DNA of 64,000 nt. It comes from Sphaerotilus mobilis (GTDB taxonomy: Bacteria > Pseudomonadota > Gammaproteobacteria > Burkholderiales > Burkholderiaceae_C). Positions 1 through 64,000 of this stretch are shown piece by piece. A model generated the notes under the pieces. That model was not told the origin of the DNA. It worked only from the letters and a program-made list of their open reading frames with translations, and did not search any database. Position 1 is the first letter of the stretch; every line of letters begins with the position of its first letter. A program made the position numbers and the translations under genes. The stretch covers positions 186,001-250,000 of the forward strand of contig NZ_SGWV01000009.1 in the NCBI RefSeq assembly GCF_004216565.1. The letters run 5' to 3'.

Positions 1-3000
1 CAACCGTTGAGGCCCAGCACCGAGCTGACCGTGTTCAGCAGCCCGCCCAGCAGGCCACCGCTCAAGCTGCCGACCGTGTTCGTCAGCGGCTGGATCAGCC
101 CGCCGGCCAGCGTGCCGGTCAGGCCGTCGACCGCGTTGGCATCGGCATAGGTGCGCAAGATGCCCCAGGCGCCGTTCCACAGTGCATCGGTGCTGCCGTA
201 GTGGAACAGGTGGTCGGTCTGCTTCGCCCCGCCGCTGACCTTGGCCAGCAAGCCCAGGTCCATCTCCATGTGTTCGGAGATGCCGAGTTCCTGCGCGGCC
301 ACGTAGGGGCCGTTCGGGTCGGACACCTCGCGGCGCCAACGCTGGCCGTGCAGCGTGAAGACATGCTGGACCTCCTGCGCGCCATGGATCAGCTTGAGCT
401 GGACCCGCTCGCCTTCATAGGCCCGCAACACCGGCGTGTACGGATCGCCGTGGACGCGCGAGCTGAACACATAGGCCGGGTCGGCGCGCTGATCGAGGTG
501 CAGGCCGGAACGGCTGCCGTCGGCCGACAGGCGCAGCGGCAGCGGCTCGTTGCGGTAGTTGACGAGGTAGGGGTTGTGGTGACGCGCCGAGACCGCCTCG
601 GGCACGGCCGGCGGGTCGACCGGTTGGCCGTCCTGCGTGTAGAGCAGCGCGAAGTCGGCGCTGGCGAGCATGAACTCGCGGAAGTCGGGATGGGTCTGCT
701 GATCGGTGGCACCGCGCACCAGCGCCTCGGTGCCCACGCCGCCGGCCAGCGGCTGGCCGCTGCGCGTGTCGAGCCACTGGCTGCCCTTGGGCTCGACCAC
801 CAGCGCGCTGTAGAAGCCGTGCTGCTGGATCGACGAGGCGCCGAAGTGGTCGTGGGTGAAGACCGTGCGCAAGGTGCGGTCACGGCCGTCCTTGTCGAAC
901 AGCTCGTCGGCCCACCAGCGCTGCACCGAGGTCTGGAAGCCGATGGCCGCCGGCTCGGGCAGCACGGCATGGCCGTCGACCGGTCGGACCACGCCGTCCG
1001 GCCCCATCTGGCGCACCGCGCCGCCCGGCGCCAGCGCGGCTTCGGCCCGCTCGACCAGCGCGCCGCGGGCGAAGGTGCCGTCCTCGTAGTTCCAGCCGTT
1101 GCCGCCGCCGTCGGAGGCCATCACGTCGAACTTCACCAGGTGGATGTGCTGGCTGATCGTGTCGGTCGGCACCAGCGCCTGGAAGGCGTCGCGCTGGAGC
1201 ACCTCAGGGGTGCGGTTGGTGTGGAAGAAGTTGATGCAATCGCCGGAATGGGCGCGGAAGAAGAAGGGGTCGGCCGGACGGGTCTTGCCCTCGAACGCGG
1301 CGACGTCGCTGCTCAGCACGTTGATGCGGGCCTGCGGGTCGTGCCAGCCGGCCTTGTTGACGACCAGATCAAGCTCGATGGCCGAGACGTCGTAGCGCCG
1401 CGTCGGCGCGGTCGCCGGGCACGGGTCGGCAAACGGGGCGCCGGGTGCGGCCGGGCGGCCGTTGACCTTGAAGGTCGCCGCCGTGCCGTCGACGGTCCGG
1501 CTGGCATGGCCGCCCGGACGGCCGTGGAAGGCCATGGCGGCACGTTCCAGCGGCGTGCCTTGATGGGGCAGCAGCGTCAGGTCGACCGTCTCCAGGTGCG
1601 AGGACAGGTCGGCCGCCGCCACGCCGGCACCCAGGGTGCGGCTGCCGGCCGTGATCAGGTGGCGGCCGAGGCCGTTCGGGCCGAGCTGGCTGTCAGCGCT
1701 CAGGTCCAGCGGCGGCTGCGGCGGGCGGTGGCCGGCCGCGCCGGGCACGAAGAAGGGGAAGCCGGGAGCGGCCGCCGCGCCATAGGTCGGCGCGGGCGCC
1801 AGCGCGGTGCCGCGGATCGGCAGCAGCGCCGGGCTGTAGGCGCCGCCGCGGGTCTCGCCGGTCAGCGGGTCGGTGCCGGGGCCCAGTTCGCCGTCGGGCA
1901 GGCGCCGGGTGCCGTCCTCCAGCACGTCATGGACCCGCCACAGGCCCCACATGCCTTGGGCGAAATGCGGGTACATGTGGCAATGGAAGATCGCATCACC
2001 CACCGACAGGTTGCGGTTGCTGCCGGTGTAGGCGATGTCGAAGCTCATGCCCTGGCGCGGGCCGATGGTCTGGCTGTCGAGGTAGCTCGAACGGCCGTCG
2101 CCCGCGCCGGTCCGGGCGAACCACTGGTTGGCGTGCAGGTGAAAGACATGCGTCTCCTTGACGCCGGCCTGCAGCGTGCGGAACTTCACCGGGTCGCCCA
2201 GGTAGCTGTGATGGACGTTGCCCGGATCGTCCGGATAGCGTTGCTCGGCCGTGCCGTCCGGGCGCACCTGCACCACCATCGCCGGGTCGCCGTTGGCCCA
2301 GGAGGTCAGGAAGAAGTCCTCCAGCGCGCACTCGGCACAGCTGGCCGCCGGACCCACGCCCGCGCGGTTGGCCGCCACGATCGCGCCCAGGCCGCTGGCG
2401 CCGTAGTTGATGCCGAAGCCGTCGCGCAGGCCGATGCCGGCGCCGTCCGGGTCCAGCACATCGGCAAAGGCCTGCACCGTCTTCAGCTCGTCGTGCAGGA
2501 TCACGGTGAACTCGCGGAACCAGTTCTCGTTGGTCACCGCATAGCCGTCGGACGTCACCGGCTGGTTCTGCACCACCGCGTTGAGGTCGCCGTGGACCAG
2601 CTGCCAGCGGTTGCCGCCCAGGGACTGGTGCATGTTCAGCAGCGGCCGGCCCGCCTGACCGGTCAGCCGGCCGTCGGTGTCGACCGCCTCGTAGGAGATC
2701 CAGGCCGAGCCACTGGCCTGCGCGCGGGCGGCGGCCAGCACGGCGGCGCTGACCTCGCTGCGGTAGACGTCGGCACCGGCCGGCTCGATGTTCAGGCTGC
2801 CGAACAGGCCCAGCACGGTCGAGCCGCCATCGGCCTGACCGCCGATCGGCGCGGCGTTGTCGTGGAAGATCTGCGCGCCCTCGCGTTCGAGCAGCAGGCG
2901 GTAGGTGATCGACGCCCCCGGCTCGATGCCGGCGATGCCCGTCACGCGCGGGTCCCAGCTGTCGTAGCCGGTCGCGCCGGTGTCATGGCTGACACCGTTG

Positions 3001-3422
3001 AACATGATCGAGGCCAGCCGGGTGGCCGGCCGGTCGGCGCTGCCGCCCGTCGCCTCGGCACCGGGGGCGTCGTTGCACAGCAGGTTGGTGAAGCGCACGG
3101 CCAGCCGGTCGCCCACGTTGCCGCGCAGCACCAGCGGGCGGGGTCGCTTGTCCTCGCGCAAGGCAACCCGGCAGGGCGTGGCGACGGCGCCGGGTTGGTC
3201 CAGCGTCAGGCCGCTGTCGAGGTCGACCACGTCGCGCTTGAGCGCGTAGACCATGCCGTAGGGGTTGTAGGAGCCGAAGCGGTTGTAGACCATCGGCTGG
3301 TCGATCGCGACGACGTCCGCCTCGACGGTGCCCGCCGGGCGTGCGACGGCGGGCGCGGCGTGCCAGCCGCTGAGCAGGGCGATGACCAGGCCGGCGGCGT
3401 GGCGGATGCGATCAGGGTTCAT
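1..3422 (-). CDS. Large exported multicopper oxidase, MnxG/MofA-like (partial, C-terminus outside window)
   Basis: The frame is open from the ATG at 3422 to the window edge, about 1140 codons, with the frame checked at several motifs. The N-terminus has basic residues, a hydrophobic run and an Ala-rich end near residue 27, so a signal peptide is likely. Copper-ligand motifs visible: HLH at 428-430, HCHxxxHxxxxM at 480-491 (H480, C481, H482, H486, M491), HIH at 759-761, HDH at 857-859 and an HGQRW segment near 1030. The HCH motif lies mid-protein, and HxH motifs recur on both sides of it. That arrangement is known from the large MnxG/MofA Mn(II)-oxidase class rather than CueO-type laccases, whose HCH motif is C-terminal. 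Mn oxidation is inferred, not shown. The last residues before the edge are Gly/Leu-rich. It could instead oxidise phenols, Fe(II) or Cu(I). Confidence 0.8.
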   Translation of the reverse strand, partial: MNPDRIRHAAGLVIALLSGWHAAPAVARPAGTVEADVVAIDQPMVYNRFGSYNPYGMVYALKRDVVDLDSGLTLDQPGAVATPCRVALREDKRPRPLVLRGNVGDRLAVRFTNLLCNDAPGAEATGGSADRPATRLASIMFNGVSHDTGATGYDSWDPRVTGIAGIEPGASITYRLLLEREGAQIFHDNAAPIGGQADGGSTVLGLFGSLNIEPAGADVYRSEVSAAVLAAARAQASGSAWISYEAVDTDGRLTGQAGRPLLNMHQSLGGNRWQLVHGDLNAVVQNQPVTSDGYAVTNENWFREFTVILHDELKTVQAFADVLDPDGAGIGLRDGFGINYGASGLGAIVAANRAGVGPAASCAECALEDFFLTSWANGDPAMVVQVRPDGTAEQRYPDDPGNVHHSYLGDPVKFRTLQAGVKETHVFHLHANQWFARTGAGDGRSSYLDSQTIGPRQGMSFDIAYTGSNRNLSVGDAIFHCHMYPHFAQGMWGLWRVHDVLEDGTRRLPDGELGPGTDPLTGETRGGAYSPALLPIRGTALAPAPTYGAAAAPGFPFFVPGAAGHRPPQPPLDLSADSQLGPNGLGRHLITAGSRTLGAGVAAADLSSHLETVDLTLLPHQGTPLERAAMAFHGRPGGHASRTVDGTAATFKVNGRPAAPGAPFADPCPATAPTRRYDVSAIELDLVVNKAGWHDPQARINVLSSDVAAFEGKTRPADPFFFRAHSGDCINFFHTNRTPEVLQRDAFQALVPTDTISQHIHLVKFDVMASDGGGNGWNYEDGTFARGALVERAEAALAPGGAVRQMGPDGVVRPVDGHAVLPEPAAIGFQTSVQRWWADELFDKDGRDRTLRTVFTHDHFGASSIQQHGFYSALVVEPKGSQWLDTRSGQPLAGGVGTEALVRGATDQQTHPDFREFMLASADFALLYTQDGQPVDPPAVPEAVSARHHNPYLVNYRNEPLPLRLSADGSRSGLHLDQRADPAYVFSSRVHGDPYTPVLRAYEGERVQLKLIHGAQEVQHVFTLHGQRWRREVSDPNGPYVAAQELGISEHMEMDLGLLAKVSGGAKQTDHLFHYGSTDALWNGAWGILRTYADANAVDGLTGTLAGGLIQPLTNTVGSLSGGLLGGLLNTVSSVLGLNG

Positions 3423-4096
3423 GGGATCCGGGCGTGACACACAGGGGCAACCGAGCCTGCCCGGTTGGGTGGCATGACCCGACGGGCCTGGCCTACTTGT
3501 GTCCAATGGTGTCAGCGCGGCTGGACAGAGACCCACCTGGGCGTGGAGTAACCCGGCGTCGCGAGGGGCTGCCGTCACCGGGCCTGTCGCGGGAATGCGT
3601 CATGGCGTTTTTGCCACATTCGGACCATCCACGGTCCGATCAAACCGTTCACCCGCCCGACAGAAGACCCCGATACACCGGCATTCCGATGCGGACGTCG
3701 GCCACGCGGACGAGGTCGCCAGGATCAGGGATCATTCATCCAGCGTTCAGCATGAATTCAAACTGAGCGTGATGCCCTGCACGCTCGTCGACGTGCATCC
3801 AGCAAGACCCGTCGTGCGTAGGGCCAAGCAGAACTTGTCGGCAGGTTCGCCGAAACTGAACAAGCGCCGCCGGATTCGATGCCATCCGGCCCCAAAACGG
3901 CGGTCATCGATGACGTTCTTTGCAGTGATGCCAGACTGGGCTTGTCAACCGACCGTCGTTCAGTGATTGTTAAGTATTGACAGACATCAACTCTCAAAAT
4001 CTCAACATCGGCTGAGCGGGCATTCGGCCTGCCGGTCCCTCACCCCGCCCGACACCACCCGAACGGCGCGGGCACCAGGCTGGTGATAATGGGGTG
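3423..4096. other. Intergenic region, no convincing gene
   Basis: The short frames here have no family resemblance and unnatural composition. Features seen are a hairpin-forming repeat CGGACC/GGTCCG at 3621-3638 and a TTGACA at 3977-3982 without a good -10. The stretch 3720-4010 is slightly less GC-rich than its surroundings. Promoter elements for the leftward oxidase gene must lie here but none stands out. Confidence 0.5.
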
Positions 4097-4212
4097 ATTT
4101 CCCAGCACTCAGGCATCGACCTGTCCGTGCTGGCGCGCCAGGTTTTTTGCACCCGGCAGTTCCCTTCGATTGGGTGCATGGCCTCACGACGCTGTCGGGA
4201 GGCCATTTTTTT
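4097..4212 (+). ncRNA. Candidate structured small RNA with intrinsic terminator
   Basis: Three hairpins follow each other. The first is CCAGCAC/GTGCTGG enclosing CAGG/CCTG (about 4102-4132). The second is GCACCC/GGGTGC (about 4149-4177). The third is ATGGCCTC/GAGGCCAT at 4178-4206, followed directly by a run of T (to 4212). The T-run lies only on the plus-strand side, so plus-strand transcription is favoured. A GATAAT at 4085-4090 could be a -10 element, but no clear -35 is seen. The T-run overlaps the stop codon of the convergent metal exporter gene, so this could alternatively be only a terminator. No known RNA family was recognised. Confidence 0.35.
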
Positions 4213-5254
4213 ATGGTGCCGGACGGAGGTGGATCTCGATGGTCACGTGCACGATCTCCTCGTGGGCGGCCAGCCAGGCGCGCACCTGTGCCGGCGTCAG
4301 GCGGGCGTCGTCGGTCACGAGCACCAGCGTGCAGGCATGGCTGGCACGGCCGATGCGCCAGACGTGCAGGTCGGTCAGGCGGGTGGCGCCATCGCGGCCA
4401 TGGGCGGCAATCGCCGCGCGGATCTCGTCGACCACCGGATGATCCATCTCGCGGTCCAGCAGGACCCGGCTGCTGTCACCCAGCAGGCCCCGTGACCAGT
4501 GCAGCACGACCAGCGCGCCCACCAGCCCGAGAACAGGGTCCAGCCACGACCAGCCCCACAGCCAGCCCGCCGCCAGCGCCACCAGCGCCAGCACCGAGGT
4601 GGCCGCATCGGTCAGCACATGCACATAGGCCGAGCGCAGGTTCAGGTCGGCCGGGGGCGCTGCGGCGTGGTCAGGGTGGTCAGAGTCATGCGGGTGCGCG
4701 TGGTCGTGGCCGTGCCCATGTTCATGTCCGTGCGGGTGTCCGTGTCCATGCGCGTGCCCATGCCCATGTTCATGCCCGTGCGCCCCGCCAAGGATCAGCG
4801 CGCAGACGAGGTTGACGACCAGGCCGATGCCCGCGACCACCATCGCCTCGATGTAGCGGATCGGCTCGGGCGACAGGAGCCGCTCGATCGAGCCGACCGC
4901 CATCAGGATCGCCACCACCACCAGCAGCACCGCGCTGGTGTAGCCCGCCAGCACCTCGATCTTCCAGGTGCCGAAGGCATAACGCGGGTCGTCGGCCAGC
5001 CGCCGGGCGCTCGCATAGGCCAGCGCGCTCAGGCCGATCGCCAGCGCGTGCGAGCTCATGTGGATGCCATCGGCCAGCAGCGCCATCGAGCCGTAGACCA
5101 GGCCGGCGACGATCTCGGCGGCCATCATCAGCAGCGTGATCACCAGGACCTGGCGCGTGCCGCGTTCGGCCGCCGCGTTGCCGGTGTCGAAGCGGTGGTG
5201 GTGTTCCCAAGGTGCGCTCGGGTCGGAGGGGGCCGCGTCGGTTCGGTCGTGCAT
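4211..5254 (-). CDS. CDF-family divalent metal cation exporter, His-rich (DmeF-like)
   Basis: A 347-residue inner-membrane protein of the cation diffusion facilitator family, which exchanges cytoplasmic Zn/Co/Ni/Cd for protons. It shows the family signature around the second membrane segment (LLADGIHMSSHA), several hydrophobic spans, and a cytoplasmic C-terminal domain rich in His and Asp. Between membrane spans 4 and 5 lies a low-complexity segment dominated by alternating HG/HD/HE dipeptides, with more than twenty histidines, typical of DmeF-type Co/Ni exporters. An upstream in-frame ATG at 5296 exists. The ATG at 5254 was chosen because it follows a GGGG-containing sequence and leaves room for the divergent gene at 5344. 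Metal specificity cannot be read from sequence. Confidence 0.88.
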   Translation of the reverse strand: MHDRTDAAPSDPSAPWEHHHRFDTGNAAAERGTRQVLVITLLMMAAEIVAGLVYGSMALLADGIHMSSHALAIGLSALAYASARRLADDPRYAFGTWKIEVLAGYTSAVLLVVVAILMAVGSIERLLSPEPIRYIEAMVVAGIGLVVNLVCALILGGAHGHEHGHGHAHGHGHPHGHEHGHGHDHAHPHDSDHPDHAAAPPADLNLRSAYVHVLTDAATSVLALVALAAGWLWGWSWLDPVLGLVGALVVLHWSRGLLGDSSRVLLDREMDHPVVDEIRAAIAAHGRDGATRLTDLHVWRIGRASHACTLVLVTDDARLTPAQVRAWLAAHEEIVHVTIEIHLRPAP

Positions 5255-5343
5255 CACCCCATTTTGCAGAGTCCACCTCGGCCCCCATAAACCCAAGCTG
5301 GATAGACTCGACGGGCCGATCGACCGGCACCCAACAGCATCTG

Positions 5344-6365
5344 ATGAGACGCCACCCGCCGAACCCTGCGCCGGACCTCGGCCCCAGACGCCGCCAGATC
5401 CTTGCCGGTCTGCTCGCCCTGGGTGGCAGCGGCGTGCTGACCGCCTGCAGCGAACCGCTGCCGCCGCTGCGCGTGGGCAGCATCGTCTTTCCGACCTACG
5501 AATACGCCTTCCTCGCCCGCGACCTGGGCTGGCTGGATGAGCGCCTGGTCAGGCTGGTCGAACTGCCTGCCAACACCTACAGCCTGCGGGCCCTGGCCGC
5601 CGGCCAGCTCGATGCCTGTCAGCTGACGCTCGACGAGGTGGTCACGGCCCGCTCGGCCGGCATTGACCTGGCGGTGCTGCTGGTGCTGGACATCTCCGCC
5701 GGTGCCGATGCCATTTACGCCCGCCAGCCCATCGCCCTGGCCGAGTTGCGCGGCAAGCGGATCGCGGTCGAGTCTGGCGCCAATGGCGCGGTGATGCTCG
5801 AAGGCCTGCTCAATGCCGCCGGGCTGGCGGTGTCCGACATCCGCACCCTGCCGATGACGCTGGACCGCAGCGTCGAGGTCTTCCACTCGGGCGAGGCCGA
5901 TCTGGTCGTGACCGCCCCACCGTGGTCGAACCGGATCGAGGCCGAGGGCGGCGTGCGCGTGTTCGACTCGCGCGCCTTGCCCAACCTGATCGTCGACGTG
6001 CTGGCGGTGCGGCGCGCGCGGCTGGCCAGCCATGCCGCCACGCTGCGCCTGCTGGTCAGCGCCCTGCTGGAGGCCCGCCAGCACCAGGTCGCCCATCCGG
6101 AGGATGCCGCGCGCCGCATGGCCACCCGGCTGCAACTGGCCCCGGCCGACGTGCCGGCGGCCTTCATGGGCCTGCACATCCCCGGTCTGGCCGAGAACCG
6201 CACGCTGATGGCGGTTGACGGACCGCTGGTCCAGTCGGCCCGCGAGCTGCTGCACCTGATGCAGGCGCACGGCCTGCTGCGGCGCACGTCCAGCGCCGGC
6301 CACGCGAGCCTGCCGCCCGACCTGTTTGACCTGCGTTTCCTGCCCGCAACCCTGGGGTCGCCGAC

Positions 6366-6369
<4 letters not shown>
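5344..6369 (+). CDS. ABC-type (SsuA/NMT1-like) solute-binding lipoprotein
   Basis: A 341-residue periplasmic binding protein of the nitrate/sulfonate/THI5 type. It starts with a twin-arginine-like RRR followed by a hydrophobic segment ending in a lipobox (LTAC), which predicts a membrane-anchored lipoprotein. The ATG at 5344 is chosen because it places this signal correctly. The mature part begins with a typical PLRVG strand and contains the alternating alpha/beta pattern of type II binding proteins. No permease or ATPase gene is nearby. Instead its stop codon overlaps the ATG of the histidine kinase (ATGA), so the two are translationally coupled. This suggests a sensory rather than a transport role, but the ligand is unknown. 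Confidence 0.8.
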
Positions 6370-9914
<3,545 letters not shown>

Positions 9915-9936
9915 TCACCGCCGCCGGACGCCTGCC

Positions 9937-11058
9937 ATGCCGATGACCGACCTGCTGCCGCGCACGACCTCCACCGTCCTGGTGGTCGATGACACGCCGG
10001 AGAACCTGGAGCTGATGGCCGGGCTGCTGGCCCACGAGCACTACCGCGTGCGGGTGGCTCACAACGGCGAGCGGGCGCTGCAGCTCGCGCGCGCCCAGCG
10101 GCCCGACCTGATCCTGCTGGACATCATGATGCCGGGCATTGACGGCTATGAGGTCTGTGCCGCCCTCAAGGCCGACCCGCAGACGGCGCTCATCCCGGTG
10201 ATCTTCCTGACCGCCAAGGTCGAGATCGAGGACGAGACGCGCGGCCTCGCGCTCGGTGCGGCCGACTACATCACCAAGCCGATCAGCCCGCCGATCGTGC
10301 TGGCGCGCGTGCGCACCCACCTGCAGCTCAAGACCGCCGCCGACCTGCTGCGCCAGCAGAACGCCCGGCTGGAGAGCGAGGTGGCGCGGCGCACCCGCGA
10401 GATCGGCCTGACCCAGGACGTGACGGTGCAGGCCATTGCCTCGCTGGCCGAGACGCGCGACAACGAGACCGGCAACCACATCCGCCGCACCCAGCACTAT
10501 GTGCGCTGCCTGGCCGAACACCTGCGCGACCAGCCGCAGCGTTATCCGGCGTTTGCGGCGCTGCTGACCGATCGCAACATCGAGCTGCTCTACAAGTCCG
10601 CCCCGCTGCATGACATCGGCAAGGTCGGCATCCCTGACCGCATCCTGCTCAAGCCCGGCAAGCTGAGCGCCGAGGAATTCGAGGTCATGAAGACCCACAC
10701 CACGCTGGGCCACGAGGCCCTGGTGACGGCCGAGCAGGGCCTGGGCACCGAGCTGGAGTTCCTGCGCTTTGCCAAGGAGATCACCCTGTCGCATCAGGAA
10801 AAGTGGGACGGCAGCGGTTACCCGCAAGGCCTGGCCGGCACCGCCATTCCCTTGTCAGCCCGCCTGATGGCGATTGCCGACGTCTACGACGCGCTGATCA
10901 ACCGCCGCATCTACAAGCCGCCGTTCTCGCACGCGCAGGCCGTCGAGATCATCCGCGAGGGCAGCGGCCAGCACTTCGACCCCGACCTGGTCGACGCCTT
11001 CCTGGCCGTGCAGGACCGCTTCGTCGAGATCGCGCAGCGTTTTGTCGATCCGGTGTGA
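9937..11058 (+). CDS. Response regulator with HD-GYP c-di-GMP phosphodiesterase domain (RpfG-like)
   Basis: A 373-residue cytoplasmic protein. The N-terminal receiver domain has phospho-acceptor D62 in LLDIMMPG and the conserved Lys in TKPIS. The C-terminal HD-GYP domain has H225-D226 (HDIGKVGIPD) and G294-Y295-P296 (DGSGYP), the signatures of active c-di-GMP phosphodiesterases. It lies 22 bases after the hybrid kinase and is presumably phosphorylated by its Hpt domain. c-di-GMP hydrolysis is known for the family; the link to cellulose synthesis (BcsA PilZ domain, about 8 kb downstream) is inferred from position only. Confidence 0.95.
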   Translation: MPMTDLLPRTTSTVLVVDDTPENLELMAGLLAHEHYRVRVAHNGERALQLARAQRPDLILLDIMMPGIDGYEVCAALKADPQTALIPVIFLTAKVEIEDETRGLALGAADYITKPISPPIVLARVRTHLQLKTAADLLRQQNARLESEVARRTREIGLTQDVTVQAIASLAETRDNETGNHIRRTQHYVRCLAEHLRDQPQRYPAFAALLTDRNIELLYKSAPLHDIGKVGIPDRILLKPGKLSAEEFEVMKTHTTLGHEALVTAEQGLGTELEFLRFAKEITLSHQEKWDGSGYPQGLAGTAIPLSARLMAIADVYDALINRRIYKPPFSHAQAVEIIREGSGQHFDPDLVDAFLAVQDRFVEIAQRFVDPV

Positions 11059-11076
11059 CCTGGCGAGTCAGCGTGC

Positions 11077-11496
11077 TCACCAGCTCCCGACATTGGGCAT
11101 CGACACCCACGGCTCCACCGGCGTCAGCGCCGGGCCGGCCTGCAAGAGCTCGATCGAGATCTGGTCGGGCGAGCGCACGAAGGCCATGCGGCCATCGCGC
11201 GGCGGGCGCAGGATCGTGACGCCGTGTTCAACCAGACGCTGGCAGGTGGCGTGGATGTCGTCCACCTCATAGGCCAGATGGCCGAAGTTGCGGCCGCCCG
11301 TATAGACCTCCGGGTCCCAGTTGTGGGTCAGCTCGACCTGGGCATCGGGCTGGCCCGGCGCGGCCAGGTAGACCAGCGTGAAGCGGCCGGCCGGGGCCTC
11401 GTGCGTGCGGATCACCGCCAGGCCCAGGGCGTCGCGGTAGAAGCGCAAGGAGGTCTCGAGGTCGGTCACGCGGACCATGGTGTGCAGGTAGCGCAT
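11077..11496 (-). CDS. gloA: Lactoylglutathione lyase (glyoxalase I)
   Basis: A 139-residue VOC-fold enzyme that isomerises the methylglyoxal-glutathione hemithioacetal to S-lactoylglutathione. The four metal ligands of the Ni-type bacterial enzyme are all in place: H5 (MRYLHTM), E55 (VELTHNW), H73 (FGHLAYEV) and E116 (ISIELL). Length and start match the E. coli protein. The frame continues upstream to an ATG at 11874, but that part covers the neighbouring transporter gene antisense-like in composition and is not credible. It converges on the HD-GYP gene with only 18 bases between stops. Confidence 0.94.
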
Positions 11497-11522
11497 TGGC
11501 TTGCTTTCGAGGGAGGTGGATC

Positions 11523-11563
11523 GGGGAGGACGATCGGGGAGGAAGGCCGGGGAGGACGATCGG
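11523..11563. repeat. Two copies of a 15-bp direct repeat
   Basis: GGGGAGGACGATCGG occurs at 11523-11537 and again at 11549-11563, 26 bases apart, between gloA and the transporter gene. It may be a recent local duplication. No function is evident. Confidence 0.6.
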
Positions 11564-11573
11564 CTGACAGGCC

Positions 11574-12554
11574 TCAGCCCGCCTCGCCGGCCGGCACGAG
11601 CGCGGCGGGGTCGCGCTCGGTCTGGCGGGCGGCGCGCTGCTCGCGGGCGATCAGCCAGGTGCCGAACACGCCGCAGCCGCAGACCACCAGGATGCCGGCG
11701 AGCGCCAGGCCGTCGGGCAGGTGCTGGAACACCAGCCAGCCGCCCAGCGTGGCGATCGGCACCTGGAGGTAGAGGAAGGGGGTGAGCGTGGCCACGCCCG
11801 CGCGGCTGTAGGCCAGCGCCAGCAGGTAGTGGCCGACGCCGCCGAACACGCCCATCAGGCCCATCATCAGCCACATCGACAGCGGCTGCGTCTCCCAGGC
11901 CCAGGGCAGCGCCAGCGAGGTCAGCAGCAAGCCGCCGATGCCCGACCAGACGTGTGTGGTCTCGGGCAGGTCGGTGCGCGCCAGCGTGCGGGTCAGGACC
12001 TGGAAGGCCGCGCTGATGACGACCAGCACCAGCGGCAGCAGCGTGCTCAGGTGCAGCACCTCACGGCTTGGCCGGATCACCAGCAGCGTGCCGGCGAAGC
12101 CACCCAGCAGGCACAACCAGCGCAGCAGCGAGACCCGCTCGCCCAGGCCCCAGGCGGCGACCACGGTCATCAGCAGCGGCGTCAGCATCATCACCGCGGT
12201 GAACTCGCCGACGTGCATCGTGCGCAGGCACAGGAAGGCCAGGCCGTTGCAGCCCACCAGCAGCAGCGCGCGCAGGGCCTGCCCACGGGGCTGGGCGGTG
12301 CGAAAGAGCGCGCGGCCGTGCTGCGGCCACATCAGCGCCAGCGACAGCACGTTCTGCACCACATAGCGGGCCCAGATCGCCAGGGCGACCGGCACCGAGG
12401 CGGCGGCCACCTTGCCGCTGGTGTCGAGCGCGCCGAAGCAGACGACGGCGGCGACCAGAAAGCCGATGCCGACCACCTCCGATGAGCGGGGCGGCGGCAG
12501 GGTCGGCGGGGTGGGCGCGGGGGCCGCAGCGGGGGCAACAACGGGCGACGTCAT
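11574..12554 (-). CDS. EamA/DMT-superfamily transporter
   Basis: A 326-residue inner-membrane protein with about ten hydrophobic spans arranged as two homologous halves, typical of drug/metabolite transporters of the EamA family (RhaT/YdcZ-like). A Pro/Ala-rich cytoplasmic N-terminus precedes the first span. The start at 12554 is the only ATG close to the first span. It lies 28 bases after the fumarylacetoacetase gene on the same strand, so it may belong to that catabolic operon and move an aromatic acid or amino acid, but the substrate cannot be told from sequence. Confidence 0.85.
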
Positions 12555-12582
12555 GCCCGCGATGTTGACACCGCCCACCCGA

Positions 12583-13923
12583 TCACGCCGCCGGCAGCAC
12601 CGTGCCCGAGCAGGTGCCCAGGCCGATGCGGCGCGCCCCGGCGCGTTCGCCCCAGGCCCGCAGGATGACGGTGTCGCCGTCCTGCAGGAAGGTGCGGGTC
12701 TCGCCACCGGGCAGGTCCAGCGCCCGCTTGCCACCGGCGCTGAGCTCCAGCATCGAGCCGCCCTGTTCCGGCAAGGGGCCCGACAGCGTGCCACTGCCCA
12801 GCAGGTCGCCGCTGCGCAGGTTGCAGCCGCCGACCGTGTGGTGGGTGACCAGCTGGGCGAAGGTCCAGTAGGCCGCCTCGGTCGTGCGGCCGATCGACAG
12901 GCGGTGCGGTGCGCGGCCGGCGGCGCGCATCGCGGCGGTCTGGATCAGCACCTCCAGCACGAGATCGAGCTGGCCGCTGGCGCGGTTGGCCGCGCCGTCG
13001 AGGTAGGGCAGCGGCTGCGGGTCTTCGGCCGCGCGCACAAACGGCGCGCGGAAGGGCGCGAGCGCATCCATCGTGACGATCCAGGGCGAGACCGTGCTGG
13101 CGAAGTTCTTGGCCAGAAAGGGGCCCAGCGGCTGGTATTCCCAGGCCTGCACGTCGCGGGCGGACCAGTCGTTGAGCAGCACCACGCCGAACAGATGCGC
13201 CTCGGCGGCGTCCAGCCCGATGGCATCGCCCAGCGCATTGCCCCGGCCGATCAGCGCCCCCAGCTCCAGCTCATGGTCGAGCCGGCGGCTCGGGCTCAGG
13301 ATGGGCTCGGCATGGTCCGGCCCCTTGATCTGGCCATGTGGCCGGCGCACCGGCGTGCCGCTGACGACGAGCGACGAGCTGCGGCCGTGGTAGCCGATGG
13401 GCACCCACTTGTAGTTGGGCAACAGCGGGTTGTCGGGCCGGAACAGCGTGCCCACCGTGGTGGCGTGGTGGATGCCGGTGTAGAAGTCGGTGTAGTCGCC
13501 GATCTCGCAGGGCAGCGCCATCTCGGCCTGCGCCTGCGGCAGCAAGGCCCCGGACAAGGCCGGCTGCATCGCCGATCCGGCGCGCAGCGCGCGGCTCAGC
13601 GCCAGACGCACGGCCCGCTGCGGCGCGCGGCCCAGGGCCATGTAGCCGTTCAGGTCGCCGGCCGCCAGCAAGGCCAGCGCGGGCATCACCTCGGCCGGCC
13701 AGCCGCTGGCCGATGCGGCGATCGACAGGTCCAGCACCTGGTCGCCAATGGCCACGCCCACGCGCAAGGCGCCGCCCAGGCCGGCCGGGCGGAAGCGGCC
13801 AAAGGGCAGGTTCTGGATGGGGAAATCGGTCTGCGTCGCGTTGGCCGACGCCACCCAGCTCGTCAGCGCCGGGTCGTGGCTCTCGTCGAGCGCGGGCGTG
13901 TCTGCGGTCACCGATGCGCTCAC
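12583..13923 (-). CDS. fahA: Fumarylacetoacetase
   Basis: A 446-residue enzyme that hydrolyses fumarylacetoacetate to fumarate and acetoacetate, the last step of homogentisate/tyrosine catabolism. Known FAH residues are recognisable: DYTDFYTGIHHA (metal Asp and the base His), the E-x-E metal motif in HELELGALIG, the second metal Asp in LLNDWSARD, and the NFASTVSPW loop. The GTG at 13923 was chosen because it overlaps the stop of the upstream VOC gene (GTGA) and no suitable ATG follows nearby. No maleylacetoacetate isomerase or hmgA is visible in the window. Confidence 0.93.
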   Translation of the reverse strand: MSASVTADTPALDESHDPALTSWVASANATQTDFPIQNLPFGRFRPAGLGGALRVGVAIGDQVLDLSIAASASGWPAEVMPALALLAAGDLNGYMALGRAPQRAVRLALSRALRAGSAMQPALSGALLPQAQAEMALPCEIGDYTDFYTGIHHATTVGTLFRPDNPLLPNYKWVPIGYHGRSSSLVVSGTPVRRPHGQIKGPDHAEPILSPSRRLDHELELGALIGRGNALGDAIGLDAAEAHLFGVVLLNDWSARDVQAWEYQPLGPFLAKNFASTVSPWIVTMDALAPFRAPFVRAAEDPQPLPYLDGAANRASGQLDLVLEVLIQTAAMRAAGRAPHRLSIGRTTEAAYWTFAQLVTHHTVGGCNLRSGDLLGSGTLSGPLPEQGGSMLELSAGGKRALDLPGGETRTFLQDGDTVILRAWGERAGARRIGLGTCSGTVLPAA

Positions 13924-14459
13924 TGCTTGAACTCCCGCTGGTGGAAGAAGGCGGCGTGCGGCGGGGCGCGCTTGGTCTTGCTCCAGTCCTCCAGCATCTG
14001 CCACTTGACCGCGTCCATGCGGCGCAGCATGTCGGCCTCGTCCGGGTCCGGGCAGGCCAGTTCGACCCGGTGGCCGTTGGGGTCGAAGAAGTAGATCGAG
14101 TGAAACGCGCCGTGGTCGGTCACGCCCAGCACGTCGACGCCCTCGACTTCCAGGTGGGCCTTGAAGTCGAGCAGCTCGGCGCGGTCCTTGACCCGGAAGG
14201 CGATGTGCTGGACCCAGGCCGGCGTGTTCGGGTCACGGCCCATCGGCGGCTGGGTCGGCAGCTCGAAAAAGGCCAGCACATTGCCCTGGCCCGCATCGAG
14301 GAAGACGTGCATGTAGGGGTCGGGCGCCTTGGTGCTGGGCACCAGGTCCTCGGCGATGGCCAGCAGGAAGTCCATCTTCAGCATGCGGCCGTACCACTCG
14401 ACGGTTTCCTTGGCGTCGCGGCAGCGGTAGGCGACGTGGTGGATGCGGTCGATCTTCAT
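13920..14459 (-). CDS. VOC-family protein, probable ring-cleavage dioxygenase or glyoxalase-like enzyme
   Basis: A 179-residue single-pair VOC protein. Candidate metal ligands are H8 (IHHVAYR), E66 (FFELP), H85 (VQHIAFRV) and E133 (HRVELACP). The H8/H85/E133 set would fit a type I extradiol dioxygenase, while inclusion of E66 would fit glyoxalase I-like metal binding. The start ATG at 14459 follows a GGAG ribosome site. Placed between an aromatic-type FAD monooxygenase and fumarylacetoacetase, it is a candidate for the ring-opening step, because no cupin-type homogentisate dioxygenase is present. This role is inference. Confidence 0.75.
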   Translation of the reverse strand: MKIDRIHHVAYRCRDAKETVEWYGRMLKMDFLLAIAEDLVPSTKAPDPYMHVFLDAGQGNVLAFFELPTQPPMGRDPNTPAWVQHIAFRVKDRAELLDFKAHLEVEGVDVLGVTDHGAFHSIYFFDPNGHRVELACPDPDEADMLRRMDAVKWQMLEDWSKTKRAPPHAAFFHQREFKQ

Positions 14460-14496
14460 GGGGTGTGCTCCTTCGTTGTCCGGTCGATGACCCGGT

Positions 14497-14727
14497 TCAG
14501 ACGAGGCCGTCGCGCGCGGCGGCCAGCGCCTCGCGCAGCACGCGCAGGTCGCCGATGTGGTTGGCCAGCAGCAGCACCAGGCGGGCGTTGAGCTGCTCGC
14601 TCTGGGCGTCATCCAGGTCGCGGTGGCTGTCGATCAGCGCCTCGTAGAAGTCGTCGCCCGGCGTGTAGGCGCGCACGCTGCGCTCGCCGGGCGTGCCGAA
14701 GTTGGGCTGGGTGTTGAGGTGTGGCAT
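14497..14727 (-). CDS. Small DUF2783 protein
   Basis: A 76-residue acidic protein matching the pattern of DUF2783 proteins that I recall, including DDFYEALIDSHR, LNARLVLLLANHIGD and LREALAAAR. These are usually encoded next to FAD-dependent aromatic monooxygenases, as here, with the monooxygenase 17 bases upstream. The ATG at 14727 has a GAGGA-type ribosome site; an earlier ATG at 14757 would overlap the upstream gene. Function unknown; it may be an accessory subunit or stability factor for the monooxygenase. Confidence 0.75.
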   Translation of the reverse strand: MPHLNTQPNFGTPGERSVRAYTPGDDFYEALIDSHRDLDDAQSEQLNARLVLLLANHIGDLRVLREALAAARDGLV

Positions 14728-14744
14728 GGGAGCGGTCCTCGGGC

Positions 14745-16385
14745 TCAGTTCAGGCACAGCGCACGGGCCAGCGCGGCCTGCAGCGCCGCAGCGTCGAAGC
14801 CGCGCCAGCGGGCGGCCACATGCTGGTCCGGCCGGATCAGGTAGACCGTGCCGGGGCGGGCGTCGCAGCGGCGGGCGGCAAGGCCTTCGCTGTCGATCAG
14901 GTCACCGGCGACGACCATCGAGCCGGGCGGCTTGACGCGCCGCACGACCAGCGGCATCGGCGTGTCCGGCAGCGTCAGCTCGGCATCGCCAAACACCAGC
15001 AGCGTGAAGGCGCCGCCGACATGGCGCAGCAGCCAGTCGGCCTGGCCGTTGCGCACCACCGGCGCGTCGTCCAGCGGCGCGCCGGGGACCATCCAGCCCT
15101 CGAAGGCGTCGGCATCGGGCGTGTTCAGCGCCGAGCCCGTCAGCAGGGCCGGCACCGACAGCCGGCCGGAATTGACCAGCGCGCGGGCGAAGGGATGCTG
15201 GCGTGCCAGCCCCAGCACCGCGTTGCGGAAGGCCTTGGAGACGCGGCTCTTGGGCGTGATGAAGTCGGTCGAGCGGGTGCTGTTGCGCAGGTTCTCGTCG
15301 GCCGCGACGACCCGCTCGTCGGAGTAGCTGTCCAGCAGCGCCTCGGGCGCCACGCCGTCGATCACCGCCTTGAGCTTCCAGCCCAGGTTGTCGACGTCCT
15401 GGATGCCCGAGTTCGCACCCCGCGCGCCAAAGGGCGAGACCTGATGCGCCGCGTCGCCCGCGAACAGCACGCGCCCGTGTCGGAAGCGCGCCATGCGGCG
15501 GCACTGGAAGGTGTAGACGCTGACCCACTCCAGCTCGAACTCGCGGCCGTCGCCCAGCATCTCGCGGATGCGCGGGATGACCCGCTCGGGCTTTTTCTCC
15601 TCGTCGGGATCGGCGTCCCAGCCCAGCTGGAAGTCGATGCGCCAGACGTTGTCGGCCTCGCGGTGCAGCAGCACGCTCTGGCCCCGGTGGAAGGGCGGGT
15701 CGAACCAGAACCAGCGCTCGGCCGGGAAGTCGGCCTTCATCACCACGTCGGCGATCAGGAAGCGGTCCTTGAAGACCTGGCCCTCGATCTCCAGACCGAG
15801 CATGCGCCGGATCGGGCTGCGTGCGCCGTCGGCCACCACCAGCCAGTCGGCCCGCAGGGCGTAGACGCCGTCGGCGGTCTCCACCTGCAGCAGCGCGCCG
15901 TCGCCCTCGGGCGTGAGGCCGACCACCTTGCTCTTCCAGCGCAGCTCGATGCCGGGCAGCTCGGCGGCGCGGCGCAGCAGGAACTCTTCGAGGTAGTACT
16001 GCTGCAGGTTGACCATGCCGGGCCGCTCATGGCCGGGCTCGGCGACGAGGTCGAAGCGGAAGACCTCCTCGGTGTCGAAGAAGGTGCGGCCGACGTTCCA
16101 CGTCACGCCCTTGTCGACCACCGCCTGGCCGCAGCCCTGGCGGTCGAGGATCTGCAGCGTGCGCTGGGCGTAACACAGGCCGCGCGAGCCGATGCTGACG
16201 GTGTCGTCGTCGTCCAGCAGCAGCACCGGCAGACCTTGTTGCGCCAGCTCGATCGCCGCCGAGATGCCGACCGGCCCGGCGCCCACGACCACCACCGGCC
16301 GGCGCGGCACGGGGGCGTCCGGGCCGACATCGAGTTCGGGCGGACGCCGGTAATCGAAGCGCGGGTAGGTGTAGGTCGACAGCAC
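14745..16385 (-). CDS. FAD-dependent aromatic monooxygenase (MhpA/PheA-type)
   Basis: A 546-residue flavoprotein of the FAD_binding_3 class, which hydroxylates phenolic rings with NAD(P)H and O2. Visible are the N-terminal dinucleotide motif GAGPVG (about 35-40), the FAD ribityl-binding GD segment (FAGDAAHQVSPFGARG) and a C-terminal thioredoxin-like tail typical of MhpA-like hydroxylases. It starts a few bases after the MBL-fold gene on the same strand. The substrate is not determined by sequence; in context with fumarylacetoacetase it could prepare a hydroquinone-type ring such as homogentisate. Confidence 0.87.
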   Translation of the reverse strand: MLSTYTYPRFDYRRPPELDVGPDAPVPRRPVVVVGAGPVGISAAIELAQQGLPVLLLDDDDTVSIGSRGLCYAQRTLQILDRQGCGQAVVDKGVTWNVGRTFFDTEEVFRFDLVAEPGHERPGMVNLQQYYLEEFLLRRAAELPGIELRWKSKVVGLTPEGDGALLQVETADGVYALRADWLVVADGARSPIRRMLGLEIEGQVFKDRFLIADVVMKADFPAERWFWFDPPFHRGQSVLLHREADNVWRIDFQLGWDADPDEEKKPERVIPRIREMLGDGREFELEWVSVYTFQCRRMARFRHGRVLFAGDAAHQVSPFGARGANSGIQDVDNLGWKLKAVIDGVAPEALLDSYSDERVVAADENLRNSTRSTDFITPKSRVSKAFRNAVLGLARQHPFARALVNSGRLSVPALLTGSALNTPDADAFEGWMVPGAPLDDAPVVRNGQADWLLRHVGGAFTLLVFGDAELTLPDTPMPLVVRRVKPPGSMVVAGDLIDSEGLAARRCDARPGTVYLIRPDQHVAARWRGFDAAALQAALARALCLN

Positions 16386-16388
16386 GGC

Positions 16389-17345
16389 TCAGCCCTCCAG
16401 CGTTTCCCACATCTGGCGGTCACGCTCGGCCGTCCAGATGCGCGGATCGGCATGCTGGGTGGCCTCGTCGTAGCAGCGCGTCACGTCAAACGGCATGCAG
16501 TGGTCAAAGATGACCCAGTGGCCGTACTTGGGCTTGAGCGCCGCGTAGGTGTCCTTGTAGACCGCGTTGAGCGTCTTGCCCGCGTCGACGCCGGCCTTCA
16601 CGTTCGTCCAGACGTCGGAGATGAAGTCGCGCGTGCCCTGCAGGCCGGCCTGGACCTGCTCGGGCGTCGTCAGCGCCGCACCGCGCCCGGGCACCAAGGC
16701 GTTGGGCTGCAGCGCGGCGATGTTGTCCAGCGTCTTCGGCCAGTCCTGGAAGTAGGCGTCGCCGGCATAGGGCGTGGCGTCGAACTCGACCAGATCGCCG
16801 GAGAACAGGATCTTCTGCTCGGGCAACCACGCCACCGTGTCGCCCTTGGTGTGGCCGCGGCCGAGCTGGATCAGCTGGACTTCGAGCCGGCCCAGCCAGA
16901 TGCTCATGCGGCCGGTGAAGGTGATCGTCGGCCATGTCAGGCCGGCGGGCACGCTCTCGACGTTGCGGAACAGGCGCGGAAAGCGGCCGATCTCGCTGGC
17001 CTTGTCCTGTTCGCCGCGTTCGACGATCAGGTCGTGCGTGTCGCGGCTGGCGATGATGTGTTCGGGCTGGTAGGCCGACGCGCCCAGCACCCGCACCGCG
17101 TGGTAATGGCTCAGCACGACGTACTTGATCGGCTTGTCGGTGACCTCGCGGATGCGCCGGATCACGTCCTGCGCCATCACCGGCGTGGCCTGGGTGTCCA
17201 GCACCATCACCGCGTCGTCGCCCACGATGACGCCGGTGTTCGGATCGCCCTCGGCGGTGTAGGCGTAGGCGTTCTCGGACAGGCGGGTGAAGCTGACCTG
17301 CTTCTCGACCAGGTCGGCCTGGCTGGCAAAGGCTTTGGTGTTCAT
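16389..17345 (-). CDS. MBL-fold metallo-hydrolase-like protein with altered metal motif
   Basis: A 318-residue metallo-beta-lactamase-fold protein and the first gene of the catabolic cluster. The usual HxHxDH motif reads HYHAVR at 80-85. H80 and H82 are kept, but the Asp and third His that bind the second metal are replaced by V84 and R85. H165 (GRGHTKGD) and D184 (SGDLVEF) are present. It probably binds one metal or has a shifted site. The role in the pathway is unknown; a ring-fission product hydrolase or lactonase is conceivable. The gene is divergent from the IclR regulator. Confidence 0.82.
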   Translation of the reverse strand: MNTKAFASQADLVEKQVSFTRLSENAYAYTAEGDPNTGVIVGDDAVMVLDTQATPVMAQDVIRRIREVTDKPIKYVVLSHYHAVRVLGASAYQPEHIIASRDTHDLIVERGEQDKASEIGRFPRLFRNVESVPAGLTWPTITFTGRMSIWLGRLEVQLIQLGRGHTKGDTVAWLPEQKILFSGDLVEFDATPYAGDAYFQDWPKTLDNIAALQPNALVPGRGAALTTPEQVQAGLQGTRDFISDVWTNVKAGVDAGKTLNAVYKDTYAALKPKYGHWVIFDHCMPFDVTRCYDEATQHADPRIWTAERDRQMWETLEG

Positions 17346-17390
17346 GGCGGCGGCGGCTGGGTGGGTGGGATCGGGAGTTCGTCGATGTCT

Positions 17391-17446
17391 AACGAGTTCA
17401 ACTTATCCGAACGAGGCTTGATCTTAGGCAACTCGTTTGCTAGTGT
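17391..17446. promoter_or_regulatory. Divergent promoter region with putative IclR operator
   Basis: Between the catabolic operon and the IclR gene, an 8-bp inverted repeat AACGAGTT (17391-17398) / AACTCGTT (17430-17437) is separated by 31 bases, and TGTCTAAC occurs as a direct repeat at about 17386 and 17444. A plausible rightward promoter is TTGATC at 17418-17423, a 17-base spacer, then TAGTGT at 17441-17446. The right operator arm lies inside this spacer, so binding would block the regulator's own transcription. Confidence 0.5.
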
Positions 17447-17483
17447 CTAACTCATTCGTCTACGTGAAAACCCGAGCCACCCT

Positions 17484-18308
17484 GTGACCGACGCCGCCCT
17501 GCCCTTGTCCCTCGACACGTCCGACACCACCCTGGCGGTGTCCGACGCCACCGAGACAGCGCCCCGTGGCCCGCGCGGCATCCAGAGCGTGGAGGTCGGC
17601 GGCCAGCTGCTGATCGCGCTGGCCCATGTCGGTCGGCCCATGGCGCTCAAGGACCTGGCGCGCGAGGCCGGCATGGTCCCGGCCAAGGCCCATCCCTATC
17701 TGGTCAGCTACGGCAAGCTCGGCCTGGTCGTGCAGGACGCCGGCAGTGGCCACTACGGCTTGGGGCCGCTGGCGCTGCAGCTGGGCCTGATCAGCCTGCA
17801 GCAGTTCGACCCGGTGCGGCTGGCCAGCGCCGAGCTGCCGGCGCTGGCGCAGCAGGTCGGCCACACGGTCGCCATCGCCGTCTGGGGCAACCGCGGGCCG
17901 ACCATCGTCCGGCTGGAAGAAGGCCCGACCGCCGTGCACGTCAACATGCGCCACGGCACGGTGGTGTCGCTGGACGGCACCGCATCCGGCCTGCTGTTCG
18001 CAGCCCACCGGCCGGCGGTGGAGGTCGACACGATGCTGCGCGCCGAGAACGGCCAGACACCGGACGCGGCCTTCCTGGCGGTGCTCGACCAGGTCCGCGC
18101 ACAGGGCTGGGCCGCCCGCGTCGACGGCTCGATGCCGGGTGTCAGCGCACTGGCCACGCCGGTGTTCGACGGCTTCGGCGCGATGGTGCTGGCGCTGGTC
18201 GCCATCGGCCCGAGCGCCGCCCTGCCGGTCGACGCCAGCAGCCCCCTGCTGGCACCGCTGCGGGATGCGGCGCAGACCATCTCCCGGCGGATCGGCTGGC
18301 GCGGCTGA
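17484..18308 (+). CDS. IclR-family transcriptional regulator
   Basis: A 274-residue regulator with a winged helix-turn-helix at about residues 33-95 (PMALKDLAREAGMVPAKAH) and the C-terminal IclR effector-binding domain. It begins with GTG at 17484; the first 30 residues are Thr/Asp/Ala-rich and probably unstructured. Divergent orientation to the aromatic cluster suggests it controls that operon in response to a pathway substrate, as is usual for this family (PcaR, MhpR). Confidence 0.9.
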   Translation: MTDAALPLSLDTSDTTLAVSDATETAPRGPRGIQSVEVGGQLLIALAHVGRPMALKDLAREAGMVPAKAHPYLVSYGKLGLVVQDAGSGHYGLGPLALQLGLISLQQFDPVRLASAELPALAQQVGHTVAIAVWGNRGPTIVRLEEGPTAVHVNMRHGTVVSLDGTASGLLFAAHRPAVEVDTMLRAENGQTPDAAFLAVLDQVRAQGWAARVDGSMPGVSALATPVFDGFGAMVLALVAIGPSAALPVDASSPLLAPLRDAAQTISRRIGWRG

Positions 18309-18797
18309 CCGCCTTTCGGGTCGACGCCGGCGGTTGCATGAATGACACGAATTGCAACAGGAATCGGTCTTGAATTGGAAAAACGCTGCGCTCAGGAAAG
18401 CCTGATACCCCCTCATTCGCCTGGTTACAAGATCGTTTGCAGGGCAATAAGGTTCGCCTGGGTTGTCGGCGATAAACTCACATTTGTTAACAGACTGTTT
18501 CAAATAGGGGCCGGTTTTCGCAGCTGCAACTGCAACTTCGGTTGCAACTTCGATTGCAGCTGCGACGCACCGTTCGCCCAAGAGGCAGGGTTCCCCTGAG
18601 CCGGTGGCGGCACGCCCAGCGTGACCACCCGGCGGCTCAGGCGGCAGAGGGGCCGTTCGAGACCATCGCGCCAAGCGCGTCGGTCCTGGTCGAGCCTCCA
18701 CGCCCTGCCCGCATCGAAGGGGCTGCACGACACCGGGTCACGGGGTTCGTGAGCACGGTTCCGGCCCACAGGCCTCTGGATGCGAAGGACGCTTGCC
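18309..18797. other. Intergenic region upstream of the cellulose operon
   Basis: No coding sequence is supported in these 489 bases. It is locally AT-richer (18340-18510) and holds the TGCAAC repeat array. It must contain the promoter of the bcs operon, but no convincing sigma-70 or sigma-54 element could be identified. Confidence 0.6.
18333..18564. repeat. TGCAAC/GTTGCA repeats and nested cruciform upstream of the cellulose operon
   Basis: An 11-bp perfect inverted repeat CGCAGCTGCAA (18519-18529) / TTGCAGCTGCG (18554-18564) encloses a second hairpin, TGCAAC-TTCG-GTTGCA (18531-18546). The same DNA can be read as three 12-bp tandem units (TGCAACTTCGGT, TGCAACTTCGAT, TGCAGCTGCGAC). A separate GTTGCA (18333-18338) / TGCAAC (18353-18358) pair lies about 190 bases upstream. 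This may be a regulator-binding array or an RNA structure in the leader of the cellulose operon. Confidence 0.6.
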
Positions 18798-19007
18798 ATG
18801 GATGCACATGACGATCTGGCCAACCTGTTTCGACAGGTGGGTGCCATCCGCGACAGCTACCGCGAATTTGCGGTCGCCGAACTCCCCACCGCCCTGCCTG
18901 CGGACCCGCCCGCGCCGGCGGTGGTCATCGACACCGTCCCGGCCCGGGTTCGCCCGATCGACGCGGCGCGTCACCTGCCTGCCCTGGCAAGCGCCGGCCT
19001 GGCCTGA
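18798..19007 (+). CDS. Small BcsR/BcsP-like cellulose biosynthesis protein
   Basis: A 69-residue protein immediately upstream of bcsA. Its N-terminus (DDLANLFRQVG...DSYREF) matches the pattern I recall from the short BcsR/BcsP proteins of proteobacterial cellulose operons; the rest is Pro/Ala-rich. The ATG at 18798 was preferred to 18780 because an AAGGA ribosome site lies eight bases before it. BcsR-type proteins are known to help assemble and stabilise the cellulose secretion complex. The assignment rests on the short motif and position. Confidence 0.6.
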   Translation: MDAHDDLANLFRQVGAIRDSYREFAVAELPTALPADPPAPAVVIDTVPARVRPIDAARHLPALASAGLA

Positions 19008-19131
19008 ACCCGCGCCCTCGGGCCTGCGCCTGAGCGGCCACACCCCCCCTCTCCCGGACGTCCGCACCCCTGTGCGGCGTGATCGGCTGCGCGCCTGTGC
19101 CTCGCGCCACCTTCAAGACTGAACTGCCACC

Positions 19132-21330
19132 ATGTCCCACCACGGCATCGCCAACCACCCGCCGGCCGCGCACGCGCAAGAGGCCCGGCGCGGCCCGTCG
19201 ACAGGGCCGGCCGCACCCGTCACGACCGCCAGCCGCCTGCGCCCGCTCTGGCTGGTGCCGCTGCTGCTGGTGGCGGTCTTCCTGCTGCTGGTGGTGACGG
19301 CTGCGCCGCTCAACCTGATGGAGCAGGCGGTCTTCGCTGTCATCACGCTGCTGATCGCGATGGTCATCAAGCGCTGGCCCGGCCGCACCGCGACGCTGGC
19401 GCTGACCTGCCTGTCGCTGGTGATGTCCAGCCGCTACCTGTACTGGCGCCTGGCCGAGACGATCGACTACGGCGCCGGCCTCGACACCTTCTTCAGCTAC
19501 GGCCTGATCGCCGCCGAGATCTACGCCTGGCTGGTGCTGGTGCTGGGCTATTTCCAGACCATCTGGCCGCTCGGCCGCAAGCCGGTGGCGATGCCGGCCG
19601 ATCTCGACCTGTGGCCGACGATCGACGTGCTGATCCCGACCTACAACGAGCCGCTCAAGGTCGTGAAGCCGACCGTGCTGGCCGCCCTGGCGCTGGACTG
19701 GCCGCGCGAGAAGATCAACATCTGCATCCTCGACGACGGCCGGCGCGAGGAGTTCCGCGTCTTCGCCGAGCAGGCCGGCGTGCGCTGGATCACCCGGCCG
19801 GACAACCAGCACGCCAAGGCCGGCAACATCAACGCCGCGCTCAAGCAGACCTCGGGCGAGCTGGTGGCGATCTTCGACTGCGACCACATCCCCACCCGCT
19901 CCTTCCTGCAGATGACGGTCGGCTGGTTCCTCAAGGACCGCAAGCTGGCGATGCTGCAGACGCCGCACCACTTCTTCTCGCCCGACCCCTTCGAGCGCAA
20001 CCTGGGCACCCACCGGCGCGTGCCCAACGAGGGCGAGCTGTTCTACGGCCTGGTGCAGGACGGCAACGACCTGTGGGACGCCGCCTTCTTCTGCGGCTCC
20101 TGCGCGGTGCTGCGCCGCGACGCGCTGCTCAAGATCGGCGGCATCGCCGTGGAGACCGTCACCGAGGACGCCCACACCGCCTTGAAGCTGCACCGCGCCG
20201 GCTGGACCACCGCCTACCTGAGCCTGCCCCAGGCGGCCGGCCTCGCCACCGAGAGCCTGTCGGCCCACGTCGGCCAGCGCATCCGCTGGGCCCGAGGCAT
20301 GGCGCAGATCTTCCGCATCGACAACCCGCTGGTCGGACGCGGCCTGAGCCTCGCCCAGCGCCTGTGCTACGTGAACGCGATGCTGCACTTCTTCTACGGC
20401 CTGCCGCGGCTGATCTTCCTGACCGCGCCGCTGGCCTACCTGTTCGTGCAGGCCCACGTCATCAACGCCTCGGCGCTGATGATCGCGGCGATGGCGCTGC
20501 CCCACCTGGTGCACGCCAACATGACCAACTCGCGCGTGCAAGGCCGCTACCGGCACAGCTTCTGGGCCGAGGTCTACGAGACCGTGCTGGCCTGGTACAT
20601 CCTGCGCCCGACCACGCTGGCGCTGCTCAACCCGAAGGCGGGCTCCTTCAACGTCACGCCCAAGGGCGGCCTGGTGGCCTCGCGCTACATCGACTGGCAG
20701 ATCGCCCGGCCCTACCTCTTCCTGCTGCTGCTGAACCTGGCCGGCGTGGTGGTCGGCGGCCTGCGGCTGTTCTGGTGGCCGGACCCGGAGGTCGAGACCA
20801 TCGTGCTCAACCTGGTCTGGACGGCCTACAACATCGTCATCCTGGGCGCCGCACTGGCCGCCGCTGCTGAGGCGCGTCAGGTGCGCGGTTCGCACCGCGT
20901 GCCGCTGGACATCCCGGCCTCGCTGCGCTTGGCCGACGGCCGGCTGCTGCCGGCCCGCACGTCCGACGTCTCCGAAGGGGGCCTGCGGCTGCGGCTGGAC
21001 GAGGCCGTCACGCTCCCGCCCGACAGCGTCGTGCAGGTCGAGCTCTACCGGCGCGGCCTGGCCTCGGCCTTCGATGCCCAGCTGGTCGACGTCGCTGGCG
21101 GCGAGCTGAGGCTGCGCTTCGGGCCGATGTCGCTGGCCCAGGAATCGATGCTGGTGCAGTGCACTTTCGCCCGAGCCGACGCCTGGCTGGCGCGTTCGCC
21201 GCAGCGCGGTGACGACCGACCCTTTGTGTCGATGGGCCGCGTGATGGCCCACGGCCTGCGCGGCTGCGCCCAGCTGCTGCCCTGGCGCCGACAAGGCCGA
21301 CCGGCCGCCGCCGACGGCCCGGACGCCTGA
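19132..21330 (+). CDS. bcsA: Cellulose synthase catalytic subunit (UDP-forming)
   Basis: A 732-residue inner-membrane GT2 glycosyltransferase that polymerises UDP-glucose into cellulose and extrudes it. Catalytic motifs are complete: DDG at 201-203, DxD at 249-251, FFCGS, TED at 344-346 and QxxRW at 382-386. Hydrophobic segments flank the catalytic domain on both sides. A C-terminal PilZ domain (about 580-680) has an RxxxR-type arginine motif and DVSEGG, the c-di-GMP-binding signature, so activity should depend on c-di-GMP. bcsB follows 11 bases after its stop. Confidence 0.97.
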   Translation: MSHHGIANHPPAAHAQEARRGPSTGPAAPVTTASRLRPLWLVPLLLVAVFLLLVVTAAPLNLMEQAVFAVITLLIAMVIKRWPGRTATLALTCLSLVMSSRYLYWRLAETIDYGAGLDTFFSYGLIAAEIYAWLVLVLGYFQTIWPLGRKPVAMPADLDLWPTIDVLIPTYNEPLKVVKPTVLAALALDWPREKINICILDDGRREEFRVFAEQAGVRWITRPDNQHAKAGNINAALKQTSGELVAIFDCDHIPTRSFLQMTVGWFLKDRKLAMLQTPHHFFSPDPFERNLGTHRRVPNEGELFYGLVQDGNDLWDAAFFCGSCAVLRRDALLKIGGIAVETVTEDAHTALKLHRAGWTTAYLSLPQAAGLATESLSAHVGQRIRWARGMAQIFRIDNPLVGRGLSLAQRLCYVNAMLHFFYGLPRLIFLTAPLAYLFVQAHVINASALMIAAMALPHLVHANMTNSRVQGRYRHSFWAEVYETVLAWYILRPTTLALLNPKAGSFNVTPKGGLVASRYIDWQIARPYLFLLLLNLAGVVVGGLRLFWWPDPEVETIVLNLVWTAYNIVILGAALAAAAEARQVRGSHRVPLDIPASLRLADGRLLPARTSDVSEGGLRLRLDEAVTLPPDSVVQVELYRRGLASAFDAQLVDVAGGELRLRFGPMSLAQESMLVQCTFARADAWLARSPQRGDDRPFVSMGRVMAHGLRGCAQLLPWRRQGRPAAADGPDA

Positions 21331-21341
21331 GCCCCGGAGCC

Positions 21342-23729
21342 ATGACCATGACTGCCCGTTCCGCCTCTTTTGCCCGCTACAAGCCCTCCGCCGCCACCTG
21401 CTCGATGGCCAGCGCCAGCGCGCTCGTGCTGCTGCTGTCGATCGCCCCGCCCGGCCTGACACCGGCGCAGGCCCAGACCGGCCGCGTGCTGGCCGCGCCC
21501 GCCCGGGTCGCACCCGCCACGCCGCTGACCGCGCCCCATGCGGTCGTGCTGACGCTCGGCCAGCTCGGCCAGACCGAGCCGCGCCGGCTGCTGCCGCTGG
21601 ACGGCGGCCACACGGTGCCGTTCTCGGTCCGCGCCGACGAGGTCGTGACCCGCCTGGTGCTGCGCCTGGACCTCGGCCTGTCCAGCGAGCTGGCGCTGCA
21701 GCGCGCCCAGCTGCTGGTGAGCGTCAACGACGAGCCGGTGGCCGAGCTGCCGGTCGAGCGCGACGGCAACCTGGCCCGCATGAGCCGCGAGATCGAGATC
21801 GACCCGCGCCTGCTGAGCGACCACAACCGCATCGGTCTGGCCCTGACGATGCCGCGCGAGCGGCTGTGCAACCGCCTCGACCGCGACCGCCTGTGGGCTG
21901 AACTCCAGCCCGAATCGCTGCTGACGATGACGGTGGCGCCGCTGCCGGTGGCCGCCGACCTGGCGCTGCTGCCGGCCCCCTTCTTCGATGCCCGCGACAA
22001 CCGCCGCCTGGACCTGGCGATGGTGCTGCCCGAGCAGCCCGGCCCGCGCCTGTTGCAGGCCGCCGGCGTCATGGCGTCCTGGTTCGGCGCGCAGGCCAGC
22101 TACCGCGGCGCGACCTTCCACAGCCAGCTCGGCGGTGCCTTGCCGGCCTCGCACGCGGTCGTGCTGGCGACCTCGCAGACCGGCGTGCCGGGCGTGTCGC
22201 TGCCGCCCATCGACGGCCCGACCTTGAGCGTGGTCGAACACCCGGCCCAGCCCGGCGCCAAGCTGCTGCTGGTGCTGGGCCGTGACGCCGACGAGCTGAA
22301 GTGGGCCGCCGACGCGCTGAGCCTGGGCCAGCTCGGACGGCCCGGCGACCTGAAGGGCGAACGTGTCCGGGTCGGCCCGCCGCACGCCCTCGCGCCGCGC
22401 AAGCCCTATGACGCGCCACGCTGGTTGCCGACCGACCGGCCGGTGCGCTTCGACGAGATCGAGGCCGCCACGCGCCTGACCGCCGTGGGCCCGCATCCGA
22501 CGCCGTTCAACCTGGCGCTGCGCCTGCCGCCGGACCTGCACTTCGCCCGTCAGGCCAATGTGCCGGTGGATCTGCGCTGGCACCACACGCCGCCGCCGCA
22601 GGCCGACCGCTCGGCCCTGCACCTGGCCTTCAATGGCGCCCCGGTGCGCAGCTACGCGCTCGAACCGACCGGCCGTCTGGCCCTGCCCGACGGCATTGGA
22701 CGGCGCAGCAGCGGCGCCGGGATCGATGCGCTGGAGCAGCGCCACAGCCGCGTCGCCATCCCCGGCGGCCTGGTCAGCCGCCAGCCCGAGAGTCACCTGA
22801 CGATGCGCTTCGACTACGACGCGCCGGTCGACGACCCCTGTGCGGCCACCCAGGCCAGCGGCCAGCAGCGCACCGGCGTGGACGGCGGCTCGACCATCGA
22901 CTTCTCCGGCGTGCCGCACTTCATCGGCCTGCCCGACCTGGCCGCCTTCGCCAACAGCGCCTTCCCGTTCAGCCGCCTGGCCGACCTGGCCGGCACGGCG
23001 GTGATGCTGCCCGACGCGCCGGACACCACCGAGATCGACGTCTACCTGGACCTGATGGGCCACGCCGGACGCAGCACCGGCTTGGCCGGCGTGGCGGTGC
23101 AGGTGGTGCAGGGCCTGGACACACAAGGGCTGCAGGACCGCGACCTGGTCGTCATCGGCACGCCGGCCCGCCAGCCCTTGCTGCGCCAGTGGGCCGATCA
23201 CCTGCCGATGCACCTGGACACCCGCAGCGAACCGCCACCACCCGACCTGTGGCGCCGCCTGATCGGCCTGCTGCCCGGACAGGACAACGGCCCCTTGCCG
23301 ACCTGGCGCACAGCAGCCGGCGGTGCCGCCCTGCTGGGCTTCGAGTCGCCGCTGGCCAGCGGACGCAGTGTGGTCGTGCTGACCGGCAGTGACAGCAGCC
23401 TGCTGCGCAGCGTCAGCAGCCTGTTCATCGAGCCGGCGCTGATCGCCCGCACCCACGGCAGTGCCACGCTGATCGAGGCCGATGGCCTGCGCAGCCTGCA
23501 TGCCGGCGCGACCTATCACACCGGCAGCGTGGGCCTGTTCGACCGGCTGCGCTACACGCTGGCGCAACAGCCCGTCCTGCTGGCGCTGCTGAGCCTGCTG
23601 CTGGCCGTCGTGCTGGCGCTGCTGAGCGCCTCGATGCTGCGCCGCCTGGCCGCCCGCCGGCTGGCCAGCGCCGACGCCCCGCCGCCCGACCCGACCCTGA
23701 TGCGCCCCGCGCCGGAGCCCCGCCCATGA
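21342..23729 (+). CDS. bcsB: Cellulose synthase periplasmic subunit BcsB
   Basis: A 795-residue protein with an N-terminal signal sequence (cleavage after AQAQ near residue 45), a large periplasmic domain of carbohydrate-binding and flavodoxin-like modules, and a C-terminal transmembrane helix (LLALLSLLLAVVLALL) that packs against BcsA. It guides the emerging glucan through the periplasm and is needed for synthase activity. A second ATG at 21348 sits at a better distance (10 bases) from the GGAG site and may be the true start. It overlaps bcsC by ATGA. Confidence 0.93.
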   Translation: MTMTARSASFARYKPSAATCSMASASALVLLLSIAPPGLTPAQAQTGRVLAAPARVAPATPLTAPHAVVLTLGQLGQTEPRRLLPLDGGHTVPFSVRADEVVTRLVLRLDLGLSSELALQRAQLLVSVNDEPVAELPVERDGNLARMSREIEIDPRLLSDHNRIGLALTMPRERLCNRLDRDRLWAELQPESLLTMTVAPLPVAADLALLPAPFFDARDNRRLDLAMVLPEQPGPRLLQAAGVMASWFGAQASYRGATFHSQLGGALPASHAVVLATSQTGVPGVSLPPIDGPTLSVVEHPAQPGAKLLLVLGRDADELKWAADALSLGQLGRPGDLKGERVRVGPPHALAPRKPYDAPRWLPTDRPVRFDEIEAATRLTAVGPHPTPFNLALRLPPDLHFARQANVPVDLRWHHTPPPQADRSALHLAFNGAPVRSYALEPTGRLALPDGIGRRSSGAGIDALEQRHSRVAIPGGLVSRQPESHLTMRFDYDAPVDDPCAATQASGQQRTGVDGGSTIDFSGVPHFIGLPDLAAFANSAFPFSRLADLAGTAVMLPDAPDTTEIDVYLDLMGHAGRSTGLAGVAVQVVQGLDTQGLQDRDLVVIGTPARQPLLRQWADHLPMHLDTRSEPPPPDLWRRLIGLLPGQDNGPLPTWRTAAGGAALLGFESPLASGRSVVVLTGSDSSLLRSVSSLFIEPALIARTHGSATLIEADGLRSLHAGATYHTGSVGLFDRLRYTLAQQPVLLALLSLLLAVVLALLSASMLRRLAARRLASADAPPPDPTLMRPAPEPRP

Positions 23730-26700
23730 CCCCCCGACTCACCGCCCTGGCCGCCGCCTTGGCCCTGGCCGGACTGACCCCGTCGCTGCCGCTGGCGGCG
23801 ACCACGAACGCGCCGGCTGCCACACCCGCCACGGCCACGCCGACCACCGCCGACAGCCCGGCGGTGCGCACCCTGATCGCCCAGGCCCGGCGCTGGCAGG
23901 AACGTGGCCGGGCTGACCTGGCCGCTTCGGCCTGGCGCAAGCTGCTGGCCTTCGAGCCGCAGCATGCCGAGGCGCTGCAGGGCCTGGCCCAGGCCCAGAT
24001 CGATCTCGGCCAGACGGAAGCCGCCAACGACACGCTGGCGACGCTGCGCCGCAGCCATCCCGACTCGCCCGCGCTGCGCCGGCTCGAAGCCCGCCAGCGC
24101 GAGGGCAAGGCCGGCGACAGCAGCCAGCTGCAGAAGGCCCGCCAGTTCGCCAGCGCCGGCCAGTACGACGCCGCCGCGCGCCAGTACGAGCTGCTGCTGG
24201 CCGACCCGAACCCGCAGGGCGCGCTGGCGGTCGAGTACTACCAGACGCTGGCCGGCACCGCCCGCTGGGACGAGGCCCGGCGCGGCCTCGAACGGCTGGC
24301 CCAGGCCGATCCGGATGACGTGCGCACCCGCCTGGCGCTGGCCAAGGTGCTGAGCTACCGCGAGCCCAGCCGCCGCGACGCCATCGCCCGGCTCGCCACC
24401 CTGAGTCAGACGCCCGATGCGGGCGGCGTGGTGTCGGCGACAACGCCCAGCCCGGCCCAGCGCCAGGAGGCGCGCGAGGCCTGGCGCCAGTCGCTGCTGT
24501 GGTTGACCCTGAAGCCCACCGACAGCGCGCTGCTGCGCGATCACCTGGAACAGGCTGGCGAGGACAGCGCCGTGCGTGGTCGGCTCGACGAGCTGCTCAA
24601 GGGCAGCGACGAGGCCCGCCGCATGGCCGAGGCGCGCGAACGCGACCCGCTGGTGCGCAGCCGCCGGCAAGGCTTCGACGCCTTGCAGGGCGGTGAGCTG
24701 GACGCCGCCGCCGAACGCTTCACCAAACTGCTGCAGGCCCGCCCGAAGGACAGCGATGCGCTCGGTGGCCTCGGCGTCGTGCGGCTGCGGCAGGCCCGTT
24801 ACGGCGAGGCCCGCGAGCTGCTCGGACAGGCCGTGGCGCTCAGCGGCGACGCCCGCAGCCCTTGGCACAAGGCCCATGTCAACGCCCAGGTCCGCGTGCT
24901 CTTGCAGCAGGCCGAGACCGCCCGCAGCGCCGGCCGCCACCAGACCGCGCTGGACACGCTGCGGCAGGCCACCGTGCTCGACGCCCGCGACCCGCTGCCC
25001 TGGGTCGAGGCCGGCGACGTGCAGGCCGAACTGGGCCACTGGGCCGCCGCCGAGGGCCACTACCGGACCGCGCAGGCGCTCGAACCGCCCCAGCCGGATG
25101 CCTGGCGGGGCTGGGTCCGGGCGATGCACGCCCAGCGCCGTGGCGACGAGGCCCGGGTGGCGATCGACGCACTGCCCGACACCCGCGCCGGCGCCATCGG
25201 CGGCCGCGAGCCGCTGCTGGCCATGCTGCTGCAGCAAGACGCCGCGCAATCGCAGCAGCGCGGCGAGCTGGCCCGGGCCGAGTCGCAGCTCGACGAGGCC
25301 CTGCGCCTGAACCCGCAGGACCCGTGGTTGCGCCTGAGCCTGGCGCAGCTGCTGACGGCCCAGGGCCGGACAGAGGACGCACGCTGGCTGATGGACGACC
25401 TGGCCGCGCAGAACCCGCGCCGCGCCGATGCCTGGTGGGCGCTGGCGCAGTGGCAGGCCGACCTGCAGCAGCCGGCCGCCGGCCTGCAGGCGCTGGACCG
25501 CATCGCACCGGCCGACCGGCGTCCCGAGATGGCCCGCTTGCACCGCCAGCTGCGCGTGCAGCTCGGGCTGGCGCAAGCGCGCGAGCTGGGCGCTCAAGGC
25601 CAGAGCGTGGCCGCCCTGGCCGCCCTGCAAAGGGCTCAGACCGATGCCGGACGCGAGCCCGAGCTGCTCGCCAGCGTCGGCAACGCCTACGGCGAAGCCG
25701 GCCAGACCGCCCGCGGCCTGCAGCTGCTGCGCACCGCCCTGTCGCAGGAACGCGGCCAGGCGGGCACACGCGACCCGGGCGCGCGGCTGCAATACGCCCA
25801 GTTGCTCGACAACGCCCGTCAGGACAGCGAACTTGCCGGCCTGCTGCCGATGCTGGCCAGCCAGCCGCTGAGCCCCAGCCAGCGCGACCAGCTCGACGGC
25901 CTGCGCGTGGGCCTCACGCTGCGCCAGGTGGACCGGCTGCGCGAAGCCGGCGACACCGCCGGTGCCTACGAGCAGCTCGAACCGCTGTTGAACGAACGCC
26001 CGGGCGACGTCCGTCTGGCGCTGGCACTGGCACGGCTGCACGTCGCGGTCGGCGATCCGGCCCAGGCGCTCGATGTGGTCGACGCGGTGCTGGCGAGCGA
26101 ACCGGCCAACCTCGACGCCTGGCTGGCCCGCGCCAGCGCGGCGACCGCCGCCGACGATGCGGCGCTGGCGCTGGCCTCGCTGGAAGAGGCCAGCCGCCTG
26201 TCGCCGAACAACCCGCGCGTGCTGGCCGAATATGCCCGTCACCACCGCGCCCGTGGCGAACTGCGGCTGGCGGCCGACTACCTGCGTGCAGCCATCGCCG
26301 CGCAGCGGCCGGCCGGCACCCGCGCGCCGCTGCGGCGCGGCCTGGGGGATCGCAGCAACGACCGGATCACCGAACCGGCCCTCGACCGCCCGGCCGAGCC
26401 GTCCCGCGCCTGGGGCCGCCCGATCGCCAGCGACCTGCCCCCGGCCATGCCGGCGCTGGAGCCGCTGCTGTCGGCCCCGACGGCGGCCAGCGGCTCGACC
26501 TCCGCCCAGGCGCTGGGTCATCAGCCCCCGACACGGCCGCTGCGGGGCAGCATCGGCACCGCCACGGGCTCGCCGCAGACCGGTCAGGGCGGCACCGGCA
26601 GCCTGGGAACCAGCAGCCTGGGCACCGCCACCGACGCCTGGTTGCGCGGCGCCGGGGCCGAGCCAGCGGCTGGCGCCCCGACGGGCAACGGCCTGGCGAA

Positions 26701-28111
26701 CGCGCCGCGCGACGAGGTGCGCGCCTGGGACGCCGGTCCGCGCCCGTCACGCAGCCCCGCACCCAGCCTGGCCAGCCCGAACGACCTGCTCGCCGATCTG
26801 CCACCGACCGGTGCCGGTCGCCCCGACCCCAGCGGCATGGCAGCGCCACGATCCGTTCAAACGGCCGCCCCGCTGGTCGCCACCAGCCCGCTGGTCAACA
26901 CGAGCCCGCTGGCGGTGACACCCCGCAGCGCCCTGCCCAAGGGCCTGAACGACGAACTCGCCGAGGTGCTGGCCGAACGGGGCTCGCGTGCCTTCGAAGG
27001 TGGCGCGGCCCTGCGCTGGCGCAGCGGCGACAGCGGCACCTCGCAGCTGGTCGACCTGCGCGCGCCGGTCGGCTTCCAGACGCCGGTGGGCGACGTCGGC
27101 CGGCTGACGCTCCAGGCGGTGCCAACGATGCTCGAAGCCGGCGCGCCCGGTCAGGACGACGACGCCGCAGGCCGCTTCGGCAGTCAGGCGCTCGGCGGCA
27201 CACGCAGCGCCGAATCGGTCAGCGCCTCCGGCGTCGGCCTGAGCATCGGTCTGGCCGGCCGCATGCTGGCCGGCGACATCGGCGTCACGCCGCTGGGCTT
27301 CCCGGTCGTCAACGTGGTCGGCGGCCTGCGGGTCGGCGGCCTGTGGGGCAACCGGCTGGGCTATGGCGCGGAGGTCTCGCGCCGTGCCGTCACCGACAGC
27401 GTGCTGTCCTGGGCCGGCGTGCGCGACCCGCGCACCGGTCAGGTCTGGGGCGGCGTGACCGCCACCGGCGTGCAGGGCTCGCTGAACTGGCGCGGCGACG
27501 ACGGCTTGCAGCTGCTGGCCCGCGCCGGGGTCCACCTGCTGGCCGGCGAGGGCGTGCGCAACAACAGCCGCATCGAGCTGGGTGCGGGCACGCGCTGGCG
27601 CAGCATCGACGAGCCGGGGCGCCGCCTCGAATGGGGCCTGGACCTGAACTACACCCACCACGCCGAGAACCTGCGCCACTTCACGCTCGGCCACGGCGGC
27701 TACTTCAGCCCGCAGCAGAGCATCACGCTGTCGGCCCCGATCGCCCTGATGGGCCAGCGCGCCGGACTGCGCTGGGGCCTCAACGTGGCCCCGGGCCTGC
27801 AGGCCTGGCGCGAAGACAGCGCCCCCTACTACCCGCAGGACGGCGCCGCCCAGCAGCAGCTGAGCAACGCGGTCACGCTCGGTCAGGCGACGTCGGCGAC
27901 GCATGTGGGCCGCAGCTCGATCGGCCTGAGCATCGCGCTGCAGGGCGCGGCCGAATACCGCCTCGGCCCGCAGCTCGCGCTGGGCAGCCGGCTGGCGCTG
28001 GACAACGCCGCCGACTACACGCAGATGAGCGGCGGCCTCTACCTGCGTGTCAGCCTCGACCCGGACAGCGTCGCATCGCCGCTGCGCATGCCGGGATCGA
28101 TGCTGGATTGA
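23726..28111 (+). CDS. bcsC: Cellulose export outer-membrane protein BcsC (TPR plus beta-barrel)
   Basis: A 1461-residue exporter. After a signal peptide (about 1-25) come many tetratricopeptide repeats (about 45-880) that form the periplasmic scaffold. A long Pro/Ala/Gly/Thr-rich linker (about 880-1070) with short GSLGTSSLGTA-like repeats follows, then the C-terminal BcsC barrel (about 1075-1461) ending in an aromatic/charged strand pattern. It is longer than E. coli BcsC (about 1157), mainly through the linker and extra repeats. The start overlaps the bcsB stop (ATGA), so it is translationally coupled. Confidence 0.93.
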   Translation: MTPRLTALAAALALAGLTPSLPLAATTNAPAATPATATPTTADSPAVRTLIAQARRWQERGRADLAASAWRKLLAFEPQHAEALQGLAQAQIDLGQTEAANDTLATLRRSHPDSPALRRLEARQREGKAGDSSQLQKARQFASAGQYDAAARQYELLLADPNPQGALAVEYYQTLAGTARWDEARRGLERLAQADPDDVRTRLALAKVLSYREPSRRDAIARLATLSQTPDAGGVVSATTPSPAQRQEAREAWRQSLLWLTLKPTDSALLRDHLEQAGEDSAVRGRLDELLKGSDEARRMAEARERDPLVRSRRQGFDALQGGELDAAAERFTKLLQARPKDSDALGGLGVVRLRQARYGEARELLGQAVALSGDARSPWHKAHVNAQVRVLLQQAETARSAGRHQTALDTLRQATVLDARDPLPWVEAGDVQAELGHWAAAEGHYRTAQALEPPQPDAWRGWVRAMHAQRRGDEARVAIDALPDTRAGAIGGREPLLAMLLQQDAAQSQQRGELARAESQLDEALRLNPQDPWLRLSLAQLLTAQGRTEDARWLMDDLAAQNPRRADAWWALAQWQADLQQPAAGLQALDRIAPADRRPEMARLHRQLRVQLGLAQARELGAQGQSVAALAALQRAQTDAGREPELLASVGNAYGEAGQTARGLQLLRTALSQERGQAGTRDPGARLQYAQLLDNARQDSELAGLLPMLASQPLSPSQRDQLDGLRVGLTLRQVDRLREAGDTAGAYEQLEPLLNERPGDVRLALALARLHVAVGDPAQALDVVDAVLASEPANLDAWLARASAATAADDAALALASLEEASRLSPNNPRVLAEYARHHRARGELRLAADYLRAAIAAQRPAGTRAPLRRGLGDRSNDRITEPALDRPAEPSRAWGRPIASDLPPAMPALEPLLSAPTAASGSTSAQALGHQPPTRPLRGSIGTATGSPQTGQGGTGSLGTSSLGTATDAWLRGAGAEPAAGAPTGNGLANAPRDEVRAWDAGPRPSRSPAPSLASPNDLLADLPPTGAGRPDPSGMAAPRSVQTAAPLVATSPLVNTSPLAVTPRSALPKGLNDELAEVLAERGSRAFEGGAALRWRSGDSGTSQLVDLRAPVGFQTPVGDVGRLTLQAVPTMLEAGAPGQDDDAAGRFGSQALGGTRSAESVSASGVGLSIGLAGRMLAGDIGVTPLGFPVVNVVGGLRVGGLWGNRLGYGAEVSRRAVTDSVLSWAGVRDPRTGQVWGGVTATGVQGSLNWRGDDGLQLLARAGVHLLAGEGVRNNSRIELGAGTRWRSIDEPGRRLEWGLDLNYTHHAENLRHFTLGHGGYFSPQQSITLSAPIALMGQRAGLRWGLNVAPGLQAWREDSAPYYPQDGAAQQQLSNAVTLGQATSATHVGRSSIGLSIALQGAAEYRLGPQLALGSRLALDNAADYTQMSGGLYLRVSLDPDSVASPLRMPGSMLD

Positions 28112-28145
28112 GGCGGCGGCGCGGCGGGTCTAGAGTGGCGGCGCG

Positions 28146-28388
28146 ATGACCGCCCCGCGCCCGTCCCCCGCCCTGCCCCGGATCGACCCGGGCCGCTGCA
28201 CCGGCTGCGGCTGGTGCGTGCCGACCTGCCATGTTCACCTGCTGTCGCTGCAGGTGTCGGGGCCGGAAGGCCGCAAGACGTCGACGCTGCGCGATCCGCA
28301 GGACTGCACGGGCTGCGCCAAATGCGCCGTGCGCTGCCCCTTCGACGCGATCGCGATGGTGCGGCGGCGCAGCCCGCCTCAGGGCTGA
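28146..28388 (+). CDS. 2x[4Fe-4S] ferredoxin
   Basis: An 80-residue bacterial-type ferredoxin with two complete cluster motifs, C18/C21/C24/C28 and C54/C57/C60/C64, each followed by Pro or His in the usual place. It follows bcsC by 34 bases on the same strand and its 3' end overlaps the convergent ArsA gene by ten bases. An electron-carrier role is expected; the partner is unknown. It has no obvious link to cellulose, so it may be a fortuitous neighbour. Confidence 0.88.
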   Translation: MTAPRPSPALPRIDPGRCTGCGWCVPTCHVHLLSLQVSGPEGRKTSTLRDPQDCTGCAKCAVRCPFDAIAMVRRRSPPQG

Positions 28389-30232
28389 GCGGCCGCGCCG
28401 TGCAGCAGCGCCGACAGGCCGGCCAGCCCGATCGGCGGCTCGGCTTGCCAGGGAACGACATGCAGCCGCCGGGCCAGCGCCGGATCGCCGGGCTCGCCCT
28501 TGTGCCCCGGGTCCGTGATGCGGGCGATCTGCGCGCGTTCACCGGCCAGGCGGGCGGCCAGCAGCGGGTCGCGCGTGCCGGCGGCCAGCACGCTCTTGTT
28601 GAGCACCCAGGCCCAGGGCTCGATGCCGGCGCGGCGCAGGTCGGCCTGCAGCGCGGCGGCCTGCGAGACCGGCGTGGGCTCGGGCAGGGTCACCAGCAGT
28701 ACGCGGGTGTGCGCGTCGTCCTGCAGCCGCATCAGCGGCGTGACGACCCGGGCGGCGCCGTGGCCCTCGAACTCGCGCAGCATCTGGCGGTGGTAGGCGC
28801 CGGTGGCGTCCATCAGCAGCAGCGAGTGGCCGGTGGGCGCGGTGTCGAGCACGACGAAGGCGCTGCGGCCCTCGCCGACCAGGCGCGAGAAGGCGTGGAA
28901 GACGGCGACCTCCTCGGTGCAGGGCGACTGCAGGTCCTCCAGCATCAAGGCGCGCTGCGCCTCGTCAAGCTCGCCGGCACGCGCGGCCATGATCTTGTCG
29001 ATGTAGCGCTGGGTCTCGACGCGCGGATCGATGCGGTCGACCCGCAGGCCCGGCACCTCGGCGGCCAGCGTGCCGGCCAGGTGGGCGGCCGGATCGGTGG
29101 TGCTCAGGTGCACGCCATGGCCCCGTCGCACCAGCCCCAGCGCAATGGCAGCGGCGAGCGTGGTCTTGCCCACGCCGCCCTTGCCCATCACCAGGATCAG
29201 GCCGTGGCCGGGCTGCGCCAGCTGGTCGACCAGCGCGTCCAGATCGGGTCCGGCCGCCTCGCGGCCACCGTCAGGCGCGGCCGGCCTCGCCGGGGCCGGG
29301 CTGTCGTCGCGCAGCAGCGCGCGCAGCGCCGGCAGGCCGACGGTGTCGAAGGCGCGCAGAGGGACGTGGTCCTGCCGCAGGGCCTGCAGCACGGCTGGCA
29401 AGTCGGCCAGGGCCTGCTGGCCGACAGCCTCGAAGGAGCGCGCGACCGGGTCGTCCGGCACGCTGGCGTGGAAGACGCCGTTGACGACCAGTCGCTGACG
29501 CAGCAGGCCCAGCGCCTGCAGCTCTGTGGCGGTGCGGGCGGCCTCGGCGATCGCGCCGGCCTCCGGCCGCGTGACCAGCACCACCGTGGTCGCCGCTGCA
29601 TCGGTCAAGGCGGCGAGCGCGGCCTGGAAGCGGGCCTCCTGCATCTTCAGGCCGGAATGCGGACCGAGGCAGGAGGCCCCCCGGTCGTTGCCGGCCAGGA
29701 AGCCGCTCCAGGCCTGCGGCAGGCTCAGCAGGCGCAGCGTGTGGCCGGTCGGCGCGGTGTCGAACACGACATGCTCGTAGCCCGCTGCCTCGTCCCCGGC
29801 CAACAGCGCGGCGAACTCGTCGAAGGCTGCGATCTCGGTGGTGCAGGCGCCGGAGAGCTGCTCGCGCACGGTCGCCTGGCCTGCCGGATCGACCCCTTCG
29901 GCGGCCAGCCGGTCCAGCACGCGGGCCCGGTAGGCCTGGGCCGCCGCGTCCGGATCGATGTTGAGGACCGCCAGCCCCGGCGCGCCGGGCACGGGCACAG
30001 GCTGGTTGCGCAGTGGCACGCCCAGCATCTCGTCAAGGTTGGATGCGGCGTCGGTGCTGACCAGCAGCACACGCCGCCCGGCATCGGCCAGCGCCAGTGC
30101 GGTGGCGGTCGAGACGGAGGTCTTGCCCACGCCGCCCTTGCCGGTGAAGAACAGGTGGCGGGTCAGGTGCCCAAACAGGTCCAGCGTGGGCAGGTCCCGC
30201 GTGGGCAAGGGGTGTTCGACGGCAACGGTCAT
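28379..30232 (-). CDS. arsA: ArsA/GET3-family ATPase with two tandem ATPase domains
   Basis: A 617-residue cytoplasmic ATPase with two deviant Walker A motifs GKGGVGKT (31-38 and 350-357) and a DTAPTGH signature in each half. The three cysteines that bind As(III)/Sb(III) in E. coli ArsA have counterparts at C130, C188 and C438 in the same local contexts (ACTTEIAAFDEF, SCLGP, PCTEEVAVF). The start at 30232 avoids an implausible upstream extension. No arsB, arsC, arsD or arsR lies nearby. It may energise a distant exporter or serve as a tail-anchored-protein-type chaperone. Confidence 0.87.
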   Translation of the reverse strand: MTVAVEHPLPTRDLPTLDLFGHLTRHLFFTGKGGVGKTSVSTATALALADAGRRVLLVSTDAASNLDEMLGVPLRNQPVPVPGAPGLAVLNIDPDAAAQAYRARVLDRLAAEGVDPAGQATVREQLSGACTTEIAAFDEFAALLAGDEAAGYEHVVFDTAPTGHTLRLLSLPQAWSGFLAGNDRGASCLGPHSGLKMQEARFQAALAALTDAAATTVVLVTRPEAGAIAEAARTATELQALGLLRQRLVVNGVFHASVPDDPVARSFEAVGQQALADLPAVLQALRQDHVPLRAFDTVGLPALRALLRDDSPAPARPAAPDGGREAAGPDLDALVDQLAQPGHGLILVMGKGGVGKTTLAAAIALGLVRRGHGVHLSTTDPAAHLAGTLAAEVPGLRVDRIDPRVETQRYIDKIMAARAGELDEAQRALMLEDLQSPCTEEVAVFHAFSRLVGEGRSAFVVLDTAPTGHSLLLMDATGAYHRQMLREFEGHGAARVVTPLMRLQDDAHTRVLLVTLPEPTPVSQAAALQADLRRAGIEPWAWVLNKSVLAAGTRDPLLAARLAGERAQIARITDPGHKGEPGDPALARRLHVVPWQAEPPIGLAGLSALLHGAAAQP

Positions 30233-30296
30233 GGCGGATGTCCGGTGGGAGGGCCCCCAGCCTGCACCCGTGCCAACGGCGCGGCCTTGCGGCGGG

Positions 30297-31352
30297 TCAG
30301 CCCACGTCGAAGAACATCCGGCTGACATGCCGACGCCGTTCGCCGGGTCGCAGCACGACGTCCGGCCAGTGCGGCGGCGCGACCGGGTGGTTGGGGCTGT
30401 CGGGCAGGTACTGCGGCTCCAGCGCGATGCCGGCGTGGGCCGGGTAGAGGGTGCCGTCGCGCGCCGGCAGGCCGGTCAGCCCCTGCCCGCTGTAGACCTG
30501 CAGCGCCGGCAGGTCGGTGGCCAGCGACAGGGCCACCCGGCCGTCGGACGACAGCAGGCGCACGGCGGCGCGCAAGGCATCGGCGCAGGCGGGGTCCAGC
30601 GCCAGCGCGTGGTCGAAACCGCGGCCGAGCTGCAGCGCCGGTTCGGCGGCGATGGCCTGGTCGAGCCGGCGCAGCTCGCGCAGGTCGAAGCCGGTGTCGT
30701 CGACCGGCTCCAGCTCACCTGACGGCAGCAGGTCGGCCCCCACCGGCAACCACGCGGGCGCGAGCACCTGCAGGTGGTGCTGCAAGACGTTGCGCGTTGC
30801 CTCGCCGGCATCGCCGTCGAGGTTGAAGTAGGCGTGGTGGGTCAGGTTGACCGGGCAGGCGCGGGTGGTGGTGGCCTCGAAGGCGATCTCCAGCGCCAGC
30901 TCCTGGCCGAGCGTGTAGCTGACGCGGGCCTGCACCTCGCCGGGCCAGCCCTGGTCTCCGTCGGGCGAGACCAGCGTCAGCACCAGCCGCTGCGGGGTGT
31001 GCGATTCGACCGTCCAGGTGCGGCGATCAAAGCCGTCCGGGCCGCCATGCAGCTGGTTCGGGCCTTCGTTGGCGGCCAGTTCGACGGCTTGCCCGTCGAC
31101 CATGCAACGGCTGTCGCGGATGCGGTTGGCGTAGCGGCCGACGGTGGCGCCGAGGTAGGCCGGCTGGGCCTCGTAGGCGGCCAGGCTGGCGCCGCCCAGC
31201 AGCAGCTCGCGGCGTGTGCCTTCCATCATCGGCACGCTGCAGGAGACCCAGGTCGCCCCACGGTCGAGCACCTGCACGCGCAGGCCGGCGGCGTTTTCGA
31301 GCGTGTAGAGGCGGGCGGGGGCCCAGGGATCGGGGGACGTGTCGTGGCTCAT
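30297..31352 (-). CDS. galM: Aldose 1-epimerase (galactose mutarotase)
   Basis: A 351-residue enzyme interconverting alpha and beta anomers of hexoses. Recognisable elements are the ANRI segment near residue 90, catalytic His in NLTHHAYFNL, the DTGFDLR region, and the C-terminal catalytic Glu in GIALEPQYLPDSPNHP. The ATG at 31352 was chosen; upstream sequence in this frame is a shadow of the neighbouring gene. It lies 35 bases after the HAD phosphatase gene, so both could be co-transcribed as sugar-metabolism functions. Confidence 0.92.
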   Translation of the reverse strand: MSHDTSPDPWAPARLYTLENAAGLRVQVLDRGATWVSCSVPMMEGTRRELLLGGASLAAYEAQPAYLGATVGRYANRIRDSRCMVDGQAVELAANEGPNQLHGGPDGFDRRTWTVESHTPQRLVLTLVSPDGDQGWPGEVQARVSYTLGQELALEIAFEATTTRACPVNLTHHAYFNLDGDAGEATRNVLQHHLQVLAPAWLPVGADLLPSGELEPVDDTGFDLRELRRLDQAIAAEPALQLGRGFDHALALDPACADALRAAVRLLSSDGRVALSLATDLPALQVYSGQGLTGLPARDGTLYPAHAGIALEPQYLPDSPNHPVAPPHWPDVVLRPGERRRHVSRMFFDVG

Positions 31353-31387
31353 GCGCTGGGGCGTTCGGGGGTGGGGGTTGACGGTGT

Positions 31388-32257
31388 TCAGCCCAGCAGG
31401 CCCTCGGCCTGCAGGCGCTGCAGCACGGCGGCGATCGAGGGCTGGTCGTTGTCGCCGCAGACCTCGTCGGCGCGCTCGCGCACCGCCGCCGGGGCGTTGG
31501 CCATCGCGACGCCGTGGCCCATGGCCATCAGCATCGAGACGTCGTTGTGGTTGTCGCCGAAGGCCACGACCTGGTCGGCATCGAGGCCCCGGCTGGCCAG
31601 CCAGTGCAGCAGGCCGCTGGCCTTGCTGTGGCCGGGCCGGCCGATGTCCAGCCGCAGCGGGCCGGTCTGCACCGTGCCCAGGCCCAGCTCGGCTTCGACG
31701 CCACGGGCGAAGGCCGGCAGCGCGGCCGGGTCGACATGGCTGACCGCGATCTTCCAGACTCGCTCGGCCTGCGTCAGCACCGGCGCGAGGTCGTCGACAC
31801 GCTCGAAGCGCGGCCGCAGCGCGTCGGGCAGGGTCTCGGCCCAGGCCATGACTTCGTCGAGCACCGGCTCGCCGGTCTCGAAGCAGAAGCGGTCGCCGAG
31901 GTAGGCCAGCGCGTGCAGGCCGTCGCGCCGCACCCGTTCGAGCAGGGCCAGCCGGTCGGCCACCGGCAGCGGCTCGCCGCGCAGTGGCGTGTCGCTGACG
32001 TAGTCGTGCAGGTAGATGCCGTTGCAGCAGACCGCCGGGGTGTCGAGCCCCAGCCGCTGGTGGTAGGCCCGTGCGGCGATGTGGTGGCGGCCGGTCACCA
32101 GCACGACCTCGATGCCACGCTGGCGGGCCGCCTGCAGGGCGTCGACGTTGGCCGGCAGGATCTGCATGCGCTCGTCGAGCAGCGTGCCGTCGAGGTCGAG
32201 GGCGATCACCCGGAAGGGCGATCGGCGGGCGGCGGTCAGGGACAGGGTGGACGGCAT
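31388..32257 (-). CDS. Cof-type HAD-IIB sugar-phosphate phosphatase
   Basis: A 289-residue haloacid dehalogenase-superfamily hydrolase. Motif I is DLDGTLLD with nucleophile D21 and acid/base D23; motif II is VTGRHH; motif III/IV is near GHSKASGL and GDNHNDVSML. A type IIB cap domain lies between, as in YidA/YbiV/Cof proteins, which dephosphorylate hexose phosphates or flavin/thiamin phosphates. The start at 32257 gives the normal family length. Confidence 0.9.
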   Translation of the reverse strand: MPSTLSLTAARRSPFRVIALDLDGTLLDERMQILPANVDALQAARQRGIEVVLVTGRHHIAARAYHQRLGLDTPAVCCNGIYLHDYVSDTPLRGEPLPVADRLALLERVRRDGLHALAYLGDRFCFETGEPVLDEVMAWAETLPDALRPRFERVDDLAPVLTQAERVWKIAVSHVDPAALPAFARGVEAELGLGTVQTGPLRLDIGRPGHSKASGLLHWLASRGLDADQVVAFGDNHNDVSMLMAMGHGVAMANAPAAVRERADEVCGDNDQPSIAAVLQRLQAEGLLG

Positions 32258-32322
32258 GGCGGCCTGCGGACGGCAAAGGTCGCGCATCGTAGCCAAGGCC
32301 CGTGGCGGCAGGGCCCGCCCGC

Positions 32323-33501
32323 TCAGCGCTCGTTGACCCGCCACGCTTCCTGCAGGGCCGGCGGCAGCGCGAAGGCTTCCTGGCCCCACTCGGGATGCTG
32401 CTTCCAGATCGCGCGGGTGAAGTAGTGGAACAAGGCCTGCGAGAAGCGCCGCACGATCGTCAGCTCCTTGAGGACCTCCACCACGTCGATGACGGCGTTG
32501 GCGATCTTGGCGAAGACGGCCTCGGCCTCGTTCTCGCGCTTGTCCTGGTGCACGCCCAGCAGCGCGGCGTCCTCGTCGCCCATGAGCTGGCACAACATCA
32601 TTTTTGGCAGCGGGTCGAGCGGGCCGGGCAGCGTCTGGACCATCCATTCCAGCATCGCGGCGGTCAGCGCCTGGCCTTCCGGCGAGGCGCCGCGGCGGCG
32701 TGCCTTGATGCGCTCGAACAGCAGCTTGCCGTCCTCGTAGCTGTGCGCCAGCAGGTCGTCACGCACGCCCATGACGTGGCCGATCACGCTCCAGGTGTGC
32801 ATGTAGGCCCGCTGCAGTTCCGGCGCCGGGTGGTAGCCCAGCCGCTCCAACGAGCGCAGACCGACGTAGGAGAAGGTCAGGATCACGAAGGCCATGGCCT
32901 CCTGGTTGATCGGCTCGCCGTGGGCCATGTTCCAGCGCGGCTGGCGCGGCGTGCCGGCGGCCTGTGCGGTCATGGCAGCGCGGTAGTCCGAGCGCAACAG
33001 GTGGCGCACCGCCGCATGCATCAGCCGCACGCGCTGGGCGCAGCGCAGGCCCAGCCCGCCGGTGGTCATGCCGCCGGGCTGCATGACGGTGACGATCATG
33101 TAGGCGGTCTCGAAGATGCGCCGCTCCACATGCTGGAGCAGCTGGGTGGTCGAGGCCAGCACCGGCGCGTCCATCGCATCGAGGTAGCACTCGGGCAGGC
33201 TGGCGCAGCACAACACGGTCGAGGACAGCGTGCCGTGGCTGGAGAAGAACTCCTCGCAGGCCACGATCAGCTGCGGGTCGGCCCAGTCGGGCAGCACCGC
33301 CGTCTCGGCCATGTACTGGTCGACCAGGGCCTGGATGGCCGGATCCAGCGGGCGGTCCGGCCGCGACAGGTTGGCCAGCAAGCGGTTGACGCCGCTGATC
33401 GCGTCGGTCTCATAGATGCGGGCGACGACCGCGTCGGCGATCGGATCGGCCTCGGCGCGCATCGCCTGCAGGTGCTCGTCGGTCCAGCGTTCTTGGCTCA
33501 T
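32323..33501 (-). CDS. DUF2236 / mpaB / latex-clearing-protein-like haem oxygenase
   Basis: A 392-residue helical protein of the ER-bound oxygenase mpaB / rubber oxygenase (Lcp) family. Three residues invariant in the characterised Lcp of Streptomyces K30 (R164, T168, H198) have counterparts at R128, T132 and H162 with exactly the same spacing (RIFET ... RLMHAAVR). That makes b-type haem binding and oxidative C=C cleavage plausible. No signal peptide is seen, unlike secreted Lcp, so the substrate should be intracellular, perhaps an isoprenoid or unsaturated lipid. It lies 56 bases downstream of the cyclase gene on the same strand. Confidence 0.8.
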   Translation of the reverse strand: MSQERWTDEHLQAMRAEADPIADAVVARIYETDAISGVNRLLANLSRPDRPLDPAIQALVDQYMAETAVLPDWADPQLIVACEEFFSSHGTLSSTVLCCASLPECYLDAMDAPVLASTTQLLQHVERRIFETAYMIVTVMQPGGMTTGGLGLRCAQRVRLMHAAVRHLLRSDYRAAMTAQAAGTPRQPRWNMAHGEPINQEAMAFVILTFSYVGLRSLERLGYHPAPELQRAYMHTWSVIGHVMGVRDDLLAHSYEDGKLLFERIKARRRGASPEGQALTAAMLEWMVQTLPGPLDPLPKMMLCQLMGDEDAALLGVHQDKRENEAEAVFAKIANAVIDVVEVLKELTIVRRFSQALFHYFTRAIWKQHPEWGQEAFALPPALQEAWRVNER

Positions 33502-33557
33502 GGTCGGGTCTTCGGGTCAGGGTCGTGGGAAGGAACGGATCGCGGTGACGCCCCGGC

Positions 33558-36500
33558 TCAGGTCGGGCGACGTGCCCGGGCCAGCGCCAGCGCCTGCTGC
33601 AGGCTGCGGGCCTGTTCGAGGTCGGGCGTTGCGGTGGCGTCGGGGATGGCGGCCAGCACATCGTCGAGCAGGGCCTGGGCCGCATGCAGGTCGCCGCGAG
33701 CGGCCAGCAGCGGTGCCAGCCCGCAGGCCGAACGCAGCGCAAAGACGCGGTTGCCCTGGCGCTGCGCCAGCGCCAGGGCGCGGCGGTAGCGGCGTTCGAT
33801 GTCGTCCAGCGCGGCATGGTCGGCCGGCTCGCCACCGCGCAGGCGGTCGAGCCGGATCTGCGCCTCCAGGCGCTCGATCTCGGCCGACATGAAGGACTCG
33901 CCGCCGGCGTCGATCACCTGGCGGGCCTCGTCGAGCCGGGCCAGCGCCCGCTCGGCCGCGCCCTGGCCGGCTTCGACCTCGGCCAGCAGCACGAGGAAGA
34001 AGGGCACCACCATGCCGCTGCCGATGCTGCGGTAGGTCGCCAGCGCCTCCTCGATGTGCTGCGCGCCAGCAGCCGACTGGCCCTCGTCGACCAGGGCCCG
34101 GCCGGCAAAGATCGAGCCCCAGACGGTCCAGAAGCCGAGCGACTGCGCGCTCGACAGCTCGATGGTCGCGGTGGCGTGGTCGGCCATGGCCTCGGGCTCG
34201 CGCCGGTAGGCGTCCAGCCAGGTCGCGCAGCCCAGCGCATAGGCGTGGCTGAAGGGGTGCTTGAGCTCGCCGGCCAGCGTCACCGCCTGACGGGCATGGC
34301 TCAGGCCGGCGCGGGTCTCGCCGCGCAGGAACAGCACCATCGCGGCGACGGCGCGGGCGGTCACGCCCACGTCCTGACCGGTCAGGTGGGCCTGGCCGCG
34401 GTGGCGCTCGGGCACGTACTGCGCGATCGAGGCCGACAGCAGCGCCTGCGCGCTTTCGAGCCGGCCCATGTAGTAGTGGCTCAGGCCGAGCGCGAAGTCG
34501 GCCTCCAGCCGCAGCGAGGCGCTGCCCATGTCGACCGCGATGCCGGACATGCGCTCGGCGAACTCGATGGCGCGGTGCTGTTCGCCCTTGACCAGGTAGA
34601 AGGCCCACAGGCCCCAGACGACCCAGAACAGCTGCGGGTTGGGCCCCACCCGCTCGGACAACACCTGGGCGCGCTGGTAGACGGTGGCGACGGCCGGCGC
34701 GGCCCAGCCCTGCTGGATCGTCAGGGCCACGCCCAGCGTCGACAGCAGCGCCAGTTCGAGCCGGTCACGCTCGGCCGATGCCGGCAGCAGCGCGATCGCG
34801 TCCAGGCCATGGCGCAGATGGCTCTCGGCTTCGGTGGTGGCCGATGAGGCCAGGGCCTGCTGGCCCGCCTGCAACCAGTGCGGCAGGGCCTGGGCGTGCT
34901 GGCCGGCCTTGGTCCAGTGCTGGGCGATGCGTTCGGGGAAGGCCGCCCCGCCCACGCCGGACTGCAGCGCCAGCGCGATGCGCTCGTGGTAGGCCTGCCG
35001 GGTGCGGCGCAGCAGCGAGTCGTAGGCGGCGTCCTGGATCAGCGCGTGCTTGATGGTGAAGCCGCCGTCGGTGGCGAACACGATGCCCTCGCCGATCAGC
35101 TGCTCGACGCCGGTGGTGAGCAGGCGCTCTTCCTCGGGCAACACCGCCAGCAGCAGCTCGAAGGTCCATTCGCGGCCGATGCAGGCGCCCAGCTGCAGCA
35201 CGCGGCGGGCTTCGGGCTGGATGCGGTCCAGCCGCGCCATCAGCAAGTCCTGCAGCGAGGCCGGCACCATCGACTCGGGCAACGGGCCGTCGATCTCGTA
35301 GCCACCGGCCGACTCGCGCAGCGCCCCCGAGTCCAGGAACATGCGCGTCATTTCCTCGACGTAGAGCGGGTTGCCGTCGGTCTTGTCGACCAGCAGCGAC
35401 AGCAGCTTGGCCGGCAGCCGCTTGTTGCCGACGACGCGGTGGATCAACGTCTCGGTGTCGGCCGCCGACAGCACGTTGACGGGGATCAGCGTCAGGTGCT
35501 CGCCATAGAGCCAGGGCGGCGAGAAACCGGGCCGCGAGGTCATCAGCAGCAGCAGCCGGCTGGACGGCAGCTCGCGCAGCAGGTTGCCCAGCAGCTCCAG
35601 CGTGGTGCTGTCGACCCAGTGCAGGTCCTCGACGACCATCAGCGTCGGCCGCAGCGAACGTCGGGCGGCGCCCGAGGTCAGCAGCGTGACCAGCGCCACC
35701 AGGGTCTTCTGCTTCTGCGTCATCGGGTGCAGGCCAAGCGGCTCGTAGCCCGATTCCGGCGCCAGCCCGAACAGCCGCGCCAGCAGCGGCAAGGCGGTGT
35801 CAAGCTCGCAGCCGTGGCGCTGCAGTTCCTCACGCAGGGCGGCCAGCGCCAGCTGAGGCGTGGCGGCCTGCTCGATGCCCAGGCGCTCGCGCATCGCCGC
35901 GACCAGCGGGTAGAGCGCCGTGTGGGCGTAGTCGGGCGAGCAATAACACTCGACGATGTCGCAGGCCCCGTCGCCGATCGAGGCCCGGAACTCCGACAGC
36001 AGACGCGACTTGCCCACACCCGGATCACCGGTCAGCAGCACGGCGTGGCCGGGGCTTTCCTGTGCCGCGACCCAGGAAGACGCCAGGGCGGCGATCGCGC
36101 TGGCCCGGCCGACATAGGGCGCGCGGTGCTGCTGGGCGGCCGCCTCCAGACGGTCGCGCGCGCCGCTGGCGGACTCCACCCGGTAGGCCTCGATCGGCTC
36201 GGCGATGCCCTTGAGCACCTGCCGGCCCAGGCTGCTCATCTGGAAGAAGCCGGCCACCAGGCGCTGCGTGACCTCGCTGACCACGACCGTGCCGGGCTCG
36301 GCGATCTGCTGCAGACGGGCCGCGACGTTGGGCGTGTCGCCCAGCGCCAGCCGGCCGATGCCGGCGCTCGCATCCGGGTCGCCGACCAGCGTCAGCCCGG
36401 TGTTGACCGCGATGCGCACCTGCAGGTCGACGCCGTGGCGGGCCCGCGCCAGCGGTGCCAGGCTGGCGATGGCCTGCACGATGTCCAGGCCGGACTGCAC

Positions 36501-36995
36501 CGCGCGGCGCACGTCGCCCTCGTGGGCCACCGGGTAACCGAAATACACCACGATGCCGTCGCCGTGGAACTGCGCCATGGTGCCGCCGTGGCGTTCGATC
36601 ACGGCCGCACAGGTGTCGCGGTAGCCGCGCACCAGCTCGCGCAGATCCTCCGGGTCAAGCCGCCGGGCCATTTCGACCGAGCCGACCAGGTCGCAGAACA
36701 TGACCGACATGTGGCGGCGCTCGCCAATGTCATCGGCCTCGGCCGGACGGCCCCAGCCGGTGTGGAGCGGGGTCAGCGGCGCGGGCGTGGTCAGGGCGGC
36801 GGGTGATGTCGGCAGCGCCGCCGGGCGCGTCAGCCCGCTGGCGCTGGCCAGCGCCAGGCCGCAGCCATGGCAGAAGCGCGCGCTGGCTTGCACCGGCGTC
36901 TCGCAAGCCGGGCAGGCCAGGTTCTGCGGGGCTCCGCAGTCCGAGCAGAACCGGGCGCCGTCGGCCAGTGGGGCAAGGCACTTGACGCAGTTCAC
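33558..36995 (-). CDS. Class III nucleotide cyclase fused to AAA ATPase and TPR-like domain, with zinc ribbons
   Basis: A 1145-residue multidomain protein. Two zinc ribbons come first (C3/C6/C17/C20 and C28/C31/C42/C45). The class III adenylate/guanylate cyclase domain (about 92-270) keeps the metal Asp residues D102 (MFCDLVGS) and D146 (FHGDG) and the transition-state pair N223/R227 (NVAARL). The Lys of the classic adenine-selecting position is not obvious. A STAND-like ATPase follows, with P-loop 323-330 (GDPGVGKS) and Walker B MVVEDLHW, then a long helical TPR-like C-terminus. GTG at 36995 overlaps the desaturase stop (GTGA) and has a GGAG site. Confidence 0.9.
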   Translation of the reverse strand: MNCVKCLAPLADGARFCSDCGAPQNLACPACETPVQASARFCHGCGLALASASGLTRPAALPTSPAALTTPAPLTPLHTGWGRPAEADDIGERRHMSVMFCDLVGSVEMARRLDPEDLRELVRGYRDTCAAVIERHGGTMAQFHGDGIVVYFGYPVAHEGDVRRAVQSGLDIVQAIASLAPLARARHGVDLQVRIAVNTGLTLVGDPDASAGIGRLALGDTPNVAARLQQIAEPGTVVVSEVTQRLVAGFFQMSSLGRQVLKGIAEPIEAYRVESASGARDRLEAAAQQHRAPYVGRASAIAALASSWVAAQESPGHAVLLTGDPGVGKSRLLSEFRASIGDGACDIVECYCSPDYAHTALYPLVAAMRERLGIEQAATPQLALAALREELQRHGCELDTALPLLARLFGLAPESGYEPLGLHPMTQKQKTLVALVTLLTSGAARRSLRPTLMVVEDLHWVDSTTLELLGNLLRELPSSRLLLLMTSRPGFSPPWLYGEHLTLIPVNVLSAADTETLIHRVVGNKRLPAKLLSLLVDKTDGNPLYVEEMTRMFLDSGALRESAGGYEIDGPLPESMVPASLQDLLMARLDRIQPEARRVLQLGACIGREWTFELLLAVLPEEERLLTTGVEQLIGEGIVFATDGGFTIKHALIQDAAYDSLLRRTRQAYHERIALALQSGVGGAAFPERIAQHWTKAGQHAQALPHWLQAGQQALASSATTEAESHLRHGLDAIALLPASAERDRLELALLSTLGVALTIQQGWAAPAVATVYQRAQVLSERVGPNPQLFWVVWGLWAFYLVKGEQHRAIEFAERMSGIAVDMGSASLRLEADFALGLSHYYMGRLESAQALLSASIAQYVPERHRGQAHLTGQDVGVTARAVAAMVLFLRGETRAGLSHARQAVTLAGELKHPFSHAYALGCATWLDAYRREPEAMADHATATIELSSAQSLGFWTVWGSIFAGRALVDEGQSAAGAQHIEEALATYRSIGSGMVVPFFLVLLAEVEAGQGAAERALARLDEARQVIDAGGESFMSAEIERLEAQIRLDRLRGGEPADHAALDDIERRYRRALALAQRQGNRVFALRSACGLAPLLAARGDLHAAQALLDDVLAAIPDATATPDLEQARSLQQALALARARRPT

Positions 36996-37849
36996 GGGTG
37001 AGGCTCCAGGCGGGGAACGGCGCCGAAGGTGGGCGCCGCTTGAGACGAGGGCGGCTCGGTCCGGACCGGCGCCGCGCGGGTCGGCAGCACATAGGTCGGC
37101 GGCAGCTCGGGCAGCTCCCAGACGCGCAGGCCGGGCCACAGGTGGTGCTCGCGGTGGCGCAGCAGGATCTGCATCGGCTCATGGCCGAACACGCGCCGCC
37201 CGATCGCCACCAGCCAACGCGGCGCCGGCAAGGCATAGGTGCCGTGTTGGCCGTCGCGCTGGTGCAGCAGGTGGTGAAAGATGAAGCCGGACGCACCGAT
37301 GGCCAGCCGCAACACCAGCCAGTAGGTCAGGAAGACCGGCGGGTTGAGCGCCGCGACGGCGACAAAGGCCAGCGCGCGCAGCCCGCCCTGCAGCGCCAGC
37401 GAACGGCTCAGGCCGTGGCGGGCGATCCAGCGCCAGGCCGAGCGCTCCGGCACGATCAGCGCTTGGCCCAGCGCGTGGGCATGGCTGCCGGCGATCTGGA
37501 ACCACTCCGGGTCGTCCGGGCTGGCGCCGTGGCGGTGGTGGGCGAGGTGGATGGTGCGGTGCTCGCGGTAGCCCAGGCCGAAGGGCGTGTCGAAGATCAT
37601 CGCCAGCTGGTGGAAGCCCGGCACCCGGCCGGCGCCGCGCAGGTGCATCAGCTCATGCAGCGCCAGCGCCAGCCGCACATAGACCAGCGGCACGACCGGC
37701 AGCAGCCAGACCGGCGCGAGCCAACCAGCCAGTGCCAGCGCCAGCACGGCATAGAGCAGCAGCGTCCAGGCCAGCGTGGCCCGCAGGTAGTGGCGGCCGG
37801 GGTCGGCGGCGCGCGCCTGTTGGCGCCGGGAGGCCGGGCGGATCTTCAT
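36992..37849 (-). CDS. Membrane fatty acid desaturase/hydroxylase-type di-iron protein
   Basis: A 285-residue integral membrane protein with the three His boxes of membrane fatty acid desaturases: HELMH (65-69), HLAHHRH (101-107) and HREHH (232-236), plus several hydrophobic spans. The ATG at 37849 overlaps the stop of the upstream flavoprotein (ATGA), and its own stop overlaps the cyclase start (GTGA), so three proteins are translationally chained. The substrate could be an acyl chain or a carotenoid/isoprenoid (CrtW/CrtZ-like relatives share the boxes). Confidence 0.88.
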   Translation of the reverse strand: MKIRPASRRQQARAADPGRHYLRATLAWTLLLYAVLALALAGWLAPVWLLPVVPLVYVRLALALHELMHLRGAGRVPGFHQLAMIFDTPFGLGYREHRTIHLAHHRHGASPDDPEWFQIAGSHAHALGQALIVPERSAWRWIARHGLSRSLALQGGLRALAFVAVAALNPPVFLTYWLVLRLAIGASGFIFHHLLHQRDGQHGTYALPAPRWLVAIGRRVFGHEPMQILLRHREHHLWPGLRVWELPELPPTYVLPTRAAPVRTEPPSSQAAPTFGAVPRLEPHP

Positions 37850-38988
37850 GCCAGCACCTCGCCGGCCACGCCGCGCGGCGACAGCAAGGCGCCATAGGGC
37901 GCGCTGCCGAAGATCGCGGCATGCAGGCGGGCCCGCCAGTGCGCCGGGCCACGATCCAGCACGGCGGTGGCGAGGTTCTTGGCCGTCGTGCTCACCAGCA
38001 GGTTGCGCAGCAGCAGCGCCCGGCGCAGCTCCGGCGCGATCTGCTCGGCATGACGGCGGCGCCAGAGCGCGGCGGCGTCCGCGCCGCTGGCGGTGGCCTC
38101 GCCGATGGCGGCGGCGGCCAGCCGGCCGCTGATCAGGGCGTTGCCGATGCCGTCGCCTGTCAGCGGATCGGCCAACCCGGCGGCGTCGCCGATGCGCAGC
38201 ACGCCCGCGTCGACGACCTGCTGGCGCCAGCCGCCGAGCACGACCGGGTAGCCGTGGCGGCGTGTTTCGCCCAGCCGGTGCGGCGCCAGCCGGCGCGCCA
38301 CTGGGTTGTGTTCGAGGAAGTGCGACAGGTAGTCGGTCACGGTCGCGCCAGGCCGGCTGTCGCGCTGCCACAGCCCCACGCCGATGTTGAAGGTCAGCAT
38401 CTGCGCGTCGATCTCGACCGGGAAGATCCAGCCATAGCCGCGCCGGTGCCGGGCATCGGTGTGCAGCGCCACCTCGTCGGCCAGCGCGACGGTGTCCGGG
38501 TGGTGGCGCACGGTCCAGTAGGTCCGCACGCCGACCGCATTGGCGCGCACCGAACCGGCCCCGCGGGCGTCGATCAGGTGTTCGAAGCCGGCCCACTCCG
38601 GATCGCTGCGGTCGACCCGGCGGACGGTGCGCCGGACCAGCCGGCAGCCGGCGCGCACCGCCTGGTCGACCAGCAGCGCGTCGAGGTGCTCGCGCCGGAT
38701 GCAGCGGCCCTGGGGTGCGCTCGGATGCTCGCTGCGCCGGCCGTCGGGCGACACCAGGATGCTGCGCCGGACCTGCGCATGGCCGGGCACCAGCGCGTCC
38801 AGCGCATGCAGGTCCAGCCCGAGGGCGCCCAGCTCGCGCAGCGCGATGGGCGTCAGCCAGTCACCGCAGGTCTTGTCGCGCGGGAAGGCGGACTTGTCGA
38901 ACAGCGTGACCGCATGGCCTTGCAGCGCCAGATGCCGTCCAGCCGCCGCACCCGATGGACCCGCGCCGACGATTGCAATGCAAGCCAT
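37846..38988 (-). CDS. Geranylgeranyl-reductase-like FAD-dependent oxidoreductase
   Basis: A 380-residue flavoprotein of the geranylgeranyl reductase / Rieske-less halogenase-like group. The N-terminal GAGPSGAAAG FAD motif is at residues 8-17, a KTCGDWL segment near 40 is typical of the family, and RIGDAAGLADPLTGDGIGNA is the second FAD motif. These enzymes saturate isoprenoid double bonds or oxidise lipid-like substrates. It is the first gene of a tightly coupled minus-strand operon and is divergent from a cyclic-nucleotide-binding protein gene. Confidence 0.87.
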   Translation of the reverse strand: MACIAIVGAGPSGAAAGRHLALQGHAVTLFDKSAFPRDKTCGDWLTPIALRELGALGLDLHALDALVPGHAQVRRSILVSPDGRRSEHPSAPQGRCIRREHLDALLVDQAVRAGCRLVRRTVRRVDRSDPEWAGFEHLIDARGAGSVRANAVGVRTYWTVRHHPDTVALADEVALHTDARHRRGYGWIFPVEIDAQMLTFNIGVGLWQRDSRPGATVTDYLSHFLEHNPVARRLAPHRLGETRRHGYPVVLGGWRQQVVDAGVLRIGDAAGLADPLTGDGIGNALISGRLAAAAIGEATASGADAAALWRRRHAEQIAPELRRALLLRNLLVSTTAKNLATAVLDRGPAHWRARLHAAIFGSAPYGALLSPRGVAGEVLA

Positions 38989-39230
38989 ACCGGAATCTCA
39001 TCCACGGAGGTTGGGGGGCGCTGGGAAAGGTGCCAGGGGCAGCGCCGGGGCGGCGCCAGAGCGGCGGATGTCGGTGCGAGACCCAGAACAGGCCCCCGAA
39101 CTGAGAAATAGTATCAGCGGCGCTTCGGTTTATCATCTTTGATGGTGCCTGAACGGGCCCGCGACCCTGCTGTCGCGTGCAAGATGACGCAAGCCGTCCA
39201 CGTCCACCCCAGCCAGCCGCGAGTAGCCCG

Positions 39231-39731
39231 ATGACGCACGACAACATCGCCCTGCTGAAGAACATGCCCGTGTTCGACCGGATCTCGGAGGGCGCGCTGG
39301 CCGTGGTCCTGTCCGAGTCCCGCACGATCCGCGTGCCGGCCGGCGACCACTTCTTCCTGCAAGGCGACGAGGCGCTCTACATGTATGTGCTCGTCAGCGG
39401 CGAGGCGAGCGTGCGCAAGTCGTGGACGGACCGCGAGCTGGAGGTGGGCCTGCTGCTGCCGGGCGACTGCTTCGGCGAGGTCGCGCTGATCTCGACCTCC
39501 GGCCGCAGCGCCACGGTGCGCGCCGTGACCGACTGCACCGCGCTCGAGATCTCGCCGCTGAACCTGCAGGTGCTGCGCGAACGCGACGTCGACCAGTTCA
39601 TCGAGATCCAGATGAACCTCTCGCGCGAACTCTGCCGCCGCCTGTTGCTGTCGGACGCCAGCCGGATGCTCATCACCGAACCCCATCCCAAGACGGACGA
39701 GGGCGGGCTGAGCTGGCCGCTGCTGTCCTGA
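39231..39731 (+). CDS. Cyclic-nucleotide-binding domain protein without DNA-binding domain
   Basis: A 166-residue protein consisting almost only of a cNMP-binding domain. The phosphate-binding cassette keeps FGE (81-83) followed by ALI and RSAT (92-95), the pattern of cAMP binders such as CRP. The C-terminal part is a short helical tail, with no helix-turn-helix. The ATG at 39231 was chosen; an upstream GTG at 39177 would add 18 unlikely residues. Its divergent position next to an operon with a class III cyclase suggests it reads that cyclase's product. Confidence 0.85.
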   Translation: MTHDNIALLKNMPVFDRISEGALAVVLSESRTIRVPAGDHFFLQGDEALYMYVLVSGEASVRKSWTDRELEVGLLLPGDCFGEVALISTSGRSATVRAVTDCTALEISPLNLQVLRERDVDQFIEIQMNLSRELCRRLLLSDASRMLITEPHPKTDEGGLSWPLLS

Positions 39732-39753
39732 CGATCGGCGACGGCCGGCGGCG

Positions 39754-40311
39754 TCAGCCGTCGACCGGCTGCGTGGGCGTGTCCAGCGTCAGCTGGTAGA
39801 GCGCCAGGTCCAGCCAGCGGCCAAACTTGAAGCCGACCTGCGGCAGGGTGCCGACCAGGCGGAAGCCCAGGCGCTCATGCAGCGCGATGCTGCCGGCGTT
39901 GCTGGCGTCGATGGCACCGATCAGCGCGTGGCGCTCAGCGCGCCGGGCGGCCTCGATCAGCGCCAACATGACCCGCAAGCCCAGCCCCCGGCCGCGGTGG
40001 TCGGGGTGCACATAGACCGAGTGCTCGACCGTGTACTTGAAGGCGGGGAAGGCCCGGAAGGTGCCGTAACTGCCAAAGGCCAGAAGCGTGCCGGCGGCGT
40101 CCTCGATGCCGATGACCGGGAAGCCGCCCTGGCGCTTGACGTCGAACCACGTGACCATGTTGGCCATGCTGCGCGGCTGGTAGTCGTACAGCGCGGTGGT
40201 GTGCACGATCGCGTCGTTGAGGATGGCGAGGATGGCCGGCGCGTGGCGCTCGAAGCTGCAGTCGACCAGGGTGTCGGTCTCGGTGGTATCGGTCGGTGCG
40301 GTGTCGGTCAT
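39754..40311 (-). CDS. GNAT-family N-acetyltransferase (phosphinothricin/MnaT-like)
   Basis: A 185-residue acetyltransferase. The acetyl-CoA pyrophosphate loop is HRGRGLGLRV, followed by the typical NAGSIALHERLGF motif, and the substrate region HSVYVHPD matches the Pat/YncA subgroup, which acetylates phosphinothricin or methionine sulfoximine analogues. It lies 29 bases downstream of gudD on the same strand and converges on the cNMP-binding gene. Physiological substrate unknown. Confidence 0.88.
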   Translation of the reverse strand: MTDTAPTDTTETDTLVDCSFERHAPAILAILNDAIVHTTALYDYQPRSMANMVTWFDVKRQGGFPVIGIEDAAGTLLAFGSYGTFRAFPAFKYTVEHSVYVHPDHRGRGLGLRVMLALIEAARRAERHALIGAIDASNAGSIALHERLGFRLVGTLPQVGFKFGRWLDLALYQLTLDTPTQPVDG

Positions 40312-40340
40312 CGTGAGGTTCCGGGTTCAGCGCCCCGGTC

Positions 40341-41699
40341 TCATCGGTCCAGGGCCGGACGCTTCGGGTCGAAGCGCCAACCGGGCACAAGGTACTGCAT
40401 CGCGACCGCGTCGTCACGGGCTCCCAGGCCGTGACGCAGGTAGAGCTGGTGGGCCTTCTCGACCTCGACCATGTCCAGCTCGACGCCCAGGCCCGGCTTC
40501 TTGGGCACCTGCACATGGCCGTCGACGATGCGCAGCGGCTCGCGCGTCAGGCGCTGGCCGTCCTGCCAGATCCAGTGCGTGTCGATGGCCGTGACCTTGC
40601 CGGGCGCCGCCGCGCCGACGTGCGTGAACATCGCCAGCGACACGTCGAAGTGGTTGTTCGAGTGCGAGCCCCAGGTCAGGCCCCAGTCGCGGCAGGTCTG
40701 GGCGACACGGACCGAGCCGGCCATGGTCCAGAAGTGCGGATCGGCCAGGGGGATGTCGACCGACTGCAGGCTCAGCGCATGAGCCAGCTGGCGCCAGTCG
40801 GTGGCCACCATGTTGGTGGCCGTGGGCAGGCCGGTGGCGCGGCGGAATTCGGCCATGACCTCGCGGCCCGAATAGCCGTCCTCGGCACCGCATGGGTCTT
40901 CGGCATAGGCCAGCACGCCGCGCAGATCGCGCATCAGCCGGATCGCGTCCTTCAGCAGCCAGCCGCCGTTCGGGTCCAGCGTCACCCGGGCCTGCGGGAA
41001 GCGTTCGTGCAGCGCGCGCACGGCCTCGACCTCTTCGTCGCCGCGCAGCACGCCACCCTTGAGCTTGAAGTCGTTGAAGCCGTAGCGTGCCCTCGCGGCT
41101 TCGGCCAACCGCACGACCGCCTCGGGTGTCAGCGCGGCGTAGTGGCGCAGCCGCAGCCAGTCGTCGTCGGCATCGGGCTGGGCGTCGTAAGGCAGATCGG
41201 TGCGGGTCCGGTCGCCGACATAGAACAGGTAGCCGAGCATCTCGACCGCGTCGCGCTGCTGGCCTTCACCGAGCAAGGCCGCGACCGGCACGCCCAGGTG
41301 CTGACCGAGCAGGTCCAGCAGCGCCGACTCGATCGCGGTGACCGCGTGGATGGTGGTGCGCAGGTCGAAGGTTTGCAGGCCACGCCCGCCCGCGTCGCGG
41401 TCGGCAAACGTGCGTTGGACCTGCTGGATCAGGCGCTGCTGCGAGCCCAGCGGCTGGCCGACGATCAGCTCGGCCGCGTCCTCCAGCGTCTGGCGGATCT
41501 TCTCGCCACCGGGCACCTCGCCCACGCCGGTGCGGCCGGCGCTGTCGGTCAGCAGCAGCAGGTTGCGGGTGAAGAACGGCCCGTGCGCGCCGCTGAGGTT
41601 GAGCAGCATGCTGTCGCGTCCAGCCACCGGGATGACGCGCAGGGCGGTGATGCGCGGGGTGTCGCGGGGCGTGTCGCGGAGGTTGTCGATCGGGTTCAT
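40341..41699 (-). CDS. gudD: Glucarate dehydratase
   Basis: A 452-residue enolase-superfamily enzyme that converts D-glucarate to 5-keto-4-deoxyglucarate. It is very close to E. coli GudD along its entire length, including [20 protein letters not shown]-like region, the KLKG lysine motif, metal ligands in [14 protein letters not shown] and ATNM, and the catalytic His in GSHSNNHFD. Its position downstream of a Bug solute-binding protein and a LacI regulator points to uptake and use of aldaric acids. Confidence 0.97.
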
Positions 41700-41726
41700 G
41701 GCCGGGTCCTGCTGAGCTTGGGAGGG

Positions 41727-42689
41727 TCAGTCGGCGGTGATCTTGCGGGTCTCGATCACGCGCTTCCAGCGGGCATGTTCCTGCTGCTGGAAAGCGGCGA
41801 ACTGCTCGGGCGTGCTGGCGACGATCTCCAGTCCGGCGGAGGTGAACTGGGTGCGGATCTGGGCGTCGTTGATGGCCGCGACGAGCGCGGCGTGCATCTT
41901 GGCGCGGACATCGGCCGGCAGGCCCAGCGGTCCCACGACGGCCTGCCAGGAGGTCACCTCGACATGTCGCACGCCGGCCTCGCTCATCGTCGGGACATCG
42001 GGCAACACGGGTGAGCGCTTGCTGCCGGTCATGGCCAGGGCCCGCAGCTTGCCGGAGCGGATGTGCTGGATCACCGAGTTCACGTTCTGGAACGAGGCGT
42101 CGACCTGCGCGCCCAGCAGGTCGGAGATCGCGGGGCCGCCGCCCTTGTAGGGCACATGCACGCCAGAGGTGCCGCTCTCGAGCCAGAACAGCTCGGCCGT
42201 GAGGTGGTCGCTGGAACCGTTGCCGGACGAGGCAAAGCTCATCTTGTCCGGATTGGCCTTCAGGTGCGTCACGACATCGGCCAGGCTGCGGTGCGGCGAG
42301 CTTGCAGGCACCACCAGCACATTGGGCGCCTGGACCGCGACGGTGAGTGTGTCGAAGTCTTTCAATGGGTCGTAGGCCAGGCCCTTGAGCAGGTGGGGCA
42401 CGACCACCAGCGGGCCGAGCGACGTGACCAGGAAGGTGTAGCCGTCGGCCGGCGAGCGCTTGACCGCTGCCGCACCGATCGTGCCGGTCGCGCCGGCCTT
42501 GTTCTCGACCACGAAGGTCTGGTTGAACGCCTTGCCCAGGGCGGGCGCCAGCGCACGGGCGACGCTGTCGGTCGATCCGCCGGGCGGGAACGGCACCACC
42601 AGCGTCACCGGGCGGGCCGGCCAGGTCTCGGCCATGGCGGCACTGGCCAGGGACAGCCCGAGCGTGAGGGCGGTCAGGAACTTCTTCAT
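41727..42689 (-). CDS. Bug-family tripartite tricarboxylate transporter solute-binding protein
   Basis: A 320-residue periplasmic protein with a clear signal peptide (MKKFLTALTLGLSLASAAMA) and the Bug/TctC features WPxRPVxLVVPFPPGG, NKxGATG and the conserved Asp-containing loops that bind carboxylates. The start at 42689 has an AAGGA site at good distance. The TctA/TctB membrane partners are not in the window, as is common for Bug proteins in Burkholderiales. It lies 27 bases upstream of gudD, so glucarate or galactarate is a likely ligand (inference). Confidence 0.92.
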   Translation of the reverse strand: MKKFLTALTLGLSLASAAMAETWPARPVTLVVPFPPGGSTDSVARALAPALGKAFNQTFVVENKAGATGTIGAAAVKRSPADGYTFLVTSLGPLVVVPHLLKGLAYDPLKDFDTLTVAVQAPNVLVVPASSPHRSLADVVTHLKANPDKMSFASSGNGSSDHLTAELFWLESGTSGVHVPYKGGGPAISDLLGAQVDASFQNVNSVIQHIRSGKLRALAMTGSKRSPVLPDVPTMSEAGVRHVEVTSWQAVVGPLGLPADVRAKMHAALVAAINDAQIRTQFTSAGLEIVASTPEQFAAFQQQEHARWKRVIETRKITAD

Positions 42690-42731
42690 GGGGTCGGTCC
42701 TTTCGGAGAGGTTGGAACCGGCCTTCATGCC

Positions 42732-42769
42732 GGTAGCGCTACCAAAGTGGACCGAATGGTAGCGCTACC
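42732..42769. promoter_or_regulatory. Paired LacI-type operators upstream of Bug-gudD
   Basis: Two identical perfect 12-bp palindromes GGTAGCGCTACC lie at 42732-42743 and 42758-42769, 26 bases centre to centre, between the LacI gene and the Bug gene. The central CG palindrome is typical of LacI/GalR family operators, and the spacing could place two dimers on nearby faces of the helix. Confidence 0.85.
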
Positions 42770-42811
42770 GATCGAGCCTCACCAGACGCTCGATCTCCGG
42801 GTCTACCCGGA

Positions 42812-43855
42812 TCAGACGCTCTCGCGCTCGGCGATGGAGAAGCCGATGTCGACGATGCGGGACTCGACCGGCCGGCCCTCGGCGCGCTCGACGATGAAGC
42901 GTGCGGCCTGGCGGCCGATCTCGGCGCCGTTGATGCGCACGGTGCTCAGGGCCGGGTGCAGGTCGGCGGCGAACTCGAGGTCGCCAAAGCCGATGACGGC
43001 CAGCGCCTCGGGCACCGCCAGGCCACGCGACTGGGCCTCGGTGATGACGCCGAGTGCCAGCATGTCGGAGCTGCAGAAGACGGCGTCGACATCCGCACCC
43101 GCCTGGAGCAGTTCGCTCAAGGCGGCCCGGCCACTGCGCAAGGTGGTCGGCGCCGGGACGATCACGTGGCGGACCTCTGGCAGGCCCAGTGCCTGGGCCG
43201 CAGACGCAAAGGCGTCCTCCCGTCGGCGCGCCCGTTCGTCGTCGCCGGAGACGATGGCCAGCCGGCGCCGGCCGCGTCCATGCAGGTGTTCAGCGACCCG
43301 ACGGCCGACGTCGACGTGCGAGAAACCGACCAGCATGTCGATGGGCGTGGGCGTGAGATCCCAGGTCTCGACCACCGGGATGCCGGCGGCCACCAGGCGG
43401 CGTCGGCCTTCCGGCGTGTGCAGGATGCCGGTCAGCACGATGCCGTCCGGGCGACGGCCGATGATGGCTTCGAGCAATGCGTCTTCCCGCTGCGGGTCGT
43501 AGCCCGACTGGCCCAACATCAACTGGTAGCCGCTGGCGGCGAGGGTCTCGGTCAAGGCCTGCACCGAGGCGAGGAAGACCGAGCCGGCGATGGTCGGCAC
43601 AACCGCCGCGATGAGTCGGCTGCGGGCCGAGGCCAGCGCACCCGCCGTGCGGTTGGGCACGTAGCCGGTCCGCGCGATGGCGTCGCTGACCTTGCGCAGC
43701 ACCTCGGCCGAGACCTGCGTGGGGGTGTTGACCGCCCGCGACGCCGTGATCGGCGCAACGCCCGCGATCCGGGCCACGTCATGCAAGGTCACCGCGCCAC
43801 TGCCCCGGCGTGACCTGCGCGGTGTCTCCCCGTCCTTCACGCCATCGCTCGTCAT
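42812..43855 (-). CDS. LacI-family transcriptional regulator
   Basis: A 347-residue repressor with an N-terminal helix-turn-helix (VTLHDVARIAGVAPITASRAVN, about 22-43, with the hinge SARSRLIAAVVP) and a periplasmic-binding-protein-like effector domain. It resembles GntR-type members that respond to sugar acids. Upstream of the Bug-gudD-acetyltransferase genes on the same strand and flanked by matching palindromes on both sides, it very likely controls those genes and itself. Confidence 0.92.
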   Translation of the reverse strand: MTSDGVKDGETPRRSRRGSGAVTLHDVARIAGVAPITASRAVNTPTQVSAEVLRKVSDAIARTGYVPNRTAGALASARSRLIAAVVPTIAGSVFLASVQALTETLAASGYQLMLGQSGYDPQREDALLEAIIGRRPDGIVLTGILHTPEGRRRLVAAGIPVVETWDLTPTPIDMLVGFSHVDVGRRVAEHLHGRGRRRLAIVSGDDERARRREDAFASAAQALGLPEVRHVIVPAPTTLRSGRAALSELLQAGADVDAVFCSSDMLALGVITEAQSRGLAVPEALAVIGFGDLEFAADLHPALSTVRINGAEIGRQAARFIVERAEGRPVESRIVDIGFSIAERESV

Positions 43856-43890
43856 GGCGGAATTCTAGGGCGGTGCCAGACCCGCCTTTG

Positions 43891-43902
43891 GCAGCGCTAC
43901 CG
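43891..43902. promoter_or_regulatory. Third operator copy upstream of the lacI-type gene
   Basis: GGCAGCGCTACC differs by one base from the two perfect operators at 42732 and 42758. It lies about 36 bases upstream of the regulator start, consistent with autorepression. Confidence 0.7.
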
Positions 43903-43956
43903 TCCCCCACCCAACGCTGCGTGCCCACGCGGCGACCCCACACCGCGAACACACGC

Positions 43957-43982
43957 AAAAAAGCCACCGCGAGGGTGGCTTT
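43957..43982 (-). terminator. Intrinsic terminator after tRNA-fMet
   Basis: On the minus strand a stem AGCCACC/GGTGGCT (43962-43980) is followed by six T residues (43962-43957). It lies 36 bases beyond the tRNA 3' end. Confidence 0.85.
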
Positions 43983-44018
43983 GCTGCTTCGAGAACTACC
44001 GCTCTCGACATGTATTCT

Positions 44019-44095
<77 letters not shown>

Positions 44096-44107
44096 ACTGA
44101 GAAAGCT

Positions 44108-44136
44108 ATTATGACTTGTTGCGCCGCAACACGCAA
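44108..44136 (-). promoter_or_regulatory. Promoter of the initiator tRNA gene
   Basis: On the minus strand TTGCGT (44136-44131), a spacer of exactly 17 bases, then CATAAT (44113-44108), about a dozen bases before the tRNA 5' end. The spacer contains a near-palindrome TGTTGCG-C-CGCAACA. This gives the tRNA its own transcription start after the rpoBC terminator. Confidence 0.75.
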
Positions 44137-44154
44137 GCGTTCTTTCGGTAAAAG

Positions 44155-44180
44155 AAAAAGGGCCGCATGAGCGGCCCTTC
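44155..44180 (-). terminator. Intrinsic terminator of the rpoBC operon
   Basis: On the minus strand AGGGCCGC-TCAT-GCGGCCCT (44178-44159) is followed by a run of five T. A second strong hairpin without a T-run, GCTGCCGATC/GATCGGCAGC, lies just before it at 44186-44209, between the rpoC stop and the terminator. Confidence 0.9.
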
Positions 44181-44224
44181 GGGAGGCTGCCGATCGGGAG
44201 ATCGGCAGCACGGGTCGAGGCGAC

Positions 44225-48436
<4,212 letters not shown>

Positions 48437-48458
48437 GGGGCTCTCCTATTCCCTGTGC

Positions 48459-52586
<4,128 letters not shown>

Positions 52587-52935
52587 CTATCACTCCGTGT
52601 CGAACACCACCGTCGGGCCAGGACGATGCATCGTTCGGCGACTGGCCTGGGCGGGCGCACGTCCCGGTGGATTGGGGGACGGCCCGTTGCTTGGTGGCTG
52701 GCCACTACCAGCCGCTGGCGGACAGACGGCGCATTGCACGCCACCTCGACCAAACCGGTTCTCCGCAGTCGGTTCAGAGAACACTTGAAAAGACCGTCGA
52801 GGATAGCCCCGGCGACGTTTTCAGGTGCTCTCCAGGGCATCGCCCTGGAAATCGTGCCGACAAGCACGAAAAGGCTGGCCCCGGAGGACCAGCCTTTCAA
52901 GCCATTCAGCGCAGCGACGAGTCGCGCACGCCGGA
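52587..52935 (-). other. rplL-rpoB intergenic region
   Basis: 349 bases without a gene. It contains the attenuator-like hairpin next to rplL and several shorter inverted repeats. In other proteobacteria this spacer carries a partial terminator and an RNase III site that set the ribosomal-protein-to-polymerase ratio. Length and structure agree with that; no extra promoter was identified. Confidence 0.6.
52868..52900 (-). terminator. Attenuator-like hairpin between rplL and rpoB
   Basis: On the minus strand AAGGCTGG/CCAGCCTT (52896-52871), with a 10-base loop, is followed by TTTTC. It lies about 40 bases after the rplL stop inside the operon, so it probably terminates only part of the transcripts. 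Confidence 0.75.
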
Positions 52936-53313
52936 TTACTTGATCTCGGCCTTGGCGCCAGCGTCTTCGAGCTTCTTCTTCGCGGCTTCGGCGTCGGCCT
53001 TGGGGATCGCTTCCTTGACGGGCTTCGGCGCGCCGTCGACCAGATCCTTGGCTTCCTTCAGGCCCAGGCCCGTCAGTTCGCGCACGGCCTTGATGACCGA
53101 AACCTTGTTGGCGCCGGCTTCGAGCAGCACGACGTTGAACTCGGTCTTCTCTTCAGCGACCGGGGCAGCAGCGCCACCCGCGCCACCGCCGGCAACGGCG
53201 ACAGCAGCGGCGGACACGCCGAACTTCTCTTCAACGGCCTTGACCAGGTCGTTGAGTTCCAGGACGGTCATGGTGTCCAGGGCAGCCAGGAAAGCGTCTT
53301 TGTCGAAAGCCAT
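52936..53313 (-). CDS. rplL: 50S ribosomal protein L7/L12
   Basis: A 125-residue stalk protein. The N-terminal dimerisation domain ([18 protein letters not shown]) is joined by an Ala/Gly hinge (about 37-52) to the C-terminal factor-binding domain ([21 protein letters not shown]). It recruits translation GTPases as part of the L10(L12) stalk. It follows rplJ with a 39-base gap. Confidence 0.98.
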
Positions 53314-53352
53314 GTTGGGCTCCTAAATGCGGTTGATTCGTGTGTGAGGGGG

Positions 53353-53877
53353 TCAGGCCGTCGCAGCTTCGGCTGCGGGCTCTTCGGCGCCGCCGCCTTG
53401 CTTCTTGGCCACTTCGGCGAGCACGCGTGCCAGGCCGGAAACGGGGGTCTGCAGCAGGCCGAGCAGCTGGGACAGCAGCACTTCCTTGCTGGGCACGTTG
53501 GCCAGAGCCTTGACGCCATTGACGTCCAGCACCTTGCCACCGAATGCACCACCCTTGATCACCAGCTTGTCGTTCGTCTTGGCAAAGTCGGCGATGACTT
53601 TGGCCGCCGCGACGGCGTCTTCAGAGAAGCCGTAGATCAGAGGTCCGACGAATTGGGCCTCGGCCACTTCAAACTGGGTGCCTGCGACCGCACGGCGAGC
53701 CAGTGTGTTCTTCAGCACGTGAAGATACACACCCTTCTCGCGCGCGATCTTGCGCAGGGCATCCAGATGAGCGACGGTGAGGCCACGGTACTCGGCCACG
53801 GTCAAGGTTTGTGCCTTGGCCGCCTGGGCCTGCACTTCCTCGACAACGGCAGCTTTCTCGTTGCGATTGAGACTCAA
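53353..53877 (-). CDS. rplJ: 50S ribosomal protein L10
   Basis: A 174-residue protein that anchors L7/L12 dimers on 23S rRNA. The start is TTG at 53877. It follows AAGGAG by six bases and gives SLNRNEKAA, the usual start of betaproteobacterial L10. The ATG upstream at 54030 would add 51 residues of leader sequence and is rejected. The C-terminal helix ends in an Ala/Glu-rich tail. A rare TTG start may tune expression together with the leader RNA. Confidence 0.97.
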
Positions 53878-54193
53878 GGTCCACTCCTTCAAAACGCGGG
53901 ACGTCAGGGACTTGCATCCCCGCCGGCCCGCACCGGTTTCAGCGACCTTGCCGTTCAGGAACCCGCGAGGGTCGAGACCCTCACACGAAAACCCTTGCGG
54001 CGGGACCGCCATCTGCGCTGGTTGGTGCATCCCGGGGGCATGCCCCGTTCGGCGTCCGTTTAAGCAAGGCCGTCGCCCTGCACCAGCGGTCTTGGATGGC
54101 CTGACGACCCGCGCCCGGAGGCACTCGCGCCGTCAGCCCACCAATTTGTGCAGCGCCGCGCCAGACTCGCGCAGCGCCACGATCCTTGTCAGA
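53878..54193 (-). promoter_or_regulatory. rplJ leader, probable L10-binding autoregulatory RNA
   Basis: 316 bases of non-coding sequence between rplA and rplJ. The length and position match the L10 leader of other bacteria, where L10-L12 binds a kink-turn and represses rplJL translation. Several paired segments are visible, for example GGTCTCGACCC and CGGGCGCGGG regions, but the kink-turn itself was not resolved by eye. Confidence 0.5.
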
Positions 54194-54907
54194 TCAGCTC
54201 TGAGCCGTCATGCCCGACGTGATGCTGCCGACGTCCACGCGGACGCCCACACCCATCGTCGAGGACACAGCAACCTTGCGCAGGTAGATGCCCTTGCTGG
54301 TGGCCGGCTTGGACTTGTTCAGCGCGTCCAGCAGGGCCTGCAGGTTGACCTTCAGCTTGTCGGAGTCGAACGAGCGACGGCCGATCGTGCCGTGGATGAT
54401 GCCGGCCTTGTCGACGCGGTACTGGACTTGGCCAGCCTTGGCGTTCTTGACGGCGGTGGCGACGTCCGGGGTCACGGTGCCGACCTTCGGGTTCGGCATC
54501 AGGCCGCGCGGGCCGAGGATCTGACCCAGCTGACCGACCACGCGCATCGCGTCAGGCGAGGCGATCACCACGTCGAAGTTGATGACGCCGTTCTTCACTT
54601 CGGCAGCCAGATCGTCCATGCCAACGATGTCGGCGCCAGCGGCCTTTGCTTCTTCAGCCTTGGCGCCCTGGGCGAACACGGCCACGCGCTTGGTCTTGCC
54701 GGTGCCGTTGGGCATCACGACCGCGCCACGCACGACTTGGTCCGACTTCTTGGCATCCACGCCGAGCTGCACAGCCACGTCGATCGACTCATCGAACTTG
54801 GCAGCGGCGAATTCCTTCACCAGCGTGATCGCGTCGTCGATGGCGTAGAGCTTGGTCGATTCGATCTTGCCCTGCTGCGCCTTCTGGCGCTTGGTCAACT
54901 TGGCCAT
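54194..54907 (-). CDS. rplA: 50S ribosomal protein L1
   Basis: A 237-residue protein binding 23S rRNA at the E-site stalk. The N-terminus [11 protein letters not shown] and motifs [26 protein letters not shown] and [14 protein letters not shown] are those of L1. It starts one base after the rplK stop, with a GGAAGGGG site inside rplK, so the two are tightly coupled. In other bacteria L1 represses rplKA translation. Confidence 0.99.
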
Positions 54908-54908
54908 G

Positions 54909-55340
54909 TCAGACCCCTTCCACGTTGATGCCCATCGAACGGGCCGAACCCGCGATGGTCTTGACGGCGGCGTCCATGTTGGCAGCCGTCAGGTCCTTCA
55001 CCTTGATCTTGGCGATCTCTTCAAGCTGCGCACGCGTCAGCTTGGCGACCTTCTCGACGTGAGGGCGAGCAGAGCCCTTCTCGATCTTGGCGGCCTTCTT
55101 GAGCAGCACCGTGGCGGGCGGGCTCTTGAGGATGAACGTGAACGACTTGTCGGCGTAGGCGGTGATGATCACCGGCAGCTTGAGGCCCGGTTCCATGCCC
55201 TGGGTCTGCGCGTTGAACGACTTGCAGAACTCCATGATGTTCAGGCCGCGCTGACCCAGCGCCGGGCCGATCGGGGGCGACGGATTGGCCTTGCCGGCCG
55301 GCACTTGCAGCTTGATGTAGCCGACGATTTTCTTTGCCAT
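54909..55340 (-). CDS. rplK: 50S ribosomal protein L11
   Basis: A 143-residue protein of the GTPase-associated centre, also needed for the RelA stringent response. The start [20 protein letters not shown] and [11 protein letters not shown] are diagnostic. The ATG at 55340 follows GGAG; a 12-residue upstream extension in the same frame is not typical. Confidence 0.99.
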
Positions 55341-55506
55341 GATGGCTCCTCGAGTGCGAACGCTCCGGCTCTTCAAGCCCTGCAGGACGCACCACGTGCG
55401 ACCTGCGGACCGAGGGGCCGGCAGCTCCTCGTCATGGACCCGTTGTGTGGATCAACCCCAGGCGACGGGTCCTTCACGCCTGGAGCCGAGAAAACTCAGG
55501 TCCTGA

Positions 55507-56082
55507 TCAGACCTTCTCGACCTGGTGGAAGTCGAGCTCGACCGGCGTCGCGCGACCGAAGATGGTCACAGAGACGCGCAGCTTGTTCTTGTCGTAGTTG
55601 ACCTCTTCGATCGAGGCATTGAAGTCGGTGAACGGACCTTCCTTGACCCGAACAACCTCGCCAACCTCCCACTCGACCTTGGGCCGGGGCTTCTCGATGC
55701 CTTCTTGCATCTGGTTGACGATCTTCATGACCTCGTCATCCGAGATCGGCGTCGGACGGTTCTTGGCGCCGCCGACGAAGCCGGTGACCTTGCTGGTGTT
55801 CTTGACCAGGTGCCAGGACTCGTCGTCCATCAGCATCTCGACCAGCACGTAACCCGGGAAGAAGCGACGCTCGGTGACGGCCTTCTTGCCGTTCTTCATC
55901 TCGACGACCTCTTCGGTCGGAACGAGGATGCGACCGAACTTGGTCTGCATGCCCGAGCGTTCGATGCGCTCGCGCAGGTTGCGCTCGACGGCCTTCTCCA
56001 TGCCCGAATAGGCATGCACGACGAACCAGCGCAGGGGGCTGGCAGCGGGAGCGGTCGGAGCGCTGGAAGTGGTGTCGGTCAT
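55507..56082 (-). CDS. nusG: Transcription termination/antitermination factor NusG
   Basis: A 191-residue factor with an NGN domain ([18 protein letters not shown]) contacting RNA polymerase and a C-terminal KOW domain ([16 protein letters not shown]) that binds Rho or S10. A Ser/Thr/Ala/Pro-rich tail of about 16 residues precedes the NGN domain. The start at 56082 is 58 bases after secE. Confidence 0.98.
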
Positions 56083-56140
56083 CGCGGGAGTCCCTGGTCT
56101 TTCGTGGTGGCGGTCAGCGTCATTGATCGGCACGTGCCGA

Positions 56141-56524
56141 TCAGCGCTTCCAGCCGAGGATCAGGTCGTAGAACACCCATTCGAGGGTCTTGTCCGTCAG
56201 CCACAGGAAAAGGGCCATCACGACGACAAAGGCAAACACGTAGGCCGTCATCTGACCGGCCTCCTTGCGGGTCGGCCAAACCACCTTGCGCAGTTCGCGG
56301 GCCGATTCACGGCCGTACGCGATCAGCGCCTTGCCCTGTTCGGCCGTGAGAAAGGCGGCGACCGCGCCACCCAGCAGCAACAGCAGCGCCGCCCACTGAG
56401 CCAGAGGACCCTGCTTGCTCAAGGCATAGAAAGCCACGATCGCGCCGACGATCAACAGCGCCGCGACGGCCAGCTTGGCCTTGTCAGCGGCGGTGGAGAC
56501 GGTTTCGACTTCTTGACTGGACAT
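56141..56524 (-). CDS. secE: Preprotein translocase subunit SecE
   Basis: A 127-residue inner-membrane protein of the SecYEG channel, with the three-span form seen in E. coli: two hydrophobic segments near 20-65, then the conserved amphipathic [13 protein letters not shown] motif and the last span ([20 protein letters not shown]). It forms the usual secE-nusG pair. Confidence 0.97.
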
Positions 56525-56652
56525 GTGATTCCAACGGTCAGGCCCTGCGATCACGGTGATCGCCGCCATCAGCAGCAAAGCCCGCCGGGGCGTAGACGTC
56601 CCGCGGGCCTCGTTCGAGTCGGGTAGCAACCCGCCGGATCAGTCGGCGGGTG

Positions 56653-56728
56653 TGGCAGGGGCAGAGGGAATCGAACCCCCAACCTTCGGTTTTGGAGACC
56701 GACGCTCTGCCAATTGAGCTATACCCCT
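56653..56728 (-). tRNA. tRNA-Trp (CCA)
   Basis: 76 bases with encoded CCA, anticodon CCA in TCTCCAAAA, and an acceptor stem AGGGGTA/TGCCCCT. It lies between tuf and secE, the classical position. An 8-bp hairpin ACCCGCCG/CGGCGGGT (56629-56651) without a T-run follows its 3' end and may guide processing. Confidence 0.97.
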
Positions 56729-56742
56729 GCGGCCGACTCTTG

Positions 56743-57933
<1,191 letters not shown>

Positions 57934-57994
57934 GCTCAGACTCCTGATTGCGCCGATCACGCGATCGAGCAAGAAAGAAGAGAAGGAAAGAAGG

Positions 57995-58069
<75 letters not shown>

Positions 58070-58159
58070 ATCGACACGGGTCTACACGCAAGACGCGCAG
58101 ACCGATGGCGACAACATCACCACTCTTCTTCAACCCGCTTCAGACCACCTGTCGGCACC

Positions 58160-58233
<74 letters not shown>

Positions 58234-58337
58234 CCGACCCAAACAACCGGTCCGCGACCACAACCTGGAAGCAGCCCGATGGACACCGACCACAAGGTCG
58301 TTTGTCCATCGGACCACCTCTCGAATGAGGTCCGCTC

Positions 58338-58423
58338 TGGTGGAGGAGGCTGGATTCGAACCAGCGTAGGCGTAAGCCAACAGATTTACAGTCTGCCCCC
58401 TTTAGCCACTCGGGCACCCCTCC
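58338..58423 (-). tRNA. tRNA-Tyr (GTA)
   Basis: 86 bases with encoded CCA, a long variable arm, anticodon GTA in ACTGTAAAT, and an acceptor stem GGAGGGG/CTCCTCC. It is the first gene of the tRNA-tuf-secE-nusG transcription unit. Confidence 0.97.
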
Positions 58424-58437
58424 GGAGCGAGCCCGCG

Positions 58438-58465
58438 AGTTTATCACGCGATTCAGTTTGCGCAA
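58438..58465 (-). promoter_or_regulatory. Probable promoter of the tRNA-Tyr/Gly/Thr-tuf operon
   Basis: On the minus strand TTGCGC (58465-58460), a spacer of 16 bases, then TAAACT (58443-58438), about 15 bases before the tRNA-Tyr 5' end. The overlapping GATAAA would also serve as a -10. Confidence 0.55.
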
Positions 58466-58577
58466 TACCTTCGCGACAGATCGTGATGATGAGGCGGTCA
58501 TGCGACAGGACCGTGTCGGTGCGGCAGGCCCGCAGCTGACGCGTCGACAAGGCAACGCCGGCCGCAAGCACCGTGCA

Positions 58578-59333
58578 TCAGTCCAGCCGCCAGTCGACGC
58601 CCGGACGCCCTTGCGCACGCAGCCACGCGTCGGCACGCCCGAAGGGTGCGCTGCTCATGAAGGGCACCGGCGGACGGCGGGCCGACAGTGGCGAGGGGTG
58701 GTTGGACGCCAGCACCGCATGCCGACCCGATCCACGTTCATCGATCAGCGCCTGCTTGGACTGCGCGTGAGCACCCCAGAGCAAGAACACCTTCGGGGCG
58801 GCGTCGGCCGCCAGGGCGCCGATCACCGCGTCGGACAAGCCCTGCCAGCCCAGCTTGGCGTGGCTGGCGGGGCGATCGGCCTCGACCGTGAGACAGGTGT
58901 TGAGCAGCAGCACGCCCTGCCCGATCCAGCCGGCCAAGCTGCCGTGACGCGGCGGCGCGTGTCCCAGCTCGCGCTGCAGTTCGGCGTGGATGTTGCGCAG
59001 GCTCGGCGGGATGCGCACGCCCGGGGCGACCGAGAAGGCCAGCCCCTCGGCCTCGCCCGGGCCGTGGTACGGGTCCTGTCCCAGGATGACGACCTGGACG
59101 GCGCCGGGCCCGCCCGTTGCCAGCGCACGCAGCGGCCGCGCCGGGTAGACCACTGCACCGGCCGCGACACGGGCATCGACCGCATCGCACAAGGCCTCGC
59201 CGGCCGGCGTCGCCAGCCACGCGTCGGTGACACCACGCCAGCCCGGCGCGACTTCCGCAAAGGCCGCGCGCAGCGGCTGCCGCAAGCGGTTGTCGGGCGA
59301 CGGCTCGTCCAGCCCCAGGCCTTGCTGGACCAC
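58578..59333 (-). CDS. ung: Uracil-DNA glycosylase
   Basis: A 251-residue DNA repair enzyme removing uracil from DNA. Family motifs: GQDPYHGPGEAEGLAFSV (catalytic Asp in the water-activating loop), the LLLNTCLTVE strand and the HPSPLS Leu/His loop. The GTG at 59333 lies four bases after the trpC stop and is the best start; longer frames run into trpC. It is about 20 residues longer than E. coli Ung at the N-terminus. Likely the last gene of the trp transcription unit. Confidence 0.93.
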   Translation of the reverse strand: MVQQGLGLDEPSPDNRLRQPLRAAFAEVAPGWRGVTDAWLATPAGEALCDAVDARVAAGAVVYPARPLRALATGGPGAVQVVILGQDPYHGPGEAEGLAFSVAPGVRIPPSLRNIHAELQRELGHAPPRHGSLAGWIGQGVLLLNTCLTVEADRPASHAKLGWQGLSDAVIGALAADAAPKVFLLWGAHAQSKQALIDERGSGRHAVLASNHPSPLSARRPPVPFMSSAPFGRADAWLRAQGRPGVDWRLD

Positions 59334-59337
59334 CGGA

Positions 59338-60132
59338 TCAGCTGGCGAACAGCGCTGCCAGCGCCGCGCCCGGGTCGTCGGCGCGCATGAAGGCCTCGCC
59401 GACGAGGAAGGCGTGCACGCGGGCAGCGCGCATGCGCTGAACATCGGCCGGGCCGAGGATGCCGGACTCCGTCACCAGCAGCCGGTCGGCCGGCACGTCT
59501 GCCAGCAGGCCGAGCGTGGTGTCGAGCGTGACCTCGAAGGTGCGAAGGTTGCGGTTGTTGATGCCCACCAGCGGTGTCTTCAGGCGCAAGGCGCGTTGCA
59601 GCTCGGCGCCATCGTGGACCTCGACCAGCACATCCATGCCGTGCGCCAGAGCGACCGCCTCGAGGTCGGCCATCTGCGCATCGTCCAGACAGGCGGCGAT
59701 CAGCAAGATGCAGTCCGCGCCCATCGCGCGGGCCTCGTGGACCTGGTAGGCGTCGACCATGAAGTCCTTGCGCAGGACCGGCAGCGCGCAGGCCGCGCGG
59801 GCCTCGCGCAGGTAGGCGGCGTGGCCCTGGAAGTAGGACACGTCGGTCAGCACGCTCAGGCAGGCCGCGCCGTGACGGGCATAGCTGGCGGCGATCTCGG
59901 CGGGACGGAAGTCCGCACGGATCACGCCCTTGCTGGGGCTGGCCTTCTTGATTTCGGCGATCACCGCCGCTTGACCGGCCGCGACCTTGGCGCGCAGTGC
60001 GGCGGTGAAGCCGCGCGTGTCGGCGCCGCGCGCCTCGGCCTCGTCGCGCCACGAAGCCTCGCTGCGCTGCAGCCGGCCAGCGGCGATCTCCTCGCGCTTG
60101 GTGGCGACGATCTTCTGCAGGATGTCACTCAT
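59338..60132 (-). CDS. trpC: Indole-3-glycerol phosphate synthase
   Basis: A 264-residue TIM-barrel enzyme of tryptophan biosynthesis, converting CdRP to indoleglycerol phosphate. Motifs: [16 protein letters not shown] start, [15 protein letters not shown] (catalytic Lys), [21 protein letters not shown] (catalytic Lys) and VGINNRNL. Monofunctional (no fused trpF). It lies ten bases after trpD. Confidence 0.98.
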
Positions 60133-60142
60133 GGTGCGGTCC

Positions 60143-61180
60143 TCAGGCGGCGGGCTTGAGCGACTGGCTCAGCCGCACGAAGGTGTCGAGCTTGGCTGCC
60201 GCACGGCCTTCGGTGATGGCGGCGTCGGCCGCCTCGATGCCGTCGGCGATGCTGCGCACGACGTCGGCCGCATACAGCGCCACGCCGGCGTTGAGCACGA
60301 CGATGTCTCGCGCCGCGCCGGGCTGGTTGTCCAGCACCGCCTTGAGCAGCGTCATCGACTCGGCCGGCGTCTCGACCTTCAGCGCCCGGCTGCTGGCCAT
60401 GCGCAGGCCGTAGTCCTCGGGGTGGATCTCGTACTCGCGGATGCCGCCGTCGACCAGCTCGCCCACCAGCGTGGACGCACCCAGCGAGACCTCGTCCATG
60501 CCGTCGCGGCCATAGACCACGACCGCGTGTTCTGCGCCCAGGCGCTGCAGCGCGCGGGCCTGGATGCCGACCAGGTCGGGGTGGAAGACGCCCATGAGGA
60601 TGTGGGGCGCATCGGCCGGGTTGGTCAGCGGCCCGAGGATGTTGAAGATCGTGCGCACGCCCAGTTCACGCCGCACCGGTGCGACGTTCTTCATGGCGGG
60701 GTGGTGATTGGGAGCGAACATGAAGCCGATGCCGACCTCGGCGACGCAGCGCGCGATCGCCTCCGGTGGCAAGGACAGGCTCACGCCGAGAGCCTCCAGC
60801 ACATCGGCACTGCCGGACTTGCTGGAGACGCTGCGGTTGCCGTGCTTGCTCACGCGCGCGCCGCAGGCGGCCGCGACGAACATGCTGCAGGTCGAGATGT
60901 TGAAGGTGTGCGAGCCATCACCGCCGGTGCCAACGATGTCGACCAGATGGCTGCGATCGGCCACCGGCACCTTGACCGAGAACTCGCGCATGACCTGCGC
61001 GGCTGCGGTGATCTCGCCGATGGTCTCCTTCTTGACGCGCAGGCCGATGAGGATGGCGGACATCATCGGCGCGCTCATCTCGCCGCTCATGATGCGACGC
61101 ATCAGCGCCAGCATCTCGTCGTGGAAGATCTCGCGGTGCTCGATGACGCGGGTCAGCGCCTCGTGGTCGGTGATGGGCAT
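60143..61180 (-). CDS. trpD: Anthranilate phosphoribosyltransferase
   Basis: A 345-residue enzyme joining anthranilate and PRPP. It shows the PRPP-binding glycine loop ([17 protein letters not shown]), [15 protein letters not shown] and the [16 protein letters not shown] segment. The start at 61180 gives the normal length. Upstream is the threonine aldolase gene with a 23-base gap. Confidence 0.98.
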
Positions 61181-61203
61181 GGCGGGCTCGCTTCGTGTGG
61201 GGA

Positions 61204-62310
61204 TCAATACGGGGCGACAGGGGCAACAGGGGCGGCTGCGGGCGCAGCGTCTGCGTGGCGCCCCGCCGCGAAGAAGGCGCGCACCGCCGCCACCGTGGCG
61301 TCGATGCCGGCGGCGTCGACGTCCAGGTGGGTGACGAAGCGCAGGCCGATCAGGCCAGTGGCAAGGATGTGGCGCTCGGCCAGCCAGGCCAGCAGCGCCG
61401 GTCCGCGACCGTCGGCCACATCGACGAAGACGATGTTGGTGGCCGCACTGCGAACCACCAGGCCGTCGATGCCGGACAGCCCTTCGGCCAGCCGCCGCGC
61501 CAGCCGGTGGTCGTCGTGCAGCCGTTCGACATGGTGGTCCAGCGCATGGTCGATCGCGGCGGCCAGCAGGCCGGCCTGGCGCAGGCCGCCGCCGGCCATC
61601 TTGCGGATGCGGTGGGCCCGCCCGATCAGCTCGCGGCTGCCGCACAGCACCGAGCCGATCGGCGCGCCCAGGCCCTTGGAGCAGCAGATCGAGACACTGT
61701 CGAAGTGCCGCGTGATGTCGCGCAGCGCGGCCATGATGTCGCCGCCCTGCCCGGCATTGGCAGCCGCCGCGTTGAACACCCGCGCGCCGTCGAGGTGACA
61801 GGCCAGGCCACGAGCGCGCGCCAGTGCCGTCGCCTCGGCCAGATAGTCAGCCGGCATGACGTGGCCGTTCCAGGTGTTCTCCAGGCACAGCAGGCGGCTG
61901 CGGGCGAAGTGCGCGTCGTCGGGCTTGATCGCCGCGGCGATGTCGCCCAGCGCCATGCGGCCTTGCGCGTCCTGTGCCAGCGGTTGTGGCTGGATGCTGC
62001 CCAGCACCGCCGCACCGCCGCCTTCGTAGCGGTAGGTGTGGGCGAGCTGGCCGACGATGTACTCGTCGCCGCGCTGGCAGTGCGCCAGCAGCGCGCAGAA
62101 GTTGCTCTGCGTGCCCGAGGGCATGAACAGCGCCGCTTCGAAGCCGGCCAGCCCGGCCATGCGCGCCTGCAGCGCGTTGACGCTCGGGTCGTCGCCGAAG
62201 ACGTCGTCGCCCACGGGCGCGCGGGCCATGGCCTCGCGCATCGCGGCGGTCGGGCGGGTGACGGTGTCGCTGCGCAGGTCGATGGTGGACATGACGGCGT
62301 CGGTGCTCAT
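61204..62310 (-). CDS. ltaE: Low-specificity L-threonine aldolase
   Basis: A 368-residue PLP enzyme cleaving L-threonine/allo-threonine to glycine and acetaldehyde. Visible: [12 protein letters not shown] at the N-terminus, the PLP Lys in [23 protein letters not shown] for the pyridine nitrogen Asp, and [10 protein letters not shown]. The C-terminus has an extra Ala/Pro/Val tail of about 20 residues. The ATG at 62310 overlaps the trpG stop (ATGA); a second ATG at 62292 is also possible. Insertion of this gene between trpG and trpD is unusual. Confidence 0.92.
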
Positions 62311-62885
62311 GCGCTCACCCGGTCTTGCGTCAGGAAGTTGCGCAGCATCGCGTGGCCGTGTTCGCTGAGGATGGACTCGGGATGGAACTGCACGCCCTCG
62401 ATGGCCAGCGTGCGGTGGCGCACGCCCATGATCTCGCCGTCGGCGCTGGTGGCAGTGACGACCAGATCGGCCGGCAGCGACGCGCGCTCGATCGCCAGCG
62501 AGTGGTAGCGCACCACGCTGAACTGCTGCGGCAGACCGGCGAACACGCCTTGCTGGTCGGTGGTGATGGTCTCGGTCTTGCCATGCATCTGGACCTGCGC
62601 GCGCACGACCTTGCCACCCAGCGCAGCGCCGATGCTCTGGTGGCCCAGGCAGACGCCCAGGATCGGCAGCTTGCCGGCGAAGTGCCGGATGCTGTCGATG
62701 CAGATGCCCGCTTCGGCCGGCGAACACGGGCCCGGCGACAGGACCAGGCGATCGGGCTTCATCGCCTCGATCTCGGCCAGCGTGATCTCGTCGTTGCGGT
62801 GCACCCGCACGTCCTCGCCCAGCTCGGCGAAGTACTGCACGAGGTTGAAGGTGAAGGAGTCGTAGTTGTCGATCATCAGCAGCAT
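62307..62885 (-). CDS. trpG: Anthranilate synthase component II (glutamine amidotransferase)
   Basis: A 192-residue class I amidotransferase supplying ammonia to TrpE, and in many bacteria shared with PabB. Catalytic Cys is in GVCLGHQ, and His/Glu are in FHPES; the start [18 protein letters not shown] is standard. It lies 17 bases after trpE. Confidence 0.98.
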
Positions 62886-62902
62886 GTTCTTCCCCTTCGC
62901 GC

Positions 62903-64000
<1,098 letters not shown>

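Follow-up and report, generated by a model that had tools for sequence, protein, structure and literature searches.

The locus described here raises the question of what a class III nucleotide cyclase does in an operon of redox enzymes of the isoprenoid or lipid type. It lies in a stretch of 64,000 nucleotides from Sphaerotilus mobilis (contig NZ_SGWV01000009.1, positions 186,001 to 250,000), here called the window, in which four co-directional genes at 32323-38988 encode a geranylgeranyl-reductase-like (GGR-like) flavoprotein, a membrane desaturase, a zinc-ribbon/class III cyclase/AAA protein and a DUF2236 oxygenase (Table 1). To our knowledge, neither the input nor the output of most class III cyclase/AAA/TPR proteins is known, and for few DUF2236 proteins has a function been established beyond rubber cleavage and mycophenolic acid synthesis.

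Organization of the operon

Table 1. Features of the locus, in window coordinates.
Feature	Position	Strand	Remarks
DUF2236 (MPAB/Lcp-type) oxygenase	32323..33501	-	392 aa; PF09995
Zinc-ribbon / class III cyclase / AAA_16 / TPR-like protein	33558..36995	-	1145 aa; GTG start
Membrane desaturase/hydroxylase-type protein	36992..37849	-	285 aa; PF00487; His boxes kept
GGR-like FAD protein	37846..38988	-	380 aa; TIGR02032 below cut-off
Divergent intergenic region, presumed control region	38989..39230	.	242 bases
Stand-alone cyclic-nucleotide-binding domain (cNMP) protein	39231..39731	+	166 aa; PF00027

An earlier note on this DNA had described five genes and their junctions, all of which are confirmed from the sequence: an ATGA at 37846-37849 combines the GGR stop with the desaturase start, a GTGA at 36992-36995 combines the desaturase stop with the cyclase start, the cyclase stop (33558) and the DUF2236 start (33501) lie 56 bases apart, and the cNMP gene is divergent (ATG at 39231, with an alternative upstream start, GTG, at 39177). 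Its conclusion that stop-start coupling implies fixed stoichiometry does not follow, since such overlaps are ordinary; overlaps of 1 or 4 bases occur in 38 of the 309 co-directional neighbour pairs called by our simple gene caller in loci L063-L099. A scan of 38800-39400 for the sigma-70 consensus detected no promoter. The CRP-site pattern matched the window 75 times against 141 matches expected, which is below chance, and control by cAMP-CRP is therefore not claimed. Among the window's gene calls, the neighbours of the operon showed no sign of a prenyl synthase or carotenoid gene.

Predicted properties of the encoded proteins

The assignment of the flavoprotein as a geranylgeranyl reductase stands in part: the motifs GAGPSG and YGWIFP are present in its sequence, and the match to TIGR02032 is significant (E 3.7e-43), but the cut-offs of TIGR02032 (148.3 against 158.8 bits) and PF22578 (20.7 against 27) are not reached. 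The desaturase exceeds the Pfam cut-off of PF00487 (41.8 against 29.7 bits) and shares the His boxes HELMH, HR..HL.HH, HHLLH and HR.HH with its counterpart in locus L028 (see below). No strong desaturase homologue was found in 149 other genomes of the host's bacterial family, and samples of the class and phylum gave weak matches only. Protein searches of a plasmid collection yielded one distant match each for the desaturase and the GGR-like protein, and the nearest plasmid-borne desaturase homologue (31%) is located 1.1 kb from a terpene synthase. Structure predictions from two-row alignments were of no use for either the desaturase (mean pLDDT 47.4) or the oxygenase (37.2).

The oxygenase matches PF09995 well above the Pfam cut-off (66.8 against 23 bits) and, distantly, the Lcp structures 5o1m/5o1l (phmmer, E ~5e-13, 51.8 bits). 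Two further residues characteristic of Lcp rubber oxygenases, Glu148 and Lys167, are not conserved as aligned, their equivalents here being Met110 and Glu131, respectively. R128, T132 and H162 align with Lcp Arg164, Thr168 and His198, by our count on the phmmer alignment, and the equivalent residues are invariant in 11 of 11 alignment rows. According to PMC5522427, which we follow for residue roles and which also names Lys167, these three Lcp residues are near the haem.

In the cyclase protein PF12773, PF00211 (52.9 against 21.9 bits) and PF13191 are above the Pfam cut-offs, which bears out the zinc-ribbon, cyclase and AAA parts of the earlier description; for the TPR part, TPR_12 remains below cut-off in the window protein and exceeds it in the L028 orthologue. 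Class III cyclases use two metal-binding Asp residues and an Asn/Arg transition-state pair, while adenine is specified by a Lys and a Thr/Asp. In alignments to 3r5g and 1wc1 both metal Asp residues and the Asn/Arg pair are present, whereas neither of the adenine-specifying positions agrees with CyaC/CyaB: Gln replaces Lys and Leu replaces Thr, in the window as well as in L028. Among 20 cyclase relatives the Lys position is occupied by Gln in 15 and by Lys in two, and is unresolved in three. The assumption that cAMP is the product is thus weak, and cAMP is not assured.

Recurrence and genomic neighbourhoods

The four-gene set was found in one further genome only, a Rubrivivax metagenome-assembled genome (MAG; L028) that is not among the 12 genus mates, and with identities to the window of 66% (66-67%) for the GGR-like protein, 67% for the desaturase, 73% for the cyclase and 47% for the DUF2236 protein. 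The GGR gene is divergent there, and the desaturase-cyclase overlap is retained as ATGA; this overlap together with identities of 47-73% points to long retention of the set. L028 came from a pattern search reaching close GGR relatives only, and the rarity of the set may be overstated. None of the 12 genus mates has a strong desaturase homologue, and the neighbouring HAD gene is also without a close match there. Conservation of the gene set extends beyond the genus mates, but the exact combination is rare, and the refuting observation named in the earlier note, a gene set confined to close relatives, therefore applies in part.

A wider pattern emerged for the oxygenase. From a sample of 150 genomes of the host's bacterial family, 17 DUF2236 loci were fetched; a co-directional 7TMR-DISM-GGDEF gene adjoins DUF2236 in 12 of these, a histidine kinase in one and a class III cyclase/AAA protein in another (L096). 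No signalling protein adjoins DUF2236 in L097-L099, the three weaker matches; counts are given out of 17 because the split at E < 1e-20 between 14 closer and these three matches was drawn post hoc (the 15th has 5e-20). The GGDEF signature is intact in eight of the 12 GGDEF-linked loci and missing in L085, L087, L088 and L089, where synthesis of c-di-GMP is therefore unlikely. A CruF-like carotenoid-synthesis gene was detected by tblastn in 8 of 17 loci (PF04240 confirmed in 4 of 4 scanned), and in L089 it is fused with DUF2236 in one open reading frame. In L070, a locus found from the cyclase side, DUF2236 lies directly upstream of the cyclase/AAA protein. In the DUF2236 tree the window and L028 fall outside the GGDEF-linked clade and apart from L070 and L096, and the starred branches require at least two changes for the cyclase partner. 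The frequent position of DUF2236 beside a signalling protein and the recurrence in L028 agree with the proposal of the earlier note that the cyclase belongs with the lipid-redox genes.

Outside the family, six DUF2236 loci were found in five genomes (350 genomes of the class, own genome included). A PAS-GGDEF gene is present in divergent orientation in L119, a histidine kinase is encoded close by in L120, and L122 has a GGDEF-EAL gene with one small gene between; no direct signalling neighbour was seen in L121, L123 and L124, as judged by eye. As these loci have no uniform neighbour, the linkage of DUF2236 with signalling is a trait of this family's clade rather than of DUF2236 generally. Among the titles and abstracts listed from open-licence literature, none connects DUF2236 or GGR with a cyclase.

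The relatives of the cyclase/AAA protein, for which scoring was limited to the best two candidates of each genome, have many different neighbours across 20 loci. A winged-helix domain (Trans_reg_C) occurs in 4 of the 29 adjoining genes and flavoproteins account for 6 of 29, the frequency assumed for the control genes being 1-3 of 80; this enrichment is rough, as it rests on a simple caller's gene calls with three of the 20 loci (L063, L074, L075) dropped for want of a usable call, and the control figure is an assumed one, with the tally covering the 25 most frequent of 168 families. The controls themselves include one or more genes of the kind sought (the L082 flavoprotein, the same gene as L127:4140-6380), L068, L078 and L080 seem to be one orthologous locus, and the adjacent call in L073 apparently lies on the strand opposite to a flavoprotein gene. 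In 2 of 20 loci (L072 and L082) cyclase relatives adjoin polyprenyl synthetases that exceed the Pfam cut-off; the best match of these synthetases is f2_encap_cargo4, below cut-off. Flavoproteins of the carotenoid-desaturase type in L072 and L127 (the L082 locus) have HpnE as best NCBIfam match, also below cut-off, and in those of L064 and L070 the HpnE match is limited to the first ~80 residues.

Possible function of the operon

The reading that we tentatively prefer is that the operon forms a module which tailors an unsaturated lipid of the isoprenoid type and is coupled to signalling. In this module the GGR-like flavoprotein would reduce (or oxidise) isoprenoid double bonds, the desaturase-type protein would hydroxylate or desaturate the same substrate within the membrane, and a C=C bond would be attacked or cleaved by the DUF2236 protein, a putative haem oxygenase judging from its Lcp-like residues. 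The cyclase/AAA/TPR protein might be a large sensor resembling STAND proteins, in which the ATPase/TPR part responds to a cue and thereby switches the presumably active class III cyclase, and the activity or expression of the module would then follow the local nucleotide signal. This reading is favoured by the recurrence of the four genes in L028, the pairing of DUF2236 with signalling proteins, the CruF-like genes and polyprenyl synthetases near related loci and the retained Lcp residues. It is weakened by the rarity of the set, the GGR and HpnE scores below cut-off, the different GGR orientation in L028, the substituted Lcp and cyclase residues, the GGDEF partners without signature and the DUF2236 loci lacking a signalling neighbour.

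It is also conceivable, if somewhat unlikely, that the cyclase makes no messenger, its fold serving for nucleotide binding or dimerisation and the AAA/TPR part as a STAND-like regulator or enzyme scaffold. The substitution of Gln and Leu for the residues that select the substrate, the lack of a conserved receptor gene, the winged-helix neighbours of cyclase relatives and the four parallel GGDEF partners without signature would all fit this, but the metal-binding and transition-state residues are retained, the other eight GGDEF partners have an intact signature, and an active cyclase of M. tuberculosis, Rv0386, likewise carries Gln in place of this Lys. That four accessory genes were moved by a single transfer, with the cyclase a promiscuous regulator and the DUF2236-GGDEF linkage unrelated, is unlikely: such an origin would explain why the exact set is present in two genomes only, why genus mates have neither the desaturase nor a close match to the HAD gene, why the cyclase relatives have such varied neighbours and why the window and L028 are outside the GGDEF-linked clade, yet it is difficult to reconcile with the long retention noted above, with DUF2236 beside a class III cyclase in a second clade and with the proportion of flavoproteins next to cyclase relatives.

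The earlier note had also proposed a five-part circuit, in which the adjacent cNMP protein would sense the cyclase output and control the enzymes. This protein is indeed a stand-alone cNMP domain without a DNA-binding domain (PF00027 at 68.2 bits, no HTH by Pfam), the cassette FGE...GRSAT is visible in its sequence, and its start is 242 bases from that of the divergent GGR gene. However, it has no match in L028, whose contig ends 0.9 kb beyond GGR, and its homologues (47-52%) in four genus mates, as well as a paralogue elsewhere in the own genome, are located among other genes, without the operon. The protein is thus probably not a dedicated part of the module, and we consider the five-part circuit highly improbable. 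We give almost no credence to a role in defence or conflict, with cyclase and cNMP receptor forming a Pycsar-like pair: the cyclase domain matches PycC models (3.4e-14), the cNMP protein matches Pycsar TIR-effector models, and a caspase-like gene (PF00656) lies beside the module in L028, but the effector match is confined to the nucleotide-binding part, a search of the genome that contains the window, run without positive control, detected no counterpart of the caspase, and the three redox enzymes match no PADLOC model. Pfam detects no TIR or other effector domain, and this reading was rejected.

An extension of the tailoring module to the whole family is speculative and rather doubtful: a DUF2236 haem oxygenase, together with an enzyme that acts on isoprenoid double bonds (a CruF-like hydratase, a GGR-like reductase or a carotenoid-desaturase-like flavoprotein), might be wired to a dedicated, exchangeable sensor (7TMR-DISM-GGDEF or class III cyclase/AAA/TPR) in an undescribed design for signal-controlled oxidative remodelling of membrane isoprenoids, which possibly makes the ligand that the sensor reads. 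The pairing of a DUF2236 oxygenase with a signalling protein, with isoprenoid-type enzymes adjoining, provides a testable partner for both orphan families, and its repeated occurrence suggests that membrane isoprenoids may be edited oxidatively under the control of nucleotide signals.

Comparison with known systems

One parallel is found in the family's own DUF2236 loci with 7TMR-DISM-GGDEF (and CruF-like) genes, which also place the oxygenase beside a signalling protein and often an isoprenoid-type membrane enzyme; they combine a membrane receptor bearing a GGDEF-type domain with a CruF-like protein, whereas the window encodes a soluble class III cyclase/AAA protein with a GGR-like protein and a desaturase. 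With the LcpK30 rubber oxygenase and mpaB (DUF2236, MPAB_Lcp) the window oxygenase shares the PF09995 match above cut-off and the equivalents of Arg164, Thr168 and His198; it differs from Lcp in its low score, in Glu131 at the place of Lys167 and in being encoded in an operon with a cyclase and isoprenoid-type enzymes. The cyclase, AAA and C-terminal regions of the TOMM kinase/cyclase model TIGR03903 align with residues 86-1091 of the cyclase protein, beginning at model position 278, but the TOMM protein has a kinase domain, in place of which the window protein has zinc ribbons and no Pfam kinase family; as the score is also below cut-off (498.9 against 705.75 bits), TOMM biosynthesis was rejected as a function. 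Pycsar likewise consists of a cyclase plus a cNMP-binding protein, which in Pycsar is a cNMP-activated effector (TIR/TM), in contrast to the domain encoded here. Family 2B encapsulin loci, finally, encode a cNMP-binding shell with terpene/polyprenyl cargo and are a precedent for linking cyclic-nucleotide binding with isoprenoid enzymes; the cNMP protein matches encap_f2b over the binding domain, of which its 166 amino acids solely consist, whereas the encapsulin has a shell part as well.

A four-gene module in Sphaerotilus and Rubrivivax

The four-gene module is real, and we found no description of it in the literature searched. It consists of genes for a geranylgeranyl-reductase-like (GGR) flavoprotein, a membrane desaturase, a cyclase/AAA protein and a DUF2236 oxygenase. 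All of these, and the divergent gene for a cyclic-nucleotide-binding (cNMP) protein, were confirmed in the window as the earlier note had described them, and reading the sequence bore out its account of the operon junctions. The fixed stoichiometry that it derived from the stop-start coupling does not follow, because overlaps of 1 or 4 bases are common (38 of 309 co-directional neighbour pairs among the genes called in the fetched loci L063-L099) and thus carry little information.

The exact four-gene form is rare. Searching genome contigs with the GGR protein returned a single locus, L028, in a Rubrivivax MAG, so that the form was found there and in the window. The overlap of desaturase and cyclase is kept in L028, there as ATGA, and the GGR-desaturase coupling of the window is not; the L028 caspase had no match in the window's genome, in a search run without positive control.

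Features of the window, of L028 and of two further loci
Feature	Position	Strand	Remark
Window: DUF2236 oxygenase	32323-33501	-	confirmed
Window: zinc-ribbon/cyclase/AAA_16/TPR-like protein	33558-36995	-	GTG start; confirmed
Window: FA_desaturase-type membrane protein	36992-37849	-	confirmed
Window: GGR-like flavoprotein	37846-38988	-	confirmed
Window: cNMP-binding protein	39231-39731	+	confirmed
Window: rpoC	44225-48436		recognised by eye
Window: run of cellulose-synthase-like genes	19132-28111		bcs type, by eye
Window: tRNA-Trp (ARAGORN)	26125-26221		within long called gene on opposite strand; call probably spurious
L028 (JALHMT010000020.1): second cyclase/AAA/TPR gene	173-3760		
L028: 155-aa gene, no family assigned	3777-4244		adjoins DUF2236
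L028: DUF2236	4275-5489	-	47% identity to window
L028: cyclase	5514-8870	-	73% identity to window
L028: desaturase	8867-9724	-	67% identity to window
L028: GGR	10001-11110	+	divergent; 66% identity to window
L028: caspase-domain gene	11182-12039		adjoins GGR; cut by contig end
L089: CruF-like (PF04240) and DUF2236 domains fused	8624-10771		one 715-aa open frame
L029 (Fischerella plasmid): terpene synthase, DinB-like gene and 31% homologue of window desaturase, in a row	5719-8606		

Genomic setting and the cNMP protein

Among the 149 family-sample genomes other than its own, the desaturase has no strong homologue (3 of 150 match with the own counted, the other two at E 5e-4 and 9e-4), and there is none in 12 genus mates. 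The class sample (4 of 369 genomes) and the phylum sample (5 of 383) gave weak matches only, the own genome being counted in both. In the cyclase search, which covered a family sample of 399 genomes and scored two candidates from each, 30 genomes (own included) matched at 1e-120, and the best cyclase apart from the window's own was 38% identical. Within the genus, matches to the HAD gene adjoining the operon are all short and weak (5 of 13 genomes, own included), and the stretch with the operon, some kilobases from rpoC, is therefore accessory.

The earlier note had proposed a circuit in which the cNMP protein would read the cyclase output to control lipid or isoprenoid modification. Its part in such a circuit found no support: no match to it was detected in L028, and its homologues of 47-52% identity, present only in four genus mates (G150, G151, G153, G157) and at a second site of the own genome, lie at sites without operon genes. 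Some cNMP match exists in 13 of 13 genus genomes. Comparison of the genes called at 20-50 kb in the window with the five homologue sites (E 1e-15) recovered the cNMP protein itself, at one site also an unrelated periplasmic-binding-type gene, and nothing else. Since these sites share no operon genes with the window, the cNMP protein is probably a bystander, although its window copy is divergent from the operon.

DUF2236 genes beside signalling proteins

DUF2236 matches occur in 17 genomes of the 150-genome family sample, own included, and all 17 non-own loci were fetched with up to ~10 kb on each side, some being cut by contig ends. In 12 of them (L083-L093, L095), DUF2236 is followed immediately by a 7TMR-DISM-GGDEF gene in the same orientation. 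Pfam confirmed all nine of these proteins scanned, that of L093 being the second of two tandem copies, and the ten gaps measured span 12-56 bases in nine cases and 215 in one (ends estimated for L088 and L091). The GGDEF signature is intact in eight of the 12 loci (in both copies of L093) and missing in L085, L087, L088 and L089, which form one clade in the DUF2236 tree and whose proteins are, because of this loss, unlikely to synthesize c-di-GMP. All four also carry a CruF-like gene, which tblastn detected in eight of the 17 loci (L085-L089, L092, L093, L096); PF04240 was confirmed in each of the four such genes scanned (L085, L088, L096, L089). The natural fusion in L089 suggests a common isoprenoid-type substrate for the CruF-like and DUF2236 domains. 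Convergent with DUF2236 are a 1376-aa class III cyclase/AAA protein in L096 and a hybrid histidine kinase in L094; the weakest DUF2236 matches (L097-L099) have no signalling protein next door, and in six loci outside the family the linkage is not uniform.

In the DUF2236 tree (24 rows, L098 and L099 omitted) the window and L028 group together (support 100/99) outside a 15-row clade (100/99), which comprises the 12 GGDEF-linked genes, L094, L096 and the cyclase-relative locus L070, the last two as sisters (94/98). Given the starred branches, the association with a class III cyclase partner must have changed at least twice; we are unsure of the deeper position of the window and L028 because the outgroup branches are long. 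The module may be one case of a wider pattern in this bacterial family, in which DUF2236 oxygenases are paired with signalling proteins. Its substrate, its nucleotide and the direction in which control runs can only be inferred.

Neighbours of cyclase relatives

Of 31 listed non-own cyclase matches, 20 were fetched as loci. In L070 the cyclase is directly preceded by DUF2236, and a flavoprotein of 722 aa is convergent with it; L064 has a CRP-type gene upstream and two flavoproteins downstream, the second resembling that of L070 (judged by its start). The match of the L064 and L070 flavoproteins to the NCBIfam model HpnE is weak and confined to the first ~80 residues. HpnE is also the best NCBIfam match of a flavoprotein in L072 (95.7 bits vs a cut-off of 283), and an HpnE-like flavoprotein (103.5 bits vs 283) lies four genes from the cyclase in L082 (the same locus as L127); both loci carry a polyprenyl synthetase that, among NCBIfam models, best matches the one for family 2 encapsulin cargo, below its cut-off. 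A flavoprotein adjoins the cyclase in L068 (GGR/hydroxylase superfamily, TIGR02032 102 bits vs a cut-off of 158.8), L078 and L080, and L079 has one of tryptophan-halogenase type. Radical-SAM-like genes were recognised by eye in L073 and L079 and, with flavin-halogenase-like genes beside the cyclase/AAA/TPR gene, look like a LodA/LodB-type cofactor system. The remaining loci have varied neighbours.

Flavoproteins account for 6 of 29 genes directly adjacent to cyclase relatives. The control comprised 80 genes four or more positions away; its 25 most frequent families include none that binds flavin, so one to three flavoproteins were assumed, giving Fisher p values of 0.004 (two assumed) and 0.010 (three). 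As some of the loci are orthologues of one another, this enrichment is no more than suggestive.

Comparison with characterized enzymes

Counted on the alignment, R128, T132 and H162 of the DUF2236 oxygenase correspond to Arg164, Thr168 and His198 of the rubber oxygenase Lcp (K30) and are invariant in 11 of 11 aligned rows; PMC5522427 describes these Lcp residues as important. The position of Lcp Lys167 is held by Glu131. Canonical class III adenylate cyclases have a metal Asp pair, an Asn/Arg pair, a Lys and a Thr in functional roles. In the window's cyclase both pairs align with 3r5g and 1wc1, with Lys replaced by Gln and Thr by Leu. Among the 20 fetched relatives the Lys position is occupied by Gln in 15 and by Lys in two (L065, L069), the pattern giving no call for three (L074, L081, L082). 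Gln is thus frequent in this subfamily and need not mean decay; in Rv0386, Gln at this position is reportedly compatible with cyclase activity.
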